In this document: in pieces, positions 1 to 49,513 of the stretch
Numbering within the stretch: the first letter of the stretch is position 1
How the letters are laid out: every line of letters starts with the position of its first letter
Source of the DNA: Burkholderiales bacterium 67-32
GTDB taxonomy: Bacteria; Pseudomonadota; Gammaproteobacteria; Burkholderiales; Burkholderiaceae_B
Direction of reading: 5' to 3'
Assembly: GCA_001898625.1 (NCBI GenBank)
Contig: MKUP01000024.1
Location: 1 to 49,513 of the forward strand
Length of the DNA stretch: 49,513 nt
Notes under the pieces: generated by a model
What the model was told of the DNA's origin: nothing
The model's database searches: none
The model's input: only the letters and a program-made list of their open reading frames with translations
Made by a program: the position numbers and the translations under genes

Positions 1-315
1 CACGCGCTCGGCCGCCAGCAGCGCGGAGCGCGCCAAGGCGGCGATGCGCGGCGGGCCGTCGATGACGACGTGATCGGCCCGCCTGGCGAGTTCCGGCGCC
101 TCTTGGTGCAGCGTTTCGCGTGCGAGGCCCACGGCGCTGAACAGCCGTGGCAAGCCTTGCTGGCTTCTGCGCTGCGTCCAGTCCAGCGATGAGCCCTGCG
201 GGTCAGCGTCCAGCAGGACGACGTGCTGGCCGCGCATCGCCAACTCGCCGGCGATGTGCGTGGCGAGCGTGGTCTTGCCGACGCCGCCTTTCTGGTTGAG
301 CAGTGCGACGATCAT
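1..315 (-). CDS. parA: ParA-family partition ATPase, C-terminus outside window
   Basis: This is the first 105 codons of a ParA/Soj ATPase, which moves or positions DNA together with ParB. The frame opens MIVALLNQKGGVGKTT, containing the deviant Walker A box KGGVGKTT at residues 9-16. It continues with VVLLDADPQGS (Walker A' region) and VVIDGPP (Walker B) near residue 85. The ATG at 315 is preceded by GGAGG eight bases upstream. It lies downstream of repA in the same direction, across a spacer holding iterons. The frame is open to the window edge, so the gene is cut by the window and not shown to be broken. Confidence 0.93.
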   Translation of the reverse strand, partial: MIVALLNQKGGVGKTTLATHIAGELAMRGQHVVLLDADPQGSSLDWTQRRSQQGLPRLFSAVGLARETLHQEAPELARRADHVVIDGPPRIAALARSALLAAERV

Positions 316-406
316 GGCCTGGCCCTCCATGCTGGAAAGCCGGGCTTTTGCTGCTGCGTTTGTGGCCGCGGGGTGGTTGTCCACCGCAGCGGCGTTTCCC
401 TACTAA

Positions 407-436
407 AAGTTAGAGAAACTAAGTTAGGGAAGTTAG
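407..436. repeat. Three AAGTTAG direct repeats upstream of parA
   Basis: AAGTTAG occurs at 407-413, 421-427 and 430-436, within an AT-richer patch about 90-120 bases upstream of the parA start. It could be a ParA/ParB or repressor binding cluster, or part of the origin. The short length makes this tentative. Confidence 0.45.
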
Positions 437-480
437 AGGACGCGCAAACCCAGTGCTGGCGCTGGTTTGCGGCCGATCGG

Positions 481-546
481 CACGCCTGATAGCACGATAG
501 TCCCACGCCTGATAGCACGATACCCCGTACGCCTGATAGCACGACA
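481..546. repeat. Three 19-bp iterons, core ACGCCTGATAGCACGA
   Basis: The 16-base core ACGCCTGATAGCACGA is identical in three direct copies within 481-499, 504-522 and 528-546, spaced 23 and 24 bp. This near two-helical-turn phasing is typical of iterons bound by a plasmid Rep protein. The array starts 23 bases past the repA stop codon. Only three units with unequal spacers argue against CRISPR. Confidence 0.75.
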
Positions 547-568
547 CCATTCACAGGCTTTCCCGGAG

Positions 569-577
569 TTATCCCCG
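569..577 (+). promoter_or_regulatory. DnaA-box-like 9-mer TTATCCCCG
   Basis: TTATCCCCG matches 7 of 9 bases of the DnaA box TTATCCACA and overlaps the repA stop codon, next to the iterons. One imperfect box alone is weak evidence; the context raises it. Confidence 0.35.
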
Positions 578-1426
578 TGCCGTCTGCAGCACGGGCCGGA
601 ACGTCAGCAATTCCATGCCGTTGTCGGGCATCCGCTCGATGCCCAGGACGTAACCGGGCAGCGACTGCCGCGCGACGAGCGCGCGCAGATCGCAGGCGAA
701 GTCGTAGGGCTTCGCGGTGCTGCCGGACTTCTGGTGCAGATAGCGAAAGTCGAACTGCCAGCCGTATGCCTGCTTGCCGCCGTGCTTGCGCACCAGGCGG
801 TACAGCCACCGCTCGATGCCGCCGGTGAGTCGGAAATACGCCGGGTCGATGGTCAGCACAAGGGCGGCGTCGAGCACGCCCGCGTAGAACCAGTCCGGCA
901 GGATCAGCTCGATGCCCAGCGGCGTGCCGCTGGCATCGGCCAGTTCCTTCCATTCGTTGATCCACGAAAAGCGGTGCAGGCGCCGGCCTGTTGTCTCGCG
1001 GATGGACGTGGCCACCGTGGTCGATTGCAGGCGATCCAGCGCGGCCTTGAGGCGCTGGTAGTCGCGCAGCGATTTGCCGCGCCCGATGAAGCGCAGGATC
1101 TCGTAGGGCGTCGCGCGCATCAGCCGCGACGGGCGCAGGCCCGCGTCCTTCGCTTCCACGATCTGCGAGGCCGCCCATATCAGCACGTCCGCATCCCAAA
1201 TCGTGGCGATGCCGTGCTCCTGCGTGCCCTCTACGCGGATCGTCACGTTGCCCGCACGAAAGTCGATGGGCTTGACCCGCTTGGACTTGCCGAGCGAGAA
1301 GAACGGATAGGCCATCAAGTCCTGGCTGTCGCGCGGCGCCATGTCGCCGGGCAAGGCGCGGAACAGGTCGAGCTGTTCGCGCTCCTGCAACGACCGCTGC
1401 CGGAACGGCAGCGCGGAGCTGGACAT
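569..1426 (-). CDS. repA: Replication initiator protein A (RepA family)
   Basis: A 285-residue protein with the composition of plasmid replication initiators of the RPA family carried by Tn4371-like ICEs. Recognisable stretches are DLMAYPFFSLGKSKR near residue 38, DADVLIWAASQI, the TPYEILRFIGRG segment and a C-terminal basic winged-helix-like part (WLYRLVRKHGGK). It would bind the iterons just beyond its stop codon and start replication of the excised element. It sits 26 bases downstream of the AlpA-like gene and upstream of parA, probably as one transcript. The ribosome site is weak. Length is normal. Confidence 0.85.
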   Translation of the reverse strand: MSSSALPFRQRSLQEREQLDLFRALPGDMAPRDSQDLMAYPFFSLGKSKRVKPIDFRAGNVTIRVEGTQEHGIATIWDADVLIWAASQIVEAKDAGLRPSRLMRATPYEILRFIGRGKSLRDYQRLKAALDRLQSTTVATSIRETTGRRLHRFSWINEWKELADASGTPLGIELILPDWFYAGVLDAALVLTIDPAYFRLTGGIERWLYRLVRKHGGKQAYGWQFDFRYLHQKSGSTAKPYDFACDLRALVARQSLPGYVLGIERMPDNGMELLTFRPVLQTARG

Positions 1427-1452
1427 GGTGATGGCCTGCCGCGCGCCGCCGA

Positions 1453-1734
1453 TCAGCGCGCACGGCTGTCGGCCGAGTGGTGCTCGGCGTACTCGGGATC
1501 GGAAGTCGTCTCGAAACTGCGGTCGGCAGCCCAGGCGTCGAGGTCGGCCACGGCGTACATGACGCGCCGGCCGAACTTGCGAAAGCGCGGACCACCACCG
1601 ATCACGCGCTGCTTTTCCAGCGTGCGCGGCGACAGCCGCAGGTACTCGGCGGCTTCGTCGTTGGTGAGATAGCGTTGGGGCTGCGCGGCAGCGGTCGAGA
1701 CAGTGGCGGCAGGCCGCAAAGGAGCGGGACGCAT
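1453..1734 (-). CDS. AlpA/excisionase-like helix-turn-helix protein
   Basis: A 93-residue DNA-binding protein. The core RYLTNDEAAEYLRLSPRTLEK followed by IGGGPRFRKFGRRVMY is a MerR/excisionase-type winged helix (HTH_17), where the second part forms the wing. Such proteins act as regulators or recombination directionality factors in ICEs. The ATG at 1734 has GGAGG eight bases upstream, so it is preferred over in-frame ATGs further up. It is the first gene of the AlpA-repA-parA group. Whether it controls repA or excision cannot be told from sequence. Confidence 0.8.
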   Translation of the reverse strand: MRPAPLRPAATVSTAAAQPQRYLTNDEAAEYLRLSPRTLEKQRVIGGGPRFRKFGRRVMYAVADLDAWAADRSFETTSDPEYAEHHSADSRAR

Positions 1735-1817
1735 GGTGTGAACCTCCATAGCTTTCAAAGCTCCGGCCACACAGCGCAACCGGATGGAGGCAGTCTCAGA
1801 AAACCAAGCTGTCCTGC

Positions 1818-2588
1818 TCAGGGCCGTTTTGCGTCGTCCTCAAAACGACCCTTCTCAAGCGGCGGAAGCTGTGCTAGGCGGCGATAGCCGCCGCGCATCA
1901 GCGCATCGCCGCGCCGTACCAAGCGGCGTACCTTGGAGCGCAGGCCGCCGTCGCTGTACCAATCGGCTGCGGCATCGCCGCCGAACAAGCCTTCGGCCAC
2001 CTCGCGCAAGGACGCACCCGCTAGGGTTGCGTCGAGCGCCTGCAAGGTGTGTAGCTCAAGCAGCGCGGCGGGTGCCGGCCTGGGCTTCGCAGAAGCCAGG
2101 GCCGCGCCGAGCGCACGGTTGCGCGCAGGTGCGGCGGCGCCGCCGCGGCGGGCATAGGCGACAGCCATCCCGTCTTCCAGGCCGGGCGCCAGCGCGAAGC
2201 GCAGGCAATGACCTGGGCTGTGCGCCATCAGCGCCAGCCCTTTGCCGTCATGGAGCAGTTGCTTGTGCCCGGCAATGCGCCAAAACGTGAACGCGGGAGC
2301 ATACTGCGGCGGATCGGCGTCGGGATAGAGCTGCACCACGGCCACATGGCCGGGCAACCAGGCTGGATGCGCGTCGCGCGCATCCAACGCCGGATCTTCC
2401 AGCAGGCGCAAGCCCCAGCGATGCGCCGCCTGCTGCGCGGCTTTCGGCCGGCGATGATGGCGCAGCCAGTCGAGCCGGTAATCGGGGTTTCTGCGCAGAT
2501 ATTCCCAGGCCGTCCCAAGGTCGTCCAAGTGCAGCACGTACAGATACGCGGCAGTCGGATACCAGTGCTCGGCGCTGCGATCGACCAT
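1818..2588 (-). CDS. DUF2285-family ICE protein
   Basis: A 256-residue protein. The N-terminal third (residues about 8-45, WYPTAAYLYVLHLDDLGTAW and onward) resembles the short domain often fused to DUF2285. The C-terminal half has the RNRALGAAL and LRSKVRRLVRRGDALMRGGYRRL segments of DUF2285, a family found almost only in ICEs beside AlpA and repA. A regulatory role is assumed for the family but not demonstrated here. The start at 2588 has GGGAGG seven bases upstream. It precedes the AlpA-like gene with an 83-base gap. Confidence 0.78.
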   Translation of the reverse strand: MVDRSAEHWYPTAAYLYVLHLDDLGTAWEYLRRNPDYRLDWLRHHRRPKAAQQAAHRWGLRLLEDPALDARDAHPAWLPGHVAVVQLYPDADPPQYAPAFTFWRIAGHKQLLHDGKGLALMAHSPGHCLRFALAPGLEDGMAVAYARRGGAAAPARNRALGAALASAKPRPAPAALLELHTLQALDATLAGASLREVAEGLFGGDAAADWYSDGGLRSKVRRLVRRGDALMRGGYRRLAQLPPLEKGRFEDDAKRP

Positions 2589-2896
2589 GACGCAACCTCC
2601 CTGCGAACAGGACTGGCCGCGACGGAAGAACTACGTGCTACATCGGTGTCATCAGAACGAAATGGGTTAAGGGAATAGTTGGGCTGTCAAGTCCGACTGG
2701 CTCCGATGCGTTGCGGTATTCGTCTCAATGCTGCGGCGGCAGCGCCCCAACGTGGAGCGCCGTACCGATCAGGCTGCCGCCGTCTGCGCCTGGCATCATG
2801 TCTATTTGGATCAGACTGGTGCGGCTACGCCGCCAGAATCTCGATTGAGACCTGCCCGGTATGACACCAGACTGAAAAAGTCACAGTAGGCTGTGT
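2589..2896. other. Non-coding spacer
   Basis: About 300 bases between DUF2285 and the first DUF2958 gene. No convincing gene is present. It should contain the promoter for the DUF2285-AlpA-repA-parA group. The only clear structure is the hairpin at its right edge (2870-2902). Confidence 0.5.
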
Positions 2897-2902
2897 TCAG
2901 TC
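2870..2902 (-). terminator. Two-part hairpin at the end of DUF2958 gene
   Basis: GACTGAA (2870-2876) pairs with TTCAGTC (2896-2902), and inside it CACAG (2882-2886) pairs with CTGTG (2891-2895). It overlaps the stop codon of the DUF2958 gene. The T-run lies inside the hairpin and not after it, so Rho-independent termination is uncertain. Confidence 0.4.
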
Positions 2903-3247
2903 CGGGATAGCCCCGTCACGCTCGGCCAGCCGGGTGTATTCCGACAGCGTGCGCGTGGGCCGGAAGTAGAGGTCGCGCATCACGGGCTGCTGATGCGGCC
3001 CGACGATGCCAGCCAGCGCGGACAGCTTCACGGTGCCCTGCGCCGGCATGCCGATGCCCAGGTCGATAAGCCCCCAGGCGGTGTCGCCATCGGCGGGGTC
3101 GAGCGCGGCCAGCAGCCAGGTCACATGCGCGTCCGGCGTGAACAGCCGCACCACGGGCACGGGGTCGATGGCCCGGCCAGCGGCACGGGCCTCGCCGTTG
3201 GCGAGCAGTTGCGCGCGCTCCGGGACGGTGGCGAGTGGCTGGGGCAT
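2897..3247 (-). CDS. DUF2958 protein, copy 1
   Basis: A 116-residue small cytoplasmic protein of the DUF2958 family, common in ICEs and conjugative plasmids; its function is unknown. The family core is visible: VVRLFTPDAHVTWLLAALDP, GLIDLGIG and RDLYFRPTRTLSEY. The start at 3247 gives the usual length, and the upstream extension has unrelated composition. It is divergent from the XRE gene, with palindromic boxes between them. A second member lies at 9557-9907. Confidence 0.85.
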   Translation of the reverse strand: MPQPLATVPERAQLLANGEARAAGRAIDPVPVVRLFTPDAHVTWLLAALDPADGDTAWGLIDLGIGMPAQGTVKLSALAGIVGPHQQPVMRDLYFRPTRTLSEYTRLAERDGAIPD

Positions 3248-3423
3248 GGTTGGCAATCCCACAAATCCAATGATGCACGGATGCGGTTTCACGCCCAAGC
3301 GCAGAACCGCCAAACCGGATTTACGCCTTCGTGTGCAAGCACGGATGCGCTTGCGTGGCTTTGCTGGAACCAGCAAATGCGGATTTCCGTAAAGGCACGA
3401 AAACGTAGAACACCAAATGAACA

Positions 3424-3446
3424 CTATAGATTGTAGCCCTATAGGG
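3424..3446. promoter_or_regulatory. Paired CTATAG boxes, candidate operator of the XRE regulator
   Basis: CTATAG occurs at 3424-3429 and 3439-3444, 15 bp apart, the second inside the perfect 10-bp palindrome CCCTATAGGG (3437-3446). They lie 40-65 bases upstream of the XRE start, in the spacer it shares with the divergent DUF2958 gene. Spaced symmetric boxes are typical of small Xre/controller proteins. Binding is inferred. Confidence 0.5.
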
Positions 3447-3487
3447 TGCAATGGGCTGTCATCTTGGTTTTTCGAGGGAAACCATAG

Positions 3488-3775
3488 GTGGCGGCTGGGA
3501 ACTCATTGGCGAAGGCGTTGAAGACAGTCAGGAAGGCGCGTGGCTTGAGCCAGGAAGCCTTCTCTGACGTGTCCAGCCGCACCTATATGAGCACCCTCGA
3601 ACGCGACCTGAAAAGCCCGACCCTGCATAAGCTGGCCGAGCTGTGCGAGGTGATGGAGATCCACCCGCTCACGCTGCTGACGCTGGCCTACGCGGGCGAC
3701 AGCCCGCACAAGGCCGACGAGCTGCTGGCGCAGGTGCGCCGGGAGCTGGAGGCGGTGCTGAAGCCGCGCGCGTGA
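3488..3775 (+). CDS. XRE-family transcriptional regulator
   Basis: A 95-residue helix-turn-helix protein, the only plus-strand gene of the element. Residues about 7-63 form the Cro/C1 HTH: LAKALKTVRKARGLSQEAFSD (helices 1-2), SRTYMSTLERDLKSP (recognition helix) and LHKLAELCEVMEIHPLTLL. The start is GTG at 3488, because a TAG codon lies directly upstream in frame; GAGGG is nearby. It is divergent from DUF2958 copy 1 and convergent with DUF736. It probably represses itself and its neighbour through the CTATAG boxes. Confidence 0.88.
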   Translation: MAAGNSLAKALKTVRKARGLSQEAFSDVSSRTYMSTLERDLKSPTLHKLAELCEVMEIHPLTLLTLAYAGDSPHKADELLAQVRRELEAVLKPRA

Positions 3776-3784
3776 CGTGGTGAT

Positions 3785-3831
3785 GTGCTGCGAACAGCAG
3801 CACAGCGCCCCGCCGCGATGGGCGGGGCGCT
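3785..3831. terminator. Two hairpins between convergent XRE and DUF736 genes
   Basis: GTGCTG (3785-3790) pairs with CAGCAC (3798-3803). AGCGCCCCGCC (3804-3814) pairs perfectly with GGCGGGGCGCT (3821-3831) over a 6-base loop. It lies exactly between two stop codons, so it can serve both directions. There is no clear U-tract. Confidence 0.6.
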
Positions 3832-3838
3832 GCGGCGG

Positions 3839-4153
3839 TCACGCCGCCTGGAGCTTGCTGCGCGACCAGATCAGGTCGTGCGTACCGTCCTCGCCTTCGA
3901 TCAGGCGGGCATAGACCGGAGCCGGGAACGAAGGATCGTCGAGGGTCACGGACTTGTATTCCCGCCCGGCCTCGCTGGTCTTGTTCCACGCCGCGCCGAT
4001 GTCGTGGCCGGCGGCCTGGAGGCGGAAGTCGGGGGCGTTCTCGCTGCTGCCCTTGTCGTTGGGAACCAGCTTGACCTTGACGTTGAGCGTCAGGGTGCGC
4101 AGCGTGCCGGTGAAGCCGTCTTTGTCTGCGGTGAAGGTGCCGATGTTGGCCAT
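3839..4153 (-). CDS. DUF736 protein
   Basis: A 104-residue protein starting [21 protein letters not shown], the signature of DUF736, a family of small beta-rich proteins on ICEs and conjugative plasmids of unknown function. The C-terminal [18 protein letters not shown] segment also fits. The start at 4153 has GGAG eight bases upstream; longer readings of the frame run into the structured non-coding region and are not believed. It stands alone, downstream of a 1.1-kb structured spacer and convergent with XRE. Confidence 0.9.
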
Positions 4154-4271
4154 GATGATTTCTCCTTTCGGTTGAACAAGGTTCGCGCCCATCGCGTCCT
4201 TGTTGTGATCCCGCCGGCGGGGGACGGGCTGGCTGCACCGCTTGCGGTCGAAACGCAGTGGAGAGCCGGGA

Positions 4272-4329
4272 GGCGAAAAGAATTTGCTGCGCGAGGAAGC
4301 CGCGCAGCGGCGGGGAAATTGTTTTCGCC
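4272..4329. repeat. Long nested inverted repeat upstream of DUF736
   Basis: The outer arms GGCGAAAA (4272-4279) and TTTTCGCC (4322-4329) are extended inward by AATTT/AAATT, with a G opposite G at the junction. Inside, GCTGCGCG (4286-4293) pairs with CGCGCAGC (4301-4308). The AT-rich outer part is unusual in this GC-rich element. It may form a cruciform in DNA or a stable RNA stem. Confidence 0.65.
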
Positions 4330-4720
4330 GGACGGTTGCAGCCATGAAGCCCGAGGCGCAGCCGCGCCCCCGCCAGGATTCACAACGAGACAAGGACGCC
4401 TTGGGCCGAACCGCTCCAAAAGGAGATGGGGCCGACTCGGCATCCCCGCCCGAAGGCTTCTCCGGCTCGCCCGCTGACGCGCGCCAGGTCAACCCCGCAA
4501 CGACAGGCGAGAACGCCCCCGCCATACCTTGCGGCGCCGGTCTTGAGGCGTGGCGTGGAAGCTCCATAGTGATACCGGGCGGGTTGTCCGTGAACCGTCC
4601 TTCGTGACGTGATGGGCAGGAACCGCCAGCGTTGAGGACGGCACGCACCTGCACAACCTGCCGCAGCAAGCGCCAGCGTGTTCGCCAGCGTCCCGTCCAT
4701 CGCGGCGGGACGTTGGGCGG

Positions 4721-4834
4721 GCCGATCCGGCGCAGCCGGTTCGGCAGCATCGAGGGGCGCCAAGCATCGCGCGGCGGGGATAGCTCGCAGGGCTTTCCCC
4801 TGGAGGCAAGCGAAGCGCGCAGCGCCGCAGGCGC
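4721..4834. repeat. ICE dispersed structured repeat, copy S1
   Basis: Positions 4721-4822 are nearly identical to 9087-9188. Within it, GCCGATCCGG pairs with CCGGTTCGGC (4721-4745), and GGGGATAGCTC pairs with GGGCTTTCCCC (4776-4800). It ends in the 17-mer GCAAGCGAAGCGCGCAG (4806-4822), followed at once by hairpin GCGCC-gca-GGCGC (4822-4834). Confidence 0.75.
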
Positions 4835-5062
4835 GAAGGCGTGAGGGATTGAAGCCGAATGGCCGTGACGGCAAAGACGGCACGGGGCGTAGCCCGAAAG
4901 CCCGGCGGCGCTATGCGCCGACACGCCCAGGCCGTTCCAGATTTCTAAGCAGGAAACGCGGACATGCCTCTGATGAAATGGGCGCGGCCCTACGCTGCGA
5001 GGTATGCACGCGGCAATCCGAAAACCGCTGGTGATTCCCGCGCACGGCGGGCGCTACGGCTT

Positions 5063-5245
5063 GCAGGCCCATACGGGCCTGCCATTACCGGGCGGGAAGC
5101 CCGGTCACGTCAACGCCGCCGTCTGAACTGCCGTGATGGCGGCGGCGTTCCGATTCGGTTGCGGGCTTGGAACACCGGGCGCGGCCACTGCCGCGCCCGG
5201 ATTTTGCGTCCACCGCGCCCAGGTCGGAACGGCCTGGGCGCGGTG
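5063..5245. repeat. Array of five successive perfect inverted repeats
   Basis: The stems are GCAGGCCC/GGGCCTGC (5063-5082), ACCGGGC/GCCCGGT (5087-5105), AACGCCGCC/GGCGGCGTT (5112-5149), CCGGGCGCGG/CCGCGCCCGG (5175-5200, then ATTTT on the plus strand) and CACCGCGCCCAGG/CCTGGGCGCGGTG (5211-5245). The last lies ten bases past the stop of the minus-strand gene at 5256 and could end its transcript. Five clean stems in 183 bp is far more than a terminator needs. Confidence 0.7.
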
Positions 5246-5255
5246 CTGAACGCGG

Positions 5256-5465
5256 TTATTTCTTCGTCTCGATGAGCCACCACACGGCACGCGGCAAGGC
5301 GTGGCCCGTGATGGGATGAATGTCGGTGAGGTCAGCGCAAGCCGACCAGCCCAAGGGCGGGCGGTAGCCGCGCACGTCGCCGTCGCCGTGCCAGCGGCGG
5401 GCGCGCACCGTGCCGGGGGCGTAGATCGCCGCCATGCGCGGGCGGCTGGTGGTGGTGCGGGTCAT
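5256..5465 (-). CDS. Small ICE protein of unknown function
   Basis: A 69-residue basic, Trp-rich protein (MTRTTTSRPRMAAIYAP at the start; WHGDGDVRGYRPPLGW and ALPRAVWWLIETKK later). I do not recognise a family. The ATG at 5465 has AAGGAG eight bases upstream, which supports it as a real gene and fixes the start. It follows parB on the same strand after a strong hairpin, and precedes the structured spacer S1. No signal peptide or membrane segment is seen. Confidence 0.65.
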   Translation of the reverse strand: MTRTTTSRPRMAAIYAPGTVRARRWHGDGDVRGYRPPLGWSACADLTDIHPITGHALPRAVWWLIETKK

Positions 5466-5485
5466 GGGGGCTTCTCCTTGCAGCG

Positions 5486-5513
5486 AAGCGCCCCGGTCGA
5501 GGCCGGGGCGCTT
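5486..5513 (-). terminator. Perfect 11-bp hairpin after parB
   Basis: AAGCGCCCCGG (5486-5496) pairs with CCGGGGCGCTT (5503-5513) over a 6-base loop. It sits 15 bases past the parB stop and just upstream of the start of the small gene at 5465. It may be an attenuating terminator or an mRNA end. It resembles the stem at 3804-3831. Confidence 0.55.
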
Positions 5514-5527
5514 GCCTTCGGCGCGGG

Positions 5528-7600
5528 TCAAGCGGCCAGCGCCTCGGCTGGTTCATCCGCCCTTGCTTCGGCATCCTCCGGTGCGTCCTGCTCCGGGCCT
5601 GCCTCCTGCGCGCTTTCGCGTACTGCCTGCTGCGGGCCTTCGGCCTTGAAGATGGCGGGCATCCAGCCCGTACCATCGGCCAGCCGCTCGGCTTCGCTGG
5701 CAATGTCAGCCTTCTTGCGTTTCGCCAGTCGGGTGACGGATTCCGGTGCAAATGCGCCCACGGCATCCAGAATCACGGCCTTGGAAACGTGCTTGAAGTA
5801 GCCTTCTGCGGTCGGCTTCCACCATGCGGCCATGTCGAGGCCCACGGCCTGCGCCAGTTCCTCGCCGGGCTGGTATGGCGTGGCGCGGGGCGTTACCACG
5901 TCCACCGTGGAAGCCACGCACACGGCCAGCAGCCGCACCAGTTCGTCTTGCGACTTCGCCAGCAGCGCGGCGAACAGTTCGGCGCTGTCCTGCGGCAAGG
6001 CTTCGCCCGCCAACTCTTGCAGTTCGCGCAGCGCCACGGCGGCGGGCGATTCCGGCCAGTCCGGGGCCCTGCCTTCTAGCCGGTCTTGCGCCGTGAGGCG
6101 CACGCCCAGCGGCAGGCCGTCGCCGTAGGCGTCGGGTTGCAAGACGCTCTGCACCATGCCATGCACCAGCGCGGCCAGCGCGACGTGCGGATGCCGCGCG
6201 ACTTCGATTTGCAGCGCCGCCGTGCGGTGGGCGCTCAACCGCTGCGCCAGCCGGTCGGACAGGCTCGCGGCCTTGGGCGCGTCGTCGGCGTCCTCGTGCT
6301 CGTCGTTAGCGGCTTCGCCTTCGGTGTTGCCGAAACCGCGCCGCAGCTTTTCCAGCGTGCGCAGCGCCTTGGCCTCGGCTTCGCGCAGCAGACCGCGATG
6401 AATGACGGCCTCGCCGTTGCGGTCGATGGTGACGATCGCACCGGCCACCTCGCGCACCTCGGGGGCATAGCCTTGTAAGGCATCCTCCACGTCTTGCAGT
6501 TCGCCGACCACCTGATCGCGCCGCTGTTCCAGCTTCTCGGCCTTGGCTTCGTCCTCGCTGCTTTCACCTTGGCAGGCTTCTTCCAGCTCGGCGTCGATCT
6601 TTTCGAGGCGGCTTTCCAGCGAGGCGATGCGGCGGGCCTCGCGGCTGGTCGGCTCGCGGCGGTGGCGCGGGGCGTTCTGGAACGCCTGCCGTTCCTCGTA
6701 GGCCAGATGCGGCACGGCCTCCACCCATGCCCAACCCTCGGCGCGCACGTCCTCGGCCAGCGTTGCCAGCTTGTCGCGCACCAGTGTTTCCAGCACTGCG
6801 GTATCGGTGAGGTAGGTTCCGGCATCGCCTTCTGCGAACAGGTCGCGGCGGACGCCGCCGCCTGCCTGCCGGTAAGTGTCCAGCCCGACGAAGCGCACCA
6901 GCGCGTGCGAGGCGTCGATTTCGCGTTCGGTCAGGCGCTCGCGCAGCTTGGACGGGCTGCGCTGCCATTCCGGCGCACCATAGAACGCGGCTTCCTGCGC
7001 GGCGTGGTCGTCGGTGATGGTCAAGGCCATCAACTGTTCCAGCGTGACGGTTCCGGCGCGGTAGTCGGCCATCAGGCGCGGCGCGATGTGGGCGAGCTTC
7101 AAGCGGCGCTGCACCACCAGCGGGGACACGCCGAAGTCGGCGGCAATGTCCTCGATGGGCCGGCCTTCCTTGACCAGCGCGACGAACGCCTCGAACTGGT
7201 CGGCGGGGTGCATCTGCTCGCGCATCAGGTTTTCCGCGAGGCTGACGGTACGGGCCGAAGCATCGGGCACCAGCAGGCACGGCACTTCGTAGTCGGCGGG
7301 GATGCGCTTCTTCTTCGCCAGCAGCTTCAAGGCGGTCAGTCGGCGGTCGCCTGCCACCACCTCGTAAGCCTCGCCATCTGCGGAAAGGATGACGATCAGG
7401 TTTTGCAGCAGGCCGATGCGGGCAATGCTCGCGGCCAGTTCGGGGATGGACAGGCGCGGCATCTTGCGGGCGTTGCGCTTGGAGCGGCGCGGCAGCAACT
7501 GCGAGAGCGGAACCAGAATCAGGTTCTTGGACGGGTCGGCCATTTCCAGCGGTGCGGCGGCTTCGATGGCGACGGCTTCGGTTTTGAGTACGGCGTTCAT
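5528..7600 (-). CDS. parB: ParB/RepB-family partition protein, long form
   Basis: A 690-residue protein. The ParB/Srx-like N-domain is at about residues 28-125: LLQNLIVI, VVAGDRRLTALKLL (box I region) and SLAENLMREQMHPADQFEAF (box II with ENxxR). It is followed by a helix-turn-helix at about 140-165 (IEDIAADFGVSPLVVQRRLKLA). The large C-terminal part contains a charged coiled coil at about 320-375 and ends in an acidic tail. It is about twice the length of chromosomal ParB, as is normal for ICE-type ParB. The start at 7600 has AAGGAG. With ParA it should help keep the excised element; parA is not adjacent but in the same element. Confidence 0.92.
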   Translation of the reverse strand: MNAVLKTEAVAIEAAAPLEMADPSKNLILVPLSQLLPRRSKRNARKMPRLSIPELAASIARIGLLQNLIVILSADGEAYEVVAGDRRLTALKLLAKKKRIPADYEVPCLLVPDASARTVSLAENLMREQMHPADQFEAFVALVKEGRPIEDIAADFGVSPLVVQRRLKLAHIAPRLMADYRAGTVTLEQLMALTITDDHAAQEAAFYGAPEWQRSPSKLRERLTEREIDASHALVRFVGLDTYRQAGGGVRRDLFAEGDAGTYLTDTAVLETLVRDKLATLAEDVRAEGWAWVEAVPHLAYEERQAFQNAPRHRREPTSREARRIASLESRLEKIDAELEEACQGESSEDEAKAEKLEQRRDQVVGELQDVEDALQGYAPEVREVAGAIVTIDRNGEAVIHRGLLREAEAKALRTLEKLRRGFGNTEGEAANDEHEDADDAPKAASLSDRLAQRLSAHRTAALQIEVARHPHVALAALVHGMVQSVLQPDAYGDGLPLGVRLTAQDRLEGRAPDWPESPAAVALRELQELAGEALPQDSAELFAALLAKSQDELVRLLAVCVASTVDVVTPRATPYQPGEELAQAVGLDMAAWWKPTAEGYFKHVSKAVILDAVGAFAPESVTRLAKRKKADIASEAERLADGTGWMPAIFKAEGPQQAVRESAQEAGPEQDAPEDAEARADEPAEALAA

Positions 7601-7679
7601 GGTGATAACTCCTTGCGGTTAGGGATGCAGCAGCGAGAGAAGCGGCTAGGGCTGCTGCCTGCCCCTGCCGCGTGGGGAT

Positions 7680-8504
7680 TCAGGCTTTCAACTGGCGCAG
7701 GCCATCGGCCAGCAGCCACAGGGCGCGATTCAGGCGCACGCTTTGGTCGATGCCCTGCACGGGCCGGGTGGTCTGGCGGCGGCCACTCGCGGCGCGGGCG
7801 GACAGGCCGCCTTTGGTCAAGTTCTCCTGCGTGCGGTTGAACACGCTCCACAGGTCGCGGCGGTCGTCGTCATGGCGGCGCGGCATCAGGATTTGCGATT
7901 CCGTGATGGGCGCGGGCTTGTCCTCGTCGTACTTCAACGCCAGCGCAGCGCGGGCGAACACTTCCGATTCCCCGGCGTCGAGCGTGATGGCGCGCATGGC
8001 ATCGCGGGATTCCTGCGCCCGGTCGAAGCCGTGCAAGACTTCGTAAGCGCCTTCGATGACGTGCCCGGCTACGTCGCCCTTGTGGGGTACGCGCACGTCC
8101 GCCACGGTGTCGCCGCAGACAAGGCCATTGCTGCATACGAACCGAAACATCCCGGCCAGCATCTGATAGCTGCTGGTGCCGTCATGGGAGTTCAGCAGGA
8201 TGATTTCGTTGGCCTCGCGGCCGTTGATCTGGCTCGCGTGGCGCAGCCGGATCATGTGCTTGGTGTAGTCGCGGCGGTCGTCGTGGCGCACGCGGGTTTG
8301 CGTCACCATGAAAGGCTCGAAGCCTTCCCCCCGCAGTTCTTGCAGCACGGTAGCGGTGGGGATGTAGCTGTACCGCTCGGAGCGGCTTTCGTGCGGGGCG
8401 TCCGCGAAGATGGACGGAGCCACGGCCCGGATTTGGTCGTCGGACAAGGGACGTTCCGAACGCAGCACCGGGGAACGGGAAGCGAAGCGGGATGCGAGTT
8501 GCAT
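7680..8504 (-). CDS. DUF932 protein
   Basis: A 274-residue protein of the DUF932 family (phage/plasmid-related), found on ICEs next to parB and DUF736; function unknown. Recognisable parts are RSERYSYIPTATVLQEL near residue 42, FMVTQTRVR, the EIILLNSHDGTSSYQMLAGMF segment and FVCSNGLVCG. The start at 8504 follows AGGAG. It lies 79 bases upstream of parB, likely in the same transcript. Upstream of it stretches the non-coding spacer S2. Confidence 0.88.
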   Translation of the reverse strand: MQLASRFASRSPVLRSERPLSDDQIRAVAPSIFADAPHESRSERYSYIPTATVLQELRGEGFEPFMVTQTRVRHDDRRDYTKHMIRLRHASQINGREANEIILLNSHDGTSSYQMLAGMFRFVCSNGLVCGDTVADVRVPHKGDVAGHVIEGAYEVLHGFDRAQESRDAMRAITLDAGESEVFARAALALKYDEDKPAPITESQILMPRRHDDDRRDLWSVFNRTQENLTKGGLSARAASGRRQTTRPVQGIDQSVRLNRALWLLADGLRQLKA

Positions 8505-8848
8505 GATCTTTCTCCTGACAAAGAAAAAAAGGTTTGCTGTTCACCGCACACCGGATTCCTAGATTCGGAGCCCAGCCTTTCGGCTGTTTGGTGCGGTCGG
8601 CACGAGGAACCCGGTTGGCCCTGTTGCCACCGTCTTTCCTGAGTTCATCGCCCGCGACGGTCAGGAGCGCGCGGACGGGGGCCGTCAAGGAGGCAAGCGC
8701 AGGGTTGGTGCGGCCCGCAGGCGCAGCCGAGGACACGGCCCTGCGCGCCTTGACGGCACACGGCCGCGGGCTACAGTCGCGGACAAGGTGATGAAGTCAG
8801 GGGAGACGGCTGGGCATGGCAACGGCCCCTCCACACGCCGACCGCACG

Positions 8849-9010
8849 GCAAGCGAAGCGCGCAGGCCCGAAGCTGGAAGCCGGGCCGTAGGCGTCAGCC
8901 GAGCGGAGCGAGGGAACGATGGAAGCCCGTCAGGGGCGAGACGCCGCAGGCGGCTCGATGCGCTACGCGCACGAGAGCGCGACCGGCCATGTTTCTTGGC
9001 CGGGGACGCC
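8849..9010. repeat. ICE dispersed structured repeat, copy S2a
   Basis: The 17-mer GCAAGCGAAGCGCGCAG (8849-8865) is followed by hairpin GGCCCG/CGGGCC (8865-8887). Next come the shared linker GATGGAAGCCCG, hairpin CGCC-gca-GGCG (8942-8952), the linker GCTCGATGCGC, and hairpin CCGGCC/GGCCGG (8983-9003), ending GGGGACGCC. The same order is seen in 12431-12564 with different but still pairing stems. Confidence 0.75.
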
Positions 9011-9086
9011 CTGACTTCAAGGCTCGATGCACAAGCTCATGCGCCAGTCATCGGGAAACAGGTTCGACAGCGACTGCTGTGGTCTG

Positions 9087-9203
9087 GCCGATCCGGCGCA
9101 GCCGGTTCGGCGGTCTTTGAGGGGCGCCAAGCATCGCGCGGCGGGGATAGCCCGAGGGCTTTCCCCTGGAGGCAAGCGAAGCGCGCAGTGCCCCGCAAGG
9201 GGC
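9087..9203. repeat. ICE dispersed structured repeat, copy S2b
   Basis: About 90% or more identical by eye to 4721-4822. The stem GGGGATAGCCC/GGGCTTTCCCC is at 9143-9166. The 17-mer at 9172-9188 is followed by hairpin GCCCC-gcaa-GGGGC (9190-9203). It ends ten bases before the stop codon of the gene at 9213. Confidence 0.75.
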
Positions 9204-9212
9204 GCGCAGGCA

Positions 9213-9491
9213 TCACGCCGAGTCGTCAGGGCGCAGGCTGGATTCCGATACCGGCATCCACGGCGATGACGAGTCCAGCAGGTAGCGCGCACCGTGCGCG
9301 TACAGACCCGACAGCCCGGTGGGCTGGTAGAACCCGGTGACGCGGCGCCGGAACTGTGCGCCGTACTCGTTAGCGTAGATCACCGCGTCGCCGATCTTGA
9401 AGCGCAAGGGCTGGCCGTTCTCCGGCGCGAACGGCTTGAGCGCATCGTGCTGTGCTGTGATTTCGATGATGTAGTCGTGATGGCTGCTCAT
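9213..9491 (-). CDS. Small ICE protein of unknown function
   Basis: A 92-residue protein, MSSHHDYIIEITAQHDALKP at the start, with GQPLRFKIGDAVIYANEYG, FRRRVTGFYQP and ARYLLDSSSPWMPVSESSL. It looks like a small beta-rich cytoplasmic protein. I do not recognise a named family. The start at 9491 is preferred because the upstream part is poorly conserved-looking, although the ribosome site is weak; an ATG at 9524 is possible. It is downstream of DUF2958 copy 2 on the same strand and probably cotranscribed. Confidence 0.65.
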   Translation of the reverse strand: MSSHHDYIIEITAQHDALKPFAPENGQPLRFKIGDAVIYANEYGAQFRRRVTGFYQPTGLSGLYAHGARYLLDSSSPWMPVSESSLRPDDSA

Positions 9492-9556
9492 GGCATTGAT
9501 CTCTTTCGATGGTCGAGAAAGCACAAGGAGCGCCTTGCAGCGCTCCCACGGCCAGG

Positions 9557-9907
9557 TCAGACAGCGATCCGCCCGGCCAAGCGCGCATCGCGCGCATAGG
9601 CGCTCAACCGCTTCTCGGCGCGGAAAGACAGGTCGCGCTCAATCGGCAGGCCCAGCCCGCCGCGCACCGTCGCCAGTTCGCCCAGGCTGACCCAGCCGAT
9701 TTCCGGCGCCCCCAAGCCCAGGTCGCAAAGACCAAAGGCGTGGTCGTGGTCATCGGGATCAATCTCGGTCAGTAGCCAGGTCGCGCCGGCGTCCGGCGTG
9801 AACAGCTTGACCACGGGGGCCGGATCGAAGTCCGGGTTCTCCAAGGATTCGCGGCCGTTGGTCAGCAGCACGATGCGCTGCTCGTCGGTGATGAGTGCGT
9901 TGTTCAT
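9557..9907 (-). CDS. DUF2958 protein, copy 2
   Basis: A 116-residue protein paralogous to 2897-3247. Shared core: PVVKLFTPDAGATWLLTEIDP, FGLCDLGLGAPEIG and ERDLSFRAEKRLSAYARDARL. The start at 9907 has AGGAG six bases upstream. It differs at many positions from copy 1 but has the same length, so the two are old paralogues and not a recent duplication. Its function is unknown. Upstream lies the repeat-containing spacer S3. Confidence 0.87.
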   Translation of the reverse strand: MNNALITDEQRIVLLTNGRESLENPDFDPAPVVKLFTPDAGATWLLTEIDPDDHDHAFGLCDLGLGAPEIGWVSLGELATVRGGLGLPIERDLSFRAEKRLSAYARDARLAGRIAV

Positions 9908-10176
9908 GGTGAACTCCTGAAAGGTTGCCGGGTGGAATTGCCCGACCCTTCCAGGGCACGGCGGAGCGCAAGCAGTCAGGGGTCAACGACGGCCGCCAGG
10001 ACGCAAGCGCCGTCGGCGCGCAGCCCTTGACGGCGAGAACGCCGTGGCGCGATGAGGGGAACAGCAAGACCGCCTCCCTCGCACCTCCACGTACTCTGGT
10101 TTTCGGTAAGCGAAGCGCGCAGGCCCGAATAGCCATCCGGGCCGGAAGCATCAGCGATGTGAAAGGCGGGTTGTTC
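9908..10176. repeat. Spacer S3: shortened copy of the ICE structured repeat
   Basis: Positions about 9938-10160 align with 12260-12484. Shared stretches include GGAATTGCCCG, GCAGTCAGGGGTC, GACGGCCGCCAGGACGCAAGC, GCAGCCCTTG, CACGGCGAGAACGCCGTG-like text and CAGCAAGACCGCC. The 17-mer variant GTAAGCGAAGCGCGCAG (10106-10122) is followed by hairpin GGCCCG/CGGGCC (10122-10143). The likeness stops at GATG (10160), just before the nreB stop codon, so the distal hairpins are missing. Confidence 0.72.
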
Positions 10177-11487
10177 TTAAATGCGCGCCCAGTCCCGGTG
10201 CAGATCGTCAACGATCATGGGATGACGGTGCCCGCCTCGGTCTGCATGTTCGCGCAAGTGAGGATGATCGGGCGGTAGATCAGGGTGATCGTGGGCGATG
10301 TCGGAAGAATCTCTAGCGGGCCAGAGCCACAGCGCCAGTCCCACTCCGACAAGACCAATCAGCGACATGATGATGAAGGTCGATTGCAGCCCAAAGGCAG
10401 CGCCGAAGCGACCGGCCAAGGGATAGCAAATGAGCCAGCACGCATGGGACAGGGCGAATTGCGCGGCAAAGACCGCAGGGCGATCCTCGGGATGAGCGGA
10501 GCGGCGCAACAGCCGGCCGGAAGGTGTTTGCGCCACGCTGTAGCCGAAGCCGACCACAAACCAGATCACCACCAGAACGGCATAGGTCGGAATCATTGCC
10601 CCGGCTGCCGTTCCCACAACCAGCATCGTCGCTCCCGCAATCATGACAGGTCGATCAGCAATCTTGTCGAGCAGGCGAGGCAGCGCGAAGGCCGCAACCA
10701 TCGACCCGCCTCCGAAGGCCGCCAGCGCCCACGCCACCTCGGATTCGCCCAGGCCGAAGCGTGCCTTCACGATGACCACCGTGTTCACGATCACCATTGA
10801 CCCCGCTGCTGCCACAGCGAGGCTGATCGCCAGCAGACCCCGAAGGCGCGGTGTGGCGAGGTAAATGCGCGTGCCCCGCGTAGTGCGATCCCATATGCCA
10901 CGACGCGGGCCGGGAACGGTTGTGGGAAGCCTCACGCTGACCACCAGCGCTGCTGACACGAGGAAGCCGAGAACCGTTCCGGCAAACAGGTTGTGGAAGC
11001 TGATGACCGTCAGTAGCGCGGCGGCCAGCATCGGGGAAATCAGGCTTTCCAAATCGTAGGCCAGCCGGGAAAGCGACAGTGCTTTCGTGTACTCGTCTTC
11101 GTCCGGAAGGATGTCTGGGATAGTGGCTTGAAAGGCCGGCGTGAAGCCTGCGGACGCCGCTTGCAAGACGAAGATCAGCAGATAGATTTGCCAGATTTCG
11201 CTGACAAAGGGCAAGCAGAGCGCAACGGATGCTCGTACTAAGTCAAGGGCAACGAGCAACGACCGTCGCGGCAGCCGGTCGGCGAAAGCCTGCGCGACCG
11301 GGGCGACTCCGACATAGGCAAGCATTTTTATGGCAAGTGCCGTTCCGAGTACCGCGCCGGCATTCGCCCCGGCCAGATCGTAGGCAAGCAGGCCAAGGGC
11401 TACCGTCATCAGGCCCGTGCCGACAAGCGCAATCACTTGAGCGGCGAACAGGTGACGGTAGGTACGGTTCTTCAGGACGGAGAGCAT
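10177..11487 (-). CDS. nreB: NreB-like nickel efflux permease (MFS)
   Basis: A 436-residue major facilitator with about 12 hydrophobic segments (residues about 8-32, 42-62, 95-115, 150-185, 215-240 and on to about 400). It opens MLSVLKNRTYRHLFAAQVIA and ends in a His-rich tail of about 40 residues with eight His (AHDHPDLPPDHPHLREH and on). This fold-plus-tail is that of NreB, which exports Ni2+ by proton antiport. It starts ten bases after the nreA stop, with its Shine-Dalgarno GAGG overlapping that stop. Nickel is the expected substrate; cobalt cannot be excluded. Confidence 0.85.
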   Translation of the reverse strand: MLSVLKNRTYRHLFAAQVIALVGTGLMTVALGLLAYDLAGANAGAVLGTALAIKMLAYVGVAPVAQAFADRLPRRSLLVALDLVRASVALCLPFVSEIWQIYLLIFVLQAASAGFTPAFQATIPDILPDEDEYTKALSLSRLAYDLESLISPMLAAALLTVISFHNLFAGTVLGFLVSAALVVSVRLPTTVPGPRRGIWDRTTRGTRIYLATPRLRGLLAISLAVAAAGSMVIVNTVVIVKARFGLGESEVAWALAAFGGGSMVAAFALPRLLDKIADRPVMIAGATMLVVGTAAGAMIPTYAVLVVIWFVVGFGYSVAQTPSGRLLRRSAHPEDRPAVFAAQFALSHACWLICYPLAGRFGAAFGLQSTFIIMSLIGLVGVGLALWLWPARDSSDIAHDHPDLPPDHPHLREHADRGGHRHPMIVDDLHRDWARI

Positions 11488-11496
11488 CGGCGGGCC

Positions 11497-11754
11497 TCAA
11501 AGCAGTTTGGTCAGTGCCTTCATTTCGGTCAAAACGGAGTCTTCGTCATGCGCTAGGCAATGGTCGATGTGGTCGTGGATCAGGACGCGCTTTGCGGCCG
11601 TGACCGCGCTTTCCACCGCCGCGAGCTGGCGGGCGATGTCGAGACAGGATTCCCCACTTTCGATCATCCCTATGACGTGCCGAAGATGACCATCGGCACG
11701 TTTCAGCCGCTTCACGAGATCGGGATGGGTTGAGTGCTTGTGTGTCGCGTTCAT
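11497..11754 (-). CDS. nreA: CsoR/RcnR-family metal-sensing repressor (NreA/DmeR-like)
   Basis: An 85-residue all-helical DUF156 repressor: LVKRLKRADGHLRHVIGMIE, ESCLDIARQLAAVESAV, then LIHDHIDHC. Cys37, His62 and Cys66 fall one residue past the CsoR Cys-His-Cys ligand positions. The His-rich N-terminus (H5, H7, H10) recalls the Ni/Co sensors RcnR and DmeR. It should bind the 21-bp palindrome directly upstream and release it on metal binding, switching on itself and nreB. The start at 11754 has no leader (see promoter). Confidence 0.87.
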   Translation of the reverse strand: MNATHKHSTHPDLVKRLKRADGHLRHVIGMIESGESCLDIARQLAAVESAVTAAKRVLIHDHIDHCLAHDEDSVLTEMKALTKLL

Positions 11755-11760
11755 GTGGTA

Positions 11761-11795
11761 ATTATATCCCCCCTGGGGGGATATGGAAAAGTGCG
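11761..11795 (-). promoter_or_regulatory. nreAB promoter and GC-tract operator
   Basis: A perfect palindrome ATATCCCCCC-T-GGGGGGATAT fills 11764-11784, the G/C-tract operator type bound by CsoR/RcnR proteins. On the minus strand a consensus -10, TATAAT, is at 11766-11761. Seventeen bases upstream is TTTCCA, a 4/6 match to the -35. The operator therefore fills the promoter spacer. The expected transcription start falls on or next to the ATG at 11754, so the mRNA looks leaderless. Confidence 0.8.
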
Positions 11796-11837
11796 CCGCC
11801 CGCGAAGGAGCGACGCACCGAGGGCCGCACGACGCAA

Positions 11838-12230
11838 TCAGCCCGCCGTCGGCGCCGTCATCGACTGCAAGTGCTCGATCACGCCAGGCTCAACGAACAC
11901 GCAAGCCTGCTCGTCCGCGATCGGCACGTTGAACACCTGCGCGAACACCGTGCGCCGCAGATGGGCCAGCCGGCCCGTCCGGTACGCCTGCTCGGGCTTC
12001 ATACGCCCGCCAGCCTGCGAGCCGCTGCGCTGCGGATCGCATTCGACCAGCGCGACAAAGCCATCGTCGGCCAGCTTCTGATGCTCGGGGCACAGGCCCC
12101 AGCCAGTCGCCGTGTGGCGCTCCAGGCTCGCGCGCAGGCGCTTGTCCAGCAGGATCGCGCCGGTATCGAACGTCGTGCCGCAGACCAGGCAAACGTGCTG
12201 TTCGAGGGAAACGTGTGATTTGTCGTTCAT
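11838..12230 (-). CDS. ICE protein with a Cys-rich N-terminal motif, unknown function
   Basis: A 130-residue protein. Near the start HVCLVCGTTFDTG, then 30 residues on GLCPEHQK, give a Cys-x2-Cys / Cys-x2-His set that could bind zinc. The rest (FVALVECDPQRSG, RTVFAQVFNVPIADEQACVFVEPGVIEHL) is acidic and globular. I do not recognise a named family. The start at 12230 has GGAG, and the upstream reading is repeat sequence. It belongs to the ICE backbone, with nreAB inserted on its 3' side. Confidence 0.65.
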   Translation of the reverse strand: MNDKSHVSLEQHVCLVCGTTFDTGAILLDKRLRASLERHTATGWGLCPEHQKLADDGFVALVECDPQRSGSQAGGRMKPEQAYRTGRLAHLRRTVFAQVFNVPIADEQACVFVEPGVIEHLQSMTAPTAG

Positions 12231-12582
12231 GACGGTTCTCCGGTTGCAAGGGCGGAATTGCCCGGAACCGTCGGCCTCACGGCGCAGCGCAGCAGTCAGG
12301 GGTCGCAGACGGCCGCCAGGACGCAAGCGCGCACCGCGCGCGCAGCCCTTGCACGGCGAGAACGCCGTGATACGGTGAAGGGACACAGCAAGACCGCCCC
12401 CTCACACCACCCTACGCACGCGGGTTTTAGGCAAGCGGAGCGCGCAGGCTCGGATCAGCGAGCCGGGCCGGAGGCGTAAGTGATGGAAGCCCGCATGGGG
12501 CGAGACTCGCGCAGCGAGGCTCGATGCGCAGCACGACAGCGCGACGGCGGCACGCCGGGACGCCAGACTGCTTGGGAAAGGA
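12231..12582. repeat. Spacer S4: full copy of the ICE structured repeat
   Basis: No gene. Positions 12260-12484 match spacer S3. The 17-mer variant GCAAGCGGAGCGCGCAG (12431-12447) is followed by hairpin GGCTCG/CGAGCC (12447-12464). Then come linker GATGGAAGCCCG, hairpin CTCGC-gca-GCGAG (12506-12518), linker GGCTCGATGCGC, and hairpin CGGCG/CGCCG (12545-12557), ending GGGACGCC. The stems differ from copy S2a yet still pair. Confidence 0.75.
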
Positions 12583-13647
12583 CTACTCGTTGTCGGTCTT
12601 GCGCTGCTCGATCTGCAACTGCGCCCGCTGCGTTGCCTGTTGCAGTCGCTCCACCAGCACGCCCCTCGGCGGCAAGGCGGTCAGGTACTCGGCGACGTGG
12701 ATGCCTGACTTGTCCAGCTCCAGCAATTCGATCTGCTCGCGTTTCTTGCCGGTGCAAAGGATGATCCCCAGCGGCGAGGCTTCCTCCGGCTCGCGTTCGT
12801 GCTTGTCCAGCCAGCGGAGGTAAAGCTCCATCTGTCCGTTGAAAGCCGCCTTGAACTCACCGACCTTCAACTCCACTGCCACCAGCCGCCGTAGCTTGCG
12901 GTTGTAAAACAGCAGATCGAGATGGAAATCCTCGCCGTCAATTTGGATGCGCTTCTGCCGGGCCACGAAGCTGAAGCCCGCGCCAAGCTCCAACAAGAAC
13001 GACTCCATTTCGCGGATGATCGCCGCCTCCAAGTCGCCTTCCTGCCAAGTGTCCCGCAGCCCCAGGAAGTCGAGGATGTACGGGTCGCGCATGACCAGGG
13101 CGGGCGACATGCGCTGCGCATCGCGCATCGTCGCCAGTTCCTGCGCGATCGTCTCGCCCGGCTTTTGGGACAGCGCCGTGCGCTCGTACAGCATCGAGTC
13201 GATGCGCTCGCGCAGCGTCCGCACGCTCCAGCGTTCGGCGCTCGCCATCTGCGCGTAGTAGTCCCGCTGGAGCGGGTCTTTCAGCGGCATTAGTGCGATG
13301 AAGTGCGTCCAGCTCAATTCTCGTATCAGTGATACGAGAATCTGCTCGTCGGGGAAGGTGGCCGCGAACTGCACCATGCGGCGCAGGTTCTGCTCGGCAA
13401 AGCTGCTGCCGTATTCCTTCACCAACTGCGCCGCCAAGGTGGGCAGGACTTCTTTGCCATAAGCGCCCCGGCGCCCATCCAAGACCTGCGTGTGGATGCG
13501 CTGGCCGATGCGCCAGTAGAGCATCGTCAGCTCGCTATTCACCGTCGAGGCGGCGCGCTTGCGCGCCTCCTCGATCAGTACCCGAATGTCGCCCAGCAGC
13601 GCCAAAGGCGCTGCGGACGATGCTGCGGATGACCGGCGCCCATTCAT
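12583..13647 (-). CDS. DUF1016 / PDDEXK-nuclease family protein (YhcG-like)
   Basis: A 354-residue protein. The N-terminal DUF1016 helical domain (residues about 15-165; ELTMLYWRIGQRI, LVKEYGSSFAEQNLRRM and LSWTHFIALMPLKDP) is followed by a PD-(D/E)xK nuclease domain. In it FHLDLLFYNRKLRRLVAVELK supplies the Asp and Glu-x-Lys catalytic set. The family is widespread on mobile elements; roles in recombination or defence are proposed, not settled. Its ATG overlaps the integrase stop (ATGA, 13644-13647), so the two are translationally coupled. Confidence 0.85.
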   Translation of the reverse strand: MNGRRSSAASSAAPLALLGDIRVLIEEARKRAASTVNSELTMLYWRIGQRIHTQVLDGRRGAYGKEVLPTLAAQLVKEYGSSFAEQNLRRMVQFAATFPDEQILVSLIRELSWTHFIALMPLKDPLQRDYYAQMASAERWSVRTLRERIDSMLYERTALSQKPGETIAQELATMRDAQRMSPALVMRDPYILDFLGLRDTWQEGDLEAAIIREMESFLLELGAGFSFVARQKRIQIDGEDFHLDLLFYNRKLRRLVAVELKVGEFKAAFNGQMELYLRWLDKHEREPEEASPLGIILCTGKKREQIELLELDKSGIHVAEYLTALPPRGVLVERLQQATQRAQLQIEQRKTDNE

Positions 13648-14843
13648 GCCGTCGCCTCCGCAAGCTGCCGCGTGCCCGTGATAGCCTGGCGCCGGCTGGC
13701 CACCAGCTCGGCCGCATCGCGCACCGGCTTGTCTTCGGTGTGGACGTAGTGCATGAACATCGCTACGGTCTTGTGGCCCGTTAACTTCATGCCCACTTTG
13801 GTCGGCACGCCCGAATTGGCAATGTCGGTGGTCGAGCGATGGCGGATGCCGTGCGTGCCGACGTGCGGGACGCCGGCGGCCTTGAGCACCCGGCACCAGC
13901 CGCCATAGTGCTCGCCAAAAGTCAGGTGTTTGGTCGGGTCATTGGGCGATGGCAGGACATAGGGGCAGCCCTCCCGACGCGGTGCCGTCGAAAGCAGCCG
14001 ATACGCTTCCTCGCTCATGGGCTTGGAAATGCCGCCGACCTTGCTGTCGGGCCACACCACGCGCCGGTTCTCGAAGTCCAGCCAGCTCCATTGGAGCGGG
14101 CAGATTTCGGAGCGCCGTGCGGCAAACTCGAATTGCAGCCGGATAGCCAACGGAATGACGTAGTTCTCCAGCCCTTCCGCCTCCAGCTTCTCCAGATGGC
14201 GGAAGATCCGCACCATTTCCTCGTCCACGATGAGCCGGGTTTCCTTGCCCGGCGGGTACATCGGGACGTGGCGGCACGGATTCGTGCCGTCCGAGCGGTA
14301 GCCCCACACTTCGGCCAGGTTGAACATCTTGCGCAGCACGCCGAAGGTCTTGTTCGCCTCGGTCGGCTTGTAGGCCAGCTTCTCCATCAGTGCAGCAATG
14401 TCGGGCCGCTTCACGTCATGCACCTTCTTGCGGCCCAGCAGCGGGATGATGTTGCGGTCGATGACGCCCTGATAGCCGTCCTGCGTGCTGGGCTTGTTGC
14501 GCTTCTTGGAGTAGTCCTCCATGAACTTCTTGCACAACTCGGCCATCGTGGGCGCCTTGCGCGCCTCGGCCTTGGCGCCGCCGGGGTCGCCGCCCCGGCG
14601 AACCTCGGCCAGCCAGTCCTGTGCCTTGACTCGTGCCTGTTCGACGGTCAGCTCCCCGTACAGCCCCAGCGAGGGCTTGCGGGGCTGGCCGGAGTTCGTG
14701 CGGTACTGGAGCATGAACACCCGGCGGCCCGTCGGGGTAATCTTGCACAGGAAGCCAGGCACCACGGTATCCCGCAGTTCAATATCCTTGGCCTGGGGCT
14801 GGGCCGCCTCCACGGCGGTCTTGGTGAGCTTGATCTTTGCCAT
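13644..14843 (-). CDS. int: Tyrosine recombinase integrase, Tn4371 type
   Basis: A 399-residue site-specific recombinase. It has the N-terminal DUF4102-like arm domain (MAKIKLTKTAVEAAQP and onward), a SAM-like core-binding domain at about 95-195 and a catalytic domain at about 210-390. The catalytic domain shows the Arg in EFAARRSEICPL, the HxxR in GTHGIRHRSTTDIA and the nucleophile region LTGHKTVAMFMHYVH. The start at 14843 has AAGGAG five bases upstream; a longer frame to 14873 lacks this. It lies at the element edge reading inward, as integrases of this family do, and is coupled to the nuclease gene. Confidence 0.93.
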   Translation of the reverse strand: MAKIKLTKTAVEAAQPQAKDIELRDTVVPGFLCKITPTGRRVFMLQYRTNSGQPRKPSLGLYGELTVEQARVKAQDWLAEVRRGGDPGGAKAEARKAPTMAELCKKFMEDYSKKRNKPSTQDGYQGVIDRNIIPLLGRKKVHDVKRPDIAALMEKLAYKPTEANKTFGVLRKMFNLAEVWGYRSDGTNPCRHVPMYPPGKETRLIVDEEMVRIFRHLEKLEAEGLENYVIPLAIRLQFEFAARRSEICPLQWSWLDFENRRVVWPDSKVGGISKPMSEEAYRLLSTAPRREGCPYVLPSPNDPTKHLTFGEHYGGWCRVLKAAGVPHVGTHGIRHRSTTDIANSGVPTKVGMKLTGHKTVAMFMHYVHTEDKPVRDAAELVASRRQAITGTRQLAEATA

Positions 14844-15013
14844 GATGACTCCTTGGAACGACCCGGATTCCAAGAGCCAGATAGGAGCGGCGCGAGGGAA
14901 AACCGGGTCAAGTTTCAGAAAGCACCGGCATATGATGGACGCGCGTAAGCTATTGATAAACCTGCTGTATCGAGCTACGGCGCAGTCCAGCGAACTACCG
15001 GGCTGGAGTCATC
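14844..15013. other. Element end: int upstream region
   Basis: No gene. It should hold the int promoter and arm sites. An inverted pair GACCCGG (14860-14866) / CCGGGTC (14903-14909) brackets the start region. I see no strong -10/-35 pair. Confidence 0.4.
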
Positions 15014-15204
15014 GTGAAACAAACGCACCCGGGCGCCAGCTGTACCAGTTCGACCCCCGGAGGGGCGGACAAAGTTCCCGGCCCGCCCTCGACGATCACC
15101 GCCTGCAATCCTTCGCTTACCTGCTCCTGTGCGCGTTCTATTGCCAGACTGCGCCCTTCACGTAAGTGTGTACCCACTAATATCATGACGGGGACAGGCT
15201 TCAT
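14995..15204 (-). pseudogene. 5' fragment of a nucleotide-binding (CobW/GTPase-like) gene cut by the ICE
   Basis: Sixty-nine codons opening MKPVPVMILVGTHLREG and reaching VELVQLAPGCVC before switching to FTMTPAR and a stop contributed by element DNA. An N-terminal hydrophobic strand and a Gly-Cys-x-Cys motif recall small CobW/GTPase-like proteins, in which a second Cys and a long C-terminal part should follow; this family call is tentative. Its ATG overlaps the trkH stop (ATGA, 15201-15204), so it was the last gene of the trk transcript. The 3' remainder should lie at the far end of the ICE. Confidence 0.6.
15014..15021 (-). other. Candidate ICE attachment core at the chromosome junction
   Basis: On the minus strand the bases TGTTTCAC (15021-15014) match 6 of 8 of TTTTTCAT, the core I recall being reported for Tn4371-family ICEs. 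It lies exactly where the reading frame of the chromosomal gene stops resembling a normal continuation (after Gly-Cys-Val-Cys). The partner repeat would be at the other element end, outside the window. Confidence 0.4.
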
Positions 15205-16670
15205 TTCCGCCAGAATGCCCGGGTGAACAAGACGAGTACAGCAAACAATTCCAAGCGGCCGATCAGCATGGCGAAGGTGCATATCCAGGTCTGGGCGTCG
15301 CTCAACACGGCGAACGTGCCGGCCGGGCCGACGTCCGCGAGGCCGGGGCCGGTGTTGCTGAGGCTGGCCAGGACGGCGGTGAAGGCCGTGACGGGATCCA
15401 GGCCCGTGTAGAGCATGGCCATGGTCAGCGCCATCAGCGAGGCCCAGTACAGCAGCATGAAGGCCATCACCGAGAACACGACCCGGTTGGGCACCGGCAG
15501 GCCGCCGATGTGCACCGGGTTGATGGCGCGCGGGTGCAGGATGTGGATGAGCTCCCGGCGCGCCTGCTTGACCAGGATCACCACGCGGATCATCTTGATG
15601 CCGCCGCCCGTGGAACCGGCGCAGGTGGCGAAGCAGGACAGCACCAGCATCCAGACCGGGGCGAAGATGGGCCAGGTCGAATAATCGGTGCTGACGAAGC
15701 CGGTGGTGGTCGCCACCGACACCGTGTTGAACAGCGCGAAACGCAGGGCCGTCCAGACCGAATCGTAGTTCCCCCGCTGCAGCAGCAGCGCGGTGATGGC
15801 CGCGACCGAGATGGCCAGGACCGCCAGGTAGGCCTTGGCCTCGGTACTGCGCCAGTAGGGCCCCAGGCTGCGGCGCCGGAACGCCTGGAAGTGCAGGGTG
15901 AAGCTGATGCCGGCGATGGTCATGAACACCACGGCGACCATCTCGATGGCCGGCGAGTCGAACGCCGCGAAGCTCGCGTCGCGGGTCGAGAAGCCGCCCA
16001 GGCCGATGGTCGAGGCCATGTGGCAATAGGCCTCGTACCAGTTCATGCCCGCCATCCGGTAGGCCAGCAGGCACAGGACCGAGATCAGCATGTAGATGGC
16101 ATACAGGCCCTTGGCCGTGCCGGTGATGCGCGGGGTGAGCTTCTCGTCCTTCATCGGGCCGGGCGTCTCGGCCCGGAACAACTGGCTGCCGCCGGCGCCC
16201 AGCATGGGCAGGATGGCCACCGCCAGCACCAGGATACCCATGCCGCCTATCCAGACCAGGGTACAGCGCCAGACGTTGATCGACGGCGGCAGGTTGTCCA
16301 ATCCGGAAAGCACCGTGGCACCGGTGGTCGTGAGGCCGGACATGGCCTCGAAATAGGCGTCGGTCATCGACAGCGGCGCGCCGATCTGGTGGTAGTAGAA
16401 CAGGAGCGGCAGGGTGGCGATCAGCGCCAGTACGCTCCAGACCAGGGACACCAGCAGGAAGCCGTCGCGCGGCGTCAGTTCGCGCCGCTGGCTGCGCGTG
16501 GCCAGGCACAGCAGCAGCCCGGCGATCAGGCCGACGACCATGGCGTGGATGAACGCGTCCCGCGCCCCATCGGAAAAGATGAAGGACGTCGCCAGCGGAA
16601 TCGCCATCGTCATCGAGAACAAGGCGATGACGAGTCCGAGGACGTGCAGAACCGGTAGCAGTTTGCGCAT
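15201..16670 (-). CDS. trkH: Trk potassium uptake channel subunit TrkH
   Basis: A 489-residue inner-membrane protein of normal length for the family. All four pore-loop filters are visible: SGLTTTGAT near residue 112, STIGLGGFST near 220, VATTTGFVSTD near 315 and SLSNTGPGL near 435, each with the key Gly. Hydrophobic segments fill the rest. It imports K+ and is gated by the cytosolic TrkA ring. It follows trkA by 18 bases and overlaps the next gene, so it is part of one transcript. Confidence 0.96.
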   Translation of the reverse strand: MRKLLPVLHVLGLVIALFSMTMAIPLATSFIFSDGARDAFIHAMVVGLIAGLLLCLATRSQRRELTPRDGFLLVSLVWSVLALIATLPLLFYYHQIGAPLSMTDAYFEAMSGLTTTGATVLSGLDNLPPSINVWRCTLVWIGGMGILVLAVAILPMLGAGGSQLFRAETPGPMKDEKLTPRITGTAKGLYAIYMLISVLCLLAYRMAGMNWYEAYCHMASTIGLGGFSTRDASFAAFDSPAIEMVAVVFMTIAGISFTLHFQAFRRRSLGPYWRSTEAKAYLAVLAISVAAITALLLQRGNYDSVWTALRFALFNTVSVATTTGFVSTDYSTWPIFAPVWMLVLSCFATCAGSTGGGIKMIRVVILVKQARRELIHILHPRAINPVHIGGLPVPNRVVFSVMAFMLLYWASLMALTMAMLYTGLDPVTAFTAVLASLSNTGPGLADVGPAGTFAVLSDAQTWICTFAMLIGRLELFAVLVLFTRAFWRK

Positions 16671-16688
16671 GCAGCGGAGCCGGAAGGA

Positions 16689-18065
16689 TCAGAAGAAGGT
16701 CGCCGAGACCTGGAACAGCTTTTCCACTTGCGCGATCAGCCGCTGGTGCGCCACGAAGACGATGACATGATCGTCCGATTCGATGACGGTGTCGTGGTGC
16801 GCCATCAGCACTTCATCCTGGCGTACCACGGCGCCGATGGTGGCGCCCTGCGGCAGGCCGATGTCCTCGATGCGGCGGCCCACGACCTTCGAGGACTTGG
16901 CATCGCCGTGGGCGATGGCCTCCAGGGCCTCGGTCACGCCGTGCCGCAGGCGGTGGACCGACACCACGTCGCCGCGCCGCACGTAGCGCAGCAGTTCGCC
17001 TATGGTGGCTTCGGACGGCGAAATGGCGATGTCGATGCGGCCTCCCTCCATCAGTTCGCCGTAGCTCTTGCGCCCGATCAGCGCGATCACCCGGCGGGCG
17101 CCCATGCGCTTGGCCAGCAGCGACGACATGATGTTGTCCTCGTCGTCGCTGGTCAGCGCCAGGAACAGGTCCATCTCGGCGACGTTCTCGTCCTCCAGCA
17201 GGTTCTCGTCGGTGGCGTCGCCGTTCAGGATCAGGGATCGGCTGGGGAGCTGGGTGGCCAGGAATTCGCAGCGCCGCCGGTTGCGCTCGATGACCTTGAC
17301 GTCGCACTGATCGCTGATGCCGCGGGCCAGCCGCAGGCCGATGTTGCCGCCGCCGGCGATCATGACCCGCTTGACGCGCTTGTCGCCCTCGCGCAGCTCG
17401 CGGATGATCTGGCGCACGTGGCGGGTGTTGGCCAGGAACAGGACCTCGTCGCCCGGCTCGATGCGCGTGTCGCCCTCGGGCGGCACCAGCCGGTTGTTGC
17501 GGAAGATCGCGATGATGCGGACATCGGCGCCCGGCAGGCGCTCGCGCAGGGTCTGGATGGGCTGGTCCGCCAGCGGGCTGCCGGCGGCGGCGCGCACGGT
17601 CACCGCGCAGACGCGGCCACCGGCGAAGTCCACCACCTGCAGCGCCTCGGGGATCTCGACCAGCTTCTCGATGTAGCGGGTCACGCTGCGCTCGGGGCAG
17701 ATCAGGTGATCGACGTCGAAACCGTCCTCGGCCATCAGTTCCTCGTGGTCGAGGAACTCGGACGAACGCACGCGCGCGATGCAGCGCGGCACGTTGAACA
17801 CTTTCTTGGCGATCTTGCAGGCGACCAGATTGCTTTCGTCGGCGGTCACGCAGGAAATGAAGAGATCGGCGTCGGCCGCCCCGGCCTCCTGCAAGGTGGA
17901 CACGTGGGTGCCGTTGCCCATCAGCCCCCGCAGGTCCAGGCGATCCTGGAGCACGGACAGACGGGCGCCGTCGGTATCGATGACGGTGATGTCGTTGTGC
18001 TCGGACACCAGGTTCTCGGCCACGCTGGTCCCCACCTGGCCAGCGCCGAGTATCAGGATCTTCAT
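16689..18065 (-). CDS. trkA: Trk system NAD-binding regulator TrkA
   Basis: A 458-residue peripheral membrane protein with two repeats of Rossmann RCK-N plus RCK-C. The nucleotide loops are ILGAGQVGTSVAENL at the start and IAGGGNIGLRLARGI near residue 237. The C-terminal VIESDDHVIVF is typical of RCK-C. It binds NAD(H)/ATP and gates TrkH. Its ATG overlaps the stop of the response-regulator gene (18062-18065). Length and motifs are normal. Confidence 0.96.
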   Translation of the reverse strand: MKILILGAGQVGTSVAENLVSEHNDITVIDTDGARLSVLQDRLDLRGLMGNGTHVSTLQEAGAADADLFISCVTADESNLVACKIAKKVFNVPRCIARVRSSEFLDHEELMAEDGFDVDHLICPERSVTRYIEKLVEIPEALQVVDFAGGRVCAVTVRAAAGSPLADQPIQTLRERLPGADVRIIAIFRNNRLVPPEGDTRIEPGDEVLFLANTRHVRQIIRELREGDKRVKRVMIAGGGNIGLRLARGISDQCDVKVIERNRRRCEFLATQLPSRSLILNGDATDENLLEDENVAEMDLFLALTSDDEDNIMSSLLAKRMGARRVIALIGRKSYGELMEGGRIDIAISPSEATIGELLRYVRRGDVVSVHRLRHGVTEALEAIAHGDAKSSKVVGRRIEDIGLPQGATIGAVVRQDEVLMAHHDTVIESDDHVIVFVAHQRLIAQVEKLFQVSATFF

Positions 18066-18796
18066 ACGCCCCGTTTACGCGAGAGTTCGATTCCCAGTTG
18101 CTTGAGCTTGCGGTACAGGTGGGTGCGCTCCAGCCCTGTCTTGTCGGCCACGCGGGTCATGCTGCCGCCCTCGCGCGCCAGGTGGTGCTCGAAATAGACC
18201 CGCTCGAAGGCGTCACGCGCCTCGCGCAGCGGCAGATCGAGCGAGAGGCTGAGCAGCGGCGAACGCGGCTGGCTGTCGTGCATGGCCACCGCGCCCGCCG
18301 AGCGGTCGACGGCCGGCGCAAGCCCGGGGGCGGGCGGTCGCATGCCGTCGCCGGCCGTGGGCGGCGCGGGCGCATAGCCCGGCATGGCGGGCCGCGCGGG
18401 GGTGGGCGGCGCGGCCGATTTGGCCCCCGTCCGGCCCCGCTCCAGCGCGCCGGCGATGGTCTTGAGCAGGCGCGTCATGGTGATCGGCTTCTCGAGAAAG
18501 TCGATCGCGCCGATGCGGGTCGCCTCGACCGCCGTATCGATGGTCGCGTGGCCGCTCATCATGATGACCGGCATGTCGAGCAGGTCCTGGGCCGCCCATT
18601 CCTTGAGCAGCGTCACGCCATCGGTATCGGGCATCCAGATATCGAGCAGAACCACGTCGGGACGATTGGCGGTGCGCAGCGCGCGCGCGGCCGAGGCATT
18701 TTCGGCCAGATCGACCGTATGCCCTTCGTCGTAAAGAATTTCCGACAGGAGTTCGCGGATGCCGACCTCGTCGTCAACCACCAAAATTCTGGCCAT
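18062..18796 (-). CDS. NtrX-like response regulator without AAA+ domain
   Basis: A 244-residue regulator. The receiver domain (residues 1-120) has the acidic pair D8/D9, phospho-acceptor Asp52 in VVLLDIWMP, and Lys in FLEKP. A Pro/Ala-rich linker (about 125-165) replaces the sigma54-activating AAA+ domain that true NtrX carries. A Fis-type HTH closes it (MTRVADKTGLERTHLYRKLKQLG). It is the partner of the sensor kinase upstream, 17 bases away. The missing AAA+ domain means it cannot activate sigma54 directly, so NtrX is a name by position and likeness only. Confidence 0.88.
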   Translation of the reverse strand: MARILVVDDEVGIRELLSEILYDEGHTVDLAENASAARALRTANRPDVVLLDIWMPDTDGVTLLKEWAAQDLLDMPVIMMSGHATIDTAVEATRIGAIDFLEKPITMTRLLKTIAGALERGRTGAKSAAPPTPARPAMPGYAPAPPTAGDGMRPPAPGLAPAVDRSAGAVAMHDSQPRSPLLSLSLDLPLREARDAFERVYFEHHLAREGGSMTRVADKTGLERTHLYRKLKQLGIELSRKRGV

Positions 18797-18813
18797 ATCT
18801 TTAGAAACCTCTG

Positions 18814-21297
18814 TTACGCGGACTGCGCCCCCGCAGTCTCGGAAAAACGAGCGGCATCGTGTGCAACGTCCGTACCCCCGGCGAGCCGAGTGAATAGTAT
18901 AGAGACCATTGCCCCACCTTCGGGCCGGTTGGCAAGATCAATTCTGCCTCCGTGCTCCTCGACGATCTTCTTGACAATGGCCAGCCCCAGCCCCGTCCCC
19001 CTCACCTTGGTCGTGATGTAGGGCTCGAAAGCGCGCTGCAGGATGCGGGCGGCGAAGCCGGTGCCCGTATCGGTCACCATGAATTTGATGGACGCGTGCT
19101 CGCGGCCGTCGGGCAGCCGCGTCTGGATCAGGCGCGTGCTGACCGAGATGCGGTCGCTGGAAGTGGGTCCGGCCGACGCGCCTTCTCCGGCCTGGCGGGC
19201 CGCCTCCTTGGCCTTCTCCTCGATGGAGTCGCGGGCGTTGGCGATCAGGTTGTGGATGACCTGGCGCAACTGGGTGGCATCGCCGCGCACCCGCGGCAGC
19301 ACCGACTCCAGGTCGACCGACAGCGCGATGTTGCCGGTGCCGGCCTTCAGCACGCCGCCCGCCGTGTCCCATCCGTACAAGGTCAGGACCTCGGCCACCA
19401 GTTCGTTCAGGTCCAGCAGTTGGTGCTGGGCTGGCGGTGTCCTGGCGTATTCGCGGAAATCGTCCACCATGCGCTGCATGGAACTGACCTGGTTGATGAT
19501 GGTGGTGGTCGAGCGCTTGAGCATATCGGCGTCGGGCTGCGCGAGCTTGTCGGCCAGCTTGATGGCGATCCGCTCGGCCGAAAGCTGGATGGGCGTCAGC
19601 GGGTTCTTGATCTCGTGCGCCAGCCGCCGCGCGACCTCGCCCCAGGCGACGGCGCGGTTGGCAGAGATGACCTCGGTAATGTCGTCGAACACCACCACGT
19701 AGCCCCCACTCGCTCCCGCCACCGGCAGGTGTGATCCTCGCGCGAGCAGGGTAATCGTATTGTCGTCGCCGGTGGGATCCGAATTGTTACCTTCGCGCGC
19801 GCCGTCCGTCTCGGCGGCCGGCTGCGGCCGGACGATCTCGAACTGCTGTTGCCAGTACTGGCGCCCGGTGCCCGCCGCCGCGTGCTCGGCGAAGGCCGTG
19901 CGTATGGTCTGCGCGAAGGCGGTCAGCCCGTCTATGGTTTCCAGCGGCCGCCCGGTGACCGCGCGCAGGTCCACCCGCAGGATCTGCTGGGCACCGCGGT
20001 TTACGGTGGCAACGCGGAAGGCCTCGTCGAACACCAGCACCCCCGACGACAGATTCGACAGGATGCTTTCCAGGTAGACGTTGCTGCGTTCGAGCTGGCG
20101 CCGGTTGCTCTCGACCATGCGGCGCGCTTCGTCCAGTTGGCGGGTCATGGCGTTGAACGACCGGGTCAGCTGGCCCAGCTCGTCGCTCTGGGGCGGCTCC
20201 GGAATCGGCCGATAGTCGCCTACCCCCACCGCCTGCGTGCCCTCGGCCAGCCGCAGCAGCGGCCGCACCATCCGGGACGACAGCGAGAAGGCCGCCGCGA
20301 TCGCCGCGAACACCGCCAGCAGCAGCGCCAGGGTCAGCGTGATGCCGTACAGCTTGCGCAGGCCCACCCTCGACAGCGACAGCTCCTGGTAGTCGCGGTA
20401 GCCGCTCTGGACTTCCTCGGCGTTGCTGGCGATCTGTTCCGGCACGCCCTGCAACAATTGCAGGTAGCGCGACTCGGCCGGCAACACGCCGGGCAGCTCG
20501 AAGCCGCCGACGGGCGCGATGGGCACGATCACGCGCAGCCGCAAGGCGCCGCCGTTGGCACTGTCGCGAGTCGTGCCCAGCGGCCCCTGCACGCCGTCCA
20601 CGGTGGTCGGGCTGGCGGTGCTGTTGGCCTCGGCGGCGGCATAGGAACGCGCGATCTTCAACTGCCGCAGCACCTGCGGCGTGGGTGTCTCCGGCACCAG
20701 CGTGCCGTAGGAGTTGGTGGACCAGGCGATGACCCGGCCGCTGGAGGTGAACACCATCGCGTCCTGCACCCCGACCTGCTCGCGCAGCCGGGTCAGCGAC
20801 AGCCCCACGTTCGCTTCCTGGTTGTCGCCCAGTTCGATCGACATGGTGCGCGCCTTGGCGTTCATCTCCTGGAGCTGCGAATCCAGTGCCGCCCGGCCGA
20901 GGTTCAGGCCGGACTCGAGCGCCGTGTCCACCCGCACGTTGAACCAGGACTCGATGGAGCGCGACAGGAACTGCACCGACAGCATGTAGATCAGCACACC
21001 GGGCACCACCCCCACCAGCGCGAACGCCAGCGCGAAGCGGGAGGTGAGCCGGGCGCCGAACTGTCCGCGCCGCAGCTGCCCCATCAGCCTGACGGTCAGC
21101 ACGACCACCCAGGCGAACAGCGCCAGGGCGATGATGGCATTGAGCCCCAGCAGCAGGCCGTACTGTTGTTCCAGGCGGGAGGAGTTGCCGGTGGACCAGG
21201 CCAGCAGGAACAGCAGCAAGAGGGCGCTCACCCCCCCCATGCCCAGGAGGACGCGCAGGAAGCGATTCAGGATACGTACGCGGCGGGTTCGCATCAT
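18814..21297 (-). CDS. NtrY-like membrane sensor histidine kinase
   Basis: An 827-residue kinase. It has hydrophobic segments near residues 10-35, 47-70, 85-110 and 330-355 with a periplasmic part between the last two, then HAMP (about 355-410), PAS (about 430-540) and HisKA with His561 in LAHEIKNPLTPIQ. The HATPase_c domain shows NLIANARDSI (N box), DTGTGF and GTGLGLAIVKKI. The double ATG at 21297 overlaps the DUF4390 stop (ATGA). It phosphorylates the response regulator downstream. Nitrogen or redox sensing is suggested for the family; the signal here is unknown. Confidence 0.92.
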   Translation of the reverse strand: MMRTRRVRILNRFLRVLLGMGGVSALLLLFLLAWSTGNSSRLEQQYGLLLGLNAIIALALFAWVVVLTVRLMGQLRRGQFGARLTSRFALAFALVGVVPGVLIYMLSVQFLSRSIESWFNVRVDTALESGLNLGRAALDSQLQEMNAKARTMSIELGDNQEANVGLSLTRLREQVGVQDAMVFTSSGRVIAWSTNSYGTLVPETPTPQVLRQLKIARSYAAAEANSTASPTTVDGVQGPLGTTRDSANGGALRLRVIVPIAPVGGFELPGVLPAESRYLQLLQGVPEQIASNAEEVQSGYRDYQELSLSRVGLRKLYGITLTLALLLAVFAAIAAAFSLSSRMVRPLLRLAEGTQAVGVGDYRPIPEPPQSDELGQLTRSFNAMTRQLDEARRMVESNRRQLERSNVYLESILSNLSSGVLVFDEAFRVATVNRGAQQILRVDLRAVTGRPLETIDGLTAFAQTIRTAFAEHAAAGTGRQYWQQQFEIVRPQPAAETDGAREGNNSDPTGDDNTITLLARGSHLPVAGASGGYVVVFDDITEVISANRAVAWGEVARRLAHEIKNPLTPIQLSAERIAIKLADKLAQPDADMLKRSTTTIINQVSSMQRMVDDFREYARTPPAQHQLLDLNELVAEVLTLYGWDTAGGVLKAGTGNIALSVDLESVLPRVRGDATQLRQVIHNLIANARDSIEEKAKEAARQAGEGASAGPTSSDRISVSTRLIQTRLPDGREHASIKFMVTDTGTGFAARILQRAFEPYITTKVRGTGLGLAIVKKIVEEHGGRIDLANRPEGGAMVSILFTRLAGGTDVAHDAARFSETAGAQSA

Positions 21298-22139
21298 TGG
21301 GACTCCGTGGGAGGAGTCAGGCCCAGCCCCCCGGGGCTCGCGTGGGGCGATCCGCCTGGCAGGGCCAGGCCATTGCCGCCGGCGGAGGCGCCGTTGGCGG
21401 GGACGATGGGCGCGGAAGGCGACTGGGCGGGAACGGACTGCATGGGCGCGGACGGCGCGGCGCCGGGACCGCCGGGAGGCTGCACGGCATAGGGAGGCGG
21501 CACGGGCGGTGGCGGCAGGCCGGGCTGGGCGGCGGGTGGCGCGGCATTGGAACTGGGCTGCGGCACGACCTCCTTGCCCAGGCGCACGTTGAACTCCGTC
21601 CAGGGCGTCGCCAGCGACCAATCGCTGCTGTTCAGGGCGTTGACCTGGAACGGCTTGGAAAGCTGGGAGATGTCGAACCGCACACGCAGCCGGCCTTCGT
21701 AGCGCGTGTCGGGGCTCAGCGCATCACGGTCGCCGATGCGCCAGTTGCGCACGTGGCGCACGACCGACAAGGCCTCGACCAGCGACCCCACGGGTAGCGC
21801 GAGGTTGCCGGAATGCACGCGCCACTGGCGTGTCAGCGGGTTGTAGACGATGCGCCAGGTCTGGTTCGAGGACAGCACGACCTCGTCGAACCAGTACCAG
21901 CGAGGCCGGCGGATCTCGACTTCCACCGAGAAATAAAGCGGCAGTCCGCGCGCGACGGCATCTTCGAGCTGGTTGTTCAGATTCAGCAGGACGTCGGCGC
22001 TGAGGAGGAGATCACGGCCGCGTTCGGTCACCGTCACGGACTGGACGGCGGGTTCGGATGCCGGAGCTTGGCCGCCCCACAGCAACATCAGGGCGACGAC
22101 CGGCAGGATCAGGACGCGGTGGAGTCGGAGAATGATCAA
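21294..22139 (-). CDS. DUF4390 protein with signal peptide and Pro-rich tail
   Basis: A 281-residue exported protein. It has an N-terminal signal sequence (MIILRLHRVLILPVVALMLL, cleavage near the Ala of GGQAPASEP), then the DUF4390 domain at about 35-195 (LLLSADVLLNLNNQLEDAV, RRPRWYWFDEVV, YNPLTRQWRVHSG). A Pro/Ala/Gly-rich low-complexity tail of about 80 residues follows. Its function is unknown. It is regularly found upstream of ntrY in betaproteobacteria. It overlaps rsmB (22136-22139) and ntrY by four bases each. Confidence 0.85.
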   Translation of the reverse strand: MIILRLHRVLILPVVALMLLWGGQAPASEPAVQSVTVTERGRDLLLSADVLLNLNNQLEDAVARGLPLYFSVEVEIRRPRWYWFDEVVLSSNQTWRIVYNPLTRQWRVHSGNLALPVGSLVEALSVVRHVRNWRIGDRDALSPDTRYEGRLRVRFDISQLSKPFQVNALNSSDWSLATPWTEFNVRLGKEVVPQPSSNAAPPAAQPGLPPPPVPPPYAVQPPGGPGAAPSAPMQSVPAQSPSAPIVPANGASAGGNGLALPGGSPHASPGGLGLTPPTESQ

Positions 22140-23455
22140 ACCTTGGCAAACAACGCGTAGAAAAACCCATCGTGCTGCTCGGCCGGCCGATCAGGCTCCG
22201 CCTGCGGGAGCAATTGCCCTGGCGCAGGCAGCCGCGCCGCATCGGGGTGCCTGAGCTGGAAAGCCTCGGCTTGCCTGGCCCCCTCCGCGGGAAAAATCGA
22301 GCAGGTTGCATAGAGCAATTTACCACCGGGCGCCACCACCTGCCACAGGGCATCGGCAATCCGGGCCTGGAGTGCGGCAGTATTGGCGACATCGCCCTCG
22401 CGCCGCAGCCAGCGGATATCCGGATGGCGCCGGACGATCCCCGATGCGGTGCAGGGCACGTCGGCCAGCACGGCGTCGAACGGCCGGCCGTCCCACCAGG
22501 CGTCCAGGTCGGCCACGTCGGCGGCCTGCGTGCGCGCCGACAGGCCCAGCCGCGCCAGGTTGGCGTCCACCCGCTCCAACCTGCCGGCATCGACGTCCAG
22601 CGCCAGCAGGTCGAGATCCGCCAGTTCCAGCAGATGCGCCGTCTTGCCGCCCGGCGCCGCGCAGGCGTCCAGCACGCGCATGCCGTCCTTCACCTGGAGC
22701 AGCGGCGCCGCCAGTTGCGCGGCGGCATCCTGGACCGACCACCATCCCTCGGCGAAGCCCGGCAATTGCTGCACGGGCCGGGGCTGGGACAGCGCGACGC
22801 CCGCCTCGCCCACCGGCAGGGCATCGATGCCGGCGGCGCGGAAGGCCTCGAGCAGCGCCTCGCGGCTGGTGCGGCGGCGGTTGACGCGCAAGACCATGGC
22901 CGGCGGCCGGTTGGCGGCGCGCAGCAGCGATTGCCAATGGTCGGGATAGTCGATGCGCAGGCGCCGCACCCACCACTCCGGATGGTTCCAGACGGCCTCG
23001 GGGCGACGGTCGGCGGCTTCCAGCACGCTTTCGCGTTCGCGCAGGAAACGCCGCAGGCTGCCGTTGACCAGGCCCTTGAACGGCGCGAGCGAACGCTGGC
23101 CGGCAGCGGCGCGCACGGCTTGGTCCACCACCGTATGGGGTGCGTAGCTGACACCGGCAGCGGCGGCCTCGCCCTCGTCCGCCACCAGCAGCGCAAACGC
23201 CGTCAGGAGCAAGGCATCGAGCAGCGGATCGGCCGGCTTGCGGGGGATCAGCGCCTGCTTGACCGCGCGGGCCCGGCCCAGCTGACGCATGGCGTGGAAG
23301 GACACCGCCTGCGCGGCGGGCCGCAGCGGCGCGGCAACGCGCGACAACGCATCGGTAAGGGACATCCCCGCCAGCACGCCCTGCACCGCGCGCGCGGCGG
23401 CCAGCAGCACATCGGACAGGGGGGCCGACACGGGCCCGGTAGCCGGCGGCGCCAT
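22136..23455 (-). CDS. rsmB: 16S rRNA m5C967 methyltransferase RsmB
   Basis: A 439-residue enzyme. The N-terminal NusB-like domain (about 15-150) is followed by a SAM methyltransferase domain. VLDACAAPGGKTAHLLEL is the SAM site, LADVPCTASGIVRRHPDIRW carries one catalytic-region Cys, and LLYATCSIFPAEG the other, as in NOL1/NOP2/Sun enzymes. It methylates C967 of 16S rRNA. The start ATG at 23455 shares its A with the fmt stop (TGATG). Length is normal. Confidence 0.94.
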   Translation of the reverse strand: MAPPATGPVSAPLSDVLLAAARAVQGVLAGMSLTDALSRVAAPLRPAAQAVSFHAMRQLGRARAVKQALIPRKPADPLLDALLLTAFALLVADEGEAAAAGVSYAPHTVVDQAVRAAAGQRSLAPFKGLVNGSLRRFLRERESVLEAADRRPEAVWNHPEWWVRRLRIDYPDHWQSLLRAANRPPAMVLRVNRRRTSREALLEAFRAAGIDALPVGEAGVALSQPRPVQQLPGFAEGWWSVQDAAAQLAAPLLQVKDGMRVLDACAAPGGKTAHLLELADLDLLALDVDAGRLERVDANLARLGLSARTQAADVADLDAWWDGRPFDAVLADVPCTASGIVRRHPDIRWLRREGDVANTAALQARIADALWQVVAPGGKLLYATCSIFPAEGARQAEAFQLRHPDAARLPAPGQLLPQAEPDRPAEQHDGFFYALFAKV

Positions 23456-24402
23456 CAGGAAAGATCGGGGTTCCAACCCCGCACGAAGACATCGGCCGGC
23501 TGGCGCTTGCCGCCGGCCTTCTGCAATTCGGTCAGGCGTAGGATGCCCTGGCCGGTAGCCAGATCCACCCCGGCGGCACCCGCGCGCACGACACTGCTGG
23601 GGCTGGCCCGCGATGCCTCGTCCAGCGCCTCGGCCCGCCACACCTTGACCGGATCGGCCAGGCCGGGCAGCCGCACCGTGGCGCCCGGGACCGGATTGAA
23701 GGCCAGGATGCGGCGCGCCAGCTCGGCGGCGGGGCGCGAGCAGTCGAGCGCCGCTTCGGCCTTGTCCAGCTTGGCGGCGTAGGTGACGCCCTCGGCGGGT
23801 TGCGGCGTGGCGGGCAGGCCGCCTTCCTCCAGGCGCGCCAGCGCCCCCACGATCAGTTCGCCGCCCAGCACGGCCAGGCGGTCGTGCAGTTCGCCGGCGG
23901 TCTGGTCCGCCTCGATGGGCAGCGCCCCTTCGAGCAGCATGTCGCCGGTATCCAGGCCGGCGTCCATCTGCATGATGGTGATTCCGGTCCGCGCGTCGCC
24001 CGCCTCGATGGCCCGCTGGATCGGCGCGGCGCCGCGCCAGCGCGGCAGCAGGCTGGCATGGATGTTCAGGCAACCCAGCCGGGGGATGTCCAGCACCGCC
24101 TGGGGCAGGATCAGGCCGTAGGCGGCCACGATCATCGCATCGGCCCGCGCCGCGCGCAGGGCCGCGTGGGCCTGCGCGGCCTCATCGGGATACTTGCCGT
24201 CCAGCCGCAGGCTGCGCGGTTGCAGCACCGGCGCGCCCACCTCCAGCGCCGCCGTCTTGACCGGACTGGGCGTCAGCTTGAGCCCGCGCCCCGCCGGCCG
24301 GTCCGGCTGGGTCAGGACCAGGGCGATCGTATGCCCGGCCTTGACCAGGGCCTGCAGGGCGACTTTTGCGAATTCCGGCGTACCGGCAAAAACCAGATGC
24401 AT
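23455..24402 (-). CDS. fmt: Methionyl-tRNA formyltransferase
   Basis: A 315-residue cytosolic enzyme that formylates initiator Met-tRNA using 10-formyl-THF. The N-domain has [15 protein letters not shown] at the start, the [20 protein letters not shown] signature (Asn and His of the catalytic triad) and DAGLDTGDM (Asp). The C-terminal OB-type domain covers about 210-310. It sits between def and rsmB in the same direction, the common order. Length is normal. Confidence 0.96.
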
Positions 24403-24410
24403 CTAGAGTA

Positions 24411-24489
24411 CCCCCCTACGCGCTTCGCGCGCCCCCCAGGGGGCGATGCGAGTGGACCGGCGGAGCCGGATCCACCGCATCCTGGATAG
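24411..24489. repeat. Chromosomal extragenic palindromic repeat, copy 1
   Basis: Pattern: C-run, TACGCGCTTCGCGCG, CCCCCCAGGGGG, then GGACCGGCGGAGCCGGATCC and CCTGGATAG. It contains three small palindromes. It lies upstream of fmt, between it and def. Related copies are at 36349, 37111, 43834 and (inverted) 44004. Confidence 0.75.
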
Positions 24490-24576
24490 GGCTCGCTGCT
24501 TGGCGGACGGCCTTGCATGCCAGTTCCAGTGCGGGCGGGATGGGGTCGTTGATTGTCGGAGGGGGAATGATACATG

Positions 24577-24605
24577 GTCCCCCTGCGCCCTTCGGGCGCC
24601 CCCCT
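24577..24605. repeat. Partial extragenic repeat at the end of def
   Basis: A short unit, C-run then TGCGCCCTTCGGGCGCCCCC, reaches into the def stop codon. GCGCCCTTCGGGCGC is a perfect hairpin with a TTC-type loop and matches the first part of the longer repeats. Confidence 0.6.
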
Positions 24606-25104
24606 AGACCTTCTCCAGCTTGCGCAGCTTGGTCTTGATGCGGCTTTGCTTGAGGGGGGAGAGGTATTCGACGAAGACCTTGCCTTCCAGGTGGTCGAGT
24701 TCGTGCTGGACGCAGACGGCCAGGATGCCTTCGGCGTCGAACTCGTAGCGTTCGCCCTGTTCGTTGGTGGCCTCGGCCTTGATCCGGGCGGAGCGCTTGA
24801 CCTCGTCGTAGATGCCGGGCACCGACAGGCAGCCTTCCTCGTAGACCTGGGTTTCCTCGCTCTTCCAGGTGATGATCGGGTTGATCAGCACGAGCAGGTC
24901 GTCGTTGTGTTCGGAGATGTCGATGACCACGATACGCTCGTGGATATCGACCTGGGTGGCGGCCAGCCCGATACCCGGCGCGGCGTACATGGTTTCGGCC
25001 ATGTCGCGAACGATGCGGCGGACGCGGTCGTCGACCACGGCCACCGGCTTGGCTTTCTTGTGCAGCCTTGCGTCGGGATAGTGAAGAATGGGTAGCAATG
25101 CCAT
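24604..25104 (-). CDS. def: Peptide deformylase
   Basis: A 166-residue metalloenzyme that removes the formyl group from new proteins. All three family motifs are present: GIGLAATQ near residue 45, EGCLSVPG near 90 and [10 protein letters not shown] (HExxH, metal ligands) near 133. The start at 25104 gives the normal length, though no strong ribosome site is seen. It is the first gene of the def-fmt-rsmB group and divergent from dprA across 261 bases. Confidence 0.95.
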
Positions 25105-25365
25105 GATTGTGTTGCCGCTGCCCCTCGGATGGGGCACTTAACAGAATAAATGGGGCCGGTTGGCCGGGATCCAAGGGGCAAGATACCACAGCTTCCCGGC
25201 GCCTCCGGCCGGCGGACCCTTACTATAAATATAGCGGGAGACATCGCCGCAGGCACCTTCTCTGGCCATTGGACGCGCCGGCGCGCGATCCGTTCGGCGG
25301 CGACGCAGGACATCGATGTCCTGCCCGGATCCGCCATCCCGCGCCTGCCGTGTTTAGATGACGGC

Positions 25366-26475
25366 ATGCCTCTCGCCCACACTCCGGAAGAACTGTCCGC
25401 CTGGCTGCGGCTCACCCTCGAACCCGGCATCGGGCCGGCCACCGCGCGCGAACTGTTGCGAGCGGTCGGGCTGCCCCAGCGCCTGTACCGCCTGTCCCGC
25501 GACGACCTGGCGATCCTGCTGCCGCCACCGCTGGCCGGGCAACTGGCCCGCCCGCCGTCGCGCGAGCAGGCCGCGGCCCTCGAACGCAGCCTGCGCTGGG
25601 CCGAGCACCCCGGCCATCACCTCCTGACGCTGGCCGATGCCGCCTATCCCCAGGCGCTGCTCGCCATCCACGACCCACCCGCGGTGCTGTACGTGGCGGG
25701 CGACCCGGCGCGGCTGTCGCCCCAGGCCATCGCCATCGTCGGGGCTCGCCACGCCACGCCCGACGGCTTGGCGAACGCCCGCGCCTACGCCCGCCATCTG
25801 GCGCAGCGGGGCTGGTGCATCGTCAGCGGCCTGGCCCTGGGCATAGACACCGCCGCCCACGAAGGCGCGCTCGAGGCCGGTCCCGACGCGGGCGGCACCG
25901 TGGCGGTGGTGGGAACGGGCGTCGATGTGGTCTATCCCACACGCAACCGGGCCCTGGCCGAACGGATCGCCGCGCAAGGGGCCATCGTGTCCGAGTTCCC
26001 GCTGGGCCTGCCCGCGCTGCCGCACCAGTTCCCGCGGCGCAACCGGCTGGTGGCCGGGCTGGCGCGGGGCACGCTGGTGGCCGAGGCGGCGGCCCGCAGC
26101 GGTTCGCTCATCACCGCCCGACTGGCGGCGGACGCCGGCCGCGAGGTGTTCGCCATCCCGGGCTCCATCCATTCGCCGCTGTCGCGGGGCTGCCACGCCC
26201 TGATCCGGCAGGGCGCCAAGCTGGTGGAGTCGGCGCAAGACATCCTGGACGAGCTGGGCATCCCGGCCGGATCCCGCCAGCCCTCGCCGGAACCGGCGCC
26301 GCCTCGGGATCCCCTGCTGGCCGGCATGGGCTACGGTCCCATCCACGTCGACGCGCTGGCCGCGCGTACCGGACTCGCGGTCCCGGCGCTCCAGGCACGG
26401 CTGCTCGAACTGGAGCTGCAGGGGCGGATCGCCCGGCTCGACGGCGGCCGCTACCAGGTCGCGCAGGCGGGCTGA
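25366..26475 (+). CDS. dprA: DNA-processing protein DprA
   Basis: A 369-residue protein. It has an N-terminal SAM-like part (LRLTLEPGIGPATARELL), a Rossmann-like DprA domain at about 110-315 and a C-terminal winged-helix-like part. The Rossmann domain shows AIVGARHATPDG, IVSGLALGIDTAAHEGAL, VGTGVDVVYP, FPRRNRLVAGLA and EAAARSGSLITARLA. It loads RecA on incoming single-stranded DNA. ATG at 25366 is the first in-frame start that keeps normal length. The spacer upstream contains TATAAA that may serve as -10. Confidence 0.94.
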   Translation: MPLAHTPEELSAWLRLTLEPGIGPATARELLRAVGLPQRLYRLSRDDLAILLPPPLAGQLARPPSREQAAALERSLRWAEHPGHHLLTLADAAYPQALLAIHDPPAVLYVAGDPARLSPQAIAIVGARHATPDGLANARAYARHLAQRGWCIVSGLALGIDTAAHEGALEAGPDAGGTVAVVGTGVDVVYPTRNRALAERIAAQGAIVSEFPLGLPALPHQFPRRNRLVAGLARGTLVAEAAARSGSLITARLAADAGREVFAIPGSIHSPLSRGCHALIRQGAKLVESAQDILDELGIPAGSRQPSPEPAPPRDPLLAGMGYGPIHVDALAARTGLAVPALQARLLELELQGRIARLDGGRYQVAQAG

Positions 26476-26588
26476 ATGCCCCTGAATACCTATATGTACC
26501 GCGGGCACAACGCATGAGCAGCAAATGCCATGCCATTTGCCTAGGGATGCAATTCAGCGTACAGTGGATCAAGCTTATATGCTGACTT

Positions 26589-27047
26589 ATGTTCGAAATT
26601 CTCGTCTACCTCTTCGAGAACTACTACACGCCGGAAGCGTGCCCGGACCCGGACACGCTGGCGCGCAAACTTGCCGCCGCCGGCTTCGAAGACGATGAAA
26701 TCGACGACGCCCTGAGCTGGTTGTCCGGGCTTGCCGAATCCACTCATCGTTGTGTCGATCTCGCCCTTGTTCCCAGTAGCGGCTGTCGTGTCTATGCCGA
26801 GGCCGAGTATCGCCAGCTCGGTTCGGAAGCGATCGGCTTCATCGCCTTCCTGGAGTCGGCGGGCGTCCTGTCGTCCCCCCTGCGCGAAATCGTCATCGAC
26901 CGCGCCTTCGCGCTGGCCGAGGCGCCGGTGCCCCTGGACAAGCTCAAGATCATCGTCCTGATGGTGCTGTGGAGCCAGGAAACCGAGATCGACAACCTGA
27001 TCCTGGAAGAACTGCTGGAAGACGGCAGCGCCCGGCAGTTGCATTAG
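26589..27047 (+). CDS. smg: Smg protein (DUF494)
   Basis: A 152-residue acidic cytosolic protein starting MFEILVYLFENYY, the DUF494/Smg signature, with IGFIAFLESAGVLSSPLREIVIDRA and a C-terminal LDKLKIIVLMVLW. Its function is not established. The dprA-smg-topoisomerase order is common in beta- and gammaproteobacteria. It lies 113 bases after dprA. Confidence 0.93.
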   Translation: MFEILVYLFENYYTPEACPDPDTLARKLAAAGFEDDEIDDALSWLSGLAESTHRCVDLALVPSSGCRVYAEAEYRQLGSEAIGFIAFLESAGVLSSPLREIVIDRAFALAEAPVPLDKLKIIVLMVLWSQETEIDNLILEELLEDGSARQLH

Positions 27048-27297
27048 CCCCCTGTATTACTCCCCCTTACCGCGCGCCCAGTATGGTGCGCCCCCAGCCG
27101 CCACGCGGCAGCCCCCAAGGGGGCCGGGGGTTGTTTTCAATGGAAACAAGTCTTAATCCGGGGCGCTTCGGAGGGCGAAGCCGGTGTTTTTTGGCTTGGT
27201 GGGCATAGGCCCGACTTGCGCTGCTTAAAAATCCCCCCGTATCATCCGGCGCTTTGACGCACGATTTGTTCGCGTCGGCTCCGTCAACTGGAAGTCA
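27048..27297. other. Non-coding spacer smg-topB
   Basis: It contains a degenerate form of the chromosomal extragenic repeat (about 27061-27130: C-runs, CCGCCACGCGGC, CCCCCAAGGGGGCCGGGGG). A more AT-rich stretch before topB probably carries its promoter. No gene is seen. Confidence 0.45.
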
Positions 27298-29949
27298 ATG
27301 GGCAAAACTCTGATCATCGCCGAGAAACCTTCGGTCGCGCTGGACATTTCCCGCGCACTGGGCGGGTTCAAGCGCGAAGGCGATTATTTCGAAAGCGACG
27401 ACTACGTGCTTTCGTCCAGCGTCGGGCACCTGCTCACCCTCGTGGCGCCCAACGATCCGGTCAAGGGCAAGTGGAGCTTCACCCATCTGCCCGTGATTCC
27501 GCCCGAGTTCGAGCTGGGGCCGGCCGACAAGCGATCGGAAGAGCGCCTGCGCCTGCTGGTGCGACTGATGAAGCGCAAGGACGTGGACGCGCTGATCAAC
27601 GCCTGCGACGCGGGGCGCGAGGGCGAGCTGATCTTCCGCTACATCGCCCAGTACGCGAAGACCACCAAGCCCATCCAGCGCCTGTGGCTGCAATCGATGA
27701 CCCAGCAGGCCATCCGCGACGCCTTCGCCGATCTGCGCTCGGACACCGCGCTGCAACCGCTGGAAGCCGCGGCGCGCTCGCGCGCCGAGGCCGACTGGCT
27801 GGTGGGCATCAACGGCACGCGGGCCATGACGGCCTTCAACAGCAAGGACGGCGGCTTCTTCAAGACCACGGTGGGCCGGGTGCAGACGCCCACGCTCGCC
27901 ATCGTGTCCGAACGCGAGGAGCGCATCCGCCAGTTCGTGCCGCGCGACTACTGGGAGGTGCGCGCGCAGTTCGTCGCCGCCGCCGGCCTGTACGAAGGCC
28001 GCTGGTTCGACCCCAAGCACGTCAAGGACCCGCAGGATCCCGAGAAGCGCGATTCGCGCCTGTGGAGCAAGGCGGCCGCCGAATCGGTCGTGGCGGCCTG
28101 CCGCGAGCGCACGGGCTCGGTCACCGAGGAATCCAAGCCGTCCACCCAGTTGTCCGGCCTGCTGTACGACCTGACCACGCTGCAGCGCGAGGCCAACTCG
28201 CGCTTCGGCTTCTCGGCCAAGACCACGCTGGCGCTGGCCCAGACCCTGTACGAACGCCACAAGGCGCTGACCTACCCCCGTACCGATTCGCGCTACCTGC
28301 CCGAGGACTACCTCGGCACGGTGCGCCAGACTATGCAGACGCTGGCCGCCAACCGGCCCGGCTACGCGCCGTTCGCCTCGAAGATCCTGGACAGCGGCTG
28401 GGTCAAGCCCAACCGCCGCGTGTTCGACAACAAGAAGGTGTCGGACCACTTCGCCATCATCCCGACGCTGCAGGCCCCGCGCGAATTGAGCGAGGCCGAG
28501 GCCAAGCTGTACGACCTCGTGGTCAAGCGCTTCCTGGCGGTATTCTTCCCGGCGGCCGAGTTCCTGGTCACCACCCGGATCACGGAAGTCGCCGGCCATC
28601 AGTTCAAGACCGAGGGCAAGGTCCTGGTCAACCCCGGCTGGATGGCCGTCTACGGCCGCGAAGCGCAGGGCGAGGACGCCAACCTGGTGCCGGTCGCTTC
28701 CGGCGAACAGGTGCGCACCGAGGAAATCGAGGCCGTGGGCCTGGTCACCAAGCCGCCCGCCCGCTACACGGAAGCGACGCTGCTGTCGGCCATGGAAGGC
28801 GCGGGCAAGCTGGTCGACGACGAAGAGCTGCGCGAGGCCATGTCGGCGCGCGGCCTGGGCACGCCAGCCACGCGCGCGGGCATCATCGAAGGGCTGATCA
28901 ACGAGGTCTACCTGCGCCGCGAGGGCCGCGACCTGGTGCCCACCGCCAAGGCACGCCAGTTGATGACGCTGCTGTCCGGCCTGGACGTGGACGAACTGAC
29001 CTCGCCCGAACTGACCGGCGAATGGGAACACAAGCTGTCGCAGATCGAGCAGGGCCAGTTGGCGCGCGAGGCCTTCATGCGCGAGATCGCGCAGATGACC
29101 CAGGTCATCGTCAAGCGCGCGAAGGAATACGACCGCGACACGGTGCCGGGCGACTACGCCACCCTGACCACGCCTTGCCCGAAGTGCGGCGCCGTGGTCA
29201 AGGAGAACTACCGGCGCTACGCCTGCACCGCCTGCGATTTCTCGATCAGCAAGCATCCCGGCGGGCGCACCTTCGAGCAGCAGGAAGTCGAGGAACTGCT
29301 GGCCAAGCGCGAGATCGGCCCGCTGAACGGTTTCATCAGCAAGATGGGCCGGCCGTTCTCGGCCATCCTGCGGATCACCGACGGCTACAAGCTGGAGTTC
29401 GACTTCGGCCAGGCCGACGAGGAATCCTCCGAAGCCGTGGACTTCTCTGGCCAAACGCCGGTGGGTCCGTGCCCGAAATGCGGCTCGAACGTGTTCGAGC
29501 ACGGCATGAGCTTCGTGTGCGAGAAGTCGGTCGGGCCGCAGCGTTCGTGCGACTTCCGTTCCGGCAAGGTCATCCTCCAGCAGGAGATCACGGCCGAGCA
29601 GATGGGCAAGCTACTGGCCGAAGGGCGTACCGACCTGCTGCAGAACTTCGTCTCCAGCCGTACCAATCGCAAGTTCAAGGCCTTCCTGGTGCGGCAGCCC
29701 GATGGCAAGATAGGCTTCGAGTTCGAGCCCCGCCCCGCCAAGGGCGGCAAGGCGGGCGAGGACGCGCCGGCGGCGCGGAAGACGGCGGCGAAGAAAACCG
29801 CCGGCCAGGACGAAGGCGCCACGGCGCCGGCGAAGAAGGCCCCCGCCAAGAAAGCGGCGGCCAAGAAGTCCCCGGCACGCAAGACCGCCGCCAAGAAAGC
29901 CCCCGCGAAGAAAGCCGCCAGGAAGGTGGCCGCGAAGACCTCCAGCTGA
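27298..29949 (+). CDS. topB: DNA topoisomerase III with two zinc ribbons and a histone-H1-like tail
   Basis: An 883-residue type IA topoisomerase. The Toprim domain (residues 1-150) begins MGKTLIIAEKPSVALDI and carries CDAGREGELIFRY. The active-site Tyr is in LTYPRTDSRYLP near residue 325. Two zinc ribbons follow, CPKCGAVVKENYRRYACTAC (near 625) and CPKCGSNVFEHG-CEKS-CDF (near 725). The last 60 or so residues are Lys/Ala/Pro repeats of the AAKK/APAKK type, like bacterial histone-H1 homologues. The enzyme unlinks and relaxes DNA; the tail likely adds non-specific DNA binding. A SET methyltransferase gene follows 11 bases later. Confidence 0.95.
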   Translation: MGKTLIIAEKPSVALDISRALGGFKREGDYFESDDYVLSSSVGHLLTLVAPNDPVKGKWSFTHLPVIPPEFELGPADKRSEERLRLLVRLMKRKDVDALINACDAGREGELIFRYIAQYAKTTKPIQRLWLQSMTQQAIRDAFADLRSDTALQPLEAAARSRAEADWLVGINGTRAMTAFNSKDGGFFKTTVGRVQTPTLAIVSEREERIRQFVPRDYWEVRAQFVAAAGLYEGRWFDPKHVKDPQDPEKRDSRLWSKAAAESVVAACRERTGSVTEESKPSTQLSGLLYDLTTLQREANSRFGFSAKTTLALAQTLYERHKALTYPRTDSRYLPEDYLGTVRQTMQTLAANRPGYAPFASKILDSGWVKPNRRVFDNKKVSDHFAIIPTLQAPRELSEAEAKLYDLVVKRFLAVFFPAAEFLVTTRITEVAGHQFKTEGKVLVNPGWMAVYGREAQGEDANLVPVASGEQVRTEEIEAVGLVTKPPARYTEATLLSAMEGAGKLVDDEELREAMSARGLGTPATRAGIIEGLINEVYLRREGRDLVPTAKARQLMTLLSGLDVDELTSPELTGEWEHKLSQIEQGQLAREAFMREIAQMTQVIVKRAKEYDRDTVPGDYATLTTPCPKCGAVVKENYRRYACTACDFSISKHPGGRTFEQQEVEELLAKREIGPLNGFISKMGRPFSAILRITDGYKLEFDFGQADEESSEAVDFSGQTPVGPCPKCGSNVFEHGMSFVCEKSVGPQRSCDFRSGKVILQQEITAEQMGKLLAEGRTDLLQNFVSSRTNRKFKAFLVRQPDGKIGFEFEPRPAKGGKAGEDAPAARKTAAKKTAGQDEGATAPAKKAPAKKAAAKKSPARKTAAKKAPAKKAARKVAAKTSS

Positions 29950-29960
29950 GCCACAGCCCA

Positions 29961-30530
29961 ATGACCAAGAAGAAAACGCCCTCACGGGCGCGCAAGTCTC
30001 CTGTTGCCGAACAGCCCGCCGAGGATCGCGTGGACGTCGATCCCGGCCCCGGCGGCAAGCCCTGGTATATCGTGCGCCGCTCGCGGGTTCACGGGACCGG
30101 GGTGTTCGCGGCCCGCAAGATTCCGGCTGGCACCCGCGTCATCGAGTACTCGGGCGAACGCATCAGCGCGGCCGAGGCCGACCGCCGCCATCCGGTCAAC
30201 CCCGAGGACCCGTACCACACCTTCTTCTTCGCGCTGGAAAGCGGCAAGGTGATCGACGGCGGCAGCCAGGGCAACGACGCGCGCTGGATCAACCATGCCT
30301 GCGAGCCCAATTGCGAAGCCGAGGAAACGGACGACGGCCGCGTCTTCATCGTCTCGCAGCATCCCATCGACCGCGGCGACGAACTCAACTATGACTACGG
30401 CCTGGTCATCGACGAGCGCATCACGCGAACGTTGCAGAAGAACTATCAGTGCCTGTGCGGCGCCGAGACGTGCCGGGGCACGATGCTGGCGCTCAAGCGG
30501 CGCAAGAACAAGAAAAAGAAGAAAGCCTAG
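29961..30530 (+). CDS. SET-domain protein lysine methyltransferase
   Basis: A 189-residue protein with a Lys-rich N-terminus and a SET domain at about 35-180. It shows RRSRVHGTGVFAARKIPAGT, VIEYSGERIS, the SAM/knot motif RWINHACEPNCEA and ELNYDYGLV. A post-SET Cys cluster follows (CLCGAETCRGTM) that should bind Zn with the NHxCxPN Cys. The C-terminal tail is almost all Lys. The substrate is unknown. Tight linkage to topB, whose tail is Lys-rich, makes TopB or a histone-like protein a reasonable guess. No strong ribosome site is seen, which fits coupling to topB. Confidence 0.9.
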   Translation: MTKKKTPSRARKSPVAEQPAEDRVDVDPGPGGKPWYIVRRSRVHGTGVFAARKIPAGTRVIEYSGERISAAEADRRHPVNPEDPYHTFFFALESGKVIDGGSQGNDARWINHACEPNCEAEETDDGRVFIVSQHPIDRGDELNYDYGLVIDERITRTLQKNYQCLCGAETCRGTMLALKRRKNKKKKKA

Positions 30531-30541
30531 AAGCGGGCTGA

Positions 30542-30568
30542 GGACCGGACGGCCGCGCCGCCCGGTCC
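30542..30568. terminator. Hairpin between convergent SET and glycine-zipper genes
   Basis: GGACCGG (30542-30548) pairs with CCGGTCC (30562-30568), and there is further GC pairing in the loop. It lies between two converging stop codons. There is no U-run, so it is a candidate only. Confidence 0.45.
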
Positions 30569-30574
30569 GGCCGT

Positions 30575-31318
30575 TCAGTTGTAGTCGCCGACCCGCATGG
30601 CCTGGGAATCGCCGCCGTTGCGGGACACCACCGAGCCATTGACGACGCGCACCGGGTCGCCGCTGCGCCACGGGTAGGCCGAGGCGCTGTGGAAGGTGCG
30701 CACGCTGCCGTCGTCCATCCTGACGGTCATCTCGTACTGCGTCGAACTGCGCACGCGTTTCTCGACCTCGTTGCCCGCGTAGGCACCGCCCAGCGCGCCC
30801 AGCACCGTCAACGCGGTGCGGCCGCTGCCGCCACCGAACTGGTTGCCGACCACGCCGCCCACGACACCGCCGCCCACCGCGCCCAGGCCCGTACCCTGGC
30901 CCTGGACCTGCAAGGCGCGCACGCTTTCAACCGTGCCGCAGTTGCCGCAAGTGGCCGCGACCGGCCGGGCGGGTTCGCGGTAGACCGGCGCGGACCGGCT
31001 GGCGGGGCGGGCCGGCGCGGCGCGTTCGGCGGCGGCCTGCCTGGCGGGAGCCGGGGCATGGGCCGCGGCCTTGCCGAAATCGCGGCCGCCGGTCGAGGCG
31101 GGCGCTTCGGCCACTTCCTGCGTCGGGGCCGATTTGGCCAGCGGCGAGGGCAGCAGTCCGGTCAGGACGCCCACGCCGACCGCGGCCAGGACGATGATGC
31201 TGATGGCCGCCGCGGCCACCAGCGGGTGCAGCGCGACGGCGCCCCGCATGGAACGATGCGCACGTGCAAACGCGGCATCGACAGGGGATCGGGGACCGGA
31301 AGAAGTACCGGAAAACAT
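30575..31318 (-). CDS. Membrane-anchored glycine-zipper 2TM protein
   Basis: A 247-residue protein. One N-terminal membrane segment at about 33-58 (VAAAAISIIVLAAVGVGVL) is followed by an Ala/Pro-rich linker and a CGNCG pair near 125. A glycine-zipper 2TM domain (GLGAVGGGVVGGVVGNQFGG then ALGGAYAGNEVEKR) comes next, then a small beta domain ending in SGDPVRVVNGSVV. The zipper domain is that of SlyB/17-kDa surface antigen proteins, but here the N-terminus is a membrane anchor and not a lipoprotein signal. Envelope maintenance is a likely role, by family only. Confidence 0.8.
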   Translation of the reverse strand: MFSGTSSGPRSPVDAAFARAHRSMRGAVALHPLVAAAAISIIVLAAVGVGVLTGLLPSPLAKSAPTQEVAEAPASTGGRDFGKAAAHAPAPARQAAAERAAPARPASRSAPVYREPARPVAATCGNCGTVESVRALQVQGQGTGLGAVGGGVVGGVVGNQFGGGSGRTALTVLGALGGAYAGNEVEKRVRSSTQYEMTVRMDDGSVRTFHSASAYPWRSGDPVRVVNGSVVSRNGGDSQAMRVGDYN

Positions 31319-31466
31319 GGCGTCACTCCGCTCGTAAGGTTCACGTAAGTTACATCCAAGTCGCCTTCCAGGTTGTTTCCCGGGGTCACGGGATCTCGCG
31401 CTTTCTGTATCGGAATTGACCGAATGTTTCCGCCCCGGGGGGGCAAAGTCTGCCAGAATGGGTCGC

Positions 31467-31703
31467 ATGGACATCACCCTGACCGAGCTCGAGGACGCAA
31501 TCAATTTCTGGCGTGCGCGCAAGCCTTCGACGAGCGAAGCGTGCGTATTGTGCGTGGAAGCCGCGGCGCTGGCGGAACCATATGCCGCCATGATCATGAA
31601 CCATCAGTCCGCGCGGGACGAGGCCGCCATGCCCGAGGCGGCCCGGGCGGCCCTCTCGGCCTGGCGGCAGGCGCGCCAGGCCATCGCCCAAGTCAAAGGC
31701 TGA
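31467..31703 (+). CDS. DUF3717 protein
   Basis: A 78-residue protein starting MDITLTELEDAINFWRARKPS, the DUF3717 signature seen in Burkholderiales, with CVEAAALAEPYAAMIMNHQ and a short helical end. Its function is unknown. An ATG nine bases upstream (31458) is possible; 31467 fits the family start. Its 3' end overlaps the convergent Nudix gene by 11 bases. Confidence 0.8.
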   Translation: MDITLTELEDAINFWRARKPSTSEACVLCVEAAALAEPYAAMIMNHQSARDEAAMPEAARAALSAWRQARQAIAQVKG

Positions 31704-32541
31704 CGCGGGGGACTTCGGCCGGGGGAACGATCAGGGATACCGGCGCGAACGCGCCCAGGCTGACCTTCATGGACAGCGCAGCCTCCAGCGTGAACACGCC
31801 ATCGGCCACCATCTCCAGCACTTCTTCCGGCGACACCGTACGCAGGGCCACCACTTCGCCGTCCTGGTTCTCGGGCACGACCTCGGGCCCCAACACGGTG
31901 TCGACCACGGTCACGTGCTCGACCTGATAGCCTTCGGGCAGGACCCGGCGCACGGTGAACTGGCCGCTTCGGCGGCCGTCCTTCAAGTGATGGGGCAGCA
32001 GGCCGGCCTCTTCCCAGCTTTCGCGAAGCAGGGCCGATTCGGGGGTTTCCGCGGCGCTGACCAGGCCCCCCACCAAGGTGTCCCACATGCCCGGGTCGGT
32101 CGTCTTGGTGAACGACCGCTGGGCGATCCACAACTGCCCGCTGTCGGTCCAGGCATTCAGGTGGACGGCATGGGTGGCGATGCCCAGCGGCCGCACGGAT
32201 GCCCGCTCGATCACGCCGAGGACGGTACCGTCCTCGGCCACTACGTCCAGCAGTTCGTTGCGCCAGCCGTTGAGCCGGCCGGCCTCGGAAAGCGCCGTGG
32301 CGACGCGGGCCAGCAGTTCGCTGACGACCTGGGTCCGCCCGGCCGAGGCCGGCGCGCCCGCCAGCTCGGGCAGCAGGTGCACCACGCCGGGTTCCATCCG
32401 TATTTCGCCGGGAAAGGCGGCCAGCCAATGCGGCACGTCGTGCGCCACCCAGCCGCAATCATGGCCGGCTATGCGCAGCCGTGGAGAGTCGGCAGGCGGA
32501 TCGACCTGAGCACGAGCCGATAGGGAGTCGAATACGTTCAT
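31693..32541 (-). CDS. Nudix hydrolase with N-terminal DUF4743
   Basis: A 282-residue enzyme. The N-terminal DUF4743-type domain (about 1-120) precedes a Nudix domain whose box GGLVSAAETPESALLRESW-EEAGL fits GX5EX7REUXEEXGU exactly. The family includes thiamine-diphosphate-kinase-like Nudix proteins that hydrolyse modified nucleotides or thiamine-diphosphate derivatives. The substrate cannot be told here. It is divergent from the ketopantoate-reductase homologue 149 bases away. Confidence 0.88.
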   Translation of the reverse strand: MNVFDSLSARAQVDPPADSPRLRIAGHDCGWVAHDVPHWLAAFPGEIRMEPGVVHLLPELAGAPASAGRTQVVSELLARVATALSEAGRLNGWRNELLDVVAEDGTVLGVIERASVRPLGIATHAVHLNAWTDSGQLWIAQRSFTKTTDPGMWDTLVGGLVSAAETPESALLRESWEEAGLLPHHLKDGRRSGQFTVRRVLPEGYQVEHVTVVDTVLGPEVVPENQDGEVVALRTVSPEEVLEMVADGVFTLEAALSMKVSLGAFAPVSLIVPPAEVPRVSL

Positions 32542-32690
32542 CCAGATATCTTGAATGTCCTGAACAGCAAGCTTCCATTGTGCCGGAAGTCCGGATGGGG
32601 CGCCCGGCAAGGCCTCGTAAGCGGAGGTGAACCGGGTTGCCTCGGGTAAGATGCCGGCGCTCGCACCGCATCCCAAGGAAGAGGAAGACC

Positions 32691-33683
32691 ATGACCGATC
32701 ACCCCCGTATCTGCATCGTCGGCGCCGGCGCGATAGGCGGCTTCATCGCCGGACGCCTGGCCCAGGCCGGCAACGACGTTTCCCTGCTGGCCCGCGGCCG
32801 CACGCTGGAGGCCCTGCGCCGGCACGGCCAGCGGCTCGACTCCGCGGGCAAGCTCGTCGCCTCGCCGGTCCGGGCCAGCGACGACGCCCAGGCGCTGGGT
32901 CCGCAGAACGTCGTCGTCATCACCGTCAAGGCGCCGGCCCTGCCGGAAGTCGCACGGGCCATCCGCCCCCTGGTCGGCGCCGATACGATCGTGATTCCGG
33001 CCTTGAACGGCATCCCCTGGTGGTTCTTCCTGGACGCCGGCCTGCCCCTGGGCGGCACCCGGCTGCGCAGCGTCGACCCGGACGCAAGCATCGAGGCCAG
33101 CCTGCCCGTGGACCAGGTTCTGGGCGCCGTGGTCTTCGCCTCGGCCTCCACGCCCGAGCCCGGCCTGACCCTGCACGCCTCGGGCAACCGCATCGTGCTG
33201 GGCGAGCCGAAAGGCGGATCGAGCGAACGCGCCCGCGCCGTGGCCGCGCTGTTCACGCAGGCGGGCTTCGATGCGCCGGCCAGCGAGAACGTGCGCGCCG
33301 ACATCTGGACCAAGCTGCTGGGCAATGCCTGCTTCAACCCTGCCAGCCTGCTGACCGGCGCCTATACCGACGACATGATCGACGATGCGCGCCTGCATGG
33401 CATGTTCGTGGCCATGATGGACGAGGCACTGGCCCTGGGCACCCGGCTCGGGCTGCCGGCCCAGGTCGAGTCGCGCGCCCGGATCGCCTTCACCCGGGGG
33501 CTGGGCCACATCAAGACCTCGATGCTGCAGGACGTGGAGGCCGGGCGGCCGGTGGAGATCGACAGCATCCTGGGCGCGCTGGTCGAGACCGCCGCGGCGG
33601 CGGAATTTCCCACGCCCACCCTGGACACCGTCTACGCCCTGGCCCGCATGCGCGCCCAGGCCCTGGGACTGTATCCGGGCTGA
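32691..33683 (+). CDS. Ketopantoate reductase (ApbA/PanE) family dehydrogenase
   Basis: A 330-residue NADPH-dependent oxidoreductase. The N-terminal Rossmann fold has CIVGAGAIGGFIAGRLAQAG; VVITVKAPAL and the Asn in PALNGIPWW lie in the active-site region. The C-terminal helical domain shows DIWTKLLGNACFNPASLL and GHIKTSMLQDVEAGRPVEID, with the catalytic Lys and the substrate loop. True PanE makes pantoate. Several paralogues per genome act on other 2-oxo acids, and the position here beside catabolic genes leaves the role open. AGGAAGAGG precedes the start. Confidence 0.87.
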   Translation: MTDHPRICIVGAGAIGGFIAGRLAQAGNDVSLLARGRTLEALRRHGQRLDSAGKLVASPVRASDDAQALGPQNVVVITVKAPALPEVARAIRPLVGADTIVIPALNGIPWWFFLDAGLPLGGTRLRSVDPDASIEASLPVDQVLGAVVFASASTPEPGLTLHASGNRIVLGEPKGGSSERARAVAALFTQAGFDAPASENVRADIWTKLLGNACFNPASLLTGAYTDDMIDDARLHGMFVAMMDEALALGTRLGLPAQVESRARIAFTRGLGHIKTSMLQDVEAGRPVEIDSILGALVETAAAAEFPTPTLDTVYALARMRAQALGLYPG

Positions 33684-33808
33684 TCGCGTGGCACCCCCAA
33701 CTTTTCTATAGGCGAAAAACACCAAAACATTGCTTGAACCGCAGCCGCCCCCGCCGCATCCTGCCACCCTAGAGTCAGCACGGAGAGCCGGCGCACGGCG
33801 GCAATGCG

Positions 33809-34678
33809 ATGTCCATTTCCAGCGAAACCATCAGGTCGGTCACCTCGTCCCTGTACGAGTGGTCCCTGAAGAAAGTCCCGGACGACACCAAGCGGGTGCT
33901 CGCCCAGGCTCAGCAGCGCGAAACGGTCCAGCTCGGCAAGCAGACGCTGCGCATCATGCTCGAAAGCGCCGAGGCGGCCGAGTCCGAAAGCCACCTGGTC
34001 TGTTCGGACGTGGGCGTGCCCACCTACATGATCCGCGTGGGCACGGGCGTAAGCTTCTCGGGCAACGTCCGCCAGGCCATCGTCGACGGCTTCGCCGACC
34101 TGGTCGCGCGCGCCGACCCGCCCATCCTGAAGATGGTGACCAATCCGCTGACCCTGCAGCGCAGCTACGAGGGCAAAAACATGCCCCTGGTCACCTTCGA
34201 CATGATCGACGGCGCGGACTACATGGAAATCGTCTGTGCGCCCAAGGCCATGGGCACGGGCCGGTGGGAAGCCATCGAGACCTTCGTCTACCCGTCGCTG
34301 GAAACCATCGAGAAATACGTGCTCGACACCGTGCTCAAGGCCGGGTCGCAGCCCTGTCCGCCCATCGTCGTGGGCGTGGGCATAGGCGGTACCTTCGACT
34401 ACGCGGCCAAGATGGCCAAGGAATGCGTCTTGCGCCCCTTCGGCCAGACCAACCCCGAGCCCATCCTGGCGGCCATGGAACAGCGACTGCTCAAGGCCAT
34501 CAACGACACCGGCTTCGGCCCCATGGGCACGGGCGGCGACACCACCGCCATGGCGGTGCACATCGACTACTCGGCCAGCCACGGCTTCATGCCCGTGGCC
34601 GTGGCCTTCAACTGCTGGATCAACCGGCGCACCTGTGCCCGCATCTACCAGGACGGCACGGTCGAGCGCCTGGAATAG
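33809..34678 (+). CDS. Fe-S hydro-lyase (class I fumarase / tartrate dehydratase type), alpha subunit
   Basis: A 289-residue alpha subunit of the two-subunit [4Fe-4S] hydro-lyases (TtdA-like). Cys65 (HLVCSDVGVP), Cys183 (SQPCPPIVVGVGIGGTFD) and Cys276 (NRRTCARIY) sit at the expected cluster positions. MAVHIDYSASHGFMPVAVAFNCW is also typical. The partner subunit begins 20 bases downstream. The substrate is a 2-hydroxy di-acid such as tartrate, malate or a related compound. Being split and placed with Bug and aldolase genes, it is more likely catabolic than the TCA fumarase. Confidence 0.9.
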   Translation: MSISSETIRSVTSSLYEWSLKKVPDDTKRVLAQAQQRETVQLGKQTLRIMLESAEAAESESHLVCSDVGVPTYMIRVGTGVSFSGNVRQAIVDGFADLVARADPPILKMVTNPLTLQRSYEGKNMPLVTFDMIDGADYMEIVCAPKAMGTGRWEAIETFVYPSLETIEKYVLDTVLKAGSQPCPPIVVGVGIGGTFDYAAKMAKECVLRPFGQTNPEPILAAMEQRLLKAINDTGFGPMGTGGDTTAMAVHIDYSASHGFMPVAVAFNCWINRRTCARIYQDGTVERLE

Positions 34679-34698
34679 CCGCAACGGAGACGAGCATC

Positions 34699-35328
34699 GT
34701 GAATACCCATCGCCTGACCCTGCCGGCAAGCGCGGAAGACATCGCCCGCATCCAGGCCGGCGACCTGGTCTACCTGACCGGCGACATCGTCGTGACCATC
34801 GGCCTGCCCACCCACCAGCGCATGATCGACTACGCCCACGAGGGCAAGCCGCTGCCGGTGGACGTGCACGGCGGCGCCTTCCTGCACCTGAGCTCGTACA
34901 ACCGCGAGAGCGACACGCCCTCGGGCTACGAGGCGCTGTACATGAACCCCACCACCAGCACGCGCTACGACGCGCTCATGCCGACGCTGATCCGGGCCTA
35001 TGGGCTGCGCATCGTGGGCGGCAAGGGCGGCCTGGGCGAGGAAAGCGTGCAGGCCATGCGCGAGACGGGCTGCATCTACCTGTCCTTCCTGGGCGGCGGC
35101 TGCACGCTGCTGGCGCGCGCCATCCAGGAGGTCGTGTCCGTGCACTGGGAAGACTACATCTCGCAATTCCGCCTGGTGACCTTGCGCGTCAAGGACCTGG
35201 GCCCCGCCACGGTGGGCATCGACGCCCACGGCAACAGCCTCTACCGACAGCTGCGCGAGAACGTGCAGCAGCGGCTGCCTGGCATTCTCGAAGAACTCGA
35301 CCAGCACCGCGCGGATTCCACGCACTGA
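34699..35328 (+). CDS. Fe-S hydro-lyase, beta subunit
   Basis: A 209-residue beta subunit (TtdB-like). It shows LVYLTGDIVVTIGLPTHQRM near residue 25, PVDVHGGAFLHLSSY, the substrate-binding NPTTSTRYDALMP and IVGGKGGLGEESV. The most likely start is GTG at 34699 with GGAG ten bases upstream. With the alpha subunit it forms the active site and dehydrates a hydroxy acid or hydrates its alkene. It is in operon with the alpha gene and the Bug receptor downstream. Confidence 0.9.
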   Translation: MNTHRLTLPASAEDIARIQAGDLVYLTGDIVVTIGLPTHQRMIDYAHEGKPLPVDVHGGAFLHLSSYNRESDTPSGYEALYMNPTTSTRYDALMPTLIRAYGLRIVGGKGGLGEESVQAMRETGCIYLSFLGGGCTLLARAIQEVVSVHWEDYISQFRLVTLRVKDLGPATVGIDAHGNSLYRQLRENVQQRLPGILEELDQHRADSTH

Positions 35329-35367
35329 GTGCGGCAACCTTCTTCACGACTAAAGATCGGAGACCCC

Positions 35368-36348
35368 ATGAAAAACCATAGCCTTCTTGCCTGCGCCACC
35401 GCCATCCTGGCCCTGGGCGCCACCACCGCCCACGCCAAGGACGCCGCCGCGTCGTGGCCCACCCGGCCCGTGCGGCTGATCGTGCCGTTCCCGGCCGGCG
35501 GCAGCACCGACGTGGTCGCGCGCCTGATCGCCGAACGGCTGGGCCAGAAGCTCGGCCAGCAGTTCGTGGTCGACAACCGTCCGGGCGCGGCCGGCAACAT
35601 CGGCACCGACCAGGTCGCCAAGGCCTCGCCCGACGGCTACACGCTCACGCTGACGACCTCGGGCCCGTTGGCCAACAACAAGTACCTGTACAAGTCCATG
35701 CCGTACGACCCGGCCAAGGACCTGACCCCCATCGTGCTGGTGGGCGAGATCCCGCTGGTGATCGTGTCCACCGACAAGACCCCGGCCAAGAACCTGAAGG
35801 AATTCATCGCGCTGGCCAAGGCCGCGCCGGGCAAGTATTCCATCGGCAACCCAGGCAACGGCACCATCGGCCACCTGGCCTACGAACTGCTGCGCCACAA
35901 CACCAAGACCGACTTCCTGGGCGTCCCGTACAAGGGCGACACGCCGGCCATGACCGACCTGCTGGGCGGCTCCATCCAGGCCATCGTCGCGCCCATCACG
36001 GCCTTCATTCCGCAGATCCAGAGCGGCAAGATGAACGGCCTGGCGGTGACCTCGAAGAAACGTTTCCCCGGCACGCCCGAGGTTCCCACCGCGATCGAGC
36101 AGGGTTTCGACGTCGAGGCCTCGGTCTGGTTCGCCGTGGCGGGTCCCACCGGCATGCCCCGTCCCATCGTCGACAAGCTCAACCGCGAGATCAACCTCGT
36201 GCTGAACTCGCCCGAGGGCCGGGCCAAGCTCGAGCAGTTCGGCGCGGTCGTGGGCGGCGGTTCGCCCGAGCAACTGGATTCGCTGATGAAGATCGAAAGC
36301 GCGAAGTGGAAGCGGATCATCGAACAGGCCAATATCAAGTTGGACTAG
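35368..36348 (+). CDS. Bug-family periplasmic solute receptor, copy 1
   Basis: A 326-residue exported protein. It has a signal peptide MKNHSLLACATAILALGATT with a cleavage site near AHA-KDA. The mature part has the Bug/TctC marks: WPTRPVRLIVPFPAGGSTDV, VVDNRPGAAGNIGTDQVAK, DGYTLTLTTSG and GVPYKGDTPAMTDLLGG. These receptors bind small carboxylates or amides, often without a dedicated permease nearby; none is seen here. CGGAG precedes the start. It lies 39 bases after the hydro-lyase genes, so its ligand may be their substrate. Confidence 0.93.
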   Translation: MKNHSLLACATAILALGATTAHAKDAAASWPTRPVRLIVPFPAGGSTDVVARLIAERLGQKLGQQFVVDNRPGAAGNIGTDQVAKASPDGYTLTLTTSGPLANNKYLYKSMPYDPAKDLTPIVLVGEIPLVIVSTDKTPAKNLKEFIALAKAAPGKYSIGNPGNGTIGHLAYELLRHNTKTDFLGVPYKGDTPAMTDLLGGSIQAIVAPITAFIPQIQSGKMNGLAVTSKKRFPGTPEVPTAIEQGFDVEASVWFAVAGPTGMPRPIVDKLNREINLVLNSPEGRAKLEQFGAVVGGGSPEQLDSLMKIESAKWKRIIEQANIKLD

Positions 36349-36425
36349 CCCCCCTACGCGCTTCGCGCGCCCCCCACGGGGGGCGGCACTGGCGGACCGG
36401 CAAAGCCGGATCCGCTGTGCCCTGG
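36349..36425. repeat. Chromosomal extragenic palindromic repeat, copy 2
   Basis: It starts right at the stop codon of the Bug gene: C-run, TACGCGCTTCGCGCG, CCCCCC-ACG-GGGGG, then GCGGACCGGCAAAGCCGGATCC and CTGTGCCCTGG. The same order as the other copies. It probably acts as a transcript end or REP-like element. Confidence 0.75.
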
Positions 36426-36489
36426 GTCTTGTAAGTTCTTCTTGGATTGGGGCACGGGTTTCGGGGGGGTCCTCCCCATGGAGTTTTGA

Positions 36490-37110
36490 ATGAGCGGTTT
36501 CGTTACGTTGAAGACCGAGGGCATGAGCACCGAAGAGGCCTATCGGCTGATCGTCGGCTGCGTGACGCCTCGGCCGGTGGCGTGGATCACCACGCAGGAT
36601 GAATCGGGGCGGGTCAATGCCGCGCCGTTCAGTTCGTACAACTATGTGGCGCACAGCCCGCCGATGCTGGCGGTGAACATCGGCTCGCGCAAGGGCGAGC
36701 TGAAGGACACCGCGCGCAACATCGTCGAGACGCGCGAGTTCGTGGTGAACGTGGCCACGGAAGCCACGCTGGAGCTGATGCATGCGTCGGGCGCGGACTA
36801 CCCGCCCGAGATCGGCGAGCCCGAGACGCTGGGCATCGAGCTGGCGCCCAGCACGGTGGTGCGGCCGCCGCGTATTCCCGCCACGCCGATCCAGATGGAA
36901 TGCCGGCTGGAACACGTGCTGCCGCTGGGACGGGGCCTGAACACGCTCTACATCGGCGAAGTGGTGGCCTTCCATCTGTCCGAGGCCATCTTCAACGGCC
37001 GGCACATCGACGCCGTGGCGATGCGGCCCATCGCCCGGCTGGGCGGACCGTACTACGCGGGGCTGGGCGAGATCTTCCATCGGCCGATGCTGCAGGCTCC
37101 GCCTGTGTGA
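36490..37110 (+). CDS. Flavin reductase-like FMN-binding protein
   Basis: A 206-residue split-barrel protein. Its marks are LIVGCVTPRPVAWITTQD near residue 22, NAAPFSSYNYVAHSPPMLAV, RKGELKDTARNI and TREFVVNVA, all from the flavin-reductase-like domain (PF01613 type). Such proteins supply reduced FMN to a monooxygenase or act on aromatic substrates. It lies alone between two extragenic repeats, in the direction of the catabolic genes. Confidence 0.88.
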   Translation: MSGFVTLKTEGMSTEEAYRLIVGCVTPRPVAWITTQDESGRVNAAPFSSYNYVAHSPPMLAVNIGSRKGELKDTARNIVETREFVVNVATEATLELMHASGADYPPEIGEPETLGIELAPSTVVRPPRIPATPIQMECRLEHVLPLGRGLNTLYIGEVVAFHLSEAIFNGRHIDAVAMRPIARLGGPYYAGLGEIFHRPMLQAPPV

Positions 37111-37189
37111 CCCCCCCGTACGCGCTTACGCGCGCCCCCCAGGGGGCGGCACTGGCGGACCGGCGGAGCCGGATCCGCTGTGCCCTGGA
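37111..37189. repeat. Chromosomal extragenic palindromic repeat, copy 3
   Basis: It begins directly after the flavin-reductase stop: C-run, TACGCGCTTACGCGCG, CCCCCCAGGGGG, then GACCGGCGGAGCCGGATCC and CTGTGCCCTGG. Very similar to copy 2. Confidence 0.75.
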
Positions 37190-37244
37190 AACCAACGGGC
37201 TGGCGGGGGTTGGGGGTTCTTAATTTTGTGACAAGGACATATTG

Positions 37245-38000
37245 ATGACGGGTTCATCTGCTGATTTCAGCCGGTCGGTGCAGGCCGGGACGTTCATCAA
37301 GACGGTGTCGCCGCATGTGGTGGAGATACTGGGGACGACGGCGCTGGATTTCGGGGTGCTGGATGCCGAGCATGCGCCGTTCGACCGGGCGGCGCTGGAC
37401 TTGATGATGATGGCGGGACGGGCCGCGCGGCTGCCGCTTTTCGTGCGGGTGGCCGACTACGAAGCCTCGACCATCCTGTCGACGCTGGACCTGGGCGCCG
37501 CGGGCATCGTGGTGCCGCACGTCGATAGCGCCGAGCAGGCGGAACTGATCGTCTCGCGCGCCCGCTACAAGGGCGGCGTGCGGGGTTTTTCCAGTTCGCC
37601 GCGAGCAGCCGGCTACGGGACCATGACTTACAAGCAGGCCCAGGAAGCGGGCGACCAGACCCTGGTGATGTGCCAGATCGAAAGCGTCGAGGGCCTGGCC
37701 AACGTGGAAAGCATCGCTGCCGTTCCCGGCGTGGGCGGACTGTTCGTGGGCCGTGCCGACCTGGCCTTGTCCATGGGCGAGGAAGGCTCGCGCAGTCCGG
37801 CGGTGCTGGAAGCCACCGCCCGCATCGTCCGCGCGGCCCTGGCCGCCGGCAAGATCGCCGCGATGTTCGTGGCCAATGCCGCCGAACGCGACGAGTTCGC
37901 CGCCCAAGGCGTGACCTGGTTCGTGATCGGATCCGACCAATCCCTGCTGCGCCAGGGCGCGCAATCGGTTGCCGTGTCAGGCGACCGGTCGCACGGCTGA
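37245..38000 (+). CDS. HpcH/HpaI-family aldolase
   Basis: A 251-residue class II aldolase. It has LDFGVLDAEHAPFD (catalytic His region), RVADYEASTILSTLDLGAAGIVVPHVD, MCQIESVEGLANV (metal-ligand Glu) and GGLFVGRADLALSMG (metal-ligand Asp). The family cleaves or makes 2-oxo-4-hydroxy acids, giving pyruvate or a similar ketoacid plus an aldehyde, in aromatic and sugar-acid catabolism. AAGGA precedes ATG at 37245. The cupin-like gene follows after 31 bases, probably cotranscribed. Confidence 0.9.
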   Translation: MTGSSADFSRSVQAGTFIKTVSPHVVEILGTTALDFGVLDAEHAPFDRAALDLMMMAGRAARLPLFVRVADYEASTILSTLDLGAAGIVVPHVDSAEQAELIVSRARYKGGVRGFSSSPRAAGYGTMTYKQAQEAGDQTLVMCQIESVEGLANVESIAAVPGVGGLFVGRADLALSMGEEGSRSPAVLEATARIVRAALAAGKIAAMFVANAAERDEFAAQGVTWFVIGSDQSLLRQGAQSVAVSGDRSHG

Positions 38001-38031
38001 CGCAGCACTCTCTCATGCAAAGGTGAAGCCC

Positions 38032-38895
38032 ATGACTGTCCAACAACCACGGTCCGCGACCTATGCCGCGCACTACGACACCGCCCCGCAGCAGCAGGAA
38101 GCCGGCGCGCGCACCTGGCTGACCCGGGGCGCCAATTTCGTCGTCGCCGTCTCGCAGGTCGAGGCGGGCGCGGTGCTGGCGCGCGACGCCAACCCCGACG
38201 AATACTTCGTCTTCGTGCACAGCGGCGGCGCGCGCATCCAGGCGGGCTCCGAGCAGATCGACGCCGCTCCCGAGACCGTGACCATCGTTCCCCCGGGCGC
38301 GAGCCGTGTCGAAGCCACGGCCGCCGGCACCATCGTGCGCGTGTTCTCCAACCGCGCCGCCGACCTGGCGCAGGCCTCGGTCAACCAGGCCATCTACGCC
38401 GAGGGCGCGCCCGAAGTCGCGCCGCTGGTACCCTGGCCCGATCCGCCCGCCGGCTTCAAGCTGCGCCATTACGTGCTGGCCGACCACGTGCGGCCCGACA
38501 GCAACATGCGCATCTTCCGCAGCACCAACCTGATGGTCAATTTTCTGGCCAAGCGCCTGGTGCCGCGCGACGTGCACAAGCTCAGCCCGCACACCCACGC
38601 CGACTTCGAACAGGCCTCGCTGGCGATCCAGGGCACCTACGCGCACCACCTGCGCTGGCCATGGGCGCCGGACATGGACATGTGGAAGGAAGACGAGCAT
38701 GTCGAGATCGGCAGCCCGTCCGTCACGGTCATCCCCGCGAAGGTGCTGCACACCAGCCGCAACGTCAGCCAGGGCGACTGCTGGCTGATCGACATCTTCG
38801 GCCCGCCGCGCATGGACTTCTCGAGCAAGCCGGGCCTGGTCTGCAACGCGGACGAGTACCCCATGCCCGCGGCCGTCTCAGCCGCCGCGGCCTAG
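38032..38895 (+). CDS. Cupin-like protein of unknown function
   Basis: A 287-residue protein that looks like a two-domain cupin. A first barrel covers about 30-120 (VVAVSQVEAGAVLARDANPDEYFVFVHSGGARI, then TVTIVPPGASRV). A second covers about 170-260, with His-rich metal-site candidates (KLSPHTHADFEQASLAIQG) and VTVIPAKVLHTSRNVSQGD. AAGG lies before ATG at 38032. It follows the aldolase, and its stop overlaps the convergent IclR gene by four bases. An isomerase or dioxygenase role is possible, but no specific function is claimed. Confidence 0.72.
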   Translation: MTVQQPRSATYAAHYDTAPQQQEAGARTWLTRGANFVVAVSQVEAGAVLARDANPDEYFVFVHSGGARIQAGSEQIDAAPETVTIVPPGASRVEATAAGTIVRVFSNRAADLAQASVNQAIYAEGAPEVAPLVPWPDPPAGFKLRHYVLADHVRPDSNMRIFRSTNLMVNFLAKRLVPRDVHKLSPHTHADFEQASLAIQGTYAHHLRWPWAPDMDMWKEDEHVEIGSPSVTVIPAKVLHTSRNVSQGDCWLIDIFGPPRMDFSSKPGLVCNADEYPMPAAVSAAAA

Positions 38896-39659
38896 AGCCT
38901 GGCGAGGTCTTCCGAGATGCCTCGGGAGACCTCCTGCAACGGTTCCAGGTAACGTTCGACGACCTGCTCGTTGGTCAGCGTGGACGCGAACCACGTCATG
39001 CCGAACGAGGCCACCACGTGCTTGCCGTCGAACACCGGCACCGCCAGGGTACCGGACACCGGGCGCACGGCGGGGTCGCGCAGCGCGTAGCCCTGCGCGC
39101 GCGTGAGTTCGATCATCCCCCGGACCGCGTCCCGGTCCTGCGCCGGCTGGTCCTCGGGGTTTTTCGATTGCCGCAGCAGCGCAAGGATGGTCTCGCGCTC
39201 GTCCTCTTCGCAGAAGGCCAGATAGGCGCGCCCGATGGCGCGGCTGACCAGGCTCAGCCGCATGTTGATGGTGGAGTGCAGCAACGACAGCGGCGAATGG
39301 GGAATGGTGCTGTAGCGCACCACCATCGCATCGGTGTCGAACACCGCGATGGCCAGCGGCCACTTGATGGCCTCGGTCAGCGCGTCCAGGCGCGGCTGGG
39401 CCGCTTCGACGATGCGCGGTTCGCTGTGATAGCCCGACGACAGCGTGTTGACCAGCGACGTCAGGTAATACGCCCCGTACTGCGGCGCATGGCGCACCAG
39501 CCCCTTGGAGGCAAGCGACTCCAGCAGGCGTATCAGCGACGGCTTGGGGATGCCCGTCTGCTTGTGCAGGACGTCCAGGGTCGAAACCGGCTGGCGGTTC
39601 AGCGCCTGCAGCAGCTCGATGGTGCGGACAACGGCTTGGACGGGCGGAAAAGAAGGCAC
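38892..39659 (-). CDS. IclR-family transcriptional regulator
   Basis: A 255-residue regulator. The N-terminal winged HTH is at about 1-65 (VVRTIELLQALNRQPVSTLDVLHKQTGIPKPSLIRLLESLASKGLV). The effector domain is at about 80-250, with SLLHSTINMRLSLVSRAIGRAYLAF and SGTLAVPVFDGKHVVASFG. It lies 82 bases downstream of the amidohydrolase gene on the same strand and converges with the cupin gene. It is a likely local regulator of the catabolic genes; the effector is unknown. Confidence 0.92.
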   Translation of the reverse strand: MPSFPPVQAVVRTIELLQALNRQPVSTLDVLHKQTGIPKPSLIRLLESLASKGLVRHAPQYGAYYLTSLVNTLSSGYHSEPRIVEAAQPRLDALTEAIKWPLAIAVFDTDAMVVRYSTIPHSPLSLLHSTINMRLSLVSRAIGRAYLAFCEEDERETILALLRQSKNPEDQPAQDRDAVRGMIELTRAQGYALRDPAVRPVSGTLAVPVFDGKHVVASFGMTWFASTLTNEQVVERYLEPLQEVSRGISEDLARL

Positions 39660-39741
39660 GCGGACCTCCGTACGGAAAAGACGCCGGCCGGCGATTATCG
39701 CATTGCCGGATGCGCGCTTCCGTACGGCGGTCCTGGGGAAA

Positions 39742-40695
39742 TCAGCGCCGGGCGCCGCCCTTCACGAACACGCGCTTGCCGGTATCGTGCCAGACCGCGC
39801 GCTTTTCCTCGTCGTTCAGCAGGACCGAGGCATCCAGCATGCGCTGGACCATTTCCTTGTAGGTGCCCGACGAGGTGCCGATGTCCGAGCCCCACATGAT
39901 GCGGTCGGCGCCGAACAGGTCGACCGCGCGGCGCAGCACCTGCTCGGCCGGCACGTCGGCCTCGCGGTACTCGTCCAGGTTGATCGAGGTGAACTTGAAG
40001 AAGATGTTCTGCTCGTGCGCCAGCTTCTCGAAGCGCTCGTCCAGACCGAAGTGTTCCTCGGTGGCCTCGGGCTCCAGCAGGTGGTCCAGCACGATGCGCA
40101 CGTTCGGATAACGGCGGGCCAGTTCGATGATGGTCGGCACCGACGGACCGCCGCCGCCCACGGCCAGCACTTCCAGGTCGATGACCAGGCCGAACTCCTC
40201 GGCCACGTCCCAGGTCTTGAGCGCCTGCGGCGAGTTCAGCCACGGCATGGTGCCGTCGGGCTGGCGGCCGCCGAACAGGCGCACGCCGGCCAGGCCGTTC
40301 TTTTCGATGTAGCTGCGCACCAGGCCCGGCGTGCCGGCGTCCTCGGCGTCCAGGATGACCACCGCCGAGAAGATCTCGGGATGGGCGTCGGACGAATCCA
40401 GGATGTAGCTGTTGTCGTAGCGGTAGATCATGCGCTTTTGCACGGCCACCGCGCCGTCGACGTTCTCTTCCTGCATCCAGACCAGCATGCGCGCCACGTC
40501 GGGCACTTCGTTGATCGGATTCGGACCGTGCTTGCCGCCCGGCTTGCCGATCACGCCCGGGGCGCGCGGCGGCGCGTCGGCGGCGCGCTTCATGGGATTG
40601 CGCGGATAGCGCACCTGGTCATCCGCCACCAGGTGGGCGTGCGAATCGAACAGTAGCGGGCGGGCGGCCGACGGGGCTTGCTTGTCTTGGGTCAT
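39742..40695 (-). CDS. Amidohydrolase-2 family metal-dependent hydrolase
   Basis: A 317-residue TIM-barrel hydrolase of the COG3618 / amidohydrolase-2 type. It has LLFDSHAHLVADD (HxH metal site), AVVILDAEDAG, VIDLEVLAVGGGG, NVRIVLDHLLEP and FGADRIMWGSDIGTS (C-terminal Asp). The family hydrolyses lactones or decarboxylates, as in 2-pyrone-4,6-dicarboxylate lactonase. ATG at 40695 is preferred over a TTG two codons upstream. It is divergent from the TetR gene, whose operator lies between them. Confidence 0.88.
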   Translation of the reverse strand: MTQDKQAPSAARPLLFDSHAHLVADDQVRYPRNPMKRAADAPPRAPGVIGKPGGKHGPNPINEVPDVARMLVWMQEENVDGAVAVQKRMIYRYDNSYILDSSDAHPEIFSAVVILDAEDAGTPGLVRSYIEKNGLAGVRLFGGRQPDGTMPWLNSPQALKTWDVAEEFGLVIDLEVLAVGGGGPSVPTIIELARRYPNVRIVLDHLLEPEATEEHFGLDERFEKLAHEQNIFFKFTSINLDEYREADVPAEQVLRRAVDLFGADRIMWGSDIGTSSGTYKEMVQRMLDASVLLNDEEKRAVWHDTGKRVFVKGGARR

Positions 40696-40809
40696 ATCCA
40701 ACTCTACGTGTTTACAGGTGGGACTGTATCGCCAGGCAGGGCGGTCCGCACCCGATATTCTCGAACTTTTCGATGGTCGAAAACTTGGCGGCCAGTTTGG
40801 GATTTTCTC

Positions 40810-40857
40810 GATTCAAACAAAAATTTCAAAAAACTGATTCAAATTTCTGTTTGAATC
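40810..40857. promoter_or_regulatory. TetR operator: GATTCAAA-N6-TTTGAATC and an extra half site
   Basis: A perfect inverted repeat GATTCAAA (40836-40843) and TTTGAATC (40850-40857) lies 36 bases upstream of the TetR start. A third identical GATTCAAA half is at 40810-40817, 26 bp upstream. The AT-rich block separates the divergent amidohydrolase and TetR-cyclase-Bug genes, so one regulator could control both directions. Confidence 0.65.
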
Positions 40858-40892
40858 GCCCATACTGCGCTCGTCTACCCTGGATCCCCATC

Positions 40893-41558
40893 GTGAACCT
40901 GCTCGACGACGACACCTCCACCCGCTCCCGCATCGTGCTGGCCGCCCTGCGCATCTTCGCCACGCGGGGGTTCGAGGCCGCCTCGCTGCGCGAGATCACG
41001 TCCGCCGCCCAGGTGAACATCGCCGCCATCCACTACCACTTCGGTTCCAAGGACGCCCTGGTGCAGGAAGTGCTGCGCGTGGTGTCCGAGCCCATCAACC
41101 GCATGCGGCGCGAGGCCCTGGCCCGGGTGCCGGCGCAGCGCGAGCCCACCCTGGAAGAAGTGGTGGAGGCGCTGATCGCGCCGCCCGTGCGCCTGAGCTT
41201 CGACGCCACCGGCGAATGGCGGCTGCTGATCCGGCTGCTGATCCAGGCCCGCGCCCTGCCGCGCGCCAGCACCAACGCCGCCATCTTCGAGCAGTACGAC
41301 GCGCTGGCGTCCGACTTCGTCGACGCCCTGATGGGCGCCCAGCCCGCGCTGGGCCGCGAGGAAGCCTACTGGCGCTACGCCTTCGCCATCGGCGCCATGA
41401 TGTACATCGTCAGCGACGCCGACGAGACCTACCACCGCCTGCATCGCATCTCCGGCGGGCTGTGCGACACCGACGACCCCGAACGCATCGTCGCCCAGCT
41501 CGTCGCCTTCATCGCCGCCGGCATGCGGGCAGCCGCCCCGGCCGGCGCGCCGCTTTGA
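40893..41558 (+). CDS. TetR-family transcriptional regulator
   Basis: A 221-residue regulator. The N-terminal HTH is at about 8-58 (SRIVLAALRIFATRGFEAASLREITSAAQVNIAAIHYHFGSKDALVQ), followed by an all-helical ligand domain. GTG at 40893 gives the normal length; upstream in-frame codons run into the operator and are not expected to be translated. The cyclase-family gene begins 21 bases after the stop. It probably represses its own operon and the divergent amidohydrolase. Confidence 0.9.
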   Translation: MNLLDDDTSTRSRIVLAALRIFATRGFEAASLREITSAAQVNIAAIHYHFGSKDALVQEVLRVVSEPINRMRREALARVPAQREPTLEEVVEALIAPPVRLSFDATGEWRLLIRLLIQARALPRASTNAAIFEQYDALASDFVDALMGAQPALGREEAYWRYAFAIGAMMYIVSDADETYHRLHRISGGLCDTDDPERIVAQLVAFIAAGMRAAAPAGAPL

Positions 41559-41578
41559 CCTCCCTTCGGATACACGAC

Positions 41579-42364
41579 ATGACCCGCCGCATCATCGACC
41601 TGTCGGTCGCCCTCGAAGACAAGCCCACTTCGCCGGCGCACCACCGCCCCCAGATCAGCTACGTCGACCACGACCAGTCCTGGGAGCTGTTCTCCAAGCT
41701 CTTTCCCGGCATCGGCCCCGACGACCTGCCCGAGGGCAAGGCCTGGGCCGTGGAGCGGGTCTCGCTGTCGACCCACGCCGGCACCCACATGGACGCGCCG
41801 TGGCACTACCACCCCACGACCGACCACGCGCTGCAGGACGGCGGCCGGCCCGCTCCGGGCATCGACGAAGTGCCGCTGGACTGGTGCCTGAAGCCCGGCG
41901 TCAAGCTCGACTTCCGCCATATGGAGGCCGGCTACGTGGTCACGCCCGCCGACATCCAGGCCGAACTGAAGCGCATCGGCCATGCCCTGCAGCCGCTGGA
42001 CATCGTCGTGGCCAACACCCGCGCCGGCGCCCGCTACGGCCAGGAAGACTACTGGGAAAGCGCCTGCGGCTTCGGCCGCGCCGCCACGCTCTGGCTGCTG
42101 GAGCAGGGCGTGCGGGTGGTCGGCACCGACTCCTACAGTTGGGACCCCGCGTTCAAGTTCGTGGTCGAACGCTACGCGCGCGACGGCGATCCCGCCATCA
42201 TCTGGGAAGGGCACAAGGCGGGGCGCGACATCGGCTACTTCCAGATGGAAAAGCTGACCAACCTGGACCAGTTGCCGTCCCACGGTTTCACCATCAGTTG
42301 CTTCCCCATCAAGATCAAGCACGGATCGGCCGGCTGGTGCCGCACCGTCGCCATTCTCGACTGA
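41579..42364 (+). CDS. Cyclase / kynurenine-formamidase-like hydrolase
   Basis: A 261-residue metal-dependent hydrolase. RIIDLSVALEDKPTSP starts the fold, and STHAGTHMDAPWHYHP is the HxGTHxDxPxH metal motif of the family. YFQMEKLTNLDQLPSHGFTISCFPIKIKHGSAGWCRTVAI matches its C-terminal end. Members hydrolyse formamides, isatin or other cyclic amides. The specific substrate is unknown. It is cotranscribed with the TetR gene before it and the Bug gene 52 bases after. Confidence 0.9.
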   Translation: MTRRIIDLSVALEDKPTSPAHHRPQISYVDHDQSWELFSKLFPGIGPDDLPEGKAWAVERVSLSTHAGTHMDAPWHYHPTTDHALQDGGRPAPGIDEVPLDWCLKPGVKLDFRHMEAGYVVTPADIQAELKRIGHALQPLDIVVANTRAGARYGQEDYWESACGFGRAATLWLLEQGVRVVGTDSYSWDPAFKFVVERYARDGDPAIIWEGHKAGRDIGYFQMEKLTNLDQLPSHGFTISCFPIKIKHGSAGWCRTVAILD

Positions 42365-42416
42365 CCCGCGGGGCGCCGCGGCGCCCCGTCCAAGACAACG
42401 ATCCGGAGACTTCCCC

Positions 42417-43391
42417 ATGCCGTTCCTTTCCTACGCCCGCCTGGGCGCCGCTTTTGCACTGGCCGCCTGCGCACTGCCCGCTGCCGCGCAGGCCCCGGCC
42501 TCGTACCCCGAGCTCCCCGTCCACGTCGTCGTGCCGTTCCCGCCGGGCGGCATCGTCGACAACGTCACGCGCAACCTGGGCGCGCGCCTGTCGGCCGCGC
42601 TGGGCCAGACCTTCATCGTCGAGAACAAGGCCGGGGCCGGCGGCTCCATCGGCGCGGCCCACGTCGCCAAGGCCGCTCCCGACGGCTACACCCTGTTGGC
42701 CGCCTTCGACACCCATGCCGTCAACCCGCTGCTGTACAAGCTCAGCTTCGACTCCGACAAGGATCTGGCGCCGGTCGCGCTGGTCGGCACTTCGCCGCTC
42801 ATCCTGGTCGTCCACCCCTCGGTGCCCGCCCGCACCGTGCCCGAGCTGGTCGCGCTGGCCAAGGCCCAGCCCGACGCACTGAACTACGCCTCCACCGGCG
42901 CCGGCAGCTCCAACCAGTTGACCGCGGAACTGTTCAAGGCCACCGCCGGCGTGCAAATGAACCACGTGCCCTACAAGGGCGGCGCACCCGCCATCACCGA
43001 CGTGCTGGGCGGCCGGGTGCAGGTCATGTTCGTCAGCGCCAGCTCGGTGCTGGCCCACATCAAGGCGGGCAAGATGCGGGCCCTGGCGGTCACCACCCGA
43101 GAACGGATCCCCGCGCTGCCGGACGTACCGTCCATCAGCCAGTTCTACCCCGATTTCGAAGCCCGGTCGTGGATAGGGCTGCTGGCGCCGGCCGGCACCC
43201 CCGCCGCCCTCGTTTCCCGCCTGAACGCCGAGGTCTACCGCGCCTTGCAGACGCCCGAGATGCGGACCTTCTTCGACGCCCAGGCGATCCAGCCCGGCAG
43301 CGGATCGCCCGAGCAATTCGGCGCATTCCTGCGAAACGAGACCAAAAAGTGGGGCGAAATCATCAGAAAACAGGACATCCGGGTGGAATGA
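42417..43391 (+). CDS. Bug-family periplasmic solute receptor, copy 2
   Basis: A 324-residue exported receptor. Its signal peptide spans about the first 25 residues (LGAAFALAACALPAAAQA). It has LPVHVVVPFPPGGIVDNVTR, VENKAGAGGSIGAAHVAK, DGYTLLAAFDTHAVNP and HVPYKGGAPAITDVLGG. It differs clearly from copy 1, so the ligand may differ. GGAG precedes the start. Its place in the TetR-cyclase operon suggests it binds the cyclase substrate or a precursor. Confidence 0.92.
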   Translation: MPFLSYARLGAAFALAACALPAAAQAPASYPELPVHVVVPFPPGGIVDNVTRNLGARLSAALGQTFIVENKAGAGGSIGAAHVAKAAPDGYTLLAAFDTHAVNPLLYKLSFDSDKDLAPVALVGTSPLILVVHPSVPARTVPELVALAKAQPDALNYASTGAGSSNQLTAELFKATAGVQMNHVPYKGGAPAITDVLGGRVQVMFVSASSVLAHIKAGKMRALAVTTRERIPALPDVPSISQFYPDFEARSWIGLLAPAGTPAALVSRLNAEVYRALQTPEMRTFFDAQAIQPGSGSPEQFGAFLRNETKKWGEIIRKQDIRVE

Positions 43392-43445
43392 GACCGCCGG
43401 GAACCCCGCGTGGCGCAAGACCCACGGCGATGACTTGCAAGTTTT

Positions 43446-43475
43446 GAGAATATTATCAATAATTAATCTCATTAC
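43446..43475. promoter_or_regulatory. AT-rich Fur-box-like sequence upstream of the bfd-like gene
   Basis: An AT-rich run of repeated ATT/AAT triplets (around TATTATCAATAATTAATC) lies 45-75 bases upstream of the start. It fits the NATNATNAT pattern of a Fur box loosely and is the only AT-rich block nearby. Iron control of bfd is usual in proteobacteria. Confidence 0.45.
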
Positions 43476-43518
43476 GACATCTACTGCGGCGCCCGTCGCG
43501 CCGCAACCGAGTCCCGCC

Positions 43519-43830
43519 ATGTACGTTTGTGTCTGCAACGCCATCACCGAACGCCAGATCCGCAGCAGCGTGGAATCCGGCTCGACCACCCTGGCCGACC
43601 TGCAATTCGACCTGGGTGTGGCGACCTGCTGCGGCTCCTGCGCCGACACCGCCTGCCAGTACCTGCCGGCCGGCGCGAGCGCTTGCGAACACGCCTACGA
43701 AGCGTCCATCTCGGCCGCCAACGGCCACACGCAAGCCACCGAACTCCCCCCGCCCCGCGCCACGACGCGCCGCTTCCCCATCCACGTCGTCGCCGCCGGT
43801 TCCGGCGCCGGCGCCGCCAAGGCGGCGTAG
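43519..43830 (+). CDS. bfd: Bacterioferritin-associated ferredoxin-like protein (Bfd)
   Basis: A 103-residue protein. The first 55 residues are a BFD-type [2Fe-2S] domain: MYVCVCNAITERQIRSSV, then ATCCGSC. Cys4, Cys6, Cys38 and Cys41 match the ligand positions of E. coli Bfd. The last 50 residues are a low-complexity Ala/Pro-rich tail absent from E. coli Bfd. It should pass electrons to bacterioferritin to release stored iron. The bfr gene lies 366 bases downstream, past an inverted pair of extragenic repeats. Confidence 0.88.
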   Translation: MYVCVCNAITERQIRSSVESGSTTLADLQFDLGVATCCGSCADTACQYLPAGASACEHAYEASISAANGHTQATELPPPRATTRRFPIHVVAAGSGAGAAKAA

Positions 43831-43833
43831 AGG

Positions 43834-43914
43834 TCCCCCCCTACGCCCTTCGGGCGCCCCCCAGGGGGCGAAACCGGCGGCCTGGCAAAGCCAGATCCGC
43901 GGTTTCCTGGATCT
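43834..43914 (+). repeat. Chromosomal extragenic palindromic repeat, copy 4
   Basis: It starts just after the bfd stop: C-run, TACGCCCTTCGGGCG, CCCCCCAGGGGG, then GGCGGCCTGGCAAAGCCAGATCC and TTTCCTGGATC. CTGGCAAAGCCAG replaces CCGGCGGAGCCGG with pairing kept. It is paired with an inverted copy at 44004-44079. Confidence 0.72.
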
Positions 43915-44003
43915 AGGAAAAGCATCTTGGTCTGAAGCACGGTTGCTACCGCTGGCAGCCAGCGACAGCACCGGTCCCGCAACCCAAGAAACAGGTACTA
44001 GAC

Positions 44004-44079
44004 CCAGGATGCGGTGGATCCGGCTCCGCCGGTCCACCCGCATCGCCCCCTGGGGGGCGCGCGTAAGCGCGTAGGGGGG
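44004..44079 (-). repeat. Chromosomal extragenic palindromic repeat, copy 5 (inverted)
   Basis: Reverse-complement copy: CCAGGATGCGG, GGATCCGGCTCCGCCGG, CGCCCCCTGGGGGGCG and CGCGTAAGCGCG. With copy 4 it forms a large inverted repeat with about 90 bases between, in the bfd-bfr spacer. Confidence 0.72.
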
Positions 44080-44084
44080 ATCCT

Positions 44085-44100
44085 ATTCATTATCATTGTC
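44085..44100. promoter_or_regulatory. Fur-box-like sequence upstream of bfr
   Basis: ATTCATTATCATTGTC agrees at 12 of 16 positions with the matching part of the Fur consensus GATAATGATAATCATTATC. It lies about 100 bases upstream of the bfr start. Confidence 0.5.
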
Positions 44101-44196
44101 ACTTTCCTAGGCTGTTACGGGCGGACGTACGGCCTGCTTGCTTAGCATCAACAATGCTAACCTTGCGGAATCCATGAATTCTGCAGGGGAAAGAAC

Positions 44197-44673
44197 ATGA
44201 AAGGCGACAAGACCGTCATCCAGTTCCTGAACAAGCAGCTCACCAACGAGCTGACCGCCATCAACCAGTACTTCCTGCATGCGCGCATGCTCAAGCACTG
44301 GGGCCTGGGCAAGATGGGCAAGCACGAGTACGACGAGTCCATCGAGGAAATGAAGCACGCCGATCGCCTGATCCAGCGCATCTTCATGCTGGACGGCCTG
44401 CCCAACCTGCAAGACCTGCACAAGCTGCTGATCGGCGAAAACGTCCCGGAAATCCTGGAATGCGACCTGAAGCTGGAATTGTCCTCGCAGGTCGTGCTGA
44501 AGGAAGCCATCGCCCACTGTGAGACCGTGCGCGACTACGTCTCGCGCGACCTGCTGCAGGACATCCTGGACGACACCGAGGAACACATCGACCATCTGGA
44601 AACCCAGATCGGCCTGGTGGACCAGGTCGGCATCCAGAACTACCTGCAATCGCAGATGGAAGAGCAGGGCTGA
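44197..44673 (+). CDS. bfr: Bacterioferritin
   Basis: A 158-residue four-helix iron-storage protein, the same length as E. coli Bfr. Glu18, Glu51, Met52 (haem ligand), His54, Glu94 and His130 are in place. By my alignment without gaps, position 127, a Glu ligand in E. coli, is Thr here (DDTEEHID), with Glu at 128 and 129. This may be a real site change or a shift I cannot resolve. It forms 24-subunit shells that oxidise and store iron. A strong terminator follows. Confidence 0.94.
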
Positions 44674-44690
44674 CCGGTCCCCGCCTTCGC

Positions 44691-44720
44691 AAAAAAAGCC
44701 CCGCGTTGCGGGGCTTTTTT
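44691..44720. terminator. Bidirectional Rho-independent terminator after bfr
   Basis: A-run, GCCCCGC (44698-44704), loop GTT, GCGGGGC (44708-44714), T-run. The flanking A and T runs make it work for bfr on the plus strand and for the convergent gene at 44723 on the minus strand. Confidence 0.92.
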
Positions 44721-44722
44721 CT

Positions 44723-45352
44723 TTAGTTGTTGCCCGTGGCCGGGCACTCGGCGACACGGCCCCAGCGGTTGTCGGTGTTGCAGTACTTCCAGCGGGCCTT
44801 CTCGTTGCAGATGACCCGGCCAACCATGCCCTGCGAGGCGCAGCGCGCCAGCTCGGCCCGCAGCGACTGGATCCACGGCTCCTGGCCTCCGGCGGCCGCG
44901 TCGGCATTGGCGCCGGCCACCACGGTGGCGACCTGCTGCGAGGGCGGCTCGACGATGATGCGCGGGGACTGGGCCGGCGTGGTCTCGGACAGGTGGCCGG
45001 GCAGGGGGCTACCGGGATTGACCGCCTCCAGGTCAGGGGCGATGGTCGACAGCACGGTATCGGGCTGGGGCTGGTCGGCCGCGGACACCAGCGGGATCGG
45101 CGCGCTCGGCTGCACCAGCCGCGACGGCACGCCGCGCGAGCCGTCCACCCTGGGTTGCGGGGGTTCGGGCAGGTAGGTTTCCTGGTCCACGGCCGCCACC
45201 GGCGCTTCGCCAGGCCGCCCCTGGACCACGGGCACGGGGGCCTCGGCCACGCGGTCGACGGGAGCGTTCCAGGACAGCCAGAGCCCGAACAGCACCCCCA
45301 CCACCACGACCATGGCCACGAAGGCCAGGCCCATCAAAATGCGGTTACGCAT
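44723..45352 (-). CDS. Membrane-anchored protein of unknown function
   Basis: A 209-residue protein. One N-terminal membrane segment (ILMGLAFVAMVVVVGVLFGLW region) is followed by a Pro/Ala/Val-rich linker of about 120 residues and a compact end with four Cys (ELARCASQ, RVICNEKARWKYCNT, GRVAECP). The Cys would lie in the periplasm if the anchor is type II, so disulphides are likely. I do not recognise the family. It is convergent with bfr and shares its terminator; its start is 60 bases downstream of prfC. Confidence 0.7.
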   Translation of the reverse strand: MRNRILMGLAFVAMVVVVGVLFGLWLSWNAPVDRVAEAPVPVVQGRPGEAPVAAVDQETYLPEPPQPRVDGSRGVPSRLVQPSAPIPLVSAADQPQPDTVLSTIAPDLEAVNPGSPLPGHLSETTPAQSPRIIVEPPSQQVATVVAGANADAAAGGQEPWIQSLRAELARCASQGMVGRVICNEKARWKYCNTDNRWGRVAECPATGNN

Positions 45353-45411
45353 GTGTACACCTCTTCACTGTGGACCGGCGGCCACGCCGGTCCCCATGCC
45401 TGGGCGGGCCG

Positions 45412-47037
45412 TCAGGCGAAGGCCGAATCGCCCACCCGGGTCTGGAACACCTGTCCTCCATGCTCGCGCAGGGCATGGAACTGCACGTTGGGATAAAGCT
45501 CCTGCGCCACCCGCAGTTGCGCCGACGATCCGATCAGGAACGCGGGCGCCTCGACCACATCGTAGGCGATGTGCTGCATGTTGGCGTCCATGAACTTCTT
45601 CAGGTCCTTGGGGTTCTCGGCCGTGATCCAGCGCGCCATGGAATAGCGCGACGGCAGCATGCGCGCGGCCACCCCGTATTCGGTCTTGAGCCGGTGCGCC
45701 ACGACCTCGAACTGCAACTGGCCGACGGCGCCCAGCAGCAGCGGGCCGCCGGCCACGGGGCGGAACACCTGGATCGCGCCTTCCTCGCCCAGCTGGGTCA
45801 GGCCCGTGCGCAGTTGCTTGGTGCGCAGCGGATCGGCCACTTCCACCGCCTGGAACAGTTCCGGCGCGAAGAACGGCAGCCCGGTGAACTGCAGCGCCTC
45901 GCCTTCGGTCAGCACGTCGCCCAGTTGCAGCACGCCGTGGTTGGGAATGCCGATGACGTCGCCGGCATAGGCCTCGTCCAGCAACTCGCGCCGCTGGGAC
46001 AGGAACGAGACGACGTTGTTGGGCCGCGTTTCCTTGCCGGTGCGACACACTTTCAACCGCATGCCGCGCTCGAAGCGGCCCGAACAGACGCGCACGAAAG
46101 CCACTCGGTCGCGATGGGCCGGATCCATGTTGGCCTGTACCTTGAAGACCACGCCGGTAAACTTCGGTTCCTCGGGCTTGACCTCGCGCTGTAGCGCGTG
46201 GCGCGGGCCGGGGGCGGGCGCATGCTCGACCAGGGCGTCCAGCACTTCCTGCACGCCGAAGTTGTTGATGGCCGAGCCGAAGAACACGGGCGTCTGCTTG
46301 CCGGCCAGGAACTGGGCCTGGTCGAACGGCGGCGCCGCACCGTCGATCAGGTCGATCTCGCCACGCGCCTGCTCGAACGCCGAGCCGAAACGGCTGGCGA
46401 TCTCGGGATTATCCAGCCCGTCGATGATTTCGTCGTGCTGTTCGCTCAGCCTGTCGCTACCGGCCTTGAAGACCCGCATCCGGTCGCGGCGGATGTCGAA
46501 CACACCGCCGAAGGACTTGCCCATGCCGACCGGCCACGCGAAAGGCACGGCGTCCATGCCCAGGTGCGATTCGATCTCGGACAGCAGTTCCAGCGGCTCG
46601 CGCACTTCGCGGTCCATCTTGTTGACGAAGGTAATGATGGGCGTATTGCGCGCCCGGCACACCTGCAACAGCCGGATGGTTTGCGGCTCGACGCCGTTGG
46701 CCGCGTCGATCACCATCAGCGCCGCGTCCACGGCCGTCAGCACGCGGTAGGTATCTTCCGAGAAGTCCTGGTGCCCCGGGGTGTCGAGCAGGTTGATGAC
46801 GGTATCGCGGTATTCGATCTGCATGACCGAGGACGCCACCGAGATGCCCCGCTGCTTCTCGATCTCCATCCAGTCGGACGAAGCGTGCCGAGAGGCCTTG
46901 CGCGCCTTGACGCTACCGGCGATCTGGATCGCACCGGCGAACAGCAGCAGCTTTTCGGTCAGCGTGGTCTTCCCCGCGTCGGGGTGGGAAATAATGGCGA
47001 AGGTGCGTCGCCGGGCGACTTCGGTGGCTATGGTCAT
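45412..47037 (-). CDS. prfC: Peptide chain release factor 3
   Basis: A 541-residue translational GTPase of normal length. G1 is AIISHPDAGKTTLTEKLLL, G2 is EKQRGISV, G3 is LLDTPGHQDFSEDTYR, G4 is TFVNKMDRE and G5 is FFGSAIN. It removes RF1/RF2 from the ribosome after peptide release. The start at 47037 fits the MTIATEVARRRTF beginning of the family; the ribosome site is weak. Confidence 0.96.
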   Translation of the reverse strand: MTIATEVARRRTFAIISHPDAGKTTLTEKLLLFAGAIQIAGSVKARKASRHASSDWMEIEKQRGISVASSVMQIEYRDTVINLLDTPGHQDFSEDTYRVLTAVDAALMVIDAANGVEPQTIRLLQVCRARNTPIITFVNKMDREVREPLELLSEIESHLGMDAVPFAWPVGMGKSFGGVFDIRRDRMRVFKAGSDRLSEQHDEIIDGLDNPEIASRFGSAFEQARGEIDLIDGAAPPFDQAQFLAGKQTPVFFGSAINNFGVQEVLDALVEHAPAPGPRHALQREVKPEEPKFTGVVFKVQANMDPAHRDRVAFVRVCSGRFERGMRLKVCRTGKETRPNNVVSFLSQRRELLDEAYAGDVIGIPNHGVLQLGDVLTEGEALQFTGLPFFAPELFQAVEVADPLRTKQLRTGLTQLGEEGAIQVFRPVAGGPLLLGAVGQLQFEVVAHRLKTEYGVAARMLPSRYSMARWITAENPKDLKKFMDANMQHIAYDVVEAPAFLIGSSAQLRVAQELYPNVQFHALREHGGQVFQTRVGDSAFA

Positions 47038-47096
47038 CTCGCGGGGAATTTTAACCGCAGACGCGAACCGGCGCTTGTACCGCCCCGGCCGTGCGC

Positions 47097-47882
47097 CTAC
47101 CCCGCCAGCAGGGGCTTGAGCCGGGGCCCGGCATAGGCCCACAGGGCCGCCGGATCCTGCACGTGCGGGTTGTGGCCCAGCCCGCCGAACACGAATCCGT
47201 CCGGGTCTAGTTCCCGCAGGTCGGCCGCGGGCACCATCGCGTCCTCGGATCCGCTCGCGAACCAGGTCGGGCAGGCCGCCGCCCGCCGCATCGCCTTCAC
47301 GTCCGGCCCGGCGGCCAGGGACGTGGCGATGTCGGCAGCGAGCCGGAAACGGCCGGCCGGTCCGGGGCTGCCGTCCTCGGCCACGCCGGCCGCGACCGCC
47401 GGATGGTCCTCGGGCAGCAGGCCCTCCAGGCCCGACACCTTGAGGAAGCGTGCAACGGCGTCCTCTCGCCGCTCGAACCACCGGGTCGGCGTTCGCGCCA
47501 GCCCGGCGGCCTTGCTCAGTTCCTCGTCGCGCCAGGCCACCTTGAGCCCCACGCCCACCAGCCCGGCCACGTGCACGCCGTACCAGCCGGTGGCCAGCGC
47601 CAGCCCGACCCCGGCGCCCATCGAGTGCCCGAGGACCACGACCCGTTCGCCGCGCTCGAACAGATCCGCGACGTCGGCGGCCTGGCTGGCGAAACCGTAG
47701 TGCCGCGCGTGGGGCGAGCGGCCATGGCCGCGCAGGTCGGGGGCCAGGATGCGGCCCGGCCAATCGGCGCCGATGGCGTCGATCAGTGGCCGCCAGACCT
47801 CGCCGTTGCCCGCCTGCCCGTGCAGCAGGACCAGGGCCGGCCCTTGCGTGCCGGCCTGCACCACATACAGCCCTCTTGCCAT
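47097..47882 (-). CDS. Alpha/beta-hydrolase
   Basis: A 261-residue hydrolase. It has ALVLLHGQAGNGEVW (oxyanion region), LAPDLRGHGRSP, nucleophile elbow VVLGHSMGAGVG with Ser, the acid in ASGSEDAMVP and the His in GGLGHNPHVQDP. The substrate is unknown. The start at 47882 has a G-rich GGAG just upstream. It lies 59 bases upstream of prfC on the same strand. Confidence 0.87.
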   Translation of the reverse strand: MARGLYVVQAGTQGPALVLLHGQAGNGEVWRPLIDAIGADWPGRILAPDLRGHGRSPHARHYGFASQAADVADLFERGERVVVLGHSMGAGVGLALATGWYGVHVAGLVGVGLKVAWRDEELSKAAGLARTPTRWFERREDAVARFLKVSGLEGLLPEDHPAVAAGVAEDGSPGPAGRFRLAADIATSLAAGPDVKAMRRAAACPTWFASGSEDAMVPAADLRELDPDGFVFGGLGHNPHVQDPAALWAYAGPRLKPLLAG

Positions 47883-48014
47883 CACTCCCCCCTTTTTGAA
47901 ACACGGGTTCCGCGTCTCGATGAGCGCCCGCATGCCCATCGCAGGTCCAGGAGCAGCATCATCGCCAAACGAATCCGTTGCGTCGATGAAATCGGGCAGG
48001 ATCAGTGCTGATTT

Positions 48015-48057
48015 GTCTTATTTGGGACTATATGTTGAAATAAGTCTCACATTGGAC
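48015..48057 (+). promoter_or_regulatory. Two GTC-N8-GAC operators of the Xre/RES toxin-antitoxin genes
   Basis: GTC-TTATTTGG-GAC at 48015-48028 and GTC-TCACATTG-GAC at 48044-48057 are 29 bp apart, and the N8 parts also share TTGG. They lie 32-75 bases upstream of the antitoxin start, in an AT-rich promoter-like stretch. Two phased dyads fit autoregulation by an HTH antitoxin. Confidence 0.6.
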
Positions 48058-48088
48058 TACCCTGGGAGAAAACCCCGGGACGAGCATC

Positions 48089-48490
48089 ATGGTCATCGCC
48101 GCTTCCAAGACGCCCGAACTCTCCAGCCAGCCCGCAGCCGCCGCCGCGCTGCGCGCATTCTTCCGCATCGCCCAGGCATGGCAGCTCAATGGCGAGGAAT
48201 CCGCCACGCTGCTGGGCGTCCCACGCTCCACCATGTTCCGCTGGAAGAACAACCCGCCGGCACCGCTGCCGCGCGACGTCCTGGAACGCCTGTCGCTGGT
48301 GTTCGGCATCTACAAGGCGCTGCAGGTCTTGCTGCCGGTGCCGGAACTGGCCGACGCCTGGCCGCGCAAGCCCAACGACGCCCCGCCCTTCGGCGGCCAC
48401 CCCGCCCTGAAATTCATGCTGAGCGGCATGACCAGCGATCTCTACGTGGTGCGCAGCTACCTCGACGCCCAGCGCGGAGGATGGACATGA
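48089..48490 (+). CDS. Xre/MbcA/ParS-type antitoxin
   Basis: A 133-residue protein. The N-terminal Xre-like HTH is at about 18-60 (AFFRIAQAWQLNGEESATLLGVPRSTMFRWKNN). The C-terminal MbcA/ParS/Xre toxin-binding domain (DUF2384) is at about 65-130 (LERLSLVFGIYKALQVLLP, then HPALKFMLSGMTSDLYVVRSYLDAQRGG). It would neutralise the RES toxin by plugging its active site and repress the operon. Its stop overlaps the toxin ATG (ATGA, 48487-48490). Confidence 0.9.
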   Translation: MVIAASKTPELSSQPAAAAALRAFFRIAQAWQLNGEESATLLGVPRSTMFRWKNNPPAPLPRDVLERLSLVFGIYKALQVLLPVPELADAWPRKPNDAPPFGGHPALKFMLSGMTSDLYVVRSYLDAQRGGWT

Positions 48491-49191
48491 CGCACCTGGC
48501 CGAAGGCGCCGCCGCGCCTGTCGCCGAGCCCCCGCCCGTCGGCCAGGTGCGCTGGACGCCCTGCCACCGGCTGGTGCCCAGCCGCTTTCCGCCCACCGGC
48601 CTGTACGACCGGGTGGCGGATCCGGCCGATCTCGACGTGGTGTTCGCGATAGAAAACCTCACCAATCCCCGCGTGCGGGACGAAGCCGGCAACCTGCGCC
48701 TGGTGCCGGAGGAAGACCGGGTCTCGGGCCCTGGCACCACGCCCATCATGGCGGCCTTCACCCACCTGAACCCGGCCGGCAGCCGTTTCTCGGACGGCAG
48801 CTGGGGCGTGTATTACGCCGGGGAAAGCCTGGAGACCGCGGTGGCCGAGACCATGCACCACCGCGCCCGCTTCCTGGCCGCCACCCGCGAGCCGGCCCTG
48901 GAAATCGACATGCGCCATTACCTGGCCGACCTGGCCGCGCCGCTGCACGACCTGCCCACGATCTACGATCCGGACGACTACGCGGCCAGCCAGGCGCTGG
49001 CCCGCCAGCTCCGGCTGGCAGGCAGCTGGGGCGTGGCCTACGACAGCGTGCGGCGCCCCGGCGGCCAGTGCGCGGCCGTGTTCCGTCCGCGCGGCCTGAC
49101 CCGCTGCCGCCAGTCCCAGCACATCGCCTTCATCTGGGACGGCCACCGTATGAGCGGGTGGTATTCCAAGTCGGCATTGCGGTCGGTCTGA
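48487..49191 (+). CDS. RES-domain toxin
   Basis: A 234-residue protein with the RES domain at about 70-215: TPIMAAFTHLNPAGSRFSDGSWGVYYAGESLETAVAETMHH (the Arg and Glu of the family name) and WGVAYDSVRRPGGQCAAVFRP (the Ser). Characterised RES toxins degrade NAD+ or act as ADP-ribosyl enzymes on related cofactors. ATG at 48487 has GGAGG six bases upstream, better than the in-frame ATG at 48481. It is coupled to the antitoxin gene. Confidence 0.9.
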   Translation: MTHLAEGAAAPVAEPPPVGQVRWTPCHRLVPSRFPPTGLYDRVADPADLDVVFAIENLTNPRVRDEAGNLRLVPEEDRVSGPGTTPIMAAFTHLNPAGSRFSDGSWGVYYAGESLETAVAETMHHRARFLAATREPALEIDMRHYLADLAAPLHDLPTIYDPDDYAASQALARQLRLAGSWGVAYDSVRRPGGQCAAVFRPRGLTRCRQSQHIAFIWDGHRMSGWYSKSALRSV

Positions 49192-49421
49192 TTTTTCAAG
49201 CCTCGTCCGCGGGGCGAGGCACCACGCCCGATCCTTGTCCAGCCTTGTGGATCGCGGATTCCGGGGCCGGCGTGCCAGACGCGCTGATGGAAATCGATTA
49301 TTGGCGTAATTTCGATTTTCGAATATGGTTACGTCGAACGCGGGGCGCTGATATCGTCACAATTGGTATCAGGCGCGGCAGATCGCGCAAGACCTCATTC
49401 CTTATCCGGAGGAACACGACA
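49192..49421. other. Non-coding spacer before the last gene
   Basis: It has a small hairpin after the RES gene (CCTCG-TCCGCGG-GGCGAGG style, near 49202-49220). An AT-rich block with GAAATCGA and TTTCGATTTTCGA near 49289-49322 could be a regulator site or the promoter of the gene at 49422. No gene is seen. Confidence 0.4.
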
Positions 49422-49513
49422 ATGAAAATACGCATGTGGGGTTGTGTACTGGGCATGGCGCTGGGCGGCACGGCCGCGGCGCAGACCCCGTTGAAGATCG
49501 GTTTCGTGGGCGA
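49422..49513 (+). CDS. Periplasmic substrate-binding protein, 5' end only
   Basis: Thirty codons to the window edge. A signal peptide (MKIRMWGCVLGMALGGTAAA, cleavage near AAA-QT) is followed by LKIGFVG, the first strand of branched-chain amino-acid-type ABC receptors. CGGAGG sits twelve bases before the ATG. The ligand cannot be judged. Confidence 0.65.
   Translation, partial: MKIRMWGCVLGMALGGTAAAQTPLKIGFVG

Follow-up and report, generated by a model that had tools for sequence, protein, structure and literature searches.

The genes of the leading region of conjugative elements, which encode SSB, anti-restriction and anti-SOS proteins and many DUFs, aid the establishment of the element in a new host. 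Two described systems come closest to the motif considered here: the single-stranded DNA promoters of plasmid F, called Frpo, which reportedly go back to the work of Masai and Arai in 1997, and the CUP repeats of IncN plasmids, which are said to go back to that of Delver and Belogurov in the same year. According to the sections consulted of a more detailed account, Frpo1 and Frpo2 are single-stranded DNA promoters of F, each a single stem-loop in which −35 and −10 boxes are re-formed; removal of Frpo1 and Frpo2 abolished the early expression of downstream genes, and Frpo-like sequences are also present in ColIb-P9 (PMC9849209). The CUP (conserved upstream) repeats of the IncN plasmids pKM101/R46 are described, in the consulted part of another report, as binding sites of ArdK (PMC6289460), and the ArdK-regulated promoters of R388, in a similarly partial source, as double-strand promoters bound by that protein (PMC9723621). 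Large-scale surveys of single-stranded DNA promoters, as far as their consulted parts tell, have used similarity to five known Frpo/ssi sequences, and also candidates from promoter boxes combined with predicted folds.

The stretch of DNA analysed here, hereafter the window, comprises 49,513 nucleotides of Burkholderiales bacterium 67-32 (contig MKUP01000024.1) and carries one end of a Tn4371-type ICE. An earlier note on this DNA had listed five copies of a 17-mer, at 4806, 8849, 9172, 10106 and 12431, and all five were found again, all on the + strand, with no mismatch at 4806, 8849 and 9172 and one at 10106 and 12431. When up to three mismatches are allowed, the window holds seven matches, against 1.14 ± 1.06 expected, and seven were reached in none of 100 shuffles; the two further matches (three mismatches, − strand, at 24416 and 36354) are not within the ICE portion. 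The arms of the first hairpin and the shared linkers GATGGAAGCCCG and CTCGATGCGC were re-read and are correct as given in that note. Its view that the copies at 8849 and 12431 are the two fuller ones holds in that both are complete, but the copy at 4806 is complete as well and is the best match to our model R1.

Three copies show in full a common branched fold, about 125 nt long, which we call the core: copy 1 at 4804–4931 (124.3 bits), copy 2 at 8847–9014 (88.6 bits, with an extra insert after P1) and copy 5 at 12429–12568 (99.1 bits). The copies at 9172 and 10106 are remnants that keep the 17-mer and HP1 (9170–9223, 28.3 bits; 10104–10236, 30.8 bits, the remainder being replaced in the latter). 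The likeness of the 10106 copy to the 12431 unit stops at about 10159, the repeat being 9923–10159 with 12242–12485. Another internal repeat, 4714–4840 with 9080–9211 (89%), includes a hairpin-rich + strand stretch that adjoins core copy 1 (4714–4805) and is shared with 9080–9169. The structure of copy 1, projected from the model onto the identical copy L014, consists on the + strand of HP1 (4822–4834), P1 (4838–4843 with 4922–4927), P2 (4845–4850 with 4898–4903), P3 (4854–4863), P4 (4864–4884), P5 (4885–4895, with a GTA triloop) and HP6 (4906–4920). The hairpins that the earlier note described thus belong to a single nested fold, which is closed by an outer stem and contains a junction.

Among 118 distinct relatives, 34 of the 36 pairs of this fold have changes on both sides. 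The covariation is 0.398, against 0.116 ± 0.005 in shuffles, which do not correct for phylogeny, and none of 500 shuffles reached the observed value; sliding the partners by one to three columns lowers it to 0.026–0.064. These values support the earlier proposal that a folded RNA or single-stranded DNA is under selection. It should be mentioned that A3, as an alignment fitted to the model, is biased towards it, and that in alignment A5 (16 copies) one measure of five, the number of further pair types, did not exceed the shuffles (75/500). Folded alone, seven copies as DNA gave z values from −2.95 to +0.22, and three copies as RNA, on both strands, from −1.06 to +0.47; single-copy folds are therefore mostly unremarkable and not decisive, and the case for the fold depends on the alignment. 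A conserved reading frame was considered and rejected, the six frames being stop-free in no more than 45 to 71 of the 112 copies each. The PLSDB rows listed have no annotated feature under the match in 38/40, 24/25, 23/25 and 60/60 cases; four of the five other rows are records without annotation, and one has a hypothetical protein there. A core in F (13094–13173 of L181) likewise overlaps an annotated hypothetical gene.

Whether the folded molecule is RNA or DNA can be judged from mispairs, loops and strand. The ratio of G.T to A.C mispairs is 56:38 in 28 well-aligned pairs, after removal by hand of eight of the 36 pairs that were misaligned between subclasses; it is 92:92 over all 36 and 47:30 under another cut-off (26 pairs). 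Three controls from SRP and 6S RNA are far more skewed, at 21:0, 58:5 and 42:7; their alignments hold 27 to 30 distinct sequences against 118 motif rows, and because rows are related, the counts are not independent. Of 273 triloops, 187 are of the GNA type, which has exceptional stability in DNA, and 9 are of the opposite-strand form. The + strand folds better than the − strand in 105 of 112 copies as DNA and in barely more than half (69/112) as RNA. A GNA triloop on a two-pair stem is not expected to be stable in RNA. The 17-mer contains just such a GC-GNA-GC mini-hairpin in 85 of 90 pattern-fitting copies, and this kind of stem is stable in DNA, according to the consulted part of a structural source (PMC4686876). 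A structured RNA of the + strand, either a divergent or an antisense small RNA that regulates leading-region genes, would account for the strong + strand covariation, for the modest excess of G.T over A.C and for promoter-like boxes that point rightwards to core copy 2 (described below); given the skew of the controls, the weak strand preference in RNA folding and the two-pair stem, we consider it improbable. Mispairs, loops and strand together speak for single-stranded DNA of the conjugative T-strand rather than for RNA, and the core is very probably a T-strand single-stranded DNA structure of leading regions.

The genes beside the copies in the window all lie on the − strand, so that the folded + strand is their template strand. 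The earlier note had placed every copy upstream of a backbone gene, and this is the case for four: core copy 1 lies beside a DUF736 domain (3860–4147, within ORF 3839–4924; Pfam PF05284, 4e-34), core copy 2 beside a DUF932 gene (7680–8504; PF06067, 2.3e-55), the remnant at 10104 beside a DUF2958 gene (9557–9907; PF11171, 3.3e-42) and core copy 5 beside an ORF without family (11890–12249), for which Pfam and NCBIfam searches returned zero matches. The copy at 9172 is the exception: it comes after the 8849 copy and lacks a gene of its own on the left side. Across elements, the core is upstream of the gene on its expected side in 31 of 39 copies, and in the other 8 the gene on that side has the opposite direction (counted by eye from annotated tables and the window, excluding remnants and weak matches); cores thus lie mostly 3', on the folded strand, of genes that have this strand as template. 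This arrangement would also suit a leader that acts in cis within the downstream gene's mRNA, that is, a − strand RNA. In R388, however, the ardC promoter, identified via the operator in the consulted part of PMC9723621 (TTGACA repeats and CATAAT on the gene strand, near 23560–23625), stands between ardC and the core at 24045. Because of this promoter we reject the leader as very unlikely; moreover, on the − strand the G.U count equals the A.C count of the + strand, 38 against 56, and the GNA loops are on the + strand.

The same core is found in R388, R46, pWW0, a PromA plasmid and F, and the folded strand is the inferred T-strand for 36 copies in 14 records with an inferable oriT side. For the window we infer, from gene order and the mapped oriT of a Tn4371-family ICE, that the + strand is the T-strand. 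In the IncP plasmid pJS3066, four strong copies are opposite to the T-strand and a fifth, weak match is on it; the segment with the four opposite copies looks acquired. Neighbouring matches no more than 25 kb apart are on the same strand in 111 of 111 cases among the matches listed (places copied by hand from contigs with several matches, with R1 scores from about 40 bits upwards), a count that leaves out pairs farther apart, some of which are opposite (G344:C1, G863:C6, G963:C34 and G1002:C1). One weak match of model R2 (G237:C2:172874, 49 bits) is on the opposite strand to neighbours 2.8 kb away. Units are duplicated within elements, at 95% in R388, 89% in F, 87% in R46 and 99.8% in Xanthomonas, and in R388, R46, F, pWW0 and a Xanthomonas plasmid the repeat units end at the 3' end of the core or within about 25 bases of it. 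These duplications, with the remnants at 9172 and 10106, could suggest a repeat that moves or recombines and thereby rearranges the genes of the leading region, with a fold used by a transposase or recombinase. On the contrary, the strand concordance and the pair-preserving divergence imply a strand-specific function, and just 20 of the 398 genomes across the phylum have matches at E ≤ 0.001; we find such a repeat scarcely credible.

The earlier note knew of no named element for the motif. Rfam agrees, since at the motif no family reaches its gathering score in the window, searches of 4400–12800 gave chance matches only (above E 3), and 20 related loci gave just a tRNA and a C4 RNA, both away from the motif. 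The statement is nevertheless right only in part, as the core borders two repeats of R46 and is apparently at Frpo1 and Frpo2 of F: model R1, built without F, has two matches in the F leading region (E 2e-6 and 3.6e-4), both on the inferred T-strand, and the core is present in both copies of the F repeat. The consulted parts of the literature on Frpo, ArdK and CUP do not mention a branched core.

Like the core, Frpo belongs to the leading region, lies on the inferred T-strand and stands beside leading genes. Core copy 2 also adjoins a giant single-strand hairpin of Frpo-like layout between DUF932 and the core (8560–8850, + strand; −103.1 kcal/mol as DNA, z −8.39, 0/200 shuffles). In its 3' arm, we read promoter-like boxes on the + strand (8750–8777), TTGACG (8750–8755) and TACAGT (8772–8777), separated by 16 nt; among the 8 aligning relatives of 9 compared, the −35-like box is TTGACG in 6 and TTGATG in 2, and the −10-like box TACAGT in 6 and TACGGT in 2. 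We rejected the idea that every window copy has such a hairpin, because three of the four core-adjoining window stretches that were tested fold no better than shuffles (z −1.14, +0.57 and −0.80), and neither does a stretch adjoining a core in R388 (z −1.52). Unlike Frpo, the core itself is branched, lies beside the hairpin and is box-free, no promoter boxes having been seen inside it. It was also expected in ColIb-P9, and this was rejected: neither model found a core there, despite the Frpo-like sequences of this plasmid.

As the best reading of these results we propose the following. The motif would be the conserved core of a leading-region unit and would fold in the transferred single strand (the T-strand, + in the window) on entry into the recipient, where the core and the hairpins between core and gene may start synthesis on the single strand, either by RNA polymerase, as at Frpo, or as a primer for the complementary strand. 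The adjoining gene would thereby be expressed, or turned double-stranded, first. The part of the core itself may lie in recruiting RNA polymerase, a primase or another protein, in keeping SSB away, or in bounding the unit. That the core is a T-strand module of leading-region expression/priming units of conjugative elements seems to us somewhat probable, and for the expression/priming role itself we see even chances. We regard as equally balanced the broader reading that the cores form one natural family of structured single-stranded DNA, its branched architecture held by covariation and DNA-stable GNA loops. This family would be common to F, to R388 and to various alpha-, beta- and gammaproteobacterial ICEs and plasmids, and would serve in the incoming T-strand as a cis-acting platform that marks each leading-region gene for expression or duplex conversion ahead of the remaining element. 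Candidate partners of the platform are RNA polymerase, a primase or a leading-region protein. A narrower possibility is a loading site for a primase or primosome (ssi) for the complementary strand only, with no role in transcription. Synthesis primed at the core towards oriT would convert the adjoining gene, together with its promoter, to duplex, and in three records (L047, L048 and L277) the core lies directly behind an stb-type operon that adjoins oriT and, this operon being on the other strand, cannot be its promoter. In F, however, the core shares its repeat with Frpo, whose activity is in gene expression, and we think a pure loading site rather unlikely.

To our knowledge, covariation-supported families of functional single-stranded DNA are rare, and the core offers a concrete object for studying gene activation from single-stranded DNA. 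A signature based on structure extends to ICEs and to IncN, IncW, IncP-9, PromA and alphaproteobacterial elements, and predicts the entering strand and the genes meant to act first.

The comparison with CUP is similar in kind. Like the core, CUP elements are dispersed repeats upstream of leading-region genes, and we take the leading-region repeats beside the core in R46 to be CUP elements. The two bordered by a core are upstream of ccgA and ccgD, and a further core is behind stbC; at the unit in front of ardA a core match is lacking, which means that not every unit is accompanied by a core. Whereas CUP is described as a set of sites bound by ArdK, the core forms a module apart. In R388, cores precede ardC and the gene at 19210–19554; for the ArdK-regulated promoters of this plasmid, the consulted part of PMC9723621 mentions no folded core. 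The ICE part of the window yielded no ArdK-type direct repeat, a silence that says little because the pattern also missed the sites of R388 itself. The same pattern has one match in the chromosomal part of the window, at 27282, and five − strand sites in the leading region of pWW0.

The dispersed motif of the window belongs to conjugative leading regions, as an element with conserved structure and strand specificity, and the finding of the earlier note as a whole stands. The five 17-mers lie where that note had placed them, at 4806, 8849, 9172, 10106 and 12431, all on the + strand; with up to three mismatches there are seven matches, a number that none of 100 shuffled sequences reached. The core, comprising the 17-mer and the fold that follows it, is complete at 4804-4931, 8847-9014 and 12429-12568. 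One end of a Tn4371-type ICE lies in the window, with genes for replication initiator A, DUF2958, HTH, DUF736, ParB and DUF932 in the same order as in the related loci L009 and L012, followed by the chromosomal genes TrkH, TrkA, RsmB and PrfC. Because the window is the entire contig, the oriT side of the ICE is missing from it. At the break of the 10106 copy, 10160-11760 holds a gene for an MFS transporter together with a small ORF without known family, which looks like an insertion of cargo into this core unit or next to it.

When 14 copies were aligned, drawn from the window and from five plasmid records, the hairpins of the motif proved to be parts of a single nested structure on the + strand. 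The 17-mer is followed by the hairpin HP1 and by the outer stem P1 (GGCGT/ACGCC), which encloses P2 and a further hairpin, HP6; P2 (GnGaTn/nAgCnC), which contains an A.G mismatch, is the closing stem of a junction formed by P3, P4 and P5. A covariance model built from the 14 aligned copies (R1) recovers five copies in the window: three are full (124.3, 99.1 and 88.6 bits) and two, at about 30 bits, are remnants. Covariation was assessed in 126 R1 matches from 100 loci, 118 of them distinct. In the distinct copies, standard pairs make up 92.3% of the pair cells and 34 of the 36 pairs have changed on both sides; the covariation score is 0.398, compared with 0.116 ± 0.005 after shuffling (0 of 500 reach it), in an alignment that was fitted to R1 and is therefore biased towards the structure. 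Sliding the pair partners lowers the score to 0.026-0.064. Sixteen divergent copies aligned by MAFFT, with no fitting to the model, give 0.320 against 0.112 ± 0.017 shuffled (0/500) and 0.034-0.083 with slid partners, the structure having been set after inspection of the same alignment and one of five measures not exceeding the shuffles.

The earlier note had proposed selection on a folded RNA or single-stranded DNA. Selection on the fold is upheld, and of the two molecules the changes fit DNA: three tests, of mispairs, loops and strand folding, agree on this. In folded RNA, G.U is much better tolerated than A.C. Where Watson-Crick pairs are the majority in a pair column, RNA controls, taken from genomes belonging to the same family and class, gave G.T:A.C counts of 21:0 (SRP RNA), 58:5 (6S RNA) and 42:7 (SRP RNA, class-wide); the motif gave 92:92 over all 36 pairs and 56:38 over the 28 that align well. 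Since the ratio inverts when read from the opposite strand, the RNA pattern is present on neither strand. Triloops account for 273 of the 376 hairpin tips examined, and 187 of them are GNA on the + strand, while nine have the form expected from GNA on the opposite strand; the GNA share is highest in P5 (82/92) and lowest in HP6 (21/62). GNA loops closed by at least two G-C pairs have extraordinary stability in DNA (PMC4686876). Of the 118 distinct copies examined, 90 fit the pattern, and 85 of these contain a GC-GNA-GC mini-hairpin within the 17-mer itself; R388 has CCCC-GATA-GGGG at this position, which supports a hairpin here. The + strand folds better than the - strand in 105 of 112 copies with DNA parameters and in 69 of 112 with RNA parameters.

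In PLSDB (72,556 records), BLASTN found similar DNA in 225, 472, 99 and 835 records, depending on the copy used, in overlapping sets; 690 of the 835 are typed as conjugative. At E <= 0.001, R1 has matches in 20 of 398 genomes phylum-wide and in 6 of 369 class-wide; by family, the counts are 69 of 250 for that of the window and 46 of 248 for another one of the same class. R2, a covariance model from divergent copies, has matches in 20 of 299 genomes phylum-wide. Among the matches listed, all 111 pairs of neighbouring R1 matches at most 25 kb apart agree in strand; they come from 51 genomes, with a median gap of 3.8 kb. Contigs C18, C8 and C9 of the window's own genome bear more R1 matches (L035, L089, L091 and L092), three of them together on C18, and the genome probably contains a second conjugative element.

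The mapped oriT of a Tn4371-family ICE lies in the spacer between traF and traI (PMC11448139), the essential inverted repeat lying towards traI from the presumed nic region. The T-strand, the single strand transferred in conjugation, presumably leaves towards traF, which we take to be the usual rule for such relaxases, and thus, with the gene order of L009 and L012, towards RepA, DUF2958, DUF736, ParB and DUF932. On these grounds, the + strand of the window should be the T-strand. With oriT taken as lying between the stb-type genes and the relaxase operon (R388 type) or else upstream of mobC, the folded strand is likewise the presumed T-strand in R388, R46, pN-Cit, pEco-36682cz, pWW0, a PromA plasmid and plasmids of Xanthomonas, P. 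hydrolytica, B. glumae and Stenotrophomonas, and, with the oriT placed next to traM, in F; the Tn4371 rule gives the same result for a Bradyrhizobium plasmid and for ICEs within an IncC and an IncHI1 plasmid. The total is 36 copies in 14 records, with presumed oriT sides and including a few weak matches and three copies known by BLASTN only; L274, L276 and three further pECO-109b copies were left out of the count. The counter-case is the IncP plasmid pJS3066, in which four strong copies lie opposite to the presumed T-strand, on a segment that looks like acquired, ICE-derived DNA. These copies form two identical-scoring pairs (L010 and record NZ_CP143313.1, 105561-106295).

R1, which was built without F, has two matches in the leading region of F, on its presumed T-strand (E 2e-6 and 3.6e-4). 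Both border a 559-bp, 89% repeat on one side, upstream of ssb and of leading genes closer to oriT, and lie apparently at Frpo2 and Frpo1, single-stranded DNA promoters of F. According to PMC9849209, Frpo1 and Frpo2 are 92% alike, about 5 kb apart and upstream of ssb and of ygeA/ygeB, and after removal of either, early expression of the downstream genes tested was not significant. In F the core adjoins a long hairpin (z -6.45), and the DUF932 copy of the window has the same layout: 8560-8850, beside the core, is one giant hairpin (z -8.39, 0/200 shuffles). Its 3' arm carries TTGACG-N16-TACAGT, with the boxes kept as TTGACG/TTGATG and TACAGT/TACGGT in eight of nine aligned relatives. RNA polymerase might start at these boxes, run off the hairpin base and copy the T-strand through DUF932. 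Comparable excess folding was absent beside three other window copies and one R388 copy, and no core was found in ColIb-P9, so the core and the promoter hairpin are separable. The element is probably one of the things that let leading genes act while the second strand is still incomplete; any physical action of the core is putative.

Inspection of 39 copies by eye showed that in 31 the nearest gene 5' of the core, on the core's strand, has this strand as its template. Of the eight exceptions, three sit directly behind an stb-type operon beside oriT; there, a priming site would be a better fit than a promoter. This position is seen at L047 12284, L048 22047 and L277 17001, with neighbour genes on the opposite strand. 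In R388, a role of the core as mRNA leader is ruled out because the ardC promoter is situated between ardC and the core. R388 has direct repeats of about 650 bp, 95% identical (19565-20213 and 23561-24219), each ending with a core, one upstream of ardC and the other upstream of the gene at 19210-19554. Internal duplications stop near the 3' end of the core (24219 vs 24220 in R388; 23882 vs 23883 and 26387 vs 26388 in R46; 15209 vs 15213 in a Xanthomonas plasmid; at most about 15 bases away in pWW0 and about 23 in F), which makes the core the outer end of the duplicated unit. The R46 unit at ardA had no core match. The Xanthomonas plasmid L013 also has a match to C4 antisense RNA at 682-766 (+), with 57.7 bits.

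Published accounts, in the portions available, deal with promoters formed by stem-loops, with promoter repeats bound by protein and with BLAST searches that start from known Frpo sequences (PMC11541004, PMC12826799, PMC9849209, PMC9723621, PMC6289460). A branched conserved fold is absent from these portions for Frpo (PMC11541004, PMC12826799, PMC9849209), ArdK (PMC9723621) and the IncN repeats CUP (PMC6289460), and the main text of PMC11541004 lacks the words ICE, IncN, IncW, Tn4371 and R388. Such an element appeared in no title or abstract found, a search whose scope excluded the original Frpo and CUP papers and most subscription literature, so its absence is unproven. At the ICE end of the window, after the fifth core copy, a gene for a YhcG/DUF1016-type PDDEXK nuclease lies at 12583-13896 (-); in L012, a PDDEXK nuclease gene adjoins the integrase gene and also a core copy.
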